Source: a virus
IMG/VR virus record: IMGVR_UViG_3300044958_000654
Span: 1-47,030 of that record
Direction: 5' to 3' (one strand)
Length of the DNA: 47,030 bases
Shown here piece by piece: positions 1 through 47,030 of the stretch. The notes beneath the pieces were generated by a model. That model did not search any database, had not been told where the DNA came from, and saw only the letters and a program-made list of their open reading frames with translations. The stretch's first letter is position 1. Each line of letters begins with the position of its first letter. The translations under genes were made by a program, and so were the position numbers.

Positions 1-1
1 C

Positions 2-2427
<2,426 letters not shown>

Positions 2428-2431
<4 letters not shown>

Positions 2432-2601
2432 ACTTTAGAAAGTGGATAGAAGGCGAAATAGTTGCAGGTACAAATCCTAAAAGAAAAAAGACAGATACTT
2501 TTAATTACTGGGGTGCTCCAGGAGACACTTCTGGATTAGGCGGCAGCGGCAAGCTTGTATTTGGTAAGAAAAAGAAAAAGAAAAAGAGGAATAAAAAATA
2601 A
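2428..2601 (+). CDS. 57-aa basic-tail protein with capsid-targeting-like leader
   Basis: This short gene starts at GTG inside the stop of the previous gene, and its TAA overlaps the ATG of the next (TAATG). The product starts MNFRKWIEGE and ends in a strongly basic tail (GKKKKKKKRNKK). The middle is Gly-rich (GAPGDTSGLGGSGK). The N-terminus matches the M-x-F-[RK]-x-[FW]-[IL] pattern shared by four other proteins in this window and resembles the T4 internal-protein leader MKTYQEFIAE. A small basic, leader-bearing protein would suit a DNA-associated internal head peptide. That role is inferred. Coupling on both sides supports its being real despite its size. Confidence 0.65.
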
Positions 2602-2915
2602 TGTCACTTGGAGCAAACTGGTTAAGAAATTTAAGCAACCCACTAAGCTGGGGGATTAAAAAATATATGTTCGAAATGCTTCAGGAAAGATATTCTAGAA
2701 ATGAAGACATTATAACCAGAGTGTCTGACACTATAATGTCGGAAAAAGACTATCAAGCGTTTGGGCAGTTAATTGTTGATGTTTATGAAAAAGGATTCAG
2801 CACAGCCTTAGAGCAACAAAAAGAACAATTCGAGAAAATGGGACTAGACGTGAATATTACTTCACCCATATCTCCAGAAAAGAAAGATAACTCGCCTAAA
2901 ATATTCCCAGACTAA
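2601..2915 (+). CDS. Hypothetical protein, 104 aa
   Basis: No family recognised. The N-terminal half has hydrophobic and aromatic residues (WLRNLSNPLSWGIKKYMFEML). An amphipathic helical segment follows (residues 45-80) and then a Pro/Lys-rich tail. It is the last gene of the rightward run that starts with the truncated large gene. Its ATG overlaps the stop of the 57-aa gene, and its stop overlaps the stop of the convergent gene by 4 bases. Confidence 0.6.
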   Translation: MSLGANWLRNLSNPLSWGIKKYMFEMLQERYSRNEDIITRVSDTIMSEKDYQAFGQLIVDVYEKGFSTALEQQKEQFEKMGLDVNITSPISPEKKDNSPKIFPD

Positions 2916-3589
2916 GTAAAATCAGGATGATAGTCAGACACTACCGCTTGTGTTAGGTGTCCGCCAGATTTTTCGACAAGTTGGTTCACCCTCCACCAAC
3001 GGTGCTCACCAAACTTGACTCCATCTCTATATTTTGAAGGAAAGACAACAGATCCTTCAGAGAGTTTAATATTAGTCCAAAATCTCATATACAAATCATT
3101 CCTTTCTACAATAACAGCCTCAAAAGTGAATTTCTCACCATATTGTATGCTCTTATAAGTATCGCCATACAATTCGTCTTGTCTTTCTCTGATCTCTGCT
3201 GGGGAGCAATGCATTAATACTACGTTTTTTAATTTAGCTTTTGTTTTTGGATTACTTTCAATCTTCGGCTCAGGATTCAGAGGCTCTGGATCTTTTAGTA
3301 CAACCTCTGGCTCTGGCTCTTTTAGTACAACCTCTGGCTCTGGCTCTTTTAGTACAACCTCTGGCTTGGGTTCAACTTTTATTTCAGGAAAATCTGATAT
3401 AACTGAATCCTTCACGTTGAAATCACTATTTAATCCAGAAGACAATGAGTCGTTTGCTATCGTCTTACTAGCCCAGTCGAAATTGTGAAAGACAAAATCG
3501 GACTCCAACAAATCCCACTCTTGATCTTTAGTCAAAGGATTTGGTTCTTGAAGCTTGTATACTGTTCCGTCTTTGTTTTTAATTGCCAT
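2912..3589 (-). CDS. Hypothetical protein with EPEVVLK repeats, 225 aa
   Basis: The N-terminus (MAIKNKDGTVYK) resembles the start of the gp14-like neck protein in this window (MLRNQDGTPYK). A linker around residues 75-105 carries three copies of a 9-residue Glu/Pro/Val/Lys unit. The C-terminal domain (about residues 115-225, with WTNIKLSEGSVVFPSKYRDG and HRWWRVNQLVEKSGGHLTQ) looks globular and may be a beta-rich virion or tail domain. No named family is recognised. An element reading TTAAATAC lies just upstream of the ATG and could be a T4-type late promoter, so late expression is plausible. Confidence 0.6.
   Translation of the reverse strand: MAIKNKDGTVYKLQEPNPLTKDQEWDLLESDFVFHNFDWASKTIANDSLSSGLNSDFNVKDSVISDFPEIKVEPKPEVVLKEPEPEVVLKEPEPEVVLKDPEPLNPEPKIESNPKTKAKLKNVVLMHCSPAEIRERQDELYGDTYKSIQYGEKFTFEAVIVERNDLYMRFWTNIKLSEGSVVFPSKYRDGVKFGEHRWWRVNQLVEKSGGHLTQAVVSDYHPDFT
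3291..3365 (-). repeat. 27-bp tandem repeat in coding sequence
   Basis: Almost three copies of a 27-bp unit code the 9-residue repeat EVVLKEPEP in the leftward hypothetical protein. The repeat stays in frame, so it acts as a flexible acidic linker. Confidence 0.85.
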
Positions 3590-3596
3590 GATGTAT

Positions 3597-3935
3597 TTAA
3601 GTTGGTTTAATGAAAAATTTAACGTCTGCTTTTCCTTTTAGCCTCATGTCTGTTGAATGGGAAATGTTGTTCACCACTCTTCCAACGGTAGCTTGTGATA
3701 CCCCAAACATGCCTGCTATTTCAGTTTGGGTATGGGTTTTAATTAGATCTCTAATTTTAACAACCTCAAATTTATCTAACTTTCCAGGTCCATAACCTTT
3801 TCGAGGACGATATGAACCATAACTCTGAAGCCACCTTCTAATGGTGCGTTCACTTACGCCCCATTTCAACGCCGCTCCTTTTATGTCATCGGCATATTTA
3901 TCAAGCTCTTCTCGATGTGGTTTTGATTTTCTCAT
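3597..3935 (-). CDS. Helix-turn-helix DNA-binding protein
   Basis: A product of 112 aa with two homeodomain-like helix-turn-helix units. One is around residues 18-42 (KGAALKWGVSERTIRRWLQS). The second is around residues 69-90 (TQTEIAGMFGVSQATVGRVV). Basic residues lie between them. There is no catalytic domain, so a transcriptional regulator or a homing-endonuclease-derived DNA-binding module are both possible. The ATG at 3935 is preferred over an in-frame TTG at 3947. There is no clear Shine-Dalgarno. A 17-bp-spaced direct repeat lies immediately upstream and looks like its operator. Confidence 0.75.
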   Translation of the reverse strand: MRKSKPHREELDKYADDIKGAALKWGVSERTIRRWLQSYGSYRPRKGYGPGKLDKFEVVKIRDLIKTHTQTEIAGMFGVSQATVGRVVNNISHSTDMRLKGKADVKFFIKPT

Positions 3936-3939
3936 ATAA

Positions 3940-3972
3940 TTTGTCAAAGTATTATTTTTGTCAAAGTATTAT
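3940..3972. promoter_or_regulatory. Direct-repeat operator candidate in divergent intergenic region
   Basis: Two exact copies of TTTGTCAAAGTATTAT occur at 3940-3955 and 3957-3972, spaced 17 bp start to start. They lie between the leftward helix-turn-helix gene and the rightward gene at 4041. On the minus strand each copy carries TTGACA-like bases, so they could also contain -35 elements. Autoregulation is inferred from position only. Confidence 0.5.
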
Positions 3973-4011
3973 AGTGTTAAAAAAATAATTTTTGTTGCTT
4001 AGATACCTTTG

Positions 4012-4019
4012 TATAAATC
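4012..4019 (+). promoter_or_regulatory. T4-type late promoter candidate (TATAAATC)
   Basis: TATAAATC differs at one base from the T4 late consensus TATAAATA and lies about 22 bp before the ATG at 4041, followed by a GAGG ribosome-binding site. The window encodes a gp55-like late sigma factor, which makes this reading plausible. Confidence 0.45.
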
Positions 4020-4040
4020 TTTTTTAATGAGGTAAAAATT

Positions 4041-4439
4041 ATGCCACTAGTAGCACCAGACGAAGGTGAAATCCTATTGCTTCAATATATCGTAAACATG
4101 ACTCCAGCAACTGATCCTGTTTTACACTTGTATAACAATACTGACTTGACAATTACTGATTCAGTCACGATTGCTGATATTACTGAAGCCTCCGCAGCAG
4201 GATATGCTGCCATCACTCTGACAGGGGGAAGTTGGACAACTGTTCAGTCTGGCGGAGTCACAACTGCTGAGTATTCAGAGCAGACATTTGCATTCACTAC
4301 CGGAGCATCATTGTATGGTTATTATGTAACTGATACATCGGACAACTTGCTTTGGCTTGAGGAGTTTTCAGGAGCACCGTTTACTCTACCTTCCGGTGGA
4401 GGAACAATTGCAATCACATCAAAAATCACATTAGATTGA
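4041..4439 (+). CDS. Small beta-rich virion-type protein
   Basis: A 132-aa product rich in Thr, Ser, Gly and Ala. The pattern MPLVAPDEGEILLLQYIVN, then LHLYNN, ITEASAAGYAAITLTGGSW and YGYYVTD matches a widespread family of small phage proteins found near tail or head-decoration genes. I know that family only by pattern, not by name. It is preceded by a late-promoter-like element and a good GAGG site, and is followed at once by a strong terminator, so it is a single-gene late transcript. This suggests a protein needed in quantity, such as a decoration or appendage subunit. Confidence 0.7.
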   Translation: MPLVAPDEGEILLLQYIVNMTPATDPVLHLYNNTDLTITDSVTIADITEASAAGYAAITLTGGSWTTVQSGGVTTAEYSEQTFAFTTGASLYGYYVTDTSDNLLWLEEFSGAPFTLPSGGGTIAITSKITLD

Positions 4440-4468
4440 TTAAGAAAAATTGCAAAGGATATTGACAC

Positions 4469-4502
4469 AAAAGACAACAGCCAAAAGCTGTTGTCTTTTT
4501 TT
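4469..4502 (+). terminator. Intrinsic terminator
   Basis: A 13-bp perfect stem (AAAAGACAACAGC with its complement) and a 5-base loop are followed by a T run. It ends the single-gene unit at 4041-4439. Confidence 0.9.
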
Positions 4503-4524
4503 TTAATTTGGCTAAAATAAAAAT

Positions 4525-5664
4525 ATGTATGACTTTTTAATTATAGGATCTGGTTTATTTGGAAGTGTGTTCGCAAGAAATGCTGCGGAGAGGGGGCATT
4601 CATCTTTAGTAATAGACAAAAGAAATCATATTGGCGGTAATTGCTACACTGAAAACATTGAAGGAATTAATGTTCACAAATATGGCCCTCATATATTCCA
4701 CACCAACAACAATAAGGTTTGGAAATTTGTAAATAGATTCTCTGAATTTAACGGATATCAACATCACGGAAGAGTTAAGTCAAATGGACAAGTCTTTTCA
4801 TTTCCAATTAACCTTCTAACTTTAAATCAGCTTTGGGGAGTTCAAACTCCTGGAGCAGCGGCTGAACGGTTGGAAGAGGTTAAAATCCCTTGCAGCAAAT
4901 CTAATCCAAACTTAGAAGATTGGATTCTTTCTCAGGTGGGGGAAGAATTATACGAAAAATTTGTAAAGGGATATACAACCAAACAGTGGGGAAGACCACC
5001 TTCAGAACTTCCTAGTTTCATAATAAAAAGACTACCAATTCGTTTAAACTATGACGACAGGTATTTCAACGACAAGTATCAAGGCATACCATCCAATGGA
5101 TATACTGCCATGTTTGAAAACATGATTGATCATGAAAAAATTGAAATTCAAACAAATGTAGATTACTTTGAGAACAGAAAAGAATTAGATTCTGCTGCAA
5201 AGAAAATAATATTCACAGGAATGCCTGATAAACTTTTTGACTATAGACATGGAGAGTTGGAATACAGATCTTTAAAGTTTTCTCATGAAATTGTTTCGGA
5301 ATTCGGAAATAACAACCAATTTGCAAAGAACGGAAACTTTCAAGGGTGCTCTGTTATGAATTACACAGATGAGGACATCCCTTATACAAGAATTGTTGAA
5401 CACAAACATTTCGAATTTAAAGAAAGTAAAAAAAGTGTAATCACTCATGAATACCCAGACACATATGACAAAAGTAAAACTCCATATTATCCTGTGAGGG
5501 ATTCTAAGAATGTTAAAATATATGAAAAATACAAAAAGCAAGCTAAAGAAAGCAACATTATTCTTGGGGGTCGCCTTGGGAGCTATATGTATTATGACAT
5601 GCACCAAGTAATTGCACAAGCATTGAGCATGTCGGATAAGTTGCCAGACTATCGCTACATGTAA
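4525..5664 (+). CDS. glf: UDP-galactopyranose mutase
   Basis: This flavoenzyme interconverts UDP-galactopyranose and UDP-galactofuranose, the donor for galactofuranose-containing glycans. The 379-aa length is normal for the bacterial family. Visible motifs: the N-terminal FAD/Rossmann signature (DFLIIGSGLFGSVFARNAAE), then GGNCYTENIEGINVHKYGPH, a family hallmark, and the C-terminal FAD region NIILGGRLGSYMYYDM. It follows a terminator and has no partner in a galactan operon here. It is one of several glycan genes scattered through the window and may serve virion or host-surface glycan modification. Confidence 0.95.
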   Translation: MYDFLIIGSGLFGSVFARNAAERGHSSLVIDKRNHIGGNCYTENIEGINVHKYGPHIFHTNNNKVWKFVNRFSEFNGYQHHGRVKSNGQVFSFPINLLTLNQLWGVQTPGAAAERLEEVKIPCSKSNPNLEDWILSQVGEELYEKFVKGYTTKQWGRPPSELPSFIIKRLPIRLNYDDRYFNDKYQGIPSNGYTAMFENMIDHEKIEIQTNVDYFENRKELDSAAKKIIFTGMPDKLFDYRHGELEYRSLKFSHEIVSEFGNNNQFAKNGNFQGCSVMNYTDEDIPYTRIVEHKHFEFKESKKSVITHEYPDTYDKSKTPYYPVRDSKNVKIYEKYKKQAKESNIILGGRLGSYMYYDMHQVIAQALSMSDKLPDYRYM

Positions 5665-5666
5665 GC

Positions 5667-6050
5667 CTAAGACTTAATCTTGATGCGATGCCTGTCGCTA
5701 CAAGAGCACCAAGGGCAATGTTCCCAATCTAGTTCCATTTCTTGCCCGCAACCAGCACAATATGGGTCTAGATCGTCATGCCAGCGATCTTTCCTGTGGA
5801 ACCGAATCTGGAATATCACAATTGAAACAGGTGCAATGGTGGCCATTTGTCTAAAAAACCAAAGAATGTCGCCATTACCTTGAGAATAGTCTAAATAAGC
5901 TTTTGTAGCCAGTATGAAATATCCACAAAGCAAAAACACATAAGTCCAAACAGATATATCTCTGACTTCCTTGTGTTTGTGAATTTTCCAGACCTGTAGC
6001 CAATGACTAATTGCAAGTATAGCTATTGCAAAGTACCCAAGGGTCAACAT
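5667..6050 (-). CDS. Membrane protein with PQ-loop-like helices and zinc-ribbon tail
   Basis: About 127 aa from the ATG at 6050, which has AAGGA 7 bases upstream. A GTG at 6077 is an alternative. Three hydrophobic segments are visible (LTLGYFAIAILAISHWLQVW, WTYVFLLCGYFILATKAYL, QMATIAPVSIVIFQI). The first loop resembles SemiSWEET/PQ-loop proteins, although the Pro-Gln is Leu-Gln here. The soluble C-terminus has two CxxC pairs (CAGC and CPWC), a probable zinc ribbon. Its start lies 2 bp from the end of the DUF2061-like gene, so the two form a leftward pair. Function unknown. Confidence 0.65.
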   Translation of the reverse strand: MLTLGYFAIAILAISHWLQVWKIHKHKEVRDISVWTYVFLLCGYFILATKAYLDYSQGNGDILWFFRQMATIAPVSIVIFQIRFHRKDRWHDDLDPYCAGCGQEMELDWEHCPWCSCSDRHRIKIKS

Positions 6051-6052
6051 GA

Positions 6053-6274
6053 TCATTTCCTTTCTATAATGCCCCACTTGGACTTAAGCCAAGTTCTTTC
6101 ATGAAAGTAGTAAAAGAAAAACTTTAGAAAAGAATCTATAGTTGCGATTCCTGCACTAAATTTTACATCGTTGGTAAAAATCCAGCTAACTACAAACGTT
6201 GTGGACGTGGCTATAATTCTCCAAGTCACAGCTTTTGCCAAGTGTCTTCTTCTTTGAACTGTTTTGCTACTCAT
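6053..6274 (-). CDS. DUF2061-family small membrane protein
   Basis: A 73-aa product with the hallmark sequence of DUF2061 (PF09834): RRHLAKAVTWRIIATSTTF, a second hydrophobic helix around GIATIDSFLKFFFYYFHERTW and the terminal FHERTW signature. The family's function is unknown. I chose the ATG at 6274 because the family begins just before the conserved KAVTWR segment. It diverges from the gp14-like gene with only 16 bp between starts, so that short gap must hold the promoters for both directions. Confidence 0.8.
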   Translation of the reverse strand: MSSKTVQRRRHLAKAVTWRIIATSTTFVVSWIFTNDVKFSAGIATIDSFLKFFFYYFHERTWLKSKWGIIERK

Positions 6275-6290
6275 AATCATATATACTTTC

Positions 6291-6836
6291 ATGTTAAGAA
6301 ATCAAGACGGAACGCCTTACAAGCCTGTTGGAGACATTCAACAATTTGACCCAGAAAACCCAGAACATGATCTTTTCAACATGTGGGACGAGGAAATTAT
6401 ACGCATGGGCGGATCTCCCATCCTTTATCATGAAGTGTTTATCCAGTCTGGAACTGTTGACCCTTTGTATTGGGAAGATAGAGGAAAGATTTTCTCTAAC
6501 AACCCTATACAACTTTACGGGATATATGAACCCATTCCTTCACAGAATTACATGAGTGCGTTTGGTTTTGACTCTCCCGACGAGATGATGTTTGAATTTA
6601 ATTATAAATCCGTACTCAGACAGATCGGACATCCTCCAAAAATAGGGTCCAGATTACATACCCCCCACTTGCGTGAGGACTGGGTTATCGTTCAAAGAAT
6701 GACAGGCGAATACAAGCTATGGGGTTCGCTTCGTCTGCAAATCTTATGTCAAAGATTCCAAGAATCTACGACAACAGGAGAAGGCAAGGTTACTCAAAAG
6801 AAACCCGATTTTAAGATAAATGAGTTTGGACAATGA
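6291..6836 (+). CDS. Neck protein, gp14-like
   Basis: A 181-aa product resembling T4 gp14, a neck protein at the head-tail junction. Shared features, by pattern, are an early segment with an acidic/aromatic MWDEEIIRMGGSPILYH, PLYWEDRGKIF, a central FGFDSPDEMMFEFN like the T4 segment before the conserved fold, then GSRLHTPHLREDWVIVQRM and YKLWGSLRLQILCQRF, where T4 has its phage-neck conserved end. It is shorter than T4 gp14 (256 aa). It sits upstream of gp15-like, gp18 and gp19 genes as expected. The ATG at 6291 is preferred over a TTG at 6264. Its stop overlaps the next start (ATGA). Confidence 0.6.
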   Translation: MLRNQDGTPYKPVGDIQQFDPENPEHDLFNMWDEEIIRMGGSPILYHEVFIQSGTVDPLYWEDRGKIFSNNPIQLYGIYEPIPSQNYMSAFGFDSPDEMMFEFNYKSVLRQIGHPPKIGSRLHTPHLREDWVIVQRMTGEYKLWGSLRLQILCQRFQESTTTGEGKVTQKKPDFKINEFGQ

Positions 6837-7465
6837 GTTTTAGAAATTTTATAGAATCTCAAGTAGATTTGTCAACTTCTTTTTTGTTTGATTCAAAAAG
6901 TTTATACAAAGAGATGGCAATTCAAAATCCAGACGCTTTGAAGAAAACACAAAGTGCAATGCAATTTATAGTAGACAACCAACTATCTGGGGTATTGATT
7001 GGAGGTATGGCATACAGCCATCATCATATAGATCGACCAAATAAAACTGACGTTGATTTTTTAACAGATAATATAGAAAAAGTCAAAGAAGCCCTTGGAA
7101 GAAACAACATGATTCACGCTCCACTTACGGGAAACGATTTTGGAGGAATACAGGCACCAGAGTTAGATGCTGACTTTTTAGACGCAAATGTTGGCAACGC
7201 AGGTTTGAATAAATATTTAATGGACACATCTCAAACGGCAAGCATTGGAGGAGTAAAATTTAAAGTAGCAGATCCGTCTGTGCTTGCGATTATGAAACTC
7301 ACAACAGGCAGACCAAAAGACATGGAAGATGCATTTGGTTTGTTTTCAGTAGTAGATATTGAGAGTCTTAAAAAGCATGTCATGAACTTAGAGAAACATT
7401 TACCCGAAGACACGGATGCAGAAACAATTATTTCATATGCTCAAGCAATGAAACAAGCTGCTTAA
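6833..7465 (+). CDS. Nucleotidyltransferase-fold protein with capsid-targeting-like leader
   Basis: A 210-aa product. The core matches the nucleotidyltransferase superfamily: GVLIGGMAYSHH (Gly-Gly helix), TDVDFLT with the paired acidic residues, a third acidic site in ELDADFLDA, then SVLAIMKLTTGRPKDMEDAF, as in AbiEii/MNT-like enzymes. The N-terminus MSFRNFIESQ fits the leader shared with four other proteins of the window, suggesting that it may be packaged in the head. The substrate is unknown. It is coupled to the gp14-like gene by a 4-base overlap, so it is expressed with late genes. Confidence 0.7.
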   Translation: MSFRNFIESQVDLSTSFLFDSKSLYKEMAIQNPDALKKTQSAMQFIVDNQLSGVLIGGMAYSHHHIDRPNKTDVDFLTDNIEKVKEALGRNNMIHAPLTGNDFGGIQAPELDADFLDANVGNAGLNKYLMDTSQTASIGGVKFKVADPSVLAIMKLTTGRPKDMEDAFGLFSVVDIESLKKHVMNLEKHLPEDTDAETIISYAQAMKQAA

Positions 7466-7614
7466 TTTTTAAATGTAAATTCAACAAAAAATTCTGGCTT
7501 GTTAATCTTCCAAAAAATTATTCTAGGAAATTTTGGATTGGCCAGACTTCCTCTATTTCCCCATATAAAAACTGGTTTCCTATTTTTTCTTTTTTTTATT
7601 TTGAAGTGTCTCAT
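7462..7614 (-). CDS. Small hypothetical protein, 50 aa
   Basis: An open frame from ATG at 7614 to TAA at 7462, not obvious in a long-ORF scan. The product has a basic start (MRHFKIKKRKNRK) and a protein-like aromatic remainder (PVFIWGNRGSLANP, FPRIIFWKINKPEFFVEF). It overlaps the end of the upstream leftward gene by about 35 bases, and its stop overlaps the convergent nucleotidyltransferase stop, so it fills the gap exactly. No Shine-Dalgarno is visible. It could be translated by coupling. Function unknown. Confidence 0.5.
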   Translation of the reverse strand: MRHFKIKKRKNRKPVFIWGNRGSLANPKFPRIIFWKINKPEFFVEFTFKN

Positions 7615-8425
7615 TTTTTACTTTTACAAAATTTCCTATTAACTTAGTATTTCTTTTAGGGCACTGGATGCTTCTTAAGTATTCGTCTAAATGTTCTTCC
7701 CCGTGAATGCCGCATATTTTATTCAACTGTTTATACTTGTCATCAAAATTGTTTCCAACATGGTCATGCCAATTATGTTTGCAAATACTTTTTTTTGAAT
7801 TTACAATTCTACTATCACGCAAATTCATAGAATTAACTTCTTTTTCGCTCATCTTCTTAAGATCGTAATCAATCTTGCTTGGAACAACTAACAAACTTGC
7901 ATAAGGCTCTCCACATTTAAATATATGCTTTTCTCCTTCTTTTGGAGATTTAAAAACTACAAAAAATATTCTTGGCCACCACCTCTGTATATGCCCTGGC
8001 ACAGCAATAGGAACTGTGCCAGAAGTATCTGTGAAAAATCTAGGGTGTGGTTCGATTCTAATTGAGAACCCTTCGGGAGGTTTTAAATTTAAAGAGGACG
8101 TGAACCCATAGTGGTCCTGCGCAAAGGATGAAAATGGAGGATCTCCGCTTTCGCTCCAAGGAGACTCATTGGAAAAGTCTCCTAAAAATTTAATTTTTCC
8201 ATCTTTTTTTGTAACTACACATTCCGTCTCAAATGGATAAATCAATTCCAAACCATAAGTAGACCCTTCGACAAATGGAACACAGTGCCAAGGCTGAGGT
8301 TTTGACCCATCGCCATGTTCCTTGCTCCCAGACCAGCCTGGTATCTTGAGTTTAATCTTCTTGGGAGGAACTCCTTTGAAATATGTTCTATATTTAATTT
8401 CTAATTTATCCATTTGGATTCTCAT
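7580..8425 (-). CDS. Conserved hypothetical protein, DUF6065-like
   Basis: A 281-aa product. The central part (PPEGFSIRIEPHPRFF, then a Trp-rich WWPRIFFVVFKSP, then KCGEPYASLLVVPSK) resembles DUF6065 proteins, whose function is unknown. The match is by pattern only. The C-terminal 70 residues are basic and hydrophilic, with HNWHDH and ICGIHGEEH, which might bind metal. A very basic end (KNKKKKK) overlaps the small gene downstream. It is divergent from the gp15-like gene. No Shine-Dalgarno is seen before the ATG. Confidence 0.55.
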   Translation of the reverse strand: MRIQMDKLEIKYRTYFKGVPPKKIKLKIPGWSGSKEHGDGSKPQPWHCVPFVEGSTYGLELIYPFETECVVTKKDGKIKFLGDFSNESPWSESGDPPFSSFAQDHYGFTSSLNLKPPEGFSIRIEPHPRFFTDTSGTVPIAVPGHIQRWWPRIFFVVFKSPKEGEKHIFKCGEPYASLLVVPSKIDYDLKKMSEKEVNSMNLRDSRIVNSKKSICKHNWHDHVGNNFDDKYKQLNKICGIHGEEHLDEYLRSIQCPKRNTKLIGNFVKVKNETLQNKKKKK

Positions 8426-8466
8426 TTATGTAAATGAAAGCATAACTAACTAAAAGGTTATCAGGT

Positions 8467-9459
8467 ATGGCAAAAATAATCAACTCAGGAAATCAAAATC
8501 AAAAATCATTAAACGAATGCAATGAGAAGCCAATTAAACAGGCAAGCATTTTGAATGATGTACCACCAGAATATTGTGCAGATGAACACGATAGATCGAT
8601 CAATGACAGAACTGATGTGAGTTGGCTAGAAGATGCAAGCAACAAGAAAACCGGCATTGGAGAATCGGCAAACTGCGACCCGATGCAAAGCGGGAATATT
8701 GTAAATGACTTAGACAACCCAGATAGAAACACAATAGTTAGATATGCAAAAGGGCTAAGAGGTGCAGACGAAGCGGTCAAGCAACTCTTTGAAGATATAG
8801 TCGTAATCGATGAGGATGGAAAGTCTCATCCCGTTCCAATCATTTGGGCATCGCAAGAAAGGGCTGTTGCAGCAATGATGCAGGACAATGTTAGAAAAGA
8901 CAACAGTCTAGTCGTAGACAGAATCAAGCTCCCTATGCTCGCAATATACTCATCAGATTTGCAATTCAATCAAGACAGATACACATATCACAAAGCCCTA
9001 GATTGGATGAGAAGATACAGACCAGACAGAAAGCCTGGATTTACAACGAATGAAAAGCATGAGAGAGATACTGTGTTTGGGACTGCAAGGGGGATTCCGA
9101 TTGATGTTGGCTTCACCCTGTATGCGTGGACCCTATACATTGAGGACATGAATCAAATTATAGAGCAATTACTTTTGAAATTTAGTCCAATTGCATATAT
9201 AAAAGTACGAGGAGTCCCGTGGGAAACGGGGGTAAAACTAGATTCAATAGCTAACAATTTAGACGTTGAACCAGGAGATCAAAACATTAGAGTTGTAAAA
9301 TATCAATTTAATCTGACGGCTGAAACATATATACCTCAGCCTATTACTAGACGCAAGGCAGTGTTGAAAACTAAAACAAATATTTTCAACAGCACCAAGC
9401 AAGAAGAAATTACTGAGGTATTCAATAGGCTAGAAGATGCTGTTGAGGAATTATCATGA
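8467..9459 (+). CDS. Tail sheath stabiliser/completion protein, gp15-like
   Basis: A 330-aa product (T4 gp15 is 272). The gp15-like core is around residues 115-305: VPIIWASQERAVAAMMQDN matches the T4 VPITYASKE segment, RIKLPMLAIYSSDLQFNQDR matches the LPRINLHLVDFSYN segment, and LYAWTLYIEDMNQIIEQLLL with FSPIAY matches the very conserved FTRYEDDMFQIVEQILPYF. The first 90 residues are an extra hydrophilic extension. gp15 caps the finished tail and helps join it to the head. The position just before the sheath and tube genes agrees. Its stop overlaps the next ATG. Confidence 0.8.
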   Translation: MAKIINSGNQNQKSLNECNEKPIKQASILNDVPPEYCADEHDRSINDRTDVSWLEDASNKKTGIGESANCDPMQSGNIVNDLDNPDRNTIVRYAKGLRGADEAVKQLFEDIVVIDEDGKSHPVPIIWASQERAVAAMMQDNVRKDNSLVVDRIKLPMLAIYSSDLQFNQDRYTYHKALDWMRRYRPDRKPGFTTNEKHERDTVFGTARGIPIDVGFTLYAWTLYIEDMNQIIEQLLLKFSPIAYIKVRGVPWETGVKLDSIANNLDVEPGDQNIRVVKYQFNLTAETYIPQPITRRKAVLKTKTNIFNSTKQEEITEVFNRLEDAVEELS

Positions 9460-9677
9460 TTGAAATAACCAATAAGAAAAGATGGCCGGTACAGTTAGTA
9501 GTTCGTTCTACGAAAAAAACTAACTCTTTCACATGCCTTAACATTCCTGGAATTGGTAAAAATCAAAATGTTAGATTCTTAGCAGACGAAAGAAAAACAG
9601 ATTATGTTGACAAAGCAGAACAAGATGGCTTGATTTCAACACGAAAAATATCAGACAAATTGAGTAAGGGAGAATAA
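9456..9677 (+). CDS. Small conserved hypothetical protein between gp15 and gp18
   Basis: A 73-aa hydrophilic protein (for example WPVQLVVRSTKKTNSFTCLN, then GIGKNQNVRFLADER). No family recognised. It is translationally coupled to the gp15-like gene (overlap of 4 bases) and is followed 4 bases later by the sheath gene, which has its own GGGAG site. Being inside the late tail operon suggests a minor virion or assembly role. Confidence 0.6.
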   Translation: MIEITNKKRWPVQLVVRSTKKTNSFTCLNIPGIGKNQNVRFLADERKTDYVDKAEQDGLISTRKISDKLSKGE

Positions 9678-9681
9678 CACT

Positions 9682-12039
9682 ATGGCGATATTAAGGGGAT
9701 TTCCGCCTTCGAACACAATTTCACCAAGCGTTCGAATTGCTGAAAAAGATTTATCTTTTATTGCTCCTGAGCAGTCTTTTCACAGAGCAGGATTAGTTGG
9801 GTTTGCAAGTAAAGGCCCAATTAATATTCCTACTGTTGTGAGAACAAGTAGAGAACTACACACAGTATTTGGATATCCACATCCTGAGAGTGGTGATCCC
9901 TACTTGATTTACGCTGCCGAGCAATATTTATTAGTTGCTAACGAACTATACGTAGTTAGAGTTGGCGACCAAGACGCAGTCAGTGACGAACGTGCCACTA
10001 CTGCTGAATTTGACGTACCTGTTGCAGGTGGTCAAATCATAATTCAATCAGACACAGCAGAAACATATTCGTTTGGCGACGATTCATTTTTCCGCTGGAA
10101 ACTGAATGGAGTTTTAGCATCTAAAACTTTGGTTGTGTTGGCAGACGCCAACAGAACAACACCAGGCCCATACACATGTGAAGATCTGGCAGAAGCTTTA
10201 AATGATCAACTCGATTCAACAGTTGACGGAATTCAGTTCACATGCGACGGATCAAATAGAATTGCAGTCGAAAGCACATTCGCATATGGACCAGACGCTT
10301 CTTTAGAACTGGTATCTGTTCAAGATGCTATCTATGGTGGTTCTAGTTCTGTAACAGGACTAGGAACAGGAATGACTATTGCTGCTTCTACTTCTGGCGA
10401 AGACAGATATCCAGTAGATGGATATCAAGGACCAGGAGAATGGGACTTCACTGGTCTTTCTAATCTTCAGCTTTTAATTGTTGTTGACGGAACAGACAAT
10501 GTTCTTATCGACAATGTGGTTCAAGTTGTTGACTTGGCCGTTCTAGAAGGTGCAGAAAAAACAACTCTTGAAGTTCTAACGGAAATCAATCTTCAAATTA
10601 CTAATGGAGATATTCCTGGCGGATTTGAAGCTGTTGCAACTGGTGACAACCTAACGCTTCAAACTCTGCATCACGGACGAGACGCACGACTCTTAATCAA
10701 AACAGAAAGCACCGCTGCTTCATTGTTTGATTTTGATGGTGTCACAGCAGAGGGTGCAAGCCCATCTGGTGTAAGCGGAGATGCTGCTGTTGAAACATAC
10801 GGAATTGTAACTGGAAACTCTGTTGCCAGTACTAACAGTTTCACCCTTACAGCAGATAGTGCTGGTGTTGATGGAAACGCAACTCAAGTCGTTATTAAAA
10901 ACGATACTAGAGAAGGCGTTTTCACTATGGATGTCTACAATGATTCCAATCAAGTAGAATCTTGGGGCAACCTTGTTAAAGATTCCTCTAGTAGGTTCTA
11001 CGTAGAAACATTCCTGACATTGGTATCAGATTGGGTTCGTGTTCAAGACAACACAGCCACTCTTGCACCGCCACTGGATGGAACATACAGCCTTGCAGGC
11101 GGTAGTGATGGAATTCCATCAGATCCAGACGATCAAGATGCTCTAATCATTGGAAACTCTCTGTCATACAGTGGGCTTTATGCCTTATCTGAGCCAGAGC
11201 AAATCGACATTGATTTGATTGCTGTTCCAGGTCATCCATCTACATCAATCGTTCTTGCTATGCTGGACGTTTGTGAAAACTTTAGACAGGATTGTCTGGC
11301 GTTGATAGACCCACCATTCGGTCTAACTGTTGATGAAATAGTTCAATGGCAGAACGGTGCTCACCCTCTAAACACTACTAGATTTGATAGTGACTTTGGT
11401 GCTCTTTACTGGCCTTGGGTCAAGGTAAGAGACAACTTCAATAGAGTAGATGTTTGGGTTCCACCATCTGGGTCAGTGATGGCAGTTTATGCAAGAAGTG
11501 ATCAATTAGCAGAACCTTGGTTTGCTCCCGCTGGTGCAAATCGTGGTATCGTTCCTGGAATTTCAGATGTTTATTCCCGTCCAACTCTTGAAGAAAGAGA
11601 CTTAATGTACGGAAATAGAAACGCTGTTAATCCTATCGTGAACTTTAGCGATTTTGATGGTTTCCTTGTATGGGGTCAAAAGACTCTTCAAAGAAGACCT
11701 ACAGCACTGGATCGTGTTAATGTCAGAAGGCTTCTCTTTGTTCTTGAAAAGAGAATTAGACAAGCTTCGAGAGGTTTACTTTTCGATCCACATGACGAAG
11801 TCTTTAGACAAAGATTTGTTGACATTTCAACTGAAATTCTTAGAGAAGTTCAAATTGGTCGTGGTTTAACCGACTTCATCATCCAAGCCGATGAAGAGCT
11901 TAACACACCAGATGTAATAGATCGAAATGAGTTCCGAGCGAGAATCGGTGTTCAACCAACAAGAGCCGTTGAATTTATGTTTATAGAATTCAGCGTTCAC
12001 AGAACTGGCAGCTTCGCAGAGAATGCTGACACGTTCTAA
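9682..12039 (+). CDS. Tail sheath protein, gp18-like
   Basis: A 785-aa contractile tail sheath subunit (T4 gp18 is 659 aa). The N-terminal domain is typical: SPSVRIAEKDLSFIAPEQSF, AGLVGFASKGPINIPTVV, then ELHTVFGYPHPESGDPYLIY and LYVVRVGD. Residues 110-480 are a long Thr/Ser/Gly-rich insertion, likely the surface-exposed protrusion domains. The C-terminal part carries the conserved sheath handshake region: YWPWVKVRDNFNRVDVWVPP, then VPGISDVYSRPTLEERDLMY, and FRARIGVQPTRAVEFMFIEF at the end. It is followed by a hairpin and then the tube gene, the usual order. Confidence 0.95.
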   Translation: MAILRGFPPSNTISPSVRIAEKDLSFIAPEQSFHRAGLVGFASKGPINIPTVVRTSRELHTVFGYPHPESGDPYLIYAAEQYLLVANELYVVRVGDQDAVSDERATTAEFDVPVAGGQIIIQSDTAETYSFGDDSFFRWKLNGVLASKTLVVLADANRTTPGPYTCEDLAEALNDQLDSTVDGIQFTCDGSNRIAVESTFAYGPDASLELVSVQDAIYGGSSSVTGLGTGMTIAASTSGEDRYPVDGYQGPGEWDFTGLSNLQLLIVVDGTDNVLIDNVVQVVDLAVLEGAEKTTLEVLTEINLQITNGDIPGGFEAVATGDNLTLQTLHHGRDARLLIKTESTAASLFDFDGVTAEGASPSGVSGDAAVETYGIVTGNSVASTNSFTLTADSAGVDGNATQVVIKNDTREGVFTMDVYNDSNQVESWGNLVKDSSSRFYVETFLTLVSDWVRVQDNTATLAPPLDGTYSLAGGSDGIPSDPDDQDALIIGNSLSYSGLYALSEPEQIDIDLIAVPGHPSTSIVLAMLDVCENFRQDCLALIDPPFGLTVDEIVQWQNGAHPLNTTRFDSDFGALYWPWVKVRDNFNRVDVWVPPSGSVMAVYARSDQLAEPWFAPAGANRGIVPGISDVYSRPTLEERDLMYGNRNAVNPIVNFSDFDGFLVWGQKTLQRRPTALDRVNVRRLLFVLEKRIRQASRGLLFDPHDEVFRQRFVDISTEILREVQIGRGLTDFIIQADEELNTPDVIDRNEFRARIGVQPTRAVEFMFIEFSVHRTGSFAENADTF

Positions 12040-12053
12040 AAAATAGATAGATC

Positions 12054-12083
12054 CCCCCTGCTCGTCCTGAGCAGGGGGTATTT
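12054..12083 (+). terminator. Hairpin between sheath and tube genes
   Basis: A perfect 10-bp GC-rich stem (CCCCCTGCTC with its complement) and 5-base loop, followed by only a weak T-rich stretch. It could be a partial terminator or an mRNA-stabilising hairpin that lets sheath and tube mRNA levels differ. Confidence 0.7.
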
Positions 12084-12125
12084 GTTGAAATAAAAATCAT
12101 CTAAATATTTAGGAGAATTAACATT

Positions 12126-12719
12126 ATGGCAAACATGGGAATTGGAAAATTAGGTGGTTCTCAATTGATCTTCAAGAGAAAGTTCCGTTGGACTTTTCGT
12201 GTAGATGAAATTTGCGGTGGACAATCCGTTGAAGAACACTTTGTTAAAATCGCTTCGAGACCAAACCTATCAATTGAAGAAACGGAAATTAATTTCCAAA
12301 ACGCTAAGACCTTTATTCCAGGCAAAGCGACTTGGGAAACAATTACAGTAACATACTATGACGTTGCTACTATAGATAACGCACCTTTATGGAACTGGCT
12401 TGCCAGTGTCTATGAATTTACAGATCCTGTCGCCCTTAAGCAGGGATCTCAAAGAATTCACTACTCTGGTCGTGGAACGCTCAACCTGTTTGACGGTTGT
12501 GGAAACGTTCTCGAAACTTGGGTATTGAACGATATGTGGCCAACAGCCATGAACTTTGGAGAACTAGACTATTCTAGTTCCGAAGAGTCAACAATCGAGC
12601 TAACGTTGAGATATGCTTCGGTTGATTATAGATCAGTTTGTCCTGGTTACACGCCACAAAGCTGTTGTGGTCCTTGTACTGGTACATCTGGAGGAACTGT
12701 ACTAGGAACAGTTAGCTAG
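12126..12719 (+). CDS. Tail tube protein, gp19-like (copy 1)
   Basis: A 197-aa contractile tail tube subunit (T4 gp19 is 163 aa). The N-terminus MANMGIGKLGG and KRKFRWTFRVDEICGG, the segment KATWETITVTYYDV, and the C-terminal part GCGNVLETWVLNDMWPTAMN followed by FGELDYSSSEESTIELTLRY are typical of the T4-type tube family. The extra Cys-rich tail (SCCGPCTGTSGG) is unusual. It directly follows the sheath gene. It has a strong AGGAG site, and a CTAAATATT element upstream could be a late promoter. A strong terminator follows. Confidence 0.9.
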   Translation: MANMGIGKLGGSQLIFKRKFRWTFRVDEICGGQSVEEHFVKIASRPNLSIEETEINFQNAKTFIPGKATWETITVTYYDVATIDNAPLWNWLASVYEFTDPVALKQGSQRIHYSGRGTLNLFDGCGNVLETWVLNDMWPTAMNFGELDYSSSEESTIELTLRYASVDYRSVCPGYTPQSCCGPCTGTSGGTVLGTVS

Positions 12720-12753
12720 AACTCCTACAACATGTTTTACTTCCGGCCATAAG

Positions 12754-12790
12754 AAAAGCCTGTGTTTTTTCAAACACAGGCTTTTTTTAC
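12754..12790 (+). terminator. Intrinsic terminator after tail tube gene
   Basis: A 13-bp stem (AAAGCCTGTGTTT with its complement), a short loop and a T7 run. It is likely to end the late tail transcript. Confidence 0.9.
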
Positions 12791-12801
12791 TATATAAACA
12801 C

Positions 12802-13593
12802 ATGCAATACGATAACCCTATAGTCATAACTGGACCGCCTCGAAGTGGAACCACATGGATGCAATTTTTTTTATGCTCTCACCCCAACATATACATACAC
12901 GGGCAAGAGCCTAAGTTATCTTGGAAAGAAAGTACACAATGGCTTGATAAAATGATACAAGCTGGAGAGTGGGGGGAAAAATCAAACAAGAGCAAAACGG
13001 TTAAAGACTATGCAATTCCACACTACTCCGGTAGTAATCCGCAAAGGTGTGAATCAATTTGGAGAAAAATGATTTATGAATTTATTTCAGGATACGGAAA
13101 TCAAAAACCAGGACAAACAAAATGGGGGCACAAAGCATTATGGCTATGCGCAAGAAAAAAAGAAGTTGAGACTCTTAAAAGAGTTTGGAACAACGCAAAG
13201 TGGATAGTTTGCATTAGAGATCCTTTTTTATCCTTTGAATCTCAAAAAAATACTTTTGTAAAAAAACAAAATCTAGAAGAATGGATAGATCTTTGGATAA
13301 AATCTTATGAATTTTACAAAAGCAATAATGAATCTTTTTTGTTTCAAATAGATAAGTTGTCGCAAAAAAGCAATGAAGAAAAAGAAGAAATAATTTGCGA
13401 TCTTTTAAGATTTTTAGGAGAACTAAAAACGACTGAAACAGATAAATTTATCTCAGAATGGAAAGTTATCCATAAAGCTTCTCCAGATGATGAAAGAGAT
13501 TTTAAACTTGGCGACAAAAGAAAAAACGAGATGTTTGAAAAATACTCAAAATTAAAAACTTACATGCAAGAATTGGGATACAAAAATGGCTAA
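12802..13593 (+). CDS. Sulfotransferase-family protein
   Basis: A 263-aa product with the PAPS 5'-phosphosulfate loop at the very N-terminus (ITGPPRSGTTWMQFFLCSHP, residues 8-27) and the PAPS 3'-phosphate region (AKWIVCIRDPFLSFES, about residues 132-147), where R and S fit the family motif. FLFQIDKLSQ matches the later conserved strand. Sulfotransferases move sulfate from PAPS to hydroxyl or amino groups of glycans or small molecules. The gene is wedged between the two tail tube paralogues. A terminator precedes it, and its last 8 bases overlap the second tube gene. Confidence 0.85.
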   Translation: MQYDNPIVITGPPRSGTTWMQFFLCSHPNIYIHGQEPKLSWKESTQWLDKMIQAGEWGEKSNKSKTVKDYAIPHYSGSNPQRCESIWRKMIYEFISGYGNQKPGQTKWGHKALWLCARKKEVETLKRVWNNAKWIVCIRDPFLSFESQKNTFVKKQNLEEWIDLWIKSYEFYKSNNESFLFQIDKLSQKSNEEKEEIICDLLRFLGELKTTETDKFISEWKVIHKASPDDERDFKLGDKRKNEMFEKYSKLKTYMQELGYKNG

Positions 13594-14098
13594 TATGGGA
13601 CTTGATTTTGGACTTGAAAGAAAAAGCTTATGCTGGAAGCAAAAGTTTAGATGGGAGTTTTCTATACCAGGAATATCTCAATCAGGCGTTAACTCATTGC
13701 CTCCAAGTAAATCTGCTAGGCCCTCTATAGACTTCAAAGAACAGGAAGCTCAACATCTAAATGAAACAATATATTACCCCGTGAAACCCGATTGGAAACC
13801 TATAACACTAGTGTTATATGATTTGGCAAAACAATATCATCCAATATTTGGCTGGATTCAGGAGATATACAACCCTGGCGGAAACAACAATGGGGAATGG
13901 GACGTGCCAAATGAAGGATTCAAAAAGAATGGGGACCTTTCAATGCTAAGTGGCTGTGGCGACCCTATAGAAATATGGCGATACGAAAACCTATATCCTC
14001 AAAGCGTAGACTTTGGAGATTTAGATTATGGTGATTCCGAACATGTGGTTTGCGAATTAACCTTAAGATACGACAGAGCTTACATAATAACACAATAA
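13586..14098 (+). CDS. Tail tube protein, gp19-like (copy 2)
   Basis: A 170-aa paralogue of the first tube protein. The start is the same (MANMG), followed by CWKQKFRWEFSIPGIS, KPDWKPITLVLYDLAKQYHP and GCGDPIEIWRYENLYPQSVD, with FGDLDYGDSEHVVCELTLRY near the end. It lacks the Cys-rich tail. The size is closer to T4 gp19. It may form a tip, a terminal ring or a minor tube component, or be a diverged duplicate. It starts inside the end of the sulfotransferase gene, so its expression probably depends on translation of that gene. Confidence 0.85.
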   Translation: MANMGLDFGLERKSLCWKQKFRWEFSIPGISQSGVNSLPPSKSARPSIDFKEQEAQHLNETIYYPVKPDWKPITLVLYDLAKQYHPIFGWIQEIYNPGGNNNGEWDVPNEGFKKNGDLSMLSGCGDPIEIWRYENLYPQSVDFGDLDYGDSEHVVCELTLRYDRAYIITQ

Positions 14099-14192
14099 CA
14101 CAATCACCTTCCAATAACCTTCAGTCCAGTCCTCAATCGAGAAACTCGCTCTAAGCGGCAAAGGGCTTGCTAAGATGCAACGGCGGATGATC

Positions 14193-14450
14193 TTAATCTT
14201 CATCTTCTTCGACTAAGTCGTCAAATTCAGAAGCAAGTATTTCTCTGCACTCTGCTAGGGCATCCTCTAATTTCTTGGTTTTCCACCCGAGAACCCTGCA
14301 AGCTCCACACTTGTTAAGTCTACCTTTTTTTGTATACACTGTTGACTCATTTAAAAGAAATGCCTCAACCAGTTCTCCATATCCTTTATCAACAAGCTTG
14401 TCTATAACTTCTTGTCTTTCAAGAATGTCTATCATGTCTGTGTTTTGCAT
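14193..14450 (-). CDS. Conserved T4-type phage hypothetical, next to gp55
   Basis: An 85-aa acidic protein. The segment ERQEVIDKLVDKGYGELVEA, then STVYTKKGRLNKCGACRVLG and KLEDALAECREIL, resembles small proteins that are conserved in marine T4-like phages. I cannot name it with certainty. The position next to the late sigma factor makes a gp33-like late transcription co-activator a possibility, but I see no sequence match to T4 gp33. It is transcribed leftward after the gp55 gene, with 69 bases between them. Confidence 0.6.
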   Translation of the reverse strand: MQNTDMIDILERQEVIDKLVDKGYGELVEAFLLNESTVYTKKGRLNKCGACRVLGWKTKKLEDALAECREILASEFDDLVEEDED

Positions 14451-14519
14451 AGTTTATCCTTACAACATCAAATATATAAAAACCATTCACTCATTTCAAT
14501 GCATGTTTTAAAAATAAAT

Positions 14520-15065
14520 CTATCTTCTATCATTCCACGAGTTTGTCCTGAGATCTTTCCCGTTTCTAAAGGCGGGGGAATACAGTTGAATATTTAGAAA
14601 ATCATGATATTTTTTCTTTAATTCATTATAATTTCTAGCAGTCCTATAAAGCTGTCGGAAGTGATTTAATATACACGTCGTCATGTAGTTGAAAGCTTTT
14701 CCTTTTTGGGGGTCAAAACGATCTATTTTGTCAAAACAAATCATTACGCCTTCTTGAACAGCATCGTCTACATCAATTAGATTGAATTTGGCATATCTCA
14801 CAATGTTCTCAGAAAGCTTGTAAAAAGCATTTGCCAAGTCTACTTGTGAGTCGCTATAGTCTTGACTTGCTTGGTCGTATAATTTCACATTCTGATTTAA
14901 TGACTTGTTGTCTTCTTTTGTGTTTGCTTTTCTTTTATTTTTTCTTTTTCTTTTGTCTTTTAAATCTTCTAAAATTAATTCATATCTTGCTTTATTTCTT
15001 TTAGACCCTTGAAATTTACATATCATTACTTCAAAAGTTTTATTGTTTAAATATTCTGTGGACAT
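14520..15065 (-). CDS. Late sigma factor, gp55-like
   Basis: A 181-aa sigma-70-superfamily protein equivalent in size to T4 gp55 (185 aa). The N-terminus MSTEYLNNKTFEVMI is followed by a basic linker (residues 30-60), then the region 2-like core: LANAFYKLSENIVRYAKFNL, DVDDAVQEGVMICFDKIDRF, PQKGKAFNYMTTCILNHFRQ and LYRTARNYNELKKKYHDFL. gp55 directs host RNA polymerase to TATAAATA-type late promoters. A GAGGTAAA sequence just before the ATG provides the ribosome-binding site and lies in the stop region of the frameshifted small gene upstream. Confidence 0.92.
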   Translation of the reverse strand: MSTEYLNNKTFEVMICKFQGSKRNKARYELILEDLKDKRKRKNKRKANTKEDNKSLNQNVKLYDQASQDYSDSQVDLANAFYKLSENIVRYAKFNLIDVDDAVQEGVMICFDKIDRFDPQKGKAFNYMTTCILNHFRQLYRTARNYNELKKKYHDFLNIQLYSPAFRNGKDLRTNSWNDRR

Positions 15066-15071
15066 TTTACC

Positions 15072-15255
15072 TCATATTAATTCGTATCTTGCAATTTGTA
15101 GACGTTGTTCTTGAAACATCCGCTTACCTGTTACAGCGTCAATTAGACCTCCTTGATCTTTATAATTATAAAGATCAATTCCAGAATCCCTTGCAAGATC
15201 TAAAACATTTTCAACCCTTTGTTAGTTGGTTGGTTAATTGTTGCTTATTGTACAT
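15072..15255 (-). pseudogene. Frameshifted small gene upstream of gp55
   Basis: Reading leftward from ATG at 15255 (AGGA just before it) gives MYNKQQLTNQLTKG and then a stop. The +1 frame continues from the same point as VENVLDLARDSGIDLYNYKD followed by QGGLIDAVTGKRMFQEQRLQ and IARYELI, ending in TGA just before the gp55 ribosome-binding site. Joined, it would be a plausible protein of about 60 aa coupled to gp55. The break is in an AAAGGG run, so an indel or an assembly error is the simplest explanation. The site does not look like a known programmed +1 site. Confidence 0.5.
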
Positions 15256-15354
15256 TCCTGTTCTGATCCTATAAGATAGGGAGAAACTTTGTTTTTTTAT
15301 CAGATATAATTTCTACACCTTTCTTAAAGTGATGCAACTTTCTATAATAATTTT

Positions 15355-15540
15355 ATGAAAGATGAAATAATTCAACATTACCTAAGATTATTAGAGAGTC
15401 CAGACGCTGAAAAATGTTATATAGACTTGAAGAAACACTATGATTCTATGGAAATGTCCCCAGAGTCTATTGGTCTGTCTCACTTGTTAAAGGAGAGGTT
15501 CAATGTCGTTGTCGATCTGCCTGCTGACAAAAAACAATAG
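15355..15540 (+). CDS. Small hypothetical protein, 61 aa
   Basis: The product MKDEIIQHYLRLLESPDAEK and onward is helical and hydrophilic, with no family recognised. It overlaps the first 38 bases of the glycosyltransferase in a different frame, so translation of the two is probably coupled. No strong Shine-Dalgarno is visible. The intergenic stretch to its left (15256-15354) holds no other gene and would carry divergent promoters. Confidence 0.5.
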   Translation: MKDEIIQHYLRLLESPDAEKCYIDLKKHYDSMEMSPESIGLSHLLKERFNVVVDLPADKKQ

Positions 15541-16456
15541 TAAAACTATAGAAAAATGCTTAACATCTATATTTTCAATTGATTGCCAAATAGTAATAGG
15601 AGATTTGGGAAGCACAGATGACACTTTAAAAATATGCAAAAAATTTAATTGCGACATATACAAAATTAAGTGGGAAAAAGATTTCAGCAAGGCTAAAAAC
15701 AAATTAATAGAAAAAACAAAATCAAAATGGATATTTTTTCTAGAGCCTTGGGAGTTCTTGGTTAAAGGGCATGACAAAATTCAGTTGCTAAACGAAGAAG
15801 ATGCCGCTTCTACTGCGTATTTAATTCAAGTTATGCAAAATAAAAACATAACCAAAGAAGTTCGAATATGGAATGAAGATAAATCCTTGAAGTACAAAAA
15901 CCCTGTTCACGAACATGTTGACATACAATGCTCGAACCTGATACCTGTTGTAGTGTTCTCGCAGGAAATTCAAAATCCTAAAGAGAAACTTGAAATTGTA
16001 GAAAATTGGATGAAAGACAGTCCCACACTATCAGGTCCCATTTACTACAAAGCATGCAACTTGTTGCGAATGGGAGAGTATGAACATTTTATAAATGAAG
16101 CAAACCGATACCTTTTCCAAGAAGGTCAAGGAAAATCAGTCGTCATGATGAAATACTATATGGCAATTGTTTTTTTAACTCATGAAAAAGATTATAAAAA
16201 ATCAATTCAACAAATTTTACCGTGCTTGGCGGTAAGGCCGTTAATGGCAGAGTTTTGGTGTCTACTGGCTGATATTTACTATCAAATGAAAAATTATAAA
16301 AAAGCCAAAAGCTTATACTTAAATGGAATTCTAATGGGGGAAAAAAGACTATCGAACGATGACTGGCCAGTGGACATCACAAAATACAAAGAATATCCTA
16401 AAAAAATGATTTCAAGTTGTAATAAAATCTTAGAAGAAACTAAAGTTGTATATTAA
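15503..16456 (+). CDS. Family 2-like glycosyltransferase with TPR-like tail
   Basis: A 317-aa product. The N-terminal GT-A domain shows the family 2 pattern LSICLLTKNNSKTIEKCLTS, IVIGDLGSTDDTL and the KAKNKLIEKTKSKWIFFLEP segment. Where family 2 enzymes usually have a DxD-type metal site (DADE), this protein reads LEPWEF, so metal binding may be altered. The C-terminal half (residues 170-300, for example YKACNLLRMGEYEHFINEAN, FWCLLADIYYQMKNYKKAKS) is helical and TPR-like. It may modify a glycan or a peptide; the acceptor is unknown. It overlaps the upstream 61-aa gene. Confidence 0.75.
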   Translation: MSLSICLLTKNNSKTIEKCLTSIFSIDCQIVIGDLGSTDDTLKICKKFNCDIYKIKWEKDFSKAKNKLIEKTKSKWIFFLEPWEFLVKGHDKIQLLNEEDAASTAYLIQVMQNKNITKEVRIWNEDKSLKYKNPVHEHVDIQCSNLIPVVVFSQEIQNPKEKLEIVENWMKDSPTLSGPIYYKACNLLRMGEYEHFINEANRYLFQEGQGKSVVMMKYYMAIVFLTHEKDYKKSIQQILPCLAVRPLMAEFWCLLADIYYQMKNYKKAKSLYLNGILMGEKRLSNDDWPVDITKYKEYPKKMISSCNKILEETKVVY

Positions 16457-16530
16457 ATTTTTCCAAACGAACCATAAAAGTTCAAAGCTTGTTATAGATA
16501 CAGTACTAGTAATTTTGGAAGGAACCGCAC

Positions 16531-17028
16531 ATGGATGTACAACAAATTAAAGAATTACAAGAATGTAAAAAAATGATGCAAAGTATTCCTATTGGAATTT
16601 ATAAAACTTCCATTGATGGAACCTTTTTGAAAGCTAATGATTTCTGTGCTAGAATGTTTGGTTACAATAGTGCAAAAGAATTAATTGGCACAAACATAAA
16701 AGATATATACTGCGGTTGCCCAACAAGAGAAAAGCTTCTTGTTGATTTGTGCGACAATAATAATACTTTAGAAAATTATGAAGTACAATTTAAGCTATCA
16801 AACAAAAGAGGCAAAATGGGATGCATCCCTAGTGCCAAGGCTGGAGACCGTATATGGGTGGCAATCACCGCATCCCTGAACTGTGACAACACTCTCCATG
16901 GAACCATGATGTGCATCACAGAGAGAAAAAGAATAGAAGAAGAGCTAGAGTCTATAAAACAAAAAGAAACAGAGAGTTTAAAAAACATAGAGAATAAAGC
17001 AAAAGAAATGCTCTCGAAAGTAGCATGA
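16531..17028 (+). CDS. Stand-alone PAS domain protein
   Basis: A 165-aa product with one PAS domain: SIPIGIYKTSIDGTFLKAND, ARMFGYNSAKELIGTNIKDI, and the terminal strands GTMMCITERKRIEEELESIK. The PAC-like end runs into a coiled coil to the C-terminus (residues 128-165). There is no kinase, cyclase or DNA-binding output domain. PAS domains sense small ligands, light or redox state and mediate pairing. A lone PAS with a coiled coil could bind a host sensor protein; this is inference. It has a clear GGAAGG site and its own intergenic region upstream. Confidence 0.8.
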   Translation: MDVQQIKELQECKKMMQSIPIGIYKTSIDGTFLKANDFCARMFGYNSAKELIGTNIKDIYCGCPTREKLLVDLCDNNNTLENYEVQFKLSNKRGKMGCIPSAKAGDRIWVAITASLNCDNTLHGTMMCITERKRIEEELESIKQKETESLKNIENKAKEMLSKVA

Positions 17029-17051
17029 AAAATCAGGTCGTTAACTACTTT

Positions 17052-17438
17052 TTAGTATATAACATCTAATTCATTTAAGACAACAGTCGCTTGATCTTCG
17101 AATCTGCAAACCGCTATTTGTTTTCTTCCAGGCGGTAGCGTTCTCAGCTTTTCTTCAAGCTCATCTATATGACAATTTATAACAGAAAAGTTGTTTTTGG
17201 AAAGAATCTCAACTTCCTTTTCTTCTTCATCCACTTTGGAAATTGATAAATTTGGATAGTACTCTTTCAATTCCTTTTTGCATTTTTTAATTATTTTTTT
17301 GTAAATCGGTACATTGCATGGACAGCCGGGATTCGACAGATATTTGACAACATCGTCTTGAAGCTCTATTGGCAGTGCATCTCTGAACCTGTGATCATTC
17401 AGAGCCGCCTTTACATCCATCAGTCCTATCTTCTTCAT
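17052..17438 (-). CDS. Conserved T4-like phage hypothetical, 128 aa
   Basis: The segments KAALNDHRFRDALPIELQDD, VVKYLSNPGCPCNVPIYKKI and NCHIDELEEKLRTLPPGRKQ look like a small family found in marine T4-like phages. Function not known to me. The CxC pair in GCPCN may bind metal. It starts 44 bases inside the end of the zinc-ribbon gene and so belongs to the leftward run 18083 to 17052. Confidence 0.65.
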   Translation of the reverse strand: MKKIGLMDVKAALNDHRFRDALPIELQDDVVKYLSNPGCPCNVPIYKKIIKKCKKELKEYYPNLSISKVDEEEKEVEILSKNNFSVINCHIDELEEKLRTLPPGRKQIAVCRFEDQATVVLNELDVIY

Positions 17439-17763
17439 ATTTTCTTCTTCTGTTTTCCTGTTGTTCTAAAATTTCCAAATTCACTTCAAGAGTTTCTTTT
17501 TCATAAATAGCTTTTTCTCTAATGGCATCTATATCCGCCTGTGGATCATCTATCTTTTTGGGAAAAACTACCCTGCCACAATTGGGGCATTTAAATCTTT
17601 TTTTTCTAATTTTATCTTTTGATAAAATTGTTTTTTTCTCTTTTTTGTCAAACTTTGGTATTTCTCTTTGTATGTTCGAGGTTTTAACTTCCGTTAAATT
17701 TTTTATATCTCCCCCATCTGTTATCTTCTTCCAATTACAAATTTGACAATATAATTGATACAT
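17395..17763 (-). CDS. Zinc-ribbon protein
   Basis: A 122-aa product with two CxxC knuckles: CQIC near the N-terminus and CPNC around residue 60 (KKRFKCPNCGRVVFPKK), likely one zinc site. A Lys-rich linker lies between them, and the C-terminal half is a charged coiled coil (residues 78-115). The ATG at 17763 overlaps the upstream stop (TGATG), so it is coupled to the DUF1360-like gene. It may bind nucleic acid or protein; no specific function can be given. Confidence 0.65.
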   Translation of the reverse strand: MYQLYCQICNWKKITDGGDIKNLTEVKTSNIQREIPKFDKKEKKTILSKDKIRKKRFKCPNCGRVVFPKKIDDPQADIDAIREKAIYEKETLEVNLEILEQQENRRRKYEEDRTDGCKGGSE

Positions 17764-18083
17764 CAAACTTCGCCTTCATCGTCATTAAGATCAATATCAA
17801 CAACAGACCTTGCTTCAAGATAGTTAAGGAATGTGGCCGCAAGCGTTGACAAAAAGCTTCCTGCACACCCACAAGCGAACACGACAAATGGATCTTTGTC
17901 CACTATCGCCCAACCCAGTGCGAATCCGCACCAAGTTCCTGAGCATTGGTAACATTCCAAAATCTTGTAAAGATATTTTGGTAATATTTTCTCAAATAAC
18001 CACCTTATAGGGGCAAATATACTAGAGTCAACAATGATGTGAGTCATCCCAATCACCGATAGTGAAAACAAAAACAAATTCAT
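17763..18083 (-). CDS. DUF1360-like membrane protein
   Basis: A 106-aa product with an N-terminal hydrophobic helix (MNLFLFSLSVIGMTHIIVDS), the signature LECYQCSGTWCGFALGWAIV (CxxCxGxWxG, typical of DUF1360), and another hydrophobic segment (VFACGCAGSFLSTLAATFL), then an acidic tail. DUF1360 proteins are small membrane proteins of unknown role that are seen in bacteria and phages. It is the first gene of a coupled leftward set of three. Confidence 0.75.
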   Translation of the reverse strand: MNLFLFSLSVIGMTHIIVDSSIFAPIRWLFEKILPKYLYKILECYQCSGTWCGFALGWAIVDKDPFVVFACGCAGSFLSTLAATFLNYLEARSVVDIDLNDDEGEV

Positions 18084-18105
18084 AGCGAGTGCTCCTTATT
18101 AAAAA

Positions 18106-18468
18106 TTAACGCCAAAAGGATATATAAGTTTGACAACCATCCGTATACGTCGTAAAGTTTTCGAGTCCTTGAATGTCATTCAAATCGATTTCCAACCTAG
18201 ACGTAGAAAAATTATAGTTTTTAGCTGTGTGATAATCTAATTTATCAATAGTAATTGAAGTTTTAAAATAGTTCTCTAAAGCAGAGATGTGTTCATTTTG
18301 CAGGCAATTAACAAAGTCAATTAACGTCCGTTTCCCAAGTTGCCTTAAAGAGGGACTCATTTTTGAGAGCTTCCATTGATCATATTGGTGTTTGAACTCT
18401 GGAAACTTCTTAATAACGCCACTCTCAAAGACTAATTTTTCAATATTATTCAAATTTAAATTAAGCAT
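18106..18468 (-). CDS. Hypothetical protein, 120 aa
   Basis: Starts MLNLNLNNIEKLVFESGVIK, followed by a helical region (residues 20-70) and a more beta-like end (NFTTYTDGCQTYISFWR). No family recognised. It leads the leftward gene group and diverges from the gp26-like gene, with 53 bp between starts. Confidence 0.55.
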   Translation of the reverse strand: MLNLNLNNIEKLVFESGVIKKFPEFKHQYDQWKLSKMSPSLRQLGKRTLIDFVNCLQNEHISALENYFKTSITIDKLDYHTAKNYNFSTSRLEIDLNDIQGLENFTTYTDGCQTYISFWR

Positions 18469-18478
18469 ACTATGATAG

Positions 18479-18506
18479 TATAAAATAAATTTCTAGAAAT
18501 TTCTAG
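18479..18506 (+). promoter_or_regulatory. TATAAAATA element and 10-bp tandem repeat before gp26-like gene
   Basis: TATAAAATAAAT at 18479-18490 resembles a late promoter. It runs into two perfect copies of AAATTTCTAG (18487-18496 and 18497-18506). Each copy junction contains the palindrome TTTCTAGAAA. A GGGGAG ribosome-binding site follows. The repeats may be a binding site or a structured 5' leader. Confidence 0.4.
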
Positions 18507-18521
18507 GGGAGATATAAAATT

Positions 18522-19625
18522 ATGGCAGAAGATACATTCCGTCAAGACAGACAACCAGTTAATCCATCAGACGTAGAATCTGGTGATAACCCAATGAATG
18601 CAGGGCAAGCTGTTCGTGAAGCTGTTGCTGCCGAAACGGGAGAAACTCCGCAACAACCTGCTGGAGATAAAGGAGTTTCTATTTCCGGGAGCGTCCCTCA
18701 GCAGTTTTTACAAGCGCAGCAAAACGTAAAAGGCGAACAAGGACCCTCTAAAAACGGTCCTCAACCAAGGCCAGAGCAACAGTATTCTGATTCTCCTAAT
18801 CTGAGAACTACCGGAAGCAATCGGCTGGAAGAGTTGATTAGTGCTGTATCAGGGGCAACTTTCAACTATGAAGAAATCAATTTGCCATCAAAGGGAAAAT
18901 TCTATGATGGCACAGATGGTCCTACTGATGGGGTTGTTAAGGTCCGTCCGATGACAGGTGCAGAAGAGCAAATTCTAGCCACTCCGAGATTCGTCAAGCA
19001 GGGAAAAGCTATTGACATGATATTCAGAAAGTGCATGCAGGATGATTTCGATACATCCAAGTGGCTCAGTTCTGATAGAACATATCTATTGTTGTTTCTA
19101 AGAGGCATATCCTATACGCCAGAATACGACGTACAGCTTACGTGTCCTTTTACAAATAAAAAGTTTTCCACCGTGATTGATTTAAACAGCTTGTTTGTAG
19201 ATGAATGCCCTTATGACTTTGATTTGAACAGCTTAGGAGACACGCTTCCAACTAGTGGCCTTAACTTCTCTTACAGATTGGCAACTGGAACGGATGACAT
19301 CAAAGTTCAAGAATACAGAGAAAGAAAGAACAAGGAATTTGGAGGCGTAGAACAAGCTGACGATACTCTTCTCTATAGGACTTCGCTTTTAATTACAGAC
19401 CTAGAAGGTCTGACTAATCAGCATGAAATTCTAGAATTGCTCAAGAGACTTTCAGTCAATGATGTTTCCTACCTTAGAAATTCTGTGAATGAGCCGCCTT
19501 TTGGTGTAGACACAACGGTTGAAATTACAAGCCCATTCACAATGGAGGAATTTGAGGTAGAACTGCCTTTGGAATCAAATTTTTTCTTCCCAAGGGCAAA
19601 GAAGAAAACCCGAACGACCCAGTAG
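18522..19625 (+). CDS. Baseplate hub-type protein, gp26-like (T4_baseplate family)
   Basis: A 367-aa product. The first 100 residues are Gln/Pro/Gly-rich and disordered. The remainder matches the T4 baseplate family (PF12322, T4 gp26): INLPSKGKFYDG, VVKVRPMTGAEEQILATPRF, IDMIFRKCMQDDF, SDRTYLLLFLRGISYTPEYD and the CPF strand after it. gp26 acts in baseplate hub assembly. The normal frame ends at TAG 19625. About 40 bases earlier lies a slippery run, and the -1 frame stays open from 19556 to 19831, so a longer frameshifted product is likely. Confidence 0.85.
   Translation: MAEDTFRQDRQPVNPSDVESGDNPMNAGQAVREAVAAETGETPQQPAGDKGVSISGSVPQQFLQAQQNVKGEQGPSKNGPQPRPEQQYSDSPNLRTTGSNRLEELISAVSGATFNYEEINLPSKGKFYDGTDGPTDGVVKVRPMTGAEEQILATPRFVKQGKAIDMIFRKCMQDDFDTSKWLSSDRTYLLLFLRGISYTPEYDVQLTCPFTNKKFSTVIDLNSLFVDECPYDFDLNSLGDTLPTSGLNFSYRLATGTDDIKVQEYRERKNKEFGGVEQADDTLLYRTSLLITDLEGLTNQHEILELLKRLSVNDVSYLRNSVNEPPFGVDTTVEITSPFTMEEFEVELPLESNFFFPRAKKKTRTTQ
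19577..19586 (+). promoter_or_regulatory. Candidate -1 ribosomal frameshift site
   Basis: In the gp26-like frame the codons read TCA AAT TTT TTC. This holds two overlapping X-XXY-YYZ heptamers, A-AAT-TTT at 19577-19583 and T-TTT-TTC at 19580-19586. A -1 slip here bypasses the TAG at 19623-19625. Confidence 0.55.
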
Positions 19626-19831
19626 GTGAACTAGCAACTGATCCGTCGATTATTCTTTGGGAAAACTTAATGGAAGAAATATTTTTCTTCCAGTATCATC
19701 TTCGGATGGGCAGGGCACAATGTTTGCAAATACCTGTCAATGAACGGAAGTGGATAATTGAGCGATTTATAAAACAAAAAAATCGTGAAAACGAAGCGAT
19801 GGAAGCAGCTAGAAGAAAAGCTAAAAAATAA
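19583..19831 (+). CDS. C-terminal extension of gp26-like protein in -1 frame (or separate small gene)
   Basis: The -1 frame is open from 19556 and ends at TAA 19831. If read by frameshifting it adds about 82 residues: FLPKGKEENPNDPVGELATD, then IILWENLMEEIFFFQYHLRM and ERKWIIERFIKQKNRENEAM. The last segment is a strongly helical, basic end like those of tail-assembly chaperone or gp26-downstream proteins in T4-like phages. The full fusion would be about 436 aa. The alternative is independent initiation at ATG 19670 (about 53 aa), with a weak GGGA upstream. Either way, its protein-like sequence says it is translated. Confidence 0.65.
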   Translation, partial: FLPKGKEENPNDPVGELATDPSIILWENLMEEIFFFQYHLRMGRAQCLQIPVNERKWIIERFIKQKNRENEAMEAARRKAKK

Positions 19832-19841
19832 GGTTAGTTAA

Positions 19842-20573
19842 ATGTCTAAAGAAAGATTTCAAAACCCCGTTGTCGGTGATGAATTAAAATTACGAGTATT
19901 TGCATATAATTCAAATAACTATCGTAATTTTAATTCTGTCACTAAGGTGGAAATATACGCTTTTGATGACGAAAAAACAGCAGCGAATCCAGATGGCAAA
20001 AGGTTAGTTCAAACTATAGAGTCGGCAGATGTTAGCCTTGATTCTACTGGACAATATTCAACATCTGTTGAATTGGAGCAAGCAGTCTACACAATAGGAA
20101 GGTATTCAGATGTCTGGACTGTTGAGGTTGAATCTGGCGAAACTGAGGCTCAGATTGAGAACAGCTTTGAAATCTTTCCTGACCTTTGGTTCACTTCTCC
20201 TGTTCCTGTTGTGTATGGATTTGATTTTTCTTTTAGACCAAATAAAATTAGACAAGGTTCAAAAAATTATTTAATAATAGACATTACTCCAAATGTCCCT
20301 AAGACTAGCGATCTGAATAGGTATTATCAAAACTTAGCTATAGTGTCTCCTCTTAAAGTGTCTATCGAACAAGAGTGTGGAGAATGTATGCCTGCTGAAC
20401 AGGACCTCAGATTAGTAGTAGATTGCGAACTTGTAGAGCTTAGAGAGAAATGTGTTGGGTACTATTACCTTGACACGACTGAGATGGATTGTGGGATTTA
20501 TAACGTTTGGTTTCAGATGGATTTTGGTGACACTGTACATATTTCAGACAAGCAGCAGGTACAGATATACTAG
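19842..20573 (+). CDS. Probable virion protein, beta-rich, 243 aa
   Basis: No named family is recognised. The product is rich in alternating polar and hydrophobic residues: VGDELKLRVFAYNSNNYRNF, VTKVEIYAF, GRYSDVWTVEVESGETEAQI and VPVVYGFDFSFRPNKIRQGS, which suggests Ig-like beta domains. Four Cys are in ECGECMP and nearby. It starts 10 bases after the frameshift extension and ends before two strong terminators, so it is the last gene of the gp26 unit and probably a late structural protein. Confidence 0.65.
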   Translation: MSKERFQNPVVGDELKLRVFAYNSNNYRNFNSVTKVEIYAFDDEKTAANPDGKRLVQTIESADVSLDSTGQYSTSVELEQAVYTIGRYSDVWTVEVESGETEAQIENSFEIFPDLWFTSPVPVVYGFDFSFRPNKIRQGSKNYLIIDITPNVPKTSDLNRYYQNLAIVSPLKVSIEQECGECMPAEQDLRLVVDCELVELREKCVGYYYLDTTEMDCGIYNVWFQMDFGDTVHISDKQQVQIY

Positions 20574-20600
20574 TGACGGTTTCTTCCTTAGCCCGACCGG

Positions 20601-20630
20601 CCCCGACAATTGCATTGTTGGGGTTTTTTT
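20601..20630 (+). terminator. Intrinsic terminator 1
   Basis: A 10-bp stem with one G-T wobble (CCCCGACAAT with ATTGTTGGGG), a 3-base loop and a T7 run follow the virion-type gene. Confidence 0.9.
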
Positions 20631-20638
20631 ATAAAAAT

Positions 20639-20677
20639 AGCCCCGTTCAGAGCAACAAAGGTTGAACGGGGCTTTTT
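20639..20677 (+). terminator. Intrinsic terminator 2 (tandem)
   Basis: An 11-bp stem (AGCCCCGTTCA with TGAACGGGGCT) and T5. An A run on the left side could let it act on the opposite strand too. Together with the first hairpin it makes a tight double stop. Confidence 0.9.
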
Positions 20678-20781
20678 GCTGCTTGTTATCCTTCCATGGC
20701 AAGCGCACTCCAATATTATTTATACTTATGAGCCTGTTTTTTGCTTTACAACCAAAAATTTCATGGTATCATGGCACAACC

Positions 20782-21024
20782 ATGAAAAGATACATATTCA
20801 AAAAAAGACTTTGTTGGGCGTCTAAAAAATCTTCCCCTTACATGCACGGGAATGTGAGAAGATGGAAGAACTACATGCTCGTAGAGTACATTGATGGGCA
20901 AAAGCCTAAAAGGGAAAAAGCAACTATTTCAGAATTCAAGAAATACTCCGCAAATCCTATTGCAGGATACAACAAAGAAGCTAGAGAATCTTTCTTGAAA
21001 TTGATGAAAAAAGCGAACAGTTAA
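20782..21024 (+). CDS. Small basic hypothetical protein, 80 aa
   Basis: The start at ATG 20782 gives MKRYIFKKRLCWASKKSSPY and a basic, Lys-rich protein ending SFLKLMKKANS. An upstream extension to 20662 reads as hydrophobic nonsense over the terminator region and is rejected. No family recognised. It stands alone after two terminators, so it needs its own promoter. Its stop overlaps the stop of the convergent nuclease gene by 4 bases. Confidence 0.55.
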   Translation: MKRYIFKKRLCWASKKSSPYMHGNVRRWKNYMLVEYIDGQKPKREKATISEFKKYSANPIAGYNKEARESFLKLMKKANS

Positions 21025-21593
21025 AAATCAAAAAAGAATTTGTCATCAAAGCCTAAGAGTTTATCTAAATTAAAAGCCACCCAATCTCTATAAATCAAAA
21101 CGTAATCAGAAGCAACTATCTGTTTAGATGTCAACTCTGATTCTACTACGTCTCTCTCAACAAAGACAAGTCTTGGCTTTCTATCTTTTTTCCACACAAG
21201 CATAGGATGCCTTCCAGATCTCTCCGAATCATCCAATGCCTGCTGCAAGAAGGTGTCTAGTTCTTTGTGACCTTTGTCAAAAGCGGAATTGAGGTCAATA
21301 TCGTTATAGCCGCCTTTAGATTCTATTGTGAACTTGAAATTCTCTGGACAGGTTATGTCACCAGAAAAAGTATCTTTAGCATGCTTTGGAAGATTGGACA
21401 CTTGACCCCATCGATTCCCTGATCCAATAGATCGAGAAAACTGACCCCAAGATGGATTTTCGGAAATTAGTTTTGCAAATCTCTTATTCAAAGCCTTGCA
21501 AAGCTCTCTTTCAACCCTTTTCCCTTTTTGCCCTGTTTTTATTTTCTTAGGCTTTGTATTTTCCCAAATTGGTTCAATTTCATAGTCGTCCAT
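21021..21593 (-). CDS. PD-(D/E)XK-like nuclease
   Basis: A 190-aa product. After a basic N-terminus (KPKKIKTGQKGKRVERELCK), which fits the first helix of the nuclease fold, comes GQFSRSIGSGNRWGQVSNLP, then DTFSGDITCPENFKFTIESK. The D of SGDIT and the E-x-K of IESKGG fit the PD-(D/E)XK catalytic triad. RRHPMLVWKKDRKPRLVFVE-like strands follow. Phage nucleases of this kind serve DNA degradation, junction resolution or restriction. The specific role is not clear. It lies 12 bases downstream of the amidotransferase. Confidence 0.6.
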   Translation of the reverse strand: MDDYEIEPIWENTKPKKIKTGQKGKRVERELCKALNKRFAKLISENPSWGQFSRSIGSGNRWGQVSNLPKHAKDTFSGDITCPENFKFTIESKGGYNDIDLNSAFDKGHKELDTFLQQALDDSERSGRHPMLVWKKDRKPRLVFVERDVVESELTSKQIVASDYVLIYRDWVAFNLDKLLGFDDKFFFDF

Positions 21594-21605
21594 AAAATAA
21601 TAGAG

Positions 21606-22811
21606 TTATTGCTTAAGAATTCTTAAAGTCCCATTTAAATCGACTCCAGTTGACTCCAGTGCGTACAATAATTCAAGCATTTCACTTTCTTCCATTGATC
21701 CCTCGATAAGTTTGTTTTCTGCAAGGGTTTCTATATCTTCTAGCATAAACTTAATTGATTTTATACTGTCGCAGATTCTTTCTAAACCGTCTTTGTCCGT
21801 GCATATGCCATTACTGTAAAAACAATCGATTTCTTCGCACTTTTCAGGACTGGAAAATACAGGATCAACTTTTCTGTCTAACTCTGTGTTTAATTTGACT
21901 GGATTGGGTTTGTATTTTTTTATAACATTTTCTGATTCATCTAAGTTTGAATAAATTTCATCATTAACAGTATTTTTAACTATCGGAATAAGGGATTCTG
22001 TGTGGTCCCATTCTTCGGTTCCTTCAAAATGAACCTTAAACTTACTTAAATCTATCTTGTTATTTTCTGATAATTTAAATCTCCAAATCTCTTCTGTTGG
22101 GAGTTCTACCATTTTAAATTTTTTTATAAAATTCTTCAACAAAGAACAATTGTCTACAGCTTCAGCCCATATTTCTGGGGTAGATACGAAAAACAATTGC
22201 CCCAATTGCTTTCTTAAATCTACAACCCAATTAGGGCGATGCTCGTTTCTTGAGATCCACAACCTTCTTTCGTGCTTGCTCGTCTTTTCTCCAACTGCTA
22301 TTGCCATGTGGGCCTCAAGAACTTGTGACCATATGTTCATAAACCCAGAAGTATCATTCTTGTTTGAATTCAAATGTGCGTGCTCAAATATTCTTAACAA
22401 TATTTCTGAATCGCAACCAGAGGATACTTCATACCTCTTTTTTAAAGTTCTGTACTGGCAATCTGACACCCTGCCGTTGTGAATCAGACCTATTGATTTG
22501 TCGCTATTTACGAAGGGATGATTGTTGGAGTTCACAAATGGAGCACCGACACCTTTTGAAGCACCCCTCGCATGAGTTAAAAGAATGTCAGGATTCATCT
22601 TGGATATTTTTTTCCAAGTTTCTCCTTTTATAAACGTGCTAGAAGTAATTGGCTCTTTGTGATATAGAATTTTTCCGCTATCTTTTGAAACCCCCCAAAA
22701 GCCAGAAGCATCTCGACCTCTGGATTCTATACAACTAAATAAATTTGTAATTAGAGAATATGTTATATCAGGATGCTTACTTTGTCCTATATAACCGCTT
22801 ATGCCGCAAAT
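21606..22811 (-). CDS. Class II glutamine amidotransferase, AUU start
   Basis: About 401 aa when read from an ATT codon at 22811-22809. This exposes the required N-terminal CGISGYIG after Met removal. The nucleophile is Cys2. Other family marks: ESRGRDASGFWG, DILLTHARGASKG, SNNHPF, GLIHNGR and SGCDSEILLRIFE, all typical of class II glutaminase domains (GlmS, PurF, asparagine synthase). The C-terminal 180 residues match no synthase I recognise, so the ammonia acceptor is unknown. The first ATG (22598) would remove the catalytic Cys and is rejected. A perfect GGAGG lies 6 bases before the ATT. The gene is 14 bp downstream of speD. Confidence 0.8.
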   Translation of the reverse strand: MCGISGYIGQSKHPDITYSLITNLFSCIESRGRDASGFWGVSKDSGKILYHKEPITSSTFIKGETWKKISKMNPDILLTHARGASKGVGAPFVNSNNHPFVNSDKSIGLIHNGRVSDCQYRTLKKRYEVSSGCDSEILLRIFEHAHLNSNKNDTSGFMNIWSQVLEAHMAIAVGEKTSKHERRLWISRNEHRPNWVVDLRKQLGQLFFVSTPEIWAEAVDNCSLLKNFIKKFKMVELPTEEIWRFKLSENNKIDLSKFKVHFEGTEEWDHTESLIPIVKNTVNDEIYSNLDESENVIKKYKPNPVKLNTELDRKVDPVFSSPEKCEEIDCFYSNGICTDKDGLERICDSIKSIKFMLEDIETLAENKLIEGSMEESEMLELLYALESTGVDLNGTLRILKQ

Positions 22812-22822
22812 GATGCACCTCC
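22809..22822 (-). promoter_or_regulatory. Shine-Dalgarno GGAGG and AUU start codon
   Basis: On the minus strand GGAGG (22822-22818) is followed by a 6-base spacer and ATT (22811-22809), then TGC for the catalytic cysteine. No ATG, GTG or TTG occurs in frame at a position that would keep the cysteine at residue 2. Confidence 0.7.
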
Positions 22823-22825
22823 AAG

Positions 22826-23257
22826 TTAAAATAATTCACGCAAACAGTCATCTGACTTGAGTGTGATGGCATAGTCTTTAAAACTATTATCTTCTTCTTT
22901 TATTATACTTTCTCTATTGAATAATTTCCACCACACTTTCGTAGGTTTCATTTCATTCAAAAGCTCCAGTACCTTTGAAACTTCATAATCTGAACAAGAA
23001 TACACATCAAACTGAACCAATGGCGGATCTGCCTTGTCCCAAACATGCAAACTGCAATGGCTCGTTTCAATCATAACAACTGCGGCAATGCCGCAGTTGT
23101 TTTCTTTATTTACATAGTGGACATGAGGCCCTCCATTTGGGCAAATGACCATCCCAATCGAATCAACCAGTTTCTCCATCCAAGTAAATGCAGATTCAGT
23201 GGTTTTTATGGGATTCTGGACTTCTGCCCTTATCATTAGGTGCTTGTGACTTATCAT
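22826..23257 (-). CDS. speD: S-adenosylmethionine decarboxylase
   Basis: A 143-aa prokaryotic-type proenzyme that makes decarboxylated SAM for polyamine synthesis. Visible: KHLMIRAEVQNP at the start, the central GGPHVHYVNKENNCGIAAVV, and ETSHCSLHVWDKADP, where the Ser before His is the residue converted to the pyruvoyl cofactor by self-cleavage. FDVYSCSDYE matches the conserved DxFTCG end of the core. SpeD is known from T4-like cyanophages. Polyamines may help in DNA packaging. It is directly upstream of the amidotransferase. Confidence 0.85.
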   Translation of the reverse strand: MISHKHLMIRAEVQNPIKTTESAFTWMEKLVDSIGMVICPNGGPHVHYVNKENNCGIAAVVMIETSHCSLHVWDKADPPLVQFDVYSCSDYEVSKVLELLNEMKPTKVWWKLFNRESIIKEEDNSFKDYAITLKSDDCLRELF

Positions 23258-23268
23258 GTTATGAATTT

Positions 23269-23838
23269 CTATCCTTGTGGCAAAGAAAGCCGCTGTGCTT
23301 GTCTTGGATCGACAGGAGCAGGTTGCTGAGGCTGTGAGGGATCGACAGGAGCAGGTTGCTGAGGCTGTGAGGGATCGACAGGAGCAGGTTGCTGAGGCTG
23401 TGAGGGATCGACAGGAGGCTGCTCTGGCGTTTCTGGTTCAATCGGAGGCTGAAGTGCCGAATCTTGGTCTTGTGGCTTTCCGGCCTCAGGAGGGGTTCCC
23501 AAATCTTGAATCGGGCTTCCCATATCAGATAACAATTTTTCTATAATTTGGGAAGATTTTGACATAATGTCCAAGAGTTCGTCTCCTTTTTTTTCTTCCA
23601 TTGCAATTGATATTGCTACTGCGACTTTCTGAAGGGATCGTTGCACATCCTTCGATCCTTTTGAAATGTTTAAAATTGGCTTTATTTGATTGATAACTTT
23701 TTGTGCATAAGTTTCAATGTCTCTGCTCCCAAGTCCGTCTTTATCTTCTTGGGTAGCGTGCAATATGCTCAAAATACCGCCTATTTTTTCACTTAAATAT
23801 TTGCTGTCTTCGTTTAGTAAAAATTCTCTAAATTTCAT
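23269..23838 (-). CDS. Proline-repeat protein with capsid-targeting-like leader
   Basis: A 189-aa product beginning MKFREFLLNEDSKYLSEKIG. The leader fits the T4 internal-protein signal, and LNE-D fits the (L/I)-x-E cleavage site of the T4 prohead protease, so cleavage after Glu10 can be predicted. The middle (residues 25-105) is helical. The C-terminus is Pro/Gln-rich, with three exact copies of an 11-residue unit (PVDPSQPQQPA). No enzyme domain is seen. It is a candidate internal head or scaffold-like protein. Confidence 0.65.
   Translation of the reverse strand: MKFREFLLNEDSKYLSEKIGGILSILHATQEDKDGLGSRDIETYAQKVINQIKPILNISKGSKDVQRSLQKVAVAISIAMEEKKGDELLDIMSKSSQIIEKLLSDMGSPIQDLGTPPEAGKPQDQDSALQPPIEPETPEQPPVDPSQPQQPAPVDPSQPQQPAPVDPSQPQQPAPVDPRQAQRLSLPQG
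23307..23405 (-). repeat. Three 33-bp tandem repeats in coding sequence
   Basis: Units at 23307-23339, 23340-23372 and 23373-23405 are in frame and code 11 residues each. Near-identical DNA copies imply recent expansion or homogenisation. A fourth partial copy follows. Confidence 0.9.
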
Positions 23839-23884
23839 GATATATCTCTTTTATGCTTTACTTATATACATTTTAAATGCAATT

Positions 23885-24244
23885 TTACCCAAGCTCTTGC
23901 TTCGGCCTATTGTGTTTTATTGGTTGTTTCAAGCCTTTGCATTTCTTTTTTACACACCTTACAGATTTCCTTGCTTGTTTCAAAGAGTCGGCAGTTCCTT
24001 GGTCTACTAATTCTTGAGCAGAATTAAGATGGATATGATCGTAAAATGGTCCATCTATGCTTTCAATAGTTCCATCTTCGTTATAATTCTGAACTTCTTC
24101 CTTTGGAACGTGCCAACATGTAAAGCATATTTTAGAGTAATTTCTACCATCTACGAATGGAGTTTTTTTACAACTTACAATTGCTAAATCCATAAAGTCT
24201 TCACAGATTGGGCAAAGGTCGGATTTCTTCAATTTATTTTTCAT
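23885..24244 (-). CDS. Cysteine-rich, probably zinc-binding protein
   Basis: A 119-aa product with CPIC near residue 11, then C25, CFTC around 42-45 and a second group CVKKKC around 97-102. Such pairs suggest one or two zinc sites. WHVPKEEVQNYNEDGTIESI lies between them. No family recognised. The start overlaps the end of the CTP synthase gene by 4 bases (ATGA), so it is coupled to it. Confidence 0.6.
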   Translation of the reverse strand: MKNKLKKSDLCPICEDFMDLAIVSCKKTPFVDGRNYSKICFTCWHVPKEEVQNYNEDGTIESIDGPFYDHIHLNSAQELVDQGTADSLKQARKSVRCVKKKCKGLKQPIKHNRPKQELG

Positions 24245-25839
24245 ACTCGAAAAGCTAAACAGTTATCAATAAGACCTTTGAACAAAGGTGCAGGATTCAC
24301 AATTGAACTCTTAAACTCTGGGTGGGCTTGGGTTGCTATAAAATATTTATGATCTGTTATTTCAACAATTTCAACCAGTCCACTCTTTGGATTTACTCCA
24401 GATACTAACATCCCATGTTTTTCCAAGTCATTAATATAATCATTGTTTACTTCGTATCTGTGCCTGTGTCGTTCGCTAATTGTTTGCTTGCCATACAGAG
24501 AATGAGCAACAGAATTTTCGGTCACAACGCAATCATATGCTCCCAATCGCATGGTTCCAGACTTTTTCTTAAGATCTTCTTGTCCTTCAACATAGTTGAT
24601 AACTGGGTGCTCGCACTTTTTATCAAATTCTAGACTACTTGCTCCCTTTAGCCCCATCACATTTCTAGCATATTCAATTACAGCACATTGAAGACCTAAA
24701 CATATTCCAAGAAATGGAACATTGTTTTCACGAGCATACTTGATTGCTTTTATTTTTCCTTCTACTCCTCTTTTATCGAAACCGCCAGGCACAATGATTC
24801 CATCTAAATCCTTAAAATATTTTTTAACATTTTTACACGCCTCTAAGTCTGAAGAATTGATCCATTCGATGTTGACATTCACATCTTGTGCCAAGCCAGC
24901 ATGCATTAACGCTTCTTTTAAAGAAATATAAGCCTCATCGCAATTCTCATATTTACCAAATATTCCAATTGTTATATTTCGATTAGTTGGATTATTGGCT
25001 TTCTCAACTAGCTTCCTATACTGGCCTATTCTACAACCTTTTCGTTTTAAACGAAGTTTATCTACAATCATGTCGTCCACTTCACGATTATAAAACTCAA
25101 TTGGAACCTGATATATTGTTTTTACATCTGGTGCGTCGAAAACAGCTTGGATTGGCACGCCGGTGGTGTCAGATACCTTTCTTATTATGTCTGATGGCAC
25201 ATCCCTATCAACTCTGCACAAAAGCATGTCTGGGTTGAGTCCGTGAGACTTGAGGTCGATGAGAGACCTTTGCAGAGGCTTTGTTTTAAACTCCTTGATT
25301 GTGGGAACCCACAAAATTGGAGACACCATGACAACCATGCAGTCATTTTCATACTTTTGTTTGAATCTGGCTACAGCCTTGAAGAAGGGATCAGATTCAA
25401 CATCTCCAACAGTTCCGCCGATCTCGGCAATTACGATATCCGCTTTTTTTCCCAAGTTCAAAAGTCTTTCAGATATCTTATCTGTAACATGAGGCATGAC
25501 TTGAATCGTATGTCCAAGCCATTTTCCATCCTCTTGTTCTTCTACTAACTCTTTGTATATCGTTCCTGCTGTGCATATGTTTTCAGCCCCTACTGTGACT
25601 CCTGCGATCCTTTCATAGTGCCCCAAATCGAGATCTGTTTCTGTTCCGTCGTCGCACAGAAAACATTCGCCATGCTCACGAGGAGCTAAAATTCCAGCAT
25701 TAATGTTCAAATAAGGATCAAACTTTATCAGTTCAACCGTGTGTCCTCTTTGCTTGAGAAGTAATCCAATTGATGCTGCGGATACGCCTTTTCCAGTTCC
25801 GCTAATTACTCCGCCTGCTACGATGATATACTTACTCAA
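24241..25839 (-). CDS. pyrG: CTP synthase
   Basis: A 532-aa enzyme that aminates UTP to CTP, with the usual length and two domains. The synthase domain starts KYIIVAGGVISGTGKGVSAA (P-loop) and has FDPYLNINAGILAPREHGEC and HVTDKISERL. The glutaminase domain has GGFDKRGVEGKIKA, the nucleophile in FLGICLGLQCAVIEYARN and the His/Glu pair in ATQAHPEF, so both sites look intact. With the ribonucleotide reductase upstream and orotate phosphoribosyltransferase at 40.4 kb, it forms a virus-encoded pyrimidine supply. The usual GGVVSGLGKG appears here as GGVISGTGKG. Confidence 0.97.
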   Translation of the reverse strand: MSKYIIVAGGVISGTGKGVSAASIGLLLKQRGHTVELIKFDPYLNINAGILAPREHGECFLCDDGTETDLDLGHYERIAGVTVGAENICTAGTIYKELVEEQEDGKWLGHTIQVMPHVTDKISERLLNLGKKADIVIAEIGGTVGDVESDPFFKAVARFKQKYENDCMVVMVSPILWVPTIKEFKTKPLQRSLIDLKSHGLNPDMLLCRVDRDVPSDIIRKVSDTTGVPIQAVFDAPDVKTIYQVPIEFYNREVDDMIVDKLRLKRKGCRIGQYRKLVEKANNPTNRNITIGIFGKYENCDEAYISLKEALMHAGLAQDVNVNIEWINSSDLEACKNVKKYFKDLDGIIVPGGFDKRGVEGKIKAIKYARENNVPFLGICLGLQCAVIEYARNVMGLKGASSLEFDKKCEHPVINYVEGQEDLKKKSGTMRLGAYDCVVTENSVAHSLYGKQTISERHRHRYEVNNDYINDLEKHGMLVSGVNPKSGLVEIVEITDHKYFIATQAHPEFKSSIVNPAPLFKGLIDNCLAFRV

Positions 25840-25910
25840 AAGATCACGCTCCTATTTGATTAGATTTTTCAAATTATTGCCAATATTATAGTTTTATGCA
25901 AGCTTAAAAT

Positions 25911-25945
25911 AAAAAAGCCCTTCAATTTTTGAAGGGCTTTTTGCT
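25911..25945. terminator. Bidirectional terminator between RNR and pyrG
   Basis: Perfect stem (AAGCCCTTCAA with its complement), flanked by an A run on one side and a T run on the other. In the leftward transcript it ends the ribonucleotide reductase mRNA, so pyrG needs its own promoter or read-through. Confidence 0.9.
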
Positions 25946-25965
25946 TTTTGAAAAATTAAATAAAG

Positions 25966-28900
25966 CTAAATAATGTCACATTTACCACCAGCACAGGCAA
26001 TTGTTTCCATTGGCTTGGTCGTATCTTCTTTCTCAATTAGTTGAGTATAATCAATATCCTTATACTCTCTCTGAAGGTCTAGCCACTTCTTCCAGTTGTT
26101 TACTTCTTTCAAAAGGTAAGTGCATTTTCGAACATCGTCTTCACAATATCTCTTTGCAAATTGCTCGACTCTTCTGACCCAATCGATTTTCTTCTCATAA
26201 ATTTCAGTTTCTTCCTTCCACGCCTGAAGTGCAGCGATGGTGTATTCCTCAGTTGTGTTTTTTTCTAGTTGTGAGTTCTCTGGGAACAAAGGCTCTTCAA
26301 GAGTTTCAAATCCTAAAACAGTGTTGCAGGCTTTCCATAAATCATCTTCAAACGCATGCAAACCACCTACAATCAACCCACTTGCCATCAAAGACCCTTC
26401 TCCATACATTTTAAGAATTTCTCTTGGGGTGTGAACATTTAACATAGGTGCCTGAGTGTAATCTAAATCTCCAGATTGAGGAAGTAAAGCGATTCCTGAA
26501 AAATAGTTTCTGTTTTTGTATATGTAACCAGAAACTTCATCCCACTCTTCAGGGCGAACATTTATCGTATTGGAAACATTGTGTGTCAACCAATCTTGAG
26601 TGCAAAGTTCTTTTTGCTTTCCGCTTTCTACCCAATTGTTATAGGTTGACTTAACGCACTCCAACAAGCTCAACGCAGGCATGTCATTTTTAGTTTTTGC
26701 ACCGTCTGGAACCTCTATGCAAAAAGTTATCACACCATCAGTGCTTTTGTATGCACTCTTTTCTACAGCACAAGGATTGTTTTCCTTGAAATATTGATAA
26801 ACAGGCTCTAAAGAATTTGCTTGAACTCGTCTGAAGTATCTTCTGGCATGATGCGGATGGACTCCGCTTGCACTCCCAAGCATACAGCTAGTTGTTCCTG
26901 CTGGTTTTACACATGTGCATCTTGCGGCTGGATTGATTCCAATTTTAGCAGCCATTTCTTTATTGACTTTAACAACCAACTTTGCCATTTCTCTTTGAGT
27001 CTTAGGATCAAAGATAATGTCAGGATTGTCTTGCATTCCAGTTATAGAGACCCCAAGCAAAGCTTCTCTTTTGACAATGTTTTCTGTAGTTTTTCCGAGA
27101 TAATCAAAACTAGCATATCCTGCCTGCAACGTTCCGATTATAGCCGCTGCTTTCGCTGCTATTTCAAAGTCTTCTTTTGACTTTATTTTTTTACCATTGA
27201 TTTCGCAAAGATTGCAGAACTGCCACCCGCTTTCTCCTGTTTTTTCATCTACAGGCCACATTCCGATTTCAACGCACTGTCCAACTACACAGCCATTTGC
27301 AATAACAGTATTGGTTTTTGGTTGTTTCAAACAAAAAACATCATCGGTAGAATCATACTCGATTGATTCTATTTTTGTTTTAAATCTCTCTGGCTTTCTG
27401 CAATCCTTACCTCGGATTTCCCAAAAACTTTCACAGATTACTTTTTTGCGACCAATCCAATCAACTTTTTCATCAAAAACAATTGCATTTGGTCGGTTCA
27501 TGATCAAGTCATAATTTGCTTTGCAAAAATAATCTTTCTTTCCACCGCTTCCATCGGGAAGAAGTCGATGTCCTTCCTCACGTCTAAGGCAGATGTTTGA
27601 AACTATTCCAAAATTAGAAAGAATATTCTGCACTTCCTGAAGCAATTTTTCATTGCTTTGGTTCAGCCTATAAGAAAGAGTGGCCTTTGTTCCATGGCCT
27701 GACATTTGTGTACTGCCATCTGCAAAAAACAACCCTTGCAAGTATCCTTGAACAAACTCTCTAGAGCCTTGCCAAACACATTCTGGCAGTTTGTTTTTTA
27801 TAGATCGTGGGTTTTCAATTCCAAGAACTTCAACAAGAAATCTATAAAGTCGGCTTCCGCCAATTCTATTTTTGTCTGTTGTTTCGTTTGTTGTTTGATT
27901 AACCCACTCTAAGCAGCCGTATTTTCTACCGCCATTGCTTAGGCTGGGCAATTCCATAATCTCGTCATTTACAACGCTTTGAATAAGCCCTAATTGACCA
28001 AAGTCATCTTCCCAAACATCAATAAATGCTTCGTTGAAAGGTTTGTTGTTTTTTTCTTTCGTGGAAAAAGTACCATCACCAGTGATCATTCCAAGAATAA
28101 GCCCTTGAGAATAAGATCCACGATCTCCCCACGAACCTTCTTCTGATTGAAGGAGAATTTCATCTCCTTCAACCATATCTTTTAGTTGAAGCCTGCCTCT
28201 TGTTGTTGGAAATTCATGATTTAATGTCACTTTGACAGAGTGCCCATGCTTGGTGCGAACCTCATAAATATCTGCATTCTTTTGAGTCAGCTTGACTCTT
28301 GACGCAGGAAGTAATGAAACACCAGTGTTTTCTAAGTTTAATTCATCACCGGCACCAGCCCGATTATCTGCAACCACTTCGTTAAGCTGGCCAGATTTAT
28401 AAAGGCTCTCAATCCCAACGAGTCCATCTTTGGTGGCAATACGTGTATCTTTATGAAAGCACGGATTTGGAAGCTGTTCCGTGCTGTCGCTAAAGTAAAA
28501 ACCTGGCTCTCCAAACTGCTTCACAGCAGTCATAATTTTTTCAAATTCATCTTTTGAAGTTTCGTTTCTTAGCAACAGTGCAGAGTTGTTAGATCGTGCT
28601 CGTTGAGGGTTATCGACAAACCAATTCCCCGTTTTTGCATTAATCATGTCTTCATCGTCTGGTGCGAAAATGCAAATGGTTGCAGATCTACGAACGCCAC
28701 CAGACAAAACCGCATCACTAGCGTGCATAATTACATCATATGCATCGATTGTCCTCAGACGTGTGTGGCCTTGCTTTACACGCTCATCAAGCATTTCCCT
28801 AATCGTTTTCAAAGCTTGTATCAGAGGTTCTGGACCAGGAGCTTTTCCAACTCCTGATGCCAAATGTGCTCCTTTGGGTCTGATTTGAGAAAAGTCAAAT

Positions 28901-29433
28901 TTAACATTGCATCCTTTCCAGTCGAGGTAGTCAGGATGAGGCATATAAGTGGCCAGCAAAATTCCTAGTGAATCTGCCCAGCCTTCAATTGTATCTGGGA
29001 CTGTGAATATTCTTTCTTTACGGGAACTGAGTCCACGTTCACCATTTAAATTTTCCACAAAGTCGGGTAGTTTTCCAATGTGGTGTTTTTGAACAGAAAA
29101 TCCTGTTCCACATCCACAAAGCAAAAGCCAAAAGCACTCTTGAAAAAATCTCATCCGATCACAAAAAGAAACAGTGCAATTATACATTCTTGCATTTTTC
29201 TTTTCTATGGGAGTGCCTCCGAACTGCAATGCTCTTTGTGATCCTAATACTCTTTTATCTTTAGAAATCTTAAACGCCCACCTAATGTCTTCTTCAACTT
29301 CTGGGTACTTCCTAATGTGCATGTCTTCGACTCTACCGCTCGCTTCATTCCATGTTTCTCTTCTTATTTCTTTTTTGTTGTAACGTGCGTATTTTGAATA
29401 ATACGTATAATCTTGCAATGCACGAATTGACAT
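25966..29433 (-). CDS. nrdJ: Class II (B12-type) ribonucleotide reductase with intein
   Basis: A 1155-aa precursor; removing the 395-aa intein leaves 760 aa, the usual size of monomeric adenosylcobalamin-dependent reductases. Visible: NCTVSFCDRMRFFQECFWLL, CGCGTGFSVQKHHIGKLP, GCNVKFDFSQIRPKGAHLAS and GGVRRSATICIFAPDDEDM. The catalytic NPC-VEIGMW is formed only after splicing. Then come ARCTCVKPAGTTSCMLGSAS and a C-terminal redox pair (Cys1147 and Cys1152, CAGGKC). No small NrdB subunit gene is in the window. An AAGAGGA site precedes the ATG. The enzyme supplies dNTPs for replication. Confidence 0.93.
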   Translation of the reverse strand: MSIRALQDYTYYSKYARYNKKEIRRETWNEASGRVEDMHIRKYPEVEEDIRWAFKISKDKRVLGSQRALQFGGTPIEKKNARMYNCTVSFCDRMRFFQECFWLLLCGCGTGFSVQKHHIGKLPDFVENLNGERGLSSRKERIFTVPDTIEGWADSLGILLATYMPHPDYLDWKGCNVKFDFSQIRPKGAHLASGVGKAPGPEPLIQALKTIREMLDERVKQGHTRLRTIDAYDVIMHASDAVLSGGVRRSATICIFAPDDEDMINAKTGNWFVDNPQRARSNNSALLLRNETSKDEFEKIMTAVKQFGEPGFYFSDSTEQLPNPCFHKDTRIATKDGLVGIESLYKSGQLNEVVADNRAGAGDELNLENTGVSLLPASRVKLTQKNADIYEVRTKHGHSVKVTLNHEFPTTRGRLQLKDMVEGDEILLQSEEGSWGDRGSYSQGLILGMITGDGTFSTKEKNNKPFNEAFIDVWEDDFGQLGLIQSVVNDEIMELPSLSNGGRKYGCLEWVNQTTNETTDKNRIGGSRLYRFLVEVLGIENPRSIKNKLPECVWQGSREFVQGYLQGLFFADGSTQMSGHGTKATLSYRLNQSNEKLLQEVQNILSNFGIVSNICLRREEGHRLLPDGSGGKKDYFCKANYDLIMNRPNAIVFDEKVDWIGRKKVICESFWEIRGKDCRKPERFKTKIESIEYDSTDDVFCLKQPKTNTVIANGCVVGQCVEIGMWPVDEKTGESGWQFCNLCEINGKKIKSKEDFEIAAKAAAIIGTLQAGYASFDYLGKTTENIVKREALLGVSITGMQDNPDIIFDPKTQREMAKLVVKVNKEMAAKIGINPAARCTCVKPAGTTSCMLGSASGVHPHHARRYFRRVQANSLEPVYQYFKENNPCAVEKSAYKSTDGVITFCIEVPDGAKTKNDMPALSLLECVKSTYNNWVESGKQKELCTQDWLTHNVSNTINVRPEEWDEVSGYIYKNRNYFSGIALLPQSGDLDYTQAPMLNVHTPREILKMYGEGSLMASGLIVGGLHAFEDDLWKACNTVLGFETLEEPLFPENSQLEKNTTEEYTIAALQAWKEETEIYEKKIDWVRRVEQFAKRYCEDDVRKCTYLLKEVNNWKKWLDLQREYKDIDYTQLIEKEDTTKPMETIACAGGKCDII
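27277..28461 (-). mobile_element. Intein with LAGLIDADG homing endonuclease, in the RNR active site
   Basis: Residues 325-719 of the precursor (395 aa). It begins Cys325 (CFHKDTRIATKDGLVGIESL, block A). The block B motif TLNHEFPTTRG follows. Two LAGLIDADG-type motifs are seen, LILGMITGDG (about 446-454) and LQGLFFADG (about 565-573). The end reads NTVIANGCVVGQ, followed by Cys720. The last residue is Gln rather than the usual Asn, and His is absent from the penultimate position (Gly). Inteins ending in Gln are known in some viral reductases. Insertion is between P324 and the catalytic Cys of NPCxEI. Confidence 0.92.
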
Positions 29434-29542
29434 ATTTTGTCCTCTTTTTTTTCTTTTAAAAATTATTTAAGTTTTATATTTGAGTGTATGGGGAACATTA
29501 TCTAAAGCTTATGATTTGTTTTTTTATAAAAAAAAATCATTA

Positions 29543-31576
29543 TTAATTACGGTCATCACAGAGCGTTGTGAATCCGTTAATTTTCTTTAAATTAATACTT
29601 TTACAACCAGATAACATGTCCAATAAATCATGGTCATGAGTTGTAACAAAGACTTGTTTATGATTCGATAGTTCGACAATCATATTGTAGACGCCTTGGA
29701 CACCAATTGGGTCGATGTTTGTGGTAACTTCATCCAAAAATACTAAAGATGGTGAAGCCCCAGAGTTAAGCATCATGACGTGTGCAAACGCTTGAGAAAC
29801 AGCTAAATTAAGCCTTCTCCTTTCGCCGCCGCTCATTGCGTAGTAAACAAAAGGATCGCCATCTTTTGGATTTCTATCAATGGTTTCTTCAAACTGATTG
29901 TTGAAAGATAAAGAAATTTTTCCATCAATTAAAAATTGTAACCAATGGGACACTCTAGAGTTAAGTGCTGGCACTATGCCGTCTACTACAATCTTCCTAA
30001 TTCCAGAATCTCCAAAAGCTTTAACCCAGAATTCATAGTAAGGCAATTCTTTCTCAGCTTTTTTCAATTCTGTTCTTTTAGATAAACATTCCTTTTCTTT
30101 GCTTAAAAACTCTTCTTTACATCTCTTGATGATTGCTTCATAGGGAGACGTTCCTTTTATTTGCTCTTCTATATTTACTATTTGTTTTTTTGATTCATCT
30201 ATTTTAGAAGTTAAAACCGCTGTTTGAACATCGCCTTCTGGCTTTTCTATCTTCTCTAAGATAGATCTTCTATTTCTAAAGTCGTCTATCTGCTTTGAAT
30301 GTAAACGATAATGGTTTTGTCCAGTATTTATGCTTTCGTTTATTTTAGATATCGAAGATTCTTGTTTTTGAAAAGCCGCATCTTCTGTGTTCTTTTGCGT
30401 TGTGAGATTGTTTATCTCTGAATTCTTCGATGATATAATCTCTTTACATGAATCTACTAAAGAAATGTAATTTTCTTCTTTGACAAATCCCAAGCATGTG
30501 GGGCATTTGGTGTCCTTCTTAGATTCATAATTTTCTATAGTTTTTTCATTTTTAGAAACTTCTCGTTGCAAAGATGCTATAGAGCTTGATAGTGAGTTTA
30601 TTTTATTAAACGAATCATTTTTTAAAACAGATTCAGAATTTAACTTTTCGGTAGCCTTGTCCAACAAAGTCTTAACCTTTGCTAGAACTGAATCTTTTTC
30701 TTTAATTGACAAATCAATGGTCTCTATTTCCTCTTGGGCACTTCTGTATTCATTAATCGCATCGCCCAAATCCGTTTCGGCTAATTTTAACTTTGTTTTT
30801 TCTATAAAAGCCTTTAATGTGACTATCTCTTGTTCTTTATCTTTTTTCCAAGATACTTCTTCTTCTTTCGCTTGCTTTAACCTATTGTCGCACGATGTTT
30901 TATCACCAAGAACTCGATCATACTCAGATGAAATTAATTTTATATTTTCTTTAAATTCATTTCTAGACTTTTTAGCGGTCTCAGAATAATGCCTATATTT
31001 GTCTAAGCTTAATAAGTTTTCTACGATTTGACGTTTAGTTGGAGTATCGCATTCTAAAAAAGATCCAGAGTTATTGTCTGTAAAGACAGCCACATTGACA
31101 AATGTTTGATAGTTTAAACCAATCTTTTCTTCTATTAACTTCTGAGTAGCGGGCATGCCTCCTAAAGAAATCTCATGTTGGTCTGCCCATCCTTCATTAT
31201 CAATTTGACTCCAATCTCCGTCTGGAGACTCCCAAATTCTCAATGAATCAGGCTTTCTAGTTCTAATAACTCTAAAGTTATCCCATCTGGCCTCTGTTCT
31301 TAATTTCTTCCCAGTCTTATTATTAATCACATTATTGTGACTTAATTTGTTGGGTTGCTTTATTGTTTTGCCATAAAGGGTATACACAATCGTTTCTGGT
31401 ATTGAGGACTTCCCAACGCCATTTGAAGACACTTTCTCTTCTTCTTCGAAAACATCCATGTTTTCTCCACGAATCAAAATGATATTTCCGTATTCTGTAA
31501 GGTCTACCTCAATACCTTCAGGCCCAAAACAAAGAAAGTTTTGTGCTGCAACAAAGTTAAATTTCAGATCTATCAT
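29543..31576 (-). CDS. Recombination endonuclease subunit, gp46-like (SbcC/Rad50)
   Basis: A 677-aa SMC-like ATPase (T4 gp46 is 560 aa). Walker A is SSNGVGKSS at residues 50-58. Long coiled coils flank a zinc hook CPTC (Cys358 and Cys361). The ABC signature is MSGGERRRLNLAVSQAFAHV, Walker B is SLVFLDEVTTNID, and the switch His is in TTHDHDLLDML. With gp47 it forms an exonuclease complex for recombination-dependent replication. Its ATG overlaps the stop of the glycosyltransferase-like gene, so the gp47, transferase and gp46 genes are one operon. Confidence 0.95.
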   Translation of the reverse strand: MIDLKFNFVAAQNFLCFGPEGIEVDLTEYGNIILIRGENMDVFEEEEKVSSNGVGKSSIPETIVYTLYGKTIKQPNKLSHNNVINNKTGKKLRTEARWDNFRVIRTRKPDSLRIWESPDGDWSQIDNEGWADQHEISLGGMPATQKLIEEKIGLNYQTFVNVAVFTDNNSGSFLECDTPTKRQIVENLLSLDKYRHYSETAKKSRNEFKENIKLISSEYDRVLGDKTSCDNRLKQAKEEEVSWKKDKEQEIVTLKAFIEKTKLKLAETDLGDAINEYRSAQEEIETIDLSIKEKDSVLAKVKTLLDKATEKLNSESVLKNDSFNKINSLSSSIASLQREVSKNEKTIENYESKKDTKCPTCLGFVKEENYISLVDSCKEIISSKNSEINNLTTQKNTEDAAFQKQESSISKINESINTGQNHYRLHSKQIDDFRNRRSILEKIEKPEGDVQTAVLTSKIDESKKQIVNIEEQIKGTSPYEAIIKRCKEEFLSKEKECLSKRTELKKAEKELPYYEFWVKAFGDSGIRKIVVDGIVPALNSRVSHWLQFLIDGKISLSFNNQFEETIDRNPKDGDPFVYYAMSGGERRRLNLAVSQAFAHVMMLNSGASPSLVFLDEVTTNIDPIGVQGVYNMIVELSNHKQVFVTTHDHDLLDMLSGCKSINLKKINGFTTLCDDRN

Positions 31577-32445
31577 GAATACATCTCCATTATTTCATCT
31601 CTATATTGGGTTCTTTCCCATTGGTGGAAAGCAAAGTAAGGCATATCCGTTTCAGAATTGTAAACTAATCCGTCTTTTTTCATTTTTGTACATTCAACCC
31701 ACCCTTGCTTAACGCCTTCTCCTGTCAAGCAAAACGGATCGTCTTGAGGATAATAAAGCTTGTAAATGGGGTCTTTCTCTAAAAAGAAATAAAGATAATT
31801 AAGAGTTGCCTGTTCACTTAATTTTGTAACAGTTCTGATAGAATTTGACCACATTAATAAACATAGATTTTTCAATTCTTCTGGACTTCCTGCGATGAAT
31901 CCAGAATTAATTATTGGCCTTTTAATAAAAGGCATTTTGAATTCATCTACATTCATTTGCAGTCGAATTTGATTCTGAGAATTCCATTCGCTTTTGTAGT
32001 GGACACTTCCCTCGCAACACAAAAGAACGTATTTCTCAAGTTCTTGGTGGCTCATTGATTGTTCTTCACCCAGATTCGTGAATGGCCTGTCACCTTCTGC
32101 ACAAAGTTGCCTCATGTAAAAGTAGTCAGAAGGATTTTTTTGGAAGAGTACGTCTTTTGAGTCTGTCATTATGATGTTGTCATAATTGTCCCCGTTCTTT
32201 ATTAGCCATTCATAAAGCAGTAAAAACCTGTCTCTTACAACCAAATGAACTCTATCTTTCTCCGTCATCACTATCTTGTAGTCCATTGACAAAAATTTGT
32301 CATGGATTTCATCATCGAGATCGTGACTAAACAGAACAACGTCGCCCTTGAAGCCAGATCTTCTAATAGAGTTTAGAAATATATTGAATTCCGGTAAGCG
32401 GCAGAAATCGTAACCACTAGCCCAAGAAATTATTGCGTCTTTCAT
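31573..32445 (-). CDS. Glycosyltransferase-like (GT-A fold) protein between gp46 and gp47
   Basis: A 290-aa product. The N-terminal strand-helix pattern (AIISWASGYDFCRLPEFNIF, GDVVLFSHDLDDEIHDKF) and NIIMTDSKDVLFQ, whose DSKD could act as a DxD-type metal site, suggest a GT-A nucleotide-sugar transferase. Later segments INSGFIAGSPEELKNLCLLM and SEQATLNYLYFFLEKDP match family 8-like transferases in pattern. The acceptor is unknown. It is inserted in the recombination operon, 9 bases after gp47 and overlapping gp46 by 4. Confidence 0.7.
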   Translation of the reverse strand: MKDAIISWASGYDFCRLPEFNIFLNSIRRSGFKGDVVLFSHDLDDEIHDKFLSMDYKIVMTEKDRVHLVVRDRFLLLYEWLIKNGDNYDNIIMTDSKDVLFQKNPSDYFYMRQLCAEGDRPFTNLGEEQSMSHQELEKYVLLCCEGSVHYKSEWNSQNQIRLQMNVDEFKMPFIKRPIINSGFIAGSPEELKNLCLLMWSNSIRTVTKLSEQATLNYLYFFLEKDPIYKLYYPQDDPFCLTGEGVKQGWVECTKMKKDGLVYNSETDMPYFAFHQWERTQYRDEIMEMYS

Positions 32446-32454
32446 TTTAAAATC

Positions 32455-33579
32455 TTACTCTGACTGTAATATATTCTTACCAATTTCTAGCAGATGTTCT
32501 TTTTCCAGTGTGTCCAAACCAGAACCCTTCTCTACTTCATCAACGTATTGATCTAACATTTCTTCTTCTTTGAACAAAATAGCCTTAGCATCCTCGACTA
32601 TGTGTTCTTCTTTTTTCTTTGATGATTGCTGAATTTCCAAACTGCCGACATCGTTGTCTTCAGTCAGCTTTTGCCTCATCTCTATAGTTTTAGAATCAGA
32701 TATATCTTCCACAAGAACTCTGATAAAATTATTATCTAAAACATATTTTTCCAAATCGGCTTCTGGAATTATAAAATGCTGAGGACTGAATGTGTTTCTG
32801 ATATATTCTTTGTCGTTGTTTTTTAAATCGAATTGGACTATGTGTTTGTGTTGAAAAGCCTCTCCAAAACTCAACTGCAAAGGGCTTCCTATGTACTCAG
32901 TATTGAAATCCAACTGTTGCTCTGCGTGGTAGTGTCCTAGAAATACCTGATTCCATCCGTCAAATATTTTAGTGTCAACTTTGATCATGTCTCCATCGTG
33001 TTCAATTGAAACTTCTGAACGAGTTCCGTGGAGTCTGTTCCAGACAGCATTATCAATTGCTATATGCCCGACTAAAACTTTGTTCTCAGACTTATTTTCT
33101 ATTTTTCCAAGATCTTCAGGCGGATTGTGCGTGTACGGAAGAAAGCTAACCTGAAATTCTTCTCCCTCAGAGTTCGAGCAAATAGTTCGAGTACAGGGTT
33201 CTGAAATAATTTCAACGCCATCTATAGCAGCAAGGGGGTACACGCTAGACACATCATGTTTTTTAAGGTGCCACAAATCATGATTGCCCAACAAAAGCCA
33301 AATTTTGGCTTCGCCGTTGCCCTTTCTCCATTCTGATATCTTTTTGTCAAATATCTCGAATGTTCGCTGATAAGTTAAGACATCTATTTTTTGCCTGTCA
33401 TGGAAAAGATCGCCGCCAAAGAGAATGTTTTCAATTCCTCGTTCGATGGCAGTATCGAAAACCCATTCCAAAACTTTTAGACAATCCTCAAGACGTTCTG
33501 TTTTTCGCTTGTGAGGATGGATATGCAAATCAGAAAACAGCAAAACTCTTCCAACTGCATTGGGGGTTTTGTCCACCAT
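32455..33579 (-). CDS. Recombination endonuclease subunit, gp47-like (SbcD/Mre11)
   Basis: A 374-aa calcineurin-type phosphoesterase. Metal ligands are seen in order: LLFSDLHIHPHK (residues 13-24), ILFGGDLFHDR, WLLLGNHDLWHL, VLVGHIAI and FLGHYHAE. It partners gp46 in processing DNA ends. The C-terminal 110 residues are charged and helical (DSKTIEMRQKLTEDN and beyond), as in the Mre11 Rad50-binding region. First gene of the operon; a TTTAAATA element lies upstream, beyond the ATG. Confidence 0.95.
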   Translation of the reverse strand: MVDKTPNAVGRVLLFSDLHIHPHKRKTERLEDCLKVLEWVFDTAIERGIENILFGGDLFHDRQKIDVLTYQRTFEIFDKKISEWRKGNGEAKIWLLLGNHDLWHLKKHDVSSVYPLAAIDGVEIISEPCTRTICSNSEGEEFQVSFLPYTHNPPEDLGKIENKSENKVLVGHIAIDNAVWNRLHGTRSEVSIEHDGDMIKVDTKIFDGWNQVFLGHYHAEQQLDFNTEYIGSPLQLSFGEAFQHKHIVQFDLKNNDKEYIRNTFSPQHFIIPEADLEKYVLDNNFIRVLVEDISDSKTIEMRQKLTEDNDVGSLEIQQSSKKKEEHIVEDAKAILFKEEEMLDQYVDEVEKGSGLDTLEKEHLLEIGKNILQSE

Positions 33580-33611
33580 ATATCACCACTAGTAAAAAAT
33601 AATATGTTTAT

Positions 33612-34040
33612 TTAAAGCTGAGGATTCTCAACTTGACCAGTGGGGGCCATTCCCGGTTCTTGCTGTTGAGGGGAACTTAACATATCTAAATTTTCTTGTC
33701 CAGATTGATCTACTTCTTTTTCTTTTTCTTTTTCTTCATCTTCTTTATCGTTAACAGGCTCTCCATTTAATATTTTATCTAAAACATCCCAAACAGAATT
33801 AGGTTTAAATTGTATTGGTGGTTGAACGCCGCCTGGTGCTCCTCCACCCATCCCTCCCATAGGGTCCATTGGGGGTGCTCCTCCACCCATCCCTCCCATA
33901 GGGTCCATTGGGGGTGCTCCACCCATAGGGTCCATCGGCATTCCACCGCCCATAGGGTCTCCCATCGGCATTCCACCGCCCATAGGGTCTCCCATCGGTG
34001 CCATATCTTCTTCTGATACAATAAAGTCTTTAAAATTCAT
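33612..34040 (-). CDS. Gly/Met/Pro-repeat protein with capsid-targeting-like leader
   Basis: A 142-aa product. The start MNFKDFIVSEEDMAPMGDPM fits the shared leader. The middle (residues 12-75) consists of imperfect MGGGMPMGDP and GGAPPMDPMG units, and the C-terminal half is acidic (EDEEKEKEKEVD). There is no enzyme domain. A CATAAATAAT element lies 5 bases before the ATG. It may be an internal head or disordered virion protein. Confidence 0.65.
   Translation of the reverse strand: MNFKDFIVSEEDMAPMGDPMGGGMPMGDPMGGGMPMDPMGGAPPMDPMGGMGGGAPPMDPMGGMGGGAPGGVQPPIQFKPNSVWDVLDKILNGEPVNDKEDEEKEKEKEVDQSGQENLDMLSSPQQQEPGMAPTGQVENPQL
33829..34011 (-). repeat. Imperfect Gly-Met-Pro coding repeats
   Basis: Two alternating unit types, about 30 to 36 bp each, encode GGMGGGAPPMDPM and GGGMPMGDPM stretches. 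Frames on the opposite strand (His/Ser-rich) are artefacts of the repeat. Confidence 0.8.
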
Positions 34041-34045
34041 GATAC

Positions 34046-34055
34046 ATTATTTATG
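34046..34055 (-). promoter_or_regulatory. Late promoter candidate CATAAATAAT
   Basis: This decamer on the minus strand lies 5 bases upstream of the ATG at 34040. The same decamer precedes the PAP2/ArdC gene. It is one base from the T4 late consensus TATAAATA. The distance is so short that a transcript would start near the ATG. Confidence 0.45.
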
Positions 34056-34099
34056 ATTAAAATCGAAATTCTACTAATTTAAAATCGAAGGATCTAAAA

Positions 34100-34762
34100 A
34101 TGAACAATAAAATAAAAGCCCTATTAAATATCAACGACCCAAGGATGAATTCTTCTCGTCTAATGAACCATTACCACCTTGTTACTCAAGTGCTGGAATA
34201 TGGCGTGGAAGGCGATGTTGCTGAATTGGGGACATGCGACGGATTATCCACAAGAGTAATAGCGGCAGTAATGGAGTGGCAAAAATCTGACAAAGATCTA
34301 TATCTACTTGATTCATTTCAAGGATTGCCTGATTTTTCCGAAAAAGACAAGCCTAGCCGAGGTGGTCCATGGAAATACGAAAATCATCCTTGGGCAAAAC
34401 CCGGCATGTTTGCAACATCACCAGACGTTCTTCTTAAAAATCTTTCGGTATTCGATCTATTAGGATGCAAAAAAGTAATTCCAGGCTGGTTTGAAAATAC
34501 AGTTCCAAAACATCTTCCCGATCAAATATGTTTTGCACATTTAGACGGAGACTTGTATGAATCTATTAAGACAAGCATTGAAGGCGTCTATCCTAGACTG
34601 ACAAAGGGTTCTGTTTGCGTGATAGATGACTATGGTTTAATAGATTTTCCTGGAGCAAAAGAAGCCGTGGATGAATTTTTAAACGACAAACCAGAAACAA
34701 TAAATGATTTAAATGTAAAAACACTTCAAGGATCAGTACATGCCTATTTCAGGAAAAAGTAA
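34100..34762 (+). CDS. TylF/MycF-family O-methyltransferase
   Basis: A 220-aa SAM-dependent methyltransferase. Motif I is GDVAELGTCDGLSTRVIAAV (residues 38-57), followed by DLYLLDSFQGLPDFS, CFAHLDGDLYESIKTSIEGV (with the metal-binding DxD) and KGSVCVIDDYGLIDFPGAKE. TylF-type enzymes methylate hydroxyls of sugars. It overlaps the next gene, a glycosyltransferase-like protein, by 23 bases, which fits modification of a glycan. An AAGGA site lies 9 bases before the ATG. Confidence 0.88.
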   Translation: MNNKIKALLNINDPRMNSSRLMNHYHLVTQVLEYGVEGDVAELGTCDGLSTRVIAAVMEWQKSDKDLYLLDSFQGLPDFSEKDKPSRGGPWKYENHPWAKPGMFATSPDVLLKNLSVFDLLGCKKVIPGWFENTVPKHLPDQICFAHLDGDLYESIKTSIEGVYPRLTKGSVCVIDDYGLIDFPGAKEAVDEFLNDKPETINDLNVKTLQGSVHAYFRKK

Positions 34763-35606
34763 AATATACAAAGTTGTTGCCGTAACACCGGCAGGACGAA
34801 AGAAAAACTTAAAACTATTAAGAAAATATGTAGAAAAGTGCGACATCATTGATGAGTGGCAAATCTGGCTTAATACCGATAACCCAGAAGATGTCGATTA
34901 TATTCATCAAATGAAAAGTGAAAATCCAAAAATAGAAATAAAAGAAGCAAATGATAAGGCTTGGGAGTTTCCTGAAGAACAGCACAAATTCTGCTCCCAC
35001 AGAGATCATGGGTACAGATGCTATAGAATACACAACTTTTTCAAATATTGCAGAGATGAAAATGCAGTCTATATTAGATTCGATGATGATATCTGCTACA
35101 TGCAAGATAACGCAATCGAAGAACTACTGAAGTTCAGAGTCGAAAACGAAGAATATCTGCTGGTCTATCCGCTGATCGTGAATAGTCCTTTTTTAAATTA
35201 CATTTTATATCAAAGAAAAGTCCTAGATTTGGAATCCCTGAAAGATTGCAAATATGAATGGAACTGTACAAACTGCTTTTATAAAGGCAGAGCTATATGC
35301 GATATACATAATCAATTCATTGAAGATGTAAAAAATAACAATTTAGAAAAATACAAAATAGGAAATGTCCTGCTTAGACAGCAGGAAAGAGTTCTCATTA
35401 ATTGCATCAGTTGGTTTGGAGGACAATTCAAAAGTGTCGCAATGAATGAAGAATTAGATCTTACGAAGGCAATCCCTAAAAGACTAGGAAAAATAAACTG
35501 CGTACACGCAGGACCCATCATGGCACACTTCTCTTCTTATTATCAAAGATTTCAGCCTACTGAAAACTTAGATGATATATGGGACAAATATGAAAAACTC
35601 ATATGA
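34740..35606 (+). CDS. Glycosyltransferase-like protein (GT-A type)
   Basis: A 288-aa product. The first strand VVAVTPAGRKKNLKLLRKYV, the acidic RFDDDICYMQDNAIEELLKF (a DDD metal site near residue 117) and the sugar-nucleotide region before it suggest a GT-A fold. The C-terminal part is Cys- and Trp-rich (CKYEWNCTNCF). It is coupled to the methyltransferase upstream. Substrate unknown. Confidence 0.65.
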   Translation: MPISGKSKIYKVVAVTPAGRKKNLKLLRKYVEKCDIIDEWQIWLNTDNPEDVDYIHQMKSENPKIEIKEANDKAWEFPEEQHKFCSHRDHGYRCYRIHNFFKYCRDENAVYIRFDDDICYMQDNAIEELLKFRVENEEYLLVYPLIVNSPFLNYILYQRKVLDLESLKDCKYEWNCTNCFYKGRAICDIHNQFIEDVKNNNLEKYKIGNVLLRQQERVLINCISWFGGQFKSVAMNEELDLTKAIPKRLGKINCVHAGPIMAHFSSYYQRFQPTENLDDIWDKYEKLI

Positions 35607-35817
35607 AAAACAACCATTCAGCAGAGAGTTCCTGCTCAAGCAAAAGAAATGCTGTCATAATGGATGCAAAAATTGCCCATACCCATTGTGCGAAAAGTGC
35701 AATGACTCTGGATGGGTTTGGTCGCATGAGTTGAACCACTATGATGGGCCAGCAAATGATCCACATGACTGCTATTCGGACGATACTCGATATCCATGCG
35801 ATGAGTGTAATAGATAA
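35590..35817 (+). CDS. Cysteine-rich protein with DUF5522-like segment
   Basis: About 75 aa from ATG 35590. An earlier ATG at 35572 also lies inside the upstream gene. CCHNGCKNCPYPLC resembles the DUF5522 signature (CCGxGCxxCP). The C-terminal CEKCNDSGW and CDECNR look like half-repeats of the DnaJ-type CxxCxGxG zinc site. A small zinc-binding adaptor is likely. A strong terminator follows within a few bases. Confidence 0.65.
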   Translation: MKNSYEKQPFSREFLLKQKKCCHNGCKNCPYPLCEKCNDSGWVWSHELNHYDGPANDPHDCYSDDTRYPCDECNR

Positions 35818-35820
35818 TAG

Positions 35821-35850
35821 AAAAAGCCCGCCGAATGGCGGGCTTTTTGC
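35821..35850. terminator. Bidirectional terminator between convergent genes
   Basis: A 12-bp perfect stem (AAAAAGCCCGCC, loop GAAT, complement) with A and T runs on its two sides. It serves the rightward Cys-rich gene and the leftward secreted protein gene. Confidence 0.95.
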
Positions 35851-35875
35851 TCTTTTACTTTAACCTAGCTTCCTG

Positions 35876-36220
35876 CTAATTAGCAGGAGGTGCAGGTGCA
35901 GGTGCTTTTTGTGTTTCTGTTTCTGTTACAGTTGCAGTTGAACAACTATTACAACAACCATACGGTGGCAAAACAGAACGAACAACATTCACTGAGCCAC
36001 GAAGAACTCTTCGAACCGGCTTGACCGTGCGAACTCGACAGGCTGTATTGCAAGCCATTGATCGAACGGGACGACAAGTTTTAACTCGGCAAACAGTGTT
36101 TTTCAACATTGTTCGAACTGGCTGACGACAGAACAATCCTGCATCTGCGTCGGCACTCATAATTGTCATGGTAGACAGAACAACTGCCGCCATTAACGAA
36201 AACTTAGCTGCGTTTTTCAT
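35876..36220 (-). CDS. Secreted Cys/Arg-rich small protein
   Basis: A 114-aa product with a clear Sec signal peptide (MKNAAKFSLMAAVVLSTMTI, cleavage likely after ADADA). The mature part is basic and Cys-rich with near-repeats CRVKTCRPVRSMACNTACR and VRRVLRGSVNVVRS, and CCNSC near the end, then a Pro/Ala tail. Proteins with a signal ending in ADAGLF or AEAGLF and a Cys/Arg-rich body are common in Planctomycetes. It may have come from the host. Strong AAGGAG site. Function unknown. Confidence 0.75.
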   Translation of the reverse strand: MKNAAKFSLMAAVVLSTMTIMSADADAGLFCRQPVRTMLKNTVCRVKTCRPVRSMACNTACRVRTVKPVRRVLRGSVNVVRSVLPPYGCCNSCSTATVTETETQKAPAPAPPAN

Positions 36221-36380
36221 AACTAACTCCTTACATTAAGTTACAGCACGTAATGACATAATAGTCAACATCGTTCCAAAGTTGTATAGATTTTTTCAGA
36301 TCTGTCAAGTGGGTTCGGTGAGACTCATTAATTTTCCCAAATTGAATTCATTATGCCATCGGAGCAGTTGTGTGATAACG

Positions 36381-36416
36381 TTGAAGCATGTTAATATTTA
36401 TGCTAACATGCTTCAA
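36381..36416. repeat. Perfect 13-bp inverted repeat
   Basis: TTGAAGCATGTTA and its exact complement are separated by 10 bases. No T run follows on either strand, so it is not an ordinary terminator. It lies in the 233-bp intergenic region before the S4-domain gene and is a candidate operator or leader hairpin. The rest of that region shows nothing I can identify. Confidence 0.75.
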
Positions 36417-36453
36417 AATAAATGGGTTTCCTCTAATTTCGGAAAGAACAGAG

Positions 36454-36684
36454 ATGAAAACTACGATAAATGAGATATTGCTTAAAAATAAGGCTTTAGT
36501 TAGTATGGCTGAGGGCCGAAGGCTTGTTTCTGATCAAGCTATAAAGCTAAATGGATTTCCGGTTCAAAATCTGAATATGGAACACGAATTCCATGTCGGA
36601 GACATTATTCAAGTCGGAAAAAAAATAAAAGTGGTTATAGAAAATGCACAAATCTGCACTGAAAAACGTTTTGATGTTCTATGA
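36454..36684 (+). CDS. Stand-alone S4-like RNA-binding domain protein
   Basis: A 76-aa product from ATG 36454 with GGAAAG upstream. Residues 6-60 (EILLKNKALVSMAEGRRLVS, DQAIKLNGFPVQNLN, FHVGDIIQVGKK) fit the S4 domain: the helix pair, the NG turn and the final GD-x-I-x-VGKK strand. S4 domains bind structured RNA in ribosomal proteins and tRNA synthetases. It overlaps the methyltransferase start by 41 bases. The lone domain could bind host rRNA or tRNA. Confidence 0.7.
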   Translation: MKTTINEILLKNKALVSMAEGRRLVSDQAIKLNGFPVQNLNMEHEFHVGDIIQVGKKIKVVIENAQICTEKRFDVL

Positions 36685-37204
36685 AAAATATTGCAAGAAT
36701 GATCCGCTGTTAGAGGGCAAATCAGTTCTGGACGTGGGTTCTCTGGATATTCAGGGGTTTAACATGCGACCTATATTCATTGATCCTAGCCGCTGGAATC
36801 CTGCTGACGGTGGCGTTCCGGTTAAGGAATATATAGGGTTAGACCAAGATTCAGGCAGAAACGTCGATGTGGTTGGGTCGGCGCATGAAATGCCATTCAG
36901 CGATGAATCTTTTGATATAATAATATCATCTTCCTGCTTTGAACATGATGATATGTTTTGGGTTACATTCTTAGAAATATGCAGAGTTTTGAAAAAAGAT
37001 GGATTAATTTATATCCAAGCTCCTTCCACTGGTCCGTATCATGGATATCCGACCGATTGTTGGAGGTTTTTAAAAGACTCTTGGAGCGGGCTTGAAAAAT
37101 GGGCAAACAAAAACGAGCATAAAATCTCTTTAGTCGAATCGTATATCGACGAAAGCGACCCACTCTGGAACGACAATAGTGCGATATACAGGAAATACAA
37201 GTGA
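36644..37204 (+). CDS. SAM-dependent methyltransferase
   Basis: A 186-aa class I methyltransferase. Motif I is SVLDVGSLDIQGFNMRPIFI, then YIGLDQDSGRNVDVVGSAHE, PFSDESFDIIISSSCFEHDD (motif IV region) and LEICRVLKKDGLIYIQAP. It resembles methyltransferase 11-type sugar or small-molecule methylases. It starts inside the S4-domain gene, so the two are coupled. Its stop overlaps the next GTG start. Confidence 0.85.
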   Translation: MHKSALKNVLMFYEKYCKNDPLLEGKSVLDVGSLDIQGFNMRPIFIDPSRWNPADGGVPVKEYIGLDQDSGRNVDVVGSAHEMPFSDESFDIIISSSCFEHDDMFWVTFLEICRVLKKDGLIYIQAPSTGPYHGYPTDCWRFLKDSWSGLEKWANKNEHKISLVESYIDESDPLWNDNSAIYRKYK

Positions 37205-37386
37205 CACTTGATGAAGATATCCAAACAGCATTGGAACTCCTAAAAACAGAGGAAAAAGAATGCTCTGATGGAACTGAAGAATGTGAATTTTGTGATTCTA
37301 GTGTTGGTCATATTTGTGAAAGCTGTTTTCTGGCAGATGTGATTTTGAGGATGAGAAACAAAATAAGGATGTGCAACTGTGAATGA
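37201..37386 (+). CDS. Small Cys-rich protein, 61 aa
   Basis: Starts at GTG inside the stop of the methyltransferase. ECEFCDSSVGHICESCF gives two CxxC pairs, probably one zinc site; a terminal CNC is also present. No family recognised. Its end overlaps the next GTG start by 8 bases. Confidence 0.55.
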   Translation: MTLDEDIQTALELLKTEEKECSDGTEECEFCDSSVGHICESCFLADVILRMRNKIRMCNCE

Positions 37387-37600
37387 CTCAATATGGATAA
37401 TGAAGCAATGGCTCGACAAACAGCTTGAAATCAAAGATGAGGAGATCAAGCGACTGACCGATAAAAATGAACAACTAGAGGCAATCTGCATCAAAGTATT
37501 AAGAAGGACTTCAATCGGTGACCAGTATTTCAAGCTTGACCGGGCTTCAGAAATCCGAGCAGCGTTGGTTGAATTAGAAGATTACTTTAGAATGACATGA
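37379..37600 (+). CDS. Small coiled-coil protein, 73 aa
   Basis: Starts GTG within the previous gene. IKDEEIKRLTDKNEQLEAIC forms a coiled coil, followed by DRASEIRAALVELEDYF. No family recognised. Part of a run of small coupled genes. Confidence 0.5.
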   Translation: MNDSIWIMKQWLDKQLEIKDEEIKRLTDKNEQLEAICIKVLRRTSIGDQYFKLDRASEIRAALVELEDYFRMT

Positions 37601-37616
37601 AACTGGATGGAGTTGT

Positions 37617-37817
37617 ATGATGACTAGAGATGAAGCGTGGAATAAACTCAATCGAATCGTTGCAAATCTCGTCTGTGGTGGTGATTTGGACGAAGAAGAA
37701 GCAGAATCTATTATTGATGCTGCACAACTAGAAGTTTCTCTCGAAGGAATACTTTACATCGCAGAAATCAACGGTATAGTTCTAGAGGATAACAATTTCA
37801 GGTACGTTCGTGTCTGA
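37617..37817 (+). CDS. Small hypothetical protein, 66 aa
   Basis: The acidic product MMTRDEAWNKLNRIVANLVC and onward (GGDLDEEEAESIIDAAQ) is helical. Two ATGs are adjacent; the first follows GGAG at 8 bases. No family recognised. Confidence 0.55.
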   Translation: MMTRDEAWNKLNRIVANLVCGGDLDEEEAESIIDAAQLEVSLEGILYIAEINGIVLEDNNFRYVRV

Positions 37818-37852
37818 TTCAAAGGCACTAAAACCTTTTAGGAGATATTGAA

Positions 37853-38272
37853 ATGACTTTGACTATCGAAAAGAAAATTCGAAGCAAGCAAGACTTCGTT
37901 CAAGAATGTAATGATTGGTGTAAATCCTTTCGAAACGAAACGGATGTCATCATTAAATATGTTCGAAAAGGACCCACACCAGTTTGTTTAACTGAAACGA
38001 AAAATGGGTTTTCTGTAAAGATTGGAAAATCTGCTCCCGTTGGAGTATTGGCCGCTTACCGTGGAAAAGACGGTAAAGTGCGAATTGGGTGGGCACTTTG
38101 CCGAAAAAGTGAAAAGTTCTACTCAAAAGTCGGCCAACGATACGCCCTTGAGCGAGCAATCCCAGAGGACATGATGCTGGATATGTCAGTGGCCGGTCGT
38201 CCAGTCCCAAAAACTCTTGAAAATCCAATGGAAGAATTTATCGAAAGAACAAAGAGATATTTCAAAATATGA
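37853..38272 (+). CDS. Hypothetical protein, 139 aa
   Basis: The middle part KIGKSAPVGVLAAYRGKDGK, then IGWALCRKSEKFYSKVGQRY, with ALERAIPEDM, resembles a recurring family of small phage and bacterial proteins (GW-LC-K-D-F pattern) that I cannot name. Good AGGAG site. The stop overlaps the start of the cupin gene by 4 bases. Confidence 0.6.
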   Translation: MTLTIEKKIRSKQDFVQECNDWCKSFRNETDVIIKYVRKGPTPVCLTETKNGFSVKIGKSAPVGVLAAYRGKDGKVRIGWALCRKSEKFYSKVGQRYALERAIPEDMMLDMSVAGRPVPKTLENPMEEFIERTKRYFKI

Positions 38273-38727
38273 ATGAAACAAAAATTTACGGAGTAGTCAT
38301 CAATTCAATTCCTAAAAATGAAGATAACAGAGGTTTTCTGTTTGAATTGTTTCGGGATGATGAACTCAAAACTTTACACCAACCAGTAATGGCGTACATT
38401 AGCTGGACAAAACCAAATGTAACTCGTGGACCCCACGAACATCATTATCAAACAGATCTATTTTGTTTCGTAGGTCCTGGCGATTTTGAATTGCATCTTT
38501 GGGATAATAGATCTAGTGGGTTTTATGAAGTTCACTTGGTGGGAGAGTCAAATCCTATTAGTGTTATCGTTCCGCCAGGCGTAGTGCATGGCTATAAATG
38601 TGTTTCTGAAAATGATGGCTTGGTATTCAATGCGCCAAACCAATTATATGCCGGTCCAGGTAAAAAATACCCAGTAGATGAAATTCGGCATGAACACGAA
38701 AATGAATCAAAATTTAAGATTGATTAG
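38269..38727 (+). CDS. RmlC-like cupin (sugar 3,5-epimerase-like)
   Basis: A 152-aa product. The pattern DNRGFLFELFRDDELKTLHQ, then ISWTKPNVTRGPHEHHYQTD and LFCFVGPGDFELHLWDNR, then VIVPPGVVHGYKCVSEND, fits the dTDP-4-dehydrorhamnose 3,5-epimerase fold: the RG-x-HEH metal or substrate His cluster and the PPGVVHG turn. It would make or alter an activated 6-deoxysugar. Length is near the short epimerases, although the usual family is about 180 aa. No other rhamnose gene is in the window. Confidence 0.75.
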   Translation: MNETKIYGVVINSIPKNEDNRGFLFELFRDDELKTLHQPVMAYISWTKPNVTRGPHEHHYQTDLFCFVGPGDFELHLWDNRSSGFYEVHLVGESNPISVIVPPGVVHGYKCVSENDGLVFNAPNQLYAGPGKKYPVDEIRHEHENESKFKID

Positions 38728-38883
38728 ATGATCTATAAAGAAATAAAAGACGATCAACTCTTTGTATATCACAATGGAATTTTGATATACAAAAAATGGT
38801 TGAAAACTTCTCAAAGCGTAGTCTTTGAGAAGGTTGGTTATCCTACTTGGTCTCACGAAAGAGACGAAGTAGGCAAAAAGTAA
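38728..38883 (+). CDS. Small hypothetical protein, 51 aa
   Basis: The ATG follows directly after the stop of the cupin gene. The product MIYKEIKDDQLFVYHNGILI and onward ends WSHERDEVGKK. No family recognised. Its stop lies 5 bases before the first base of the tRNA. Its position in a tight run supports it. Confidence 0.5.
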   Translation: MIYKEIKDDQLFVYHNGILIYKKWLKTSQSVVFEKVGYPTWSHERDEVGKK

Positions 38884-38887
38884 AAGA

Positions 38888-39158
38888 GGGAACGTAGACC
38901 AATTGGCAGAGTCAATGGACTTGAGTAATTTGAGCCTTTATGCGGAAACGTATAAAGTGGAGAACCCAAATTCGGTGAAACCTGTAAAATGGCAATACCG
39001 AGCCGAACCCTTTTTGGGAGTGGTGTAGAGACTTGACGGGTTCCACCTAAATCGAAAGACATGGTGAAGATAAAGTCCAGACTACAAACAGAAATGGCAA
39101 CGAAAGTTGTAGTAGTAAGAAAATCCATCCAGTGCGGGTTCGAGTCCCGCCGTTCCTA
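38888..39158 (+). tRNA. tRNA with anticodon UAA (Leu), interrupted by a group I intron
   Basis: Exons are 38888-38922 and 39120-39158. Acceptor stem GGGAACG/CGTTCCT, D arm GAC/GTC with GG in the loop, anticodon stem ATGGA/TCCAT, loop CT-TAA-AA after splicing, T arm GCGGG TTCGAGT CCCGC, discriminator A. The mature tRNA is 74 nt. CCA is not encoded. Anticodon UAA predicts a tRNA-Leu, but the variable region is only 5 nt (CCAGT), whereas normal bacterial tRNA-Leu has a long variable arm. The anticodon loop exons read GGACTT and AAAATCC as in cyanobacterial tRNA-Leu(UAA). Confidence 0.85.
38923..39119 (+). mobile_element. Group I intron, tRNA-Leu(UAA) type (IC3-like)
   Basis: 197 nt, with no open frame worth reporting. 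It follows U34 and ends with a G, as group I introns do. Core elements, in order: P (AAATTCGGTGAAACC), Q (AATGGCAATACCGAGCC), R (GTGTAGAGACTTGACGG) and S (AAGATAAAGTCC). Early TTTGAGCCTT and late GGCAACGAAA with GTAGTAAG also match the cyanobacterial/plastid tRNA-Leu intron closely. It is probably self-splicing, which should be tested. No homing endonuclease is inside. Confidence 0.9.
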
Positions 39159-39264
39159 CTATCTTAATTTTTTGATTGAAGATCTTTATAAAACAAAGTG
39201 GGACCTGATCTTATCAGAAAACACTTTACAAGCAGAACAAGAATCGGTATGATGACACCCACAC

Positions 39265-39338
39265 GGGGCTGTAGAACAATTGGTTAGTTCACCGGTCTCA
39301 TAAACCGGCGGTTACTGGTTCGAGTCCAGTCGGCCCTA
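39265..39338 (+). tRNA. tRNA-Met (anticodon CAU)
   Basis: A 74-nt cloverleaf: acceptor GGGGCTG/CGGCCCT, D arm with TTGG, anticodon stem CCGGT/ACCGG with loop CTCATAA, T arm ACTGG TTCGAGT CCAGT, discriminator A. CCA is not encoded. CAU could also be an Ile tRNA with lysidine, since the acceptor and T arm alone do not settle it. The 106 bases before it (39159-39264) hold no gene I can support. Confidence 0.93.
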
Positions 39339-39343
39339 CTGAA

Positions 39344-39397
39344 GTCAGAAGCAAAGATCAAGTCCTACTTAGTAGGATAATGCTTCTGGCTTTTTTT
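39344..39397 (+). terminator. Terminator after tRNA pair
   Basis: A 10-bp outer stem (GTCAGAAGCA with TGCTTCTGGC) encloses an inner hairpin TCCTAC/GTAGGA and is followed by T7. Confidence 0.85.
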
Positions 39398-39416
39398 ATA
39401 CACAGAGGAATTCTAT

Positions 39417-39686
39417 ATGAAAATGCCGCTTGAAGAGTTCGTTTACATTCATGAAAACGAGGAAATCACTTTACGTGATTACCTCAATGGAAATATGAAC
39501 ATCGATTATGAAGGCACGGCTAAATGGCGAATTCCATTTGGTGGAGTTGACGAACCAAATCGACTTCCTGTTTACCTATCTTGTAAAGATCTTAAAGAAT
39601 TTGAACGACAATATTTGGAATATTCCAAACGAGTCACGAGTCATTTGATTGAAAATATAAATTACATAAGGGCTGAATCGGTATGA
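39417..39686 (+). CDS. Hypothetical protein, 89 aa
   Basis: The product MKMPLEEFVYIHENEEITLR begins a short acidic protein, with YLSCKDLKEFERQYLEYSKR near the end. No family recognised. An AGAGGA site precedes it. The stop overlaps the next ATG by 4 bases. Confidence 0.55.
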   Translation: MKMPLEEFVYIHENEEITLRDYLNGNMNIDYEGTAKWRIPFGGVDEPNRLPVYLSCKDLKEFERQYLEYSKRVTSHLIENINYIRAESV

Positions 39687-40018
39687 GAGAGATTAAATTC
39701 AGGGCGTGGAATACACGTCGAAAAGAAATGGAAATGATTGACGACCTGTATTGGTTTGAGGAAAATCAATGTCATCACAACTACGACAATGATATACATC
39801 TCCAGCGATACACAGGACTCAAAGATCAAAATGGTGTAGATGTTTATGAGGGTGATTTGTGTGTTCCGTCATTGGACGAATCATATAGTCATCTTAAATA
39901 CGAGATTGAGTATAGAAGTGGTTGTTTTTGGTTCGGCAATATTCCACTTTATAAACAAATCTCAAAATTTGTCGTGGGAAATGTATTTGAAGGAATTAAG
40001 GAAGAAAGTAAAAAATGA
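39683..40018 (+). CDS. YopX-family protein
   Basis: A 111-aa product typical of YopX (PF09643): REIKFRAWNTRRKEM at the start, QRYTGLKDQNGVDVYEGDLC in the middle and KFVVGNVFEG at the end. YopX proteins are widespread in phages; their function is not established. It is coupled on both sides by 4-base overlaps. Confidence 0.9.
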   Translation: MREIKFRAWNTRRKEMEMIDDLYWFEENQCHHNYDNDIHLQRYTGLKDQNGVDVYEGDLCVPSLDESYSHLKYEIEYRSGCFWFGNIPLYKQISKFVVGNVFEGIKEESKK

Positions 40019-40452
40019 TGAATTTTGAAACAAAGTTAAAAGAAGCATTAAACAAAGCACCCTTCAGATCAGTTGAAAAAGACATTTTTCGCTGTGTTTT
40101 AGGCGAATGTCAGCAAGAGATGAAAGCTTTGACGGATGATCGTGGCCACAACATAGTGAAGAAGCTCATCAAATCGAACGATGAATGTTTGGCTCATTTA
40201 TCTCAAGATGACGAAAGGTTTACTCGTTTAAACAAGGAAAACGAGGCTTTAAACTCCTTGTTGCCTCAATATTGGTCAGCGGATCAGGTTGAAGAGTTCA
40301 TACTCAAAGAAGGGTTAAATTTTTCGAGCGTTAAATCTGAAGGTCAAGCAATGGGGATGGCGATGCAAAAACTGAAGCAACAGGGTGCTCCGGTTGAGGG
40401 AGACATAGTCAAATCAGTTGTAGCTAAAATGAGGAAAAACAATGAAGAATAA
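40015..40452 (+). CDS. YqeY-like protein
   Basis: A 145-aa product. NFETKLKEALNKAPFRSVEK at the start and AMGMAMQKLKQQGAPVEGDI with VVAKM at the end match the YqeY/GatB C-terminal-like family, which is thought to relate to tRNA amidation or RNA binding but is not well characterised. Single-domain YqeY is about 150 aa, so the length fits. It overlaps the pyrE-like gene by 11 bases. The N-terminal MNFETKLKEA is not the capsid leader. Confidence 0.75.
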   Translation: MMNFETKLKEALNKAPFRSVEKDIFRCVLGECQQEMKALTDDRGHNIVKKLIKSNDECLAHLSQDDERFTRLNKENEALNSLLPQYWSADQVEEFILKEGLNFSSVKSEGQAMGMAMQKLKQQGAPVEGDIVKSVVAKMRKNNEE

Positions 40453-41014
40453 AGAAAAAGACAGTTTAATACAGGCTGTTAAAAAACATGCTTTAGAATA
40501 CGGAGATTTCACTCTTCCAAACGGAGATGAAACAAATTTTTATTTTGACTGCAAAAAGTTAACCTTATCGGCTGAGGGAGTGTTTGAAATAGTTAAAGCC
40601 ATGTGGGGCGTCCTGTATATGACAGATGTCGGAAGAACATTTAGAACTGAATTTGATGCAATTGGTGGTCCTAGTTTAGGTTCTGCGCCAATCGTTGGAG
40701 CATTTTGCTATAATCAAGGACGAGTAGGAAAAGACTTGCGAGCTTTTCTTATTAGAAAAGGCGAAGACAAGCCCCTTGGAACAGTGCAACCAAAGGACAA
40801 AGTAATCTTAGTAGACGACGTAGCAGCTAGTGGAGAGACACTGGCAGATGCCTTTGATAAGATTAGCGACTTTGGTGCCGAGGTGATTAAAGCGATCACC
40901 ATCATTGACAGACAAGAGGGTGCGGAAAAGCTACTAGCTCAACGTGGCGTCCCTTGGCAACCGCTTTTAAAACTAGAGGATCTAGAGGTGAATGGAAATC
41001 GAGACAAGAACTAA
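40442..41014 (+). CDS. pyrE: Orotate phosphoribosyltransferase
   Basis: A 190-aa type I phosphoribosyltransferase. YGDFTLPNGDETNFYFDCKK matches the N-terminal orotate-specific hood. FDAIGGPSLGSAPIVGAF and the RKGEDKPLG catalytic loop follow, and the PRPP motif is VILVDDVAASGETL (residues 121-134). It adds phosphoribose to orotate to make OMP for UMP synthesis. Together with CTP synthase it covers two steps of pyrimidine synthesis. Overlap with the YqeY-like gene indicates coupling. Its TAA overlaps the next short ATG. Confidence 0.88.
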   Translation: MKNKEKDSLIQAVKKHALEYGDFTLPNGDETNFYFDCKKLTLSAEGVFEIVKAMWGVLYMTDVGRTFRTEFDAIGGPSLGSAPIVGAFCYNQGRVGKDLRAFLIRKGEDKPLGTVQPKDKVILVDDVAASGETLADAFDKISDFGAEVIKAITIIDRQEGAEKLLAQRGVPWQPLLKLEDLEVNGNRDKN

Positions 41015-41109
41015 TGGTGACATCATTGGATAAACTACATTCAGCATTAAATAAACTTCAAAATGTTTCAAGTTCAGATACAAACGCCATCAGAGTGGCG
41101 AACTATTAG
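41014..41109 (+). CDS. Possible leader or short peptide, 31 aa
   Basis: The ATG overlaps the pyrE stop (TAATG). The product MVTSLDKLHSALNKLQNVSS and onward ends at TAG 41109, overlapping the 72-aa gene in another frame. It may only be a chance frame that keeps ribosomes moving into the next gene. Confidence 0.25.
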   Translation: MVTSLDKLHSALNKLQNVSSSDTNAIRVANY

Positions 41110-41281
41110 TTTTTTCGAAAATATAGAAGATGCCTTTGATAAGGCCGATGAACTCCAAAGACTTTCTCCGATGAGACAAGATTATGCAAGAGTTCAGGGT
41201 CCAAAAGGTTCTACATACTACATTTCAGAATCCCGACAAGAATTAGTTCTTCACGGGATTCGGATATTTGTTGCATCTTAA
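41063..41281 (+). CDS. Small hypothetical protein, 72 aa
   Basis: The product MFQVQIQTPSEWRTISFFEN, then IEDAFDKADELQRLSPMRQD, looks globular, with an alpha-beta pattern, and ends IRIFVAS. No family recognised. No clear Shine-Dalgarno is seen. It lies between pyrE and the secreted protein. Confidence 0.55.
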   Translation: MFQVQIQTPSEWRTISFFENIEDAFDKADELQRLSPMRQDYARVQGPKGSTYYISESRQELVLHGIRIFVAS

Positions 41282-41308
41282 GGATATTTTAACTAAATTG
41301 CATAGATA

Positions 41309-41329
41309 TTATCGCCACGGAGGTGATAA
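41309..41329 (+). promoter_or_regulatory. Hairpin overlapping the ribosome-binding site
   Basis: TTATCGCC and GGTGATAA pair over 8 positions (one G-U), with loop ACGGA. The Shine-Dalgarno GGAGG for the gene at 41331 is split between loop and stem, so the hairpin can hide it. A translational switch is possible. Confidence 0.5.
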
Positions 41330-41330
41330 T

Positions 41331-41909
41331 ATGAAGAAGGCAATAACTAGGTCATTAATATTTTTATTAATGTTAACGGGGGCTTGCAGAGCAGCGGATG
41401 AAGCTCCAAATTCTAAATTAGACTTTACTCTCAATAAAGAGTTCAAGGATGTTATTGTGGACATCCTTTCTAACAAGAATGATCTTTACGCTAAAAATGG
41501 TCAAAAACTATTAAGTTCGAAAATACGTTCTTCCAGATATTCTTTAAGGATAGATAGCGAAGGCATCAACAGTGTTTTGGAGATTTTTTCTATAAAAGAG
41601 ATTGAGACAACAGTTCTCAGAGAAAAAGTAGTTTTAAAATTAGAGGAGAAGATTTCTGTTGATTTTAAGTCTATGAAAATAGAAACAAAACTCGCAGGAA
41701 GCAACAAAAAATACAGAAGATATGAGACAATCGTATTGATTTATAAGGATAAAAAAAGTACAAATGTAGATATGAAAGCCTGGGTAATGTTGAAGAGCAA
41801 CAATACTCGCAGATGGATTTTAAACGCATTTGTTAGAGTTTCTTTGAACAAGTTCGAAAAAGCATTAAGAGAAATCACAGGTTGTCCAAATGAGCAAGAT
41901 ATTCAATAG
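41331..41909 (+). CDS. Secreted protein of unknown function
   Basis: About 192 aa from ATG 41331, which has a very good GGAGGTGATAAT leader. The N-terminus MKKAITRSLIFLLMLTGACR is a signal peptide. Cleavage is likely after RAA. The TGAC triplet before the Cys is not a good lipobox. The mature part is beta-rich and basic (KIRSSRYSLRIDSEGINSVL, VVLKLEEKISVDFKSMKIET). An alternative TTG start at 41268 would bury the signal peptide. No family recognised. Confidence 0.7.
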   Translation: MKKAITRSLIFLLMLTGACRAADEAPNSKLDFTLNKEFKDVIVDILSNKNDLYAKNGQKLLSSKIRSSRYSLRIDSEGINSVLEIFSIKEIETTVLREKVVLKLEEKISVDFKSMKIETKLAGSNKKYRRYETIVLIYKDKKSTNVDMKAWVMLKSNNTRRWILNAFVRVSLNKFEKALREITGCPNEQDIQ

Positions 41910-42399
41910 TCAGAATGAATCTTCTGAGGATTTTGAATTTGAAAAAATTCAAGGCATCAATGTAGTCAAGCCATACAAGCACAAAAATGCTTGGGTGTGG
42001 GACGATGCATCTGGAAACCGGCATAACTTCGCTCCTGCTGGCTCAGTGGGGCAAGGATTATCTCCAATCGTAGTTGGTGCTGACCGGCTTGTCACCGAAG
42101 CGGCCAGTCAGAAGTCGATTAAGAGTCCAGAAGATGGGTTTCTTCTTTATTTTTCTGAAGAAGTCTTTCCAGATGCAGATGTGTGTTTGGAGTGGATTGA
42201 AGAAAAATATGGTGGCGATATTTACAATGTCATTCCTTTTCCAGATGAAGAGAACTGTGCTTTCAAGCTTTTGTCTGGCCAGCAGTCTTGGATATGTCAA
42301 GATTTGAGACTTCATTACAAGATCCCGCCCGAAAAGCTTTGGATAAAAGTTGCTCCTGCAATCGAACAATGCCCCGGAAATGCTCTTAACCAACGATGA
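41890..42399 (+). CDS. DUF6717-like protein
   Basis: A 169-aa product. NVVKPYKHKNAWVWDDASGN, then SPIVVGADRLVTEA, then GFLLYFSEEVFPDADVCLEW and SWICQDLRLHYKIPPEKLWI resemble DUF6717 proteins (PYK-x-WVFDD, EPFV-GAD, WLCPAL). Function not known. I recall such proteins mostly from Planctomycetes, which hints at the host or a gene origin. It starts inside the end of the secreted protein gene and overlaps the next start by 4 bases. Confidence 0.55.
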   Translation: MSKIFNSQNESSEDFEFEKIQGINVVKPYKHKNAWVWDDASGNRHNFAPAGSVGQGLSPIVVGADRLVTEAASQKSIKSPEDGFLLYFSEEVFPDADVCLEWIEEKYGGDIYNVIPFPDEENCAFKLLSGQQSWICQDLRLHYKIPPEKLWIKVAPAIEQCPGNALNQR

Positions 42400-42605
42400 C
42401 TACAACTATGATTCAAACCAAACACCGTTCGGACCTAGACACGGACAAAGACTTCTGTATAGAAGTCATCTATCCAGATGGCACAACTCTTCTAATCAAC
42501 GTACCAAAATCCAACCCGGAACTAATTGGAGATACTGTTGTCGTTACTCAACCTCCTACCCAACCATACGGCCTCAATATGGTCTTCGGAGGTCACTACG
42601 AATGA
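42396..42605 (+). CDS. Small hypothetical protein, 69 aa
   Basis: The product MTTTMIQTKHRSDLDTDKDF, then CIEVIYPDGTTLLINVPKSN, suggests a short beta protein. It is coupled to the DUF6717-like gene (ATGA overlap). No family recognised. Confidence 0.5.
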   Translation: MTTTMIQTKHRSDLDTDKDFCIEVIYPDGTTLLINVPKSNPELIGDTVVVTQPPTQPYGLNMVFGGHYE

Positions 42606-42640
42606 ATCAATACTGAAACTTCTTGAACAAGTTCTTCAAT

Positions 42641-44620
42641 TTAGGCAGCATCTTCTTCAGGGAGATCATCTTGAATTACCATATCCTCGACATTCTTTTT
42701 TATGCCTTGAATGATTTCCTTTGATGCTTTGCTGATATTTTCTCTTCTTCCTTTAACTGCTTTGCTGTCGCCTTTCCATAGAGCGATATATCTTGGAGAG
42801 TCTTTGGTTTCAAATCCAAAGTATTGAAGAACGATATAGGCCACAGATTCAGCATCATATTCAAAATCTCTTTTGTTTTCTTTTGCTCTTTCTTCTGGCT
42901 TCATTACTTGATGGAGTATTTCATGGGCGAGTTCATGTACGAGAGTGCTAAACTTGTTGATTCCACCATAGGTGTTGTTGATTACAATCTTTCCACCCGC
43001 AGAGTAGCCGCCCGTACCTTGAGCTAGTTCCTCATAGTCGATAGATATATCTTTTTGCTTGGCTATTTCTATTCCTGCATTGATGAGCAGGGTAAGTTCT
43101 TCAGTGTTTTCATCAGTATCTTGTCGCCAATCATTTGGCTCAAACACTTTTGCCTTGTCTTCTTGTCCTGATATGACTTGTGTTGAAGAAATATCATAAA
43201 CTTTAACGGGTCTGAAGAATACAAATTTTCTTTCTTCCTTTTGCCCCTCTAAATCTGCATCTTTTTCTTTTTTCTTTCCTGTCATAGGCGCAAGAATTAT
43301 AATTCCTTGATCCTTATTGGTAACTGCTCTTCCGAGTTTAAGCCAACGACTTTCAGAGTTTACGTAAGTTGCATCTTTCTTTTGTGCGTAAATCAACATT
43401 TGATTATTGAAAGAGTAGTTGTGGAATTTAGCAGCAAACCGCATAAAGTCTTTAACGAATCCTGATTTGATTTCTTCATCAACCAAGTTGGCCAATTTTT
43501 CAAGATAGTTTTCAATCATGGTGAGAATTTGTTTTGCTTTACCGCCCGCTTTGCCTTTAGCGTTTTCAATTTCCTGTTCCATGTTACCAAGAATCGCATC
43601 AACTTGACTCTTGGGTGCATCTTTCTCTTCTTCTGCCTCAGTCGAATCAGCGTTAAATTGCGGTCCAGCATCTATGATTTCTTTCAAATCAGTTATTCCA
43701 GTTAGCTCTATGAGTTTTTGAATCACATCATTATTCAGACTCCACCTGCCCGTGCTCCAATAGCCACCTTGGTTCCAAGTAAATTTTGTTATTTCTTTTA
43801 GTTTGTCTTTAATTGGCGTCGTATTTCCATAAATAACAAGAATGTCTTTACTTCTGTCGTCTTTATATTTTTCACTTGCCACTCGCATGAATGCGTGGAT
43901 ACCTTGGTCTTCGAGCTTCAGCATCCACTCAGTGAACGAATATTTTGCAGGCTTAACAGCAGGTTTCCAAGACTTCATGATGTCCTTAGCTAGTTTCCTT
44001 GCAGAATCATGATCGCTTCGATAATGAGTCCCTCCATATAATCGGCTAATTCCGATCCTGTCTGCAATGTCCATGAATCCTTTTTCATGTTTCGGATATA
44101 GCGAAGAAAGATATAGAGCAATTAAAGAAGAAATCAAAGAGTGATTTGAAGGATAAGCTGGCGTATCGTCTGTTTTCAAATCATGATACATTATGTTTAG
44201 ACCCATCTTGGGTGCGATCTGATGCGGTCTTGGTCTGTTGAACTTCTTTTTAAGCTTTAGTCCAAGTATTTCGCCTTGCTTAAGTATTTTGTTAAGCATT
44301 TTGAAATCGAAATCTAGAGAATTTTGTTTAAGATAATCTTCAAATGGCTTGACTTGAGCCACATCAAAATCCTTCATATCTTTCATGATATCTTTGGACT
44401 TAAAATGACTCATCTTTTCTAGCTCTTTAAGTTCCTCGATAGTTTCTTTCGAGGTGTTGGAAGGTGGTGGGTCTACCTTAAATCTTCCTTTAAAGAGAGG
44501 ATGCTCTTTTTTAGACAGAGCATCTGTCTTTTCATCCATATCGCCATAAACAATTTCGTCAATTGACTTGTTGACCGATTTATTTAACTGTTCTTTATTT
44601 TCTATCCAATTTCTAAACAT
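42641..44620 (-). CDS. PAP2 phosphatase / ArdC-like fusion with capsid-targeting-like leader
   Basis: A 659-aa product. Residues 1-10 (MFRNWIENKE) fit the shared leader. Residues 115-215 are a PAP2/haloperoxidase-type phosphatase with all three motifs: K-x6-RP (122-130), PSNH (157-160) and SR-x5-H-x3-D (192-203). Residues 365-450 match the ArdC N-terminal ssDNA-binding domain (NYSFNNQMLIYAQKKDATYV, WLKLGRAVTNKDQGIIILAP). A zinc protease HELAH (562-566) follows, with a distal Glu at 591. ArdC proteins protect incoming plasmid DNA from restriction. A CATAAATAAT element precedes the ATG. Function in phage is inferred. Confidence 0.85.
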   Translation of the reverse strand: MFRNWIENKEQLNKSVNKSIDEIVYGDMDEKTDALSKKEHPLFKGRFKVDPPPSNTSKETIEELKELEKMSHFKSKDIMKDMKDFDVAQVKPFEDYLKQNSLDFDFKMLNKILKQGEILGLKLKKKFNRPRPHQIAPKMGLNIMYHDLKTDDTPAYPSNHSLISSLIALYLSSLYPKHEKGFMDIADRIGISRLYGGTHYRSDHDSARKLAKDIMKSWKPAVKPAKYSFTEWMLKLEDQGIHAFMRVASEKYKDDRSKDILVIYGNTTPIKDKLKEITKFTWNQGGYWSTGRWSLNNDVIQKLIELTGITDLKEIIDAGPQFNADSTEAEEEKDAPKSQVDAILGNMEQEIENAKGKAGGKAKQILTMIENYLEKLANLVDEEIKSGFVKDFMRFAAKFHNYSFNNQMLIYAQKKDATYVNSESRWLKLGRAVTNKDQGIIILAPMTGKKKEKDADLEGQKEERKFVFFRPVKVYDISSTQVISGQEDKAKVFEPNDWRQDTDENTEELTLLINAGIEIAKQKDISIDYEELAQGTGGYSAGGKIVINNTYGGINKFSTLVHELAHEILHQVMKPEERAKENKRDFEYDAESVAYIVLQYFGFETKDSPRYIALWKGDSKAVKGRRENISKASKEIIQGIKKNVEDMVIQDDLPEEDAA

Positions 44621-44625
44621 AATAA

Positions 44626-44635
44626 ATTATTTATG
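44626..44635 (-). promoter_or_regulatory. Late promoter candidate CATAAATAAT
   Basis: The same decamer as at 34046-34055, here 5 bases upstream of the PAP2/ArdC ATG at 44620. It fits a T4-type late promoter and would give nearly leaderless mRNA. Confidence 0.45.
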
Positions 44636-44636
44636 T

Positions 44637-46091
44637 TTAAAAGTCTAATTCTTCACGAATATCTACTTTATGTCCTTCATTCTTTATAATTTTAATTCTT
44701 TTCTTTGAATGATCTAGCAAATATTCATTTATATCGAAAACAAAATCATAGTATTCAAGTCCGTCTTTATCAGATGCAAGTCTCAATCCTCGCCCAAATC
44801 GCTGTATAATCTGGTGATCTGCTTGTCCTCCAGCCGCATTGATAAGATTGTGGACAAACACGTTGATCCCAGCATTGAAAATACCTTGGGTGGCGATTGC
44901 TATTTTATTGCCTTTAGAGTACTGTAGCTGGTCGATGACATCTTTTCTTGCATCTAGGTTATCTTCTCCACGAACCCATAAAGCATCAGGAATCAGACTT
45001 TGCAAGGCTTCTCCGTGTGCAAGTCTTTCGACCAAGATAAGGGTTCTGCCCTTCAAAGATCTAGCCAATCGGCTCACAATGTCGTGAAAATGCCAACTCT
45101 CAGCTATACCATTGGTTACTGCATCAAGATAAATATCATACGGAATCTGAGGTTCTTTCACTGGATAGAACGTACAGTTACAAGAAGATAAGATTCCTCT
45201 ATCTTGAAGAGTCTTTGTTGTAAGGATTCCCTTGTCGTTATCTGCTGACTTTGTTTTAAGCACAGGTCCAAAGTGGCCTTTTACAGAGAACTTTTGTGTT
45301 TTATCTTTTCCGCCAAATTTAAAAGGCGTAGCACTGACGGCTACTCTAACCGAGCAGTTTTTCATTTTTGTGTAAAACTTCTTTGGCGTCTTACTCATCA
45401 TGTCATGAATTTCATCCACTACCATGACTTTAACTTTAGGAATTAACTTTTCTATTTTATGCAAAGATTGTACAGTCGCACATGTGAAGATGTTTGGATC
45501 TTTGTACTTGTCATAAAGTCGTCCGACATTTTCAAATCCCCAGCTTGTCAAGGCATCATAGTTTTGATCACAAAGGCTTTTCTTATTTGCAAGAATAAGA
45601 GTTGGCACGTTTTCAGGAATTGTTTTTAAAATTGCAACCATGATTGCAGTTTTACCTGCTGAGGTTGGGGCAAAAACAACACCTCTCTTGTGTTTGATGA
45701 CTTGATTGGTGAGATCAATTTGATAGTCACGCATTCCTTGCCATCGATCTTGATCTTTCTGAGGAAGGTGATGAATCCATTGATCCAAGAAGTCCGAGCC
45801 AATTTCGTCATACAAAAATTCAGGCTCACCTCTCTCATCGATAATGGTATGAGGTATTTTCCAATGATCTAAAGCAGCAGTAACCTCTGGCAGTAGGCCA
45901 GATAAAAATCTTCCACTTTCTTTTTTGAAAAACTCTGTATATCCATCCCACAGCCTTTGTTTATAAAGACGACTGTGAAAATACCCTTTTTCTCTATGTC
46001 TAAGGGCTTTCCAAAGATTTATTCGGGTATCATCACAATTGGTGTTTAACCAAGAATAGCAGTTTTGAACCTTTATTACAGCTTTCTTCAT
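44637..46091 (-). CDS. uvsW: UvsW-like DNA/RNA helicase
   Basis: A 484-aa superfamily 2 helicase (T4 UvsW is 503 aa). The N-terminus (YFHSRLYKQRLWDGYTEFFK) matches the UvsW substrate-binding domain. Helicase motifs: MRDYQIDLTNQVIKHKRGVV, motif I APTSAGKTAIM, Ia LILANKKSL, motif II VVDEIHD, motif III VAVSATPFKFGG, and motif VI IIQRFGRGLRLASD. UvsW unwinds branched DNA and R-loops, aiding the switch to recombination-dependent replication. It is transcribed with the genes around it; the stop is 16 bases from the next start. Confidence 0.93.
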   Translation of the reverse strand: MKKAVIKVQNCYSWLNTNCDDTRINLWKALRHREKGYFHSRLYKQRLWDGYTEFFKKESGRFLSGLLPEVTAALDHWKIPHTIIDERGEPEFLYDEIGSDFLDQWIHHLPQKDQDRWQGMRDYQIDLTNQVIKHKRGVVFAPTSAGKTAIMVAILKTIPENVPTLILANKKSLCDQNYDALTSWGFENVGRLYDKYKDPNIFTCATVQSLHKIEKLIPKVKVMVVDEIHDMMSKTPKKFYTKMKNCSVRVAVSATPFKFGGKDKTQKFSVKGHFGPVLKTKSADNDKGILTTKTLQDRGILSSCNCTFYPVKEPQIPYDIYLDAVTNGIAESWHFHDIVSRLARSLKGRTLILVERLAHGEALQSLIPDALWVRGEDNLDARKDVIDQLQYSKGNKIAIATQGIFNAGINVFVHNLINAAGGQADHQIIQRFGRGLRLASDKDGLEYYDFVFDINEYLLDHSKKRIKIIKNEGHKVDIREELDF

Positions 46092-46105
46092 TTTGAAATG
46101 ATAAC

Positions 46106-46480
46106 CTATTTTTCTTCTTCAAACAACACAGTTTCTTCAGGCGTGATTAAACTGATTCGGTGTTGGTTGAATCTCACTAGCAAATGCCTTGCTAATTCGT
46201 ACATGAATACAGTAATTGTGGACTCGGCTTTTTCGAATCGTGGATAATTTATCGCAGCTAACTCCCAGCCTTTTTCTGAGTAGTCTTCTGATATGAATTC
46301 CGTTTGTGTCATCCTTACAGGTATAACCCCCGACTCAAATGTATATTTTTCTTTAAATTGTTTCTGTATAAATCCGACTTCTTTTTTGAGTTCTTCTTTT
46401 GTGAAATTATCTCCGTGATACCCGAACATTGAACCAATGTACAGCCTTACCTCAAACGTCTCGGATTTTTTTATAATCAT
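46106..46480 (-). CDS. Conserved hypothetical protein next to uvsW
   Basis: A 124-aa product starting MIIKKSETFEVRLYIGSMFG, with YTFESGVIPVRMTQTEFISE and ELAAINYPRFEKAESTITVF. It looks globular, alpha-beta. No named family is recognised. It lies 14 bases upstream of uvsW and 0 bases downstream of the sulfotransferase. Confidence 0.6.
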   Translation of the reverse strand: MIIKKSETFEVRLYIGSMFGYHGDNFTKEELKKEVGFIQKQFKEKYTFESGVIPVRMTQTEFISEDYSEKGWELAAINYPRFEKAESTITVFMYELARHLLVRFNQHRISLITPEETVLFEEEK

Positions 46481-47030
46481 TTAATTATTCTCTATTTGTT
46501 TAATTGTTTCCTTGAATTTTTTTACATATTCTTCCTTAAGTGGATGATACATCTTTAATGGAGTGTGCATGTCTTTATATTTGTTTGGTTCATTGTTTTG
46601 AGTCTCAGTTAATTCAACTATTTTGTCCACAATAGAACTACAATCAGTCATTAGGTCCTCATAATCGAACTCTAGGTGTTTTTTATCTTTTAAGAATTCG
46701 ACCCATCCTTTTGACTCATGTATCATATCAAAGTACAAGCGAAGCATTGTATCTCTATTGTAAGGGACATCCACGTTTGCGTGTTCTGAGAGGTCTTTCT
46801 CACACGTAGTGTTCCACATTTTAGTATGTCCTGCGAAATACTGTGAAACTGTTGCTTCTGCCAAGTCTTTTCTAGTTAAATGTATAAAAAATACATTTTT
46901 TGGAAACGACGGCAGATGTTCATTATATTGAAATTTATGTATCTTGCAAAACGGAACTGGGTTCTTTACAAGAAATTCATCAAAGAGTGTCTCGCTATTA
47001 TACCACTCTGCAAACGGTGGGTTAAAAAGT
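46481..47030 (-). CDS. Stf0-like sulfotransferase, 5' truncated
   Basis: The frame is open to the right edge, so the N-terminus lies outside the window. A TTG at 46864 is not the start. Visible residues include FFNPPFAEWYNSETLFDEFL and NVFFIHLTRKDLAEATVSQY, the PAPS 3'-phosphate region with the R and S of the family, then FAGHTKMWN and HLEFDYEDLMTD, where sulfotransferases have the Y-EDL motif, and a helical end. It is the second sulfotransferase of the window, and differs from the one at 12.8 kb. Substrate unknown. Confidence 0.8.
   Translation of the reverse strand, partial: LFNPPFAEWYNSETLFDEFLVKNPVPFCKIHKFQYNEHLPSFPKNVFFIHLTRKDLAEATVSQYFAGHTKMWNTTCEKDLSEHANVDVPYNRDTMLRLYFDMIHESKGWVEFLKDKKHLEFDYEDLMTDCSSIVDKIVELTETQNNEPNKYKDMHTPLKMYHPLKEEYVKKFKETIKQIENN

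Follow-up and report, generated by a model that had tools for sequence, protein, structure and literature searches.

Polyvalent proteins are multidomain proteins that unite several unrelated activities in one chain, often pair an ArdC-N domain with a zincin, and are proposed to be injected into the cell together with the DNA (Iyer et al. 2017, PMC5512222). That paper calls ArdC-N rare in phage-type members, and its main text contains 0 occurrences of both "PAP2" and "phosphatase". A survey of jumbo phages, which mentions ArdC-like zincins for those of group 3, likewise contains 0 occurrences of "PAP2" or "capsid targeting" (PMC7824862). Delivery of ArdC as a protein is disputed between two sources. 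The ArdC of pSa is cited as a transferred protein (PMC5512222), whereas R388 ArdC is described as active when expressed in the recipient, where its expression is required; donor expression is no help, and the protease is dispensable (PMC7213743). A third point of reference is phage T4, whose internal proteins IPI-IPIII, among them the antirestriction protein IPI, carry a short leader at the N-terminus, in which two aromatic residues are spaced apart. Residues 4 and 7 of this leader are the main determinants of targeting and residues 8 and 10 those of processing, and the protease gp21 cleaves after L/I-x-E (PMC9026906).

Features of all these systems meet in one open reading frame (ORF) of the window, the 47,030-base stretch of viral DNA analysed here. 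Judged by its sequence, a large tailed phage encodes a phosphatase and a plasmid-type anti-restriction protein in one chain, behind a head-packaging-like tag. The ORF (P0001, 659 aa, 42641-44620, minus strand) is uninterrupted, with zero internal stops, and comprises a leader, a PAP2 phosphatase, a GNTxxIKD segment, ArdC-N and a zincin. With at least two disparate domains on one chain encoded by an invasive element, it has the makeup of a polyvalent protein; its ArdC is C-terminal and lies behind a T4-like leader, which sets it apart from the described members.

The window is contained in a 245,522-base parent contig at 99.9% identity, with 0 mismatches and 3 gaps. The ORF recurs at 100% in two more records of the same virus and is intact in four IMG/VR records, all of one virus. 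Because the parent contig and the two other records agree at these levels, we rejected an assembly chimaera as unlikely. Elsewhere the parent contig encodes UvsX-like, single-stranded-DNA-binding, tail sheath, sheath stabiliser and baseplate hub families, which indicates that the phage is contractile-tailed and has T4-type genes. The 24 parent-contig ORFs scanned against PHROGs included no portal, major capsid protein or terminase. A weak PHROGs match of the 659-aa protein to a "head maturation protease" (phrog_36941, residues 323-394, E 0.0048) was set aside as evidence, and PADLOC left the protein unmatched.

The second half of the protein is an ordinary ArdC. ArdC-N occupies residues 364-475 (43196-43531, minus strand; Pfam ArdcN, E 1.3e-8, above the curated cut-off), followed by the zincin metallopeptidase half at about residues 510-640 (42701-43093, minus strand), with HELAH at 562-566 and DAES at 589-592. 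ArdC-N and then a zincin with HExxH and a glutamate helix is the architecture of R388 ArdC (6i89, 6sna; PMC7213743), with which our protein shares both domains, both motifs and the fold: the predicted structure of this half has 6i89 as its best match (E 1.3e-8), and R388 ArdC is also matched by sequence profile (E 4.3e-11). The R388 protein differs in consisting of these two domains only, without PAP2. PHROGs profiles for anti-restriction (residues 393-636, E 3.8e-11) and metallo-protease (residues 511-595, E 1.4e-5) agree; the M78/IrrE model reached only E 0.17. Against viral models the second half had no match at E 0.001 or better.

Since ArdC-N and HExxH together make up a single known protein, the actual fusion point is the one between PAP2 and ArdC. 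The original prediction, a PAP2 phosphatase fused to ArdC and to a metalloprotease, therefore holds for the PAP2-ArdC fusion, its other two parts being one ordinary ArdC. Scanning a genome collection with the ArdC half gave 529 pattern matches, 0 of them confirmed. The two nearest relatives of this half, ORFs of 437 and 454 aa on other phage contigs, both lack PAP2 and are 42% and 37% identical over most of the half by tblastn, or 41% and 39% in a three-way alignment (the 454-aa ORF aligned from its second ATG). Both begin MNW(Y/F), continue into a GNTxxIKD-type segment and end in ArdC. On the contig of the first, G004, which has its own portal and terminase families, two ORFs adjoining the ArdC gene begin MNWY(K/R)QIKLA, and a third contains MNWYRQ internally, possibly at its real start.

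The first half is predicted to belong to the PAP2 superfamily and, within it, to be of the class A acid phosphatase type. Sequence and fold matches place the domain at residues 46-221 (43958-44485, minus strand), and Pfam PAP2 (PF01569) matches residues 118-203 (E 2.6e-9), also above its curated cut-off. As had been read from the letters alone, the catalytic triad is complete, spanning residues 122-203 (44012-44257, minus strand): K122-x6-R129-P, P157-S-N-H and S192-R-x5-H199-x3-D203. Of 337 predicted ORFs in the parent contig, this is the one ORF with the full spaced triad. By sequence and by fold, the closest neighbours are soluble class A acid phosphatases, with 7f17/7f18 and PhoN as the top Foldseek matches; the membrane PAP2 5jki is also among the matches but ranks lower (E 4.2e-4). 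Our protein shares its triad and soluble fold with the class A nonspecific acid phosphatases (7f17/7f18, PhoN, PhoC), and differs from them in having PSNH, in bearing a capsid-type leader and in being part of a phage fusion. A lipid phosphatase is accordingly disfavoured, and the suggestion of a role at the host envelope finds evidence against it in these soluble neighbours, on both sequence and model.

Standalone relatives bear on whether the phosphatase is active. A scan with a two-row alignment found L122 (contig G011), L123 (G012; L124 in G013 gives the same match) and L125 (G014). Every motif of the triad is present in L122 and L123; L125 has a broken triad, having lost PSGH and kept the other motifs. 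This loss, together with PSNH in our protein in place of the PSGH of the two intact relatives, would suit a catalytically idle PAP2, retained in a head core protein for structure or for DNA binding. We consider that very improbable, given a complete spaced triad in three of the four proteins tested (ours and the G011 and G012 relatives) and acid phosphatases as the best matches of the predicted model.

Between the two halves lies a small GNTTPIKD-type domain at about residues 258-308 (43697-43849, minus strand), common to L038 and L243, in which no Pfam family exceeds its cut-off. Just before it, residues 227-240 (YSFTEWMLKLEDQG; 43901-43942, minus strand) align with the N-terminal leaders of the two PAP2-free ArdC relatives and fit the leader pattern, which suggests a second, internalised leader at the PAP2/ArdC joint. 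About 2.5% of such stretches would match the pattern by chance, and the profile score of this one is unremarkable (rank 57 of 65,653 internal positions). We considered whether internal leaders mark domain joints in general and rejected this on the rates of internal patterns, 26 in 20,588 positions of PAP2 proteins, below the 157 in 75,559 of the parent contig. This joint and a site near residue 424 of L197 are left as candidate internal leaders.

The protein begins with a putative capsid-targeting leader, MFRNWIENKE (residues 1-10; 44591-44620, minus strand). We defined a strict pattern, aromatic-x-x-aromatic-aliphatic starting at residue 2-8, which was written after the N-termini had been seen and equals the published T4 targeting positions; F2-x-x-W5-I6 fits it. 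As a control we drew random internal stretches 200 times. Of the 354 ORFs of the parent contig, 28 carry the pattern at the N-terminus, compared with a control mean of 6.5 and maximum of 13, although some of these are evidently hydrophobic starts or chance fits. Three further leader-bearing ORFs of the window are a DUF6036 nucleotidyltransferase-like gene near the tail sheath stabiliser gene (MSFRNFIESQ; 6833-7465, plus strand) and ORFs of 189 aa (MKFREFLLNED; 23269-23838, minus strand) and 142 aa (MNFKDFIVSEE; 33612-34040, minus strand).

Enrichment recurs in G011 (13/208 ORFs; control mean 3.2, maximum 8), G012 (14/95; 2.2 and 7) and G014 (24/202; 3.5 and 10). G004 has 0 of 64 (mean 2.0, maximum 6), and T4 as a whole is unenriched (8/269; mean 5.6, maximum 13). 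The eight T4 ORFs include ipII, ipIII and the hypothetical gp61.1 (MKTFKEFIKED). Because ipI (MKTFKEFTST) has both aromatics with T at the next place, we adopted a loose form as well, the only one of the two that ipI fits; MRFKDFTDIEN, found in many PAP2 relatives, has the same form as ipI.

To score the leader independently, we built a profile from 26 of 27 hits with the 659-aa protein held out. Its leader ranked 9 of 73,741 positions; the eight above it are N-termini used in building the profile, so that it stands first among the rest. The likeness to T4 internal head proteins that had been noticed in the raw sequence is thus upheld by a statistical test, and the leader of this protein, as a sequence, exceeds chance. 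The site of processing appears to differ from that of T4. The gp21 motif is absent from W-I-E-N, where the glutamate stands at +2 after the second aromatic, as it does in 15 of the 28 parent-contig leaders (ours included). The +3 position of the gp21 motif is occupied in 4 of 8 T4 leaders, 9 of 13 in G011, 13 of 14 in G012 and 17 of 24 in G014. Because the leader glutamate is at +2 and not +3, we infer a protease of other specificity in the parent contig. Compared with IPI-IPIII, our protein has other cargo, a length of 659 aa and a glutamate one position earlier, and its packaging is predicted from the leader. The structural model, for which the alignment had only 4 rows, gives residues 1-45 a pLDDT under 50, as expected for a detachable leader and linker.

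These statistics weigh on a simpler account, in which the protein is intracellular and unpackaged, ArdC-N and PAP2 act on replicating DNA or nucleotide pools, and the fit of the leader is coincidental. About 6-7 pattern-bearing ORFs are expected by chance in the parent contig, and R388 ArdC functions when expressed in the recipient (PMC7213743). The gene also lies 16 bases directly downstream of that for a UvsW-like helicase on the same strand (44637-46091, minus strand). No clear ribosome-binding site was seen before its ATG; a Shine-Dalgarno-like 4-mer precedes 98 of the 205 parent-contig ORFs of at least 150 aa. The late-promoter motif was not informative (4/27 tagged and 16/246 other ORFs). 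We judge this account rather unlikely, since the held-out leader beats every position outside the training set of the profile, and PAP2 relatives in other phages, two of them inside runs of leader genes, are tagged far above control.

The PAP2 relatives themselves form the more interesting result, which extends beyond the window: many phages share a family of PAP2 proteins with leaders. Standalone relatives of 230 and 221 aa bear the leader and are surrounded by other leader genes; in G012 and G014 the PAP2 gene is leader-bearing and belongs to a run of genes starting MKxIKLFEDFINE or alike. The G011 PAP2 ORF is without a leader, and two genes close downstream of it carry one. A second scan, with a four-row alignment, gave at least 484 confirmed PAP2 relatives, of which 80 were kept; three were the same virus as ours, leaving 77 others. 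After exclusion of one 5'-open record, these fell into 31 non-redundant groups, with internal stretches (300 draws) as control. The strict leader occurs in 10 of the 31 groups (control mean 0.42, maximum 3) and the loose leader in 18 (mean 2.19, maximum 7), with 21 and 13 groups, respectively, lacking it.

The partners of PAP2 in these phages differ from ours. Among the 77 kept of at least 484 relatives (L162-L238), the GRFNPPTxGH cytidylyltransferase motif is present in 56, a nucleotidyltransferase motif in 57 and both in 53, which thus carry these two enzymes rather than ArdC in the rest of the chain; ArdC, by motif, is in 0 of the 77. Because many of these ORFs run off the fetched stretch, their lengths are minima. 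Their PAP2 domains are about 30-42% identical to ours, and in seven of the 77 checked against Pfam PAP2 was found each time, in L214 below the cut-off. Because PAP2 is joined to nucleotidyltransferase and cytidylyltransferase in other phages, a nucleotide is, by analogy, a more likely substrate than a lipid. GenBank phages gave 0 matches to our PAP2 half (residues 1-220), and the PAP2 domain of L162 matched 2 of 50,697 records, neither of which reached 30% identity. Among the relatives examined, a single virus carried the PAP2-ArdC fusion.

Several observations connect such leaders to the phage head. G011 encodes a gp21-family protease (E 2.0e-13; T4 as positive control, E 4.1e-113), and it also has a 404-aa ORF, leader-like from its second ATG (MKSAIKLYESFLKEGAE), after an ORF that is, from its position, the presumed major capsid gene. 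A search of the 245-kb parent contig for gp21 relatives gave none; among the four PAP2-bearing records G011 alone was positive (G012, G013 and G014 negative), and six further records with PAP2 or ArdC relatives, all fragments, gave 0 while cyanophage S-SM1 was positive. In S-SM1 the cytidylyltransferase T4-GC190 was detected in purified virions, although not previously in those of S-PM2 (PMC3037559). Its N-terminus is MKKFSAFLNEA, and its cytidylyltransferase domain is the one joined to PAP2 in leader-bearing proteins such as L162. Among 57 hand-picked CDS of about 125 in two stretches of S-SM1, three fit the pattern, GC190 alone with the +3 glutamate. Virion proteomics was found for neither our virus nor any PAP2 relative, and the virion link of the leader-PAP2 set is, by analogy through this homologous-domain protein, one step away.

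The same observations speak to a different role for the leader, as a tag that recruits proteins to something other than the capsid core (for instance the host membrane, the replication site or tail assembly), with the tagged set as a phage-internal localisation class. The chemical diversity of the tagged proteins (NUDIX, HldE-like, NTase) and the tagged ORF at 6833-7465 near tail genes would suit such a tag. T4 ipII and ipIII, however, bear the same pattern, GC190 is a tagged protein reported from virions (PMC3037559), and the leader-like ORF of G011 follows the presumed major capsid gene. A non-capsid tag is on this evidence quite improbable.

We lean somewhat towards a leader-directed polyvalent protein that is packaged in the head and injected. 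In this mechanism the N-terminal leader would dock the 659-aa protein into the prohead core, like the capsid-targeting sequence of T4, and the prohead protease would probably cut the leader off after E7, judging from the glutamate position in the tagged set. The processed protein would remain in the head with the DNA and enter the cell upon infection, where ArdC-N may bind exposed single-stranded or incoming DNA and so hinder restriction enzymes. The zincin half may cleave a host regulator or release domains, and perhaps is dispensable; it may be accessory because the protease of R388 ArdC is dispensable (PMC7213743). The PAP2 half, we would guess, is a soluble phosphatase whose substrate would be a small phosphorylated metabolite and probably a nucleotide or a signal derived from one.

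A wider reading, which we put forward only tentatively, is that in T4-superfamily phages, many of them probably marine, leaders serve as address tags that load enzymes into the head, with PAP2 as a hub cargo that is here joined to ArdC. Under that reading one to two dozen genes per genome would carry leaders, with details differing between phages. PAP2 with nucleotidyltransferase and NMNAT/cytidylyltransferase might form a pre-packaged nucleotide or NAD counter-defence, and the PAP2-ArdC chain might both shield the DNA and strip phosphate from a host defence signal.

New here are the recurrence of PAP2 among the domains of leader-bearing phage proteins and the union of PAP2 with ArdC. The general kind, injected polyvalent proteins, was already described in 2017 (PMC5512222). 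The original prediction had seen in a packaged ArdC a new delivery route and in the protein an undescribed architecture. Packaging remains the best reading, for a class proposed in that earlier work and with delivery as protein disputed. As for the architecture, the open-licence literature that we searched holds no report of a PAP2-ArdC phage fusion or of a phage PAP2 virion protein, while multidomain proteins with ArdC-N and a zincin are a known class (PMC5512222). If the packaging mechanism is true, the leader reveals from raw sequence which unknown phage genes enter the host with the DNA, and for T4-like phages of uncultured hosts a leader-based reading would fill a gap. ArdC would then extend from conjugation to phage delivery, and PAP2, which stands behind such leaders in many phages, would become an injected effector domain open to testing.

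Relatives of the PAP2 domain form a large phage protein family in viral contigs (77 loci, L162-L238), many of whose members are fused to nucleotide enzymes. The order in many of these proteins is leader, PAP2, a Pol-beta-type nucleotidyltransferase and a GRFNPPTxGH cytidylyltransferase, and the motifs of the latter two enzymes occur together in 53 of the 77 loci. One member, L162, gives a weak match to PADLOC PDC-S09 at 252-299 (E 1.1e-4). Another, a 945-aa protein (L197:548-3382), runs from cytidylyltransferase through DUF5824 to PAP2, and a leader-like LSFKDFVNQ lies between its domains at about residue 424.

The virus itself carries sulfotransferase-like ORFs at window 46481-47029, where a Stf0 domain was matched (E 6.8e-7), and on the 245,522-base parent contig G002 at 17054, 31465, 53710, 127291, 202932 and 243283; the domain test covered the window copy alone, and those on G002 were assigned by eye. 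Three adjoining genes (G002 117459-122479) match phrog_35217, phrog_19072 and phrog_22605, the second with a further, weaker match to a sporulation-protein family. The trio resembles SpoVR/YeaH/PrkA. Short direct repeats lie within two leader-bearing ORFs, one set with a 33-base period (window 23306-23417) and the other of MGDPMGGGMP type when translated (window 33835-33998). Between the window and its copy in G002 there are three gaps.

Leaders also recur across neighboring genes in other phages. A common MKxIxxFxxFLNE-type leader marks gene runs in two contigs with standalone leader-bearing PAP2 relatives, G014 (107-3789 and 83596-90852) and G012 (17451-20332, 31078-37101 and 55438-57031), and known Pfam domains were scarce in a sample of these genes. 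Unlike these, the leader in G004 (41116-44010) reads MNWY(K/R)xIK(I/L)A; it is found on a PAP2-free ArdC relative and at least two adjoining genes. Portal and terminase families of its own are also present in this contig.

Capsid-targeting-like N-termini extend to T4 and to cyanophages. T4 gene 61.1, encoding hypothetical gp61.1, begins with MKTFKEFIKED (L251:267-431). The cyanophage cytidylyltransferase T4-GC190 begins with MKSFFQFLSEA in S-SM2 (L245:2234-3460) and MKKFSAFLNEA in S-SM1 (L247:8257-9420), and for S-SM1 its presence in virions has been reported (PMC3037559).
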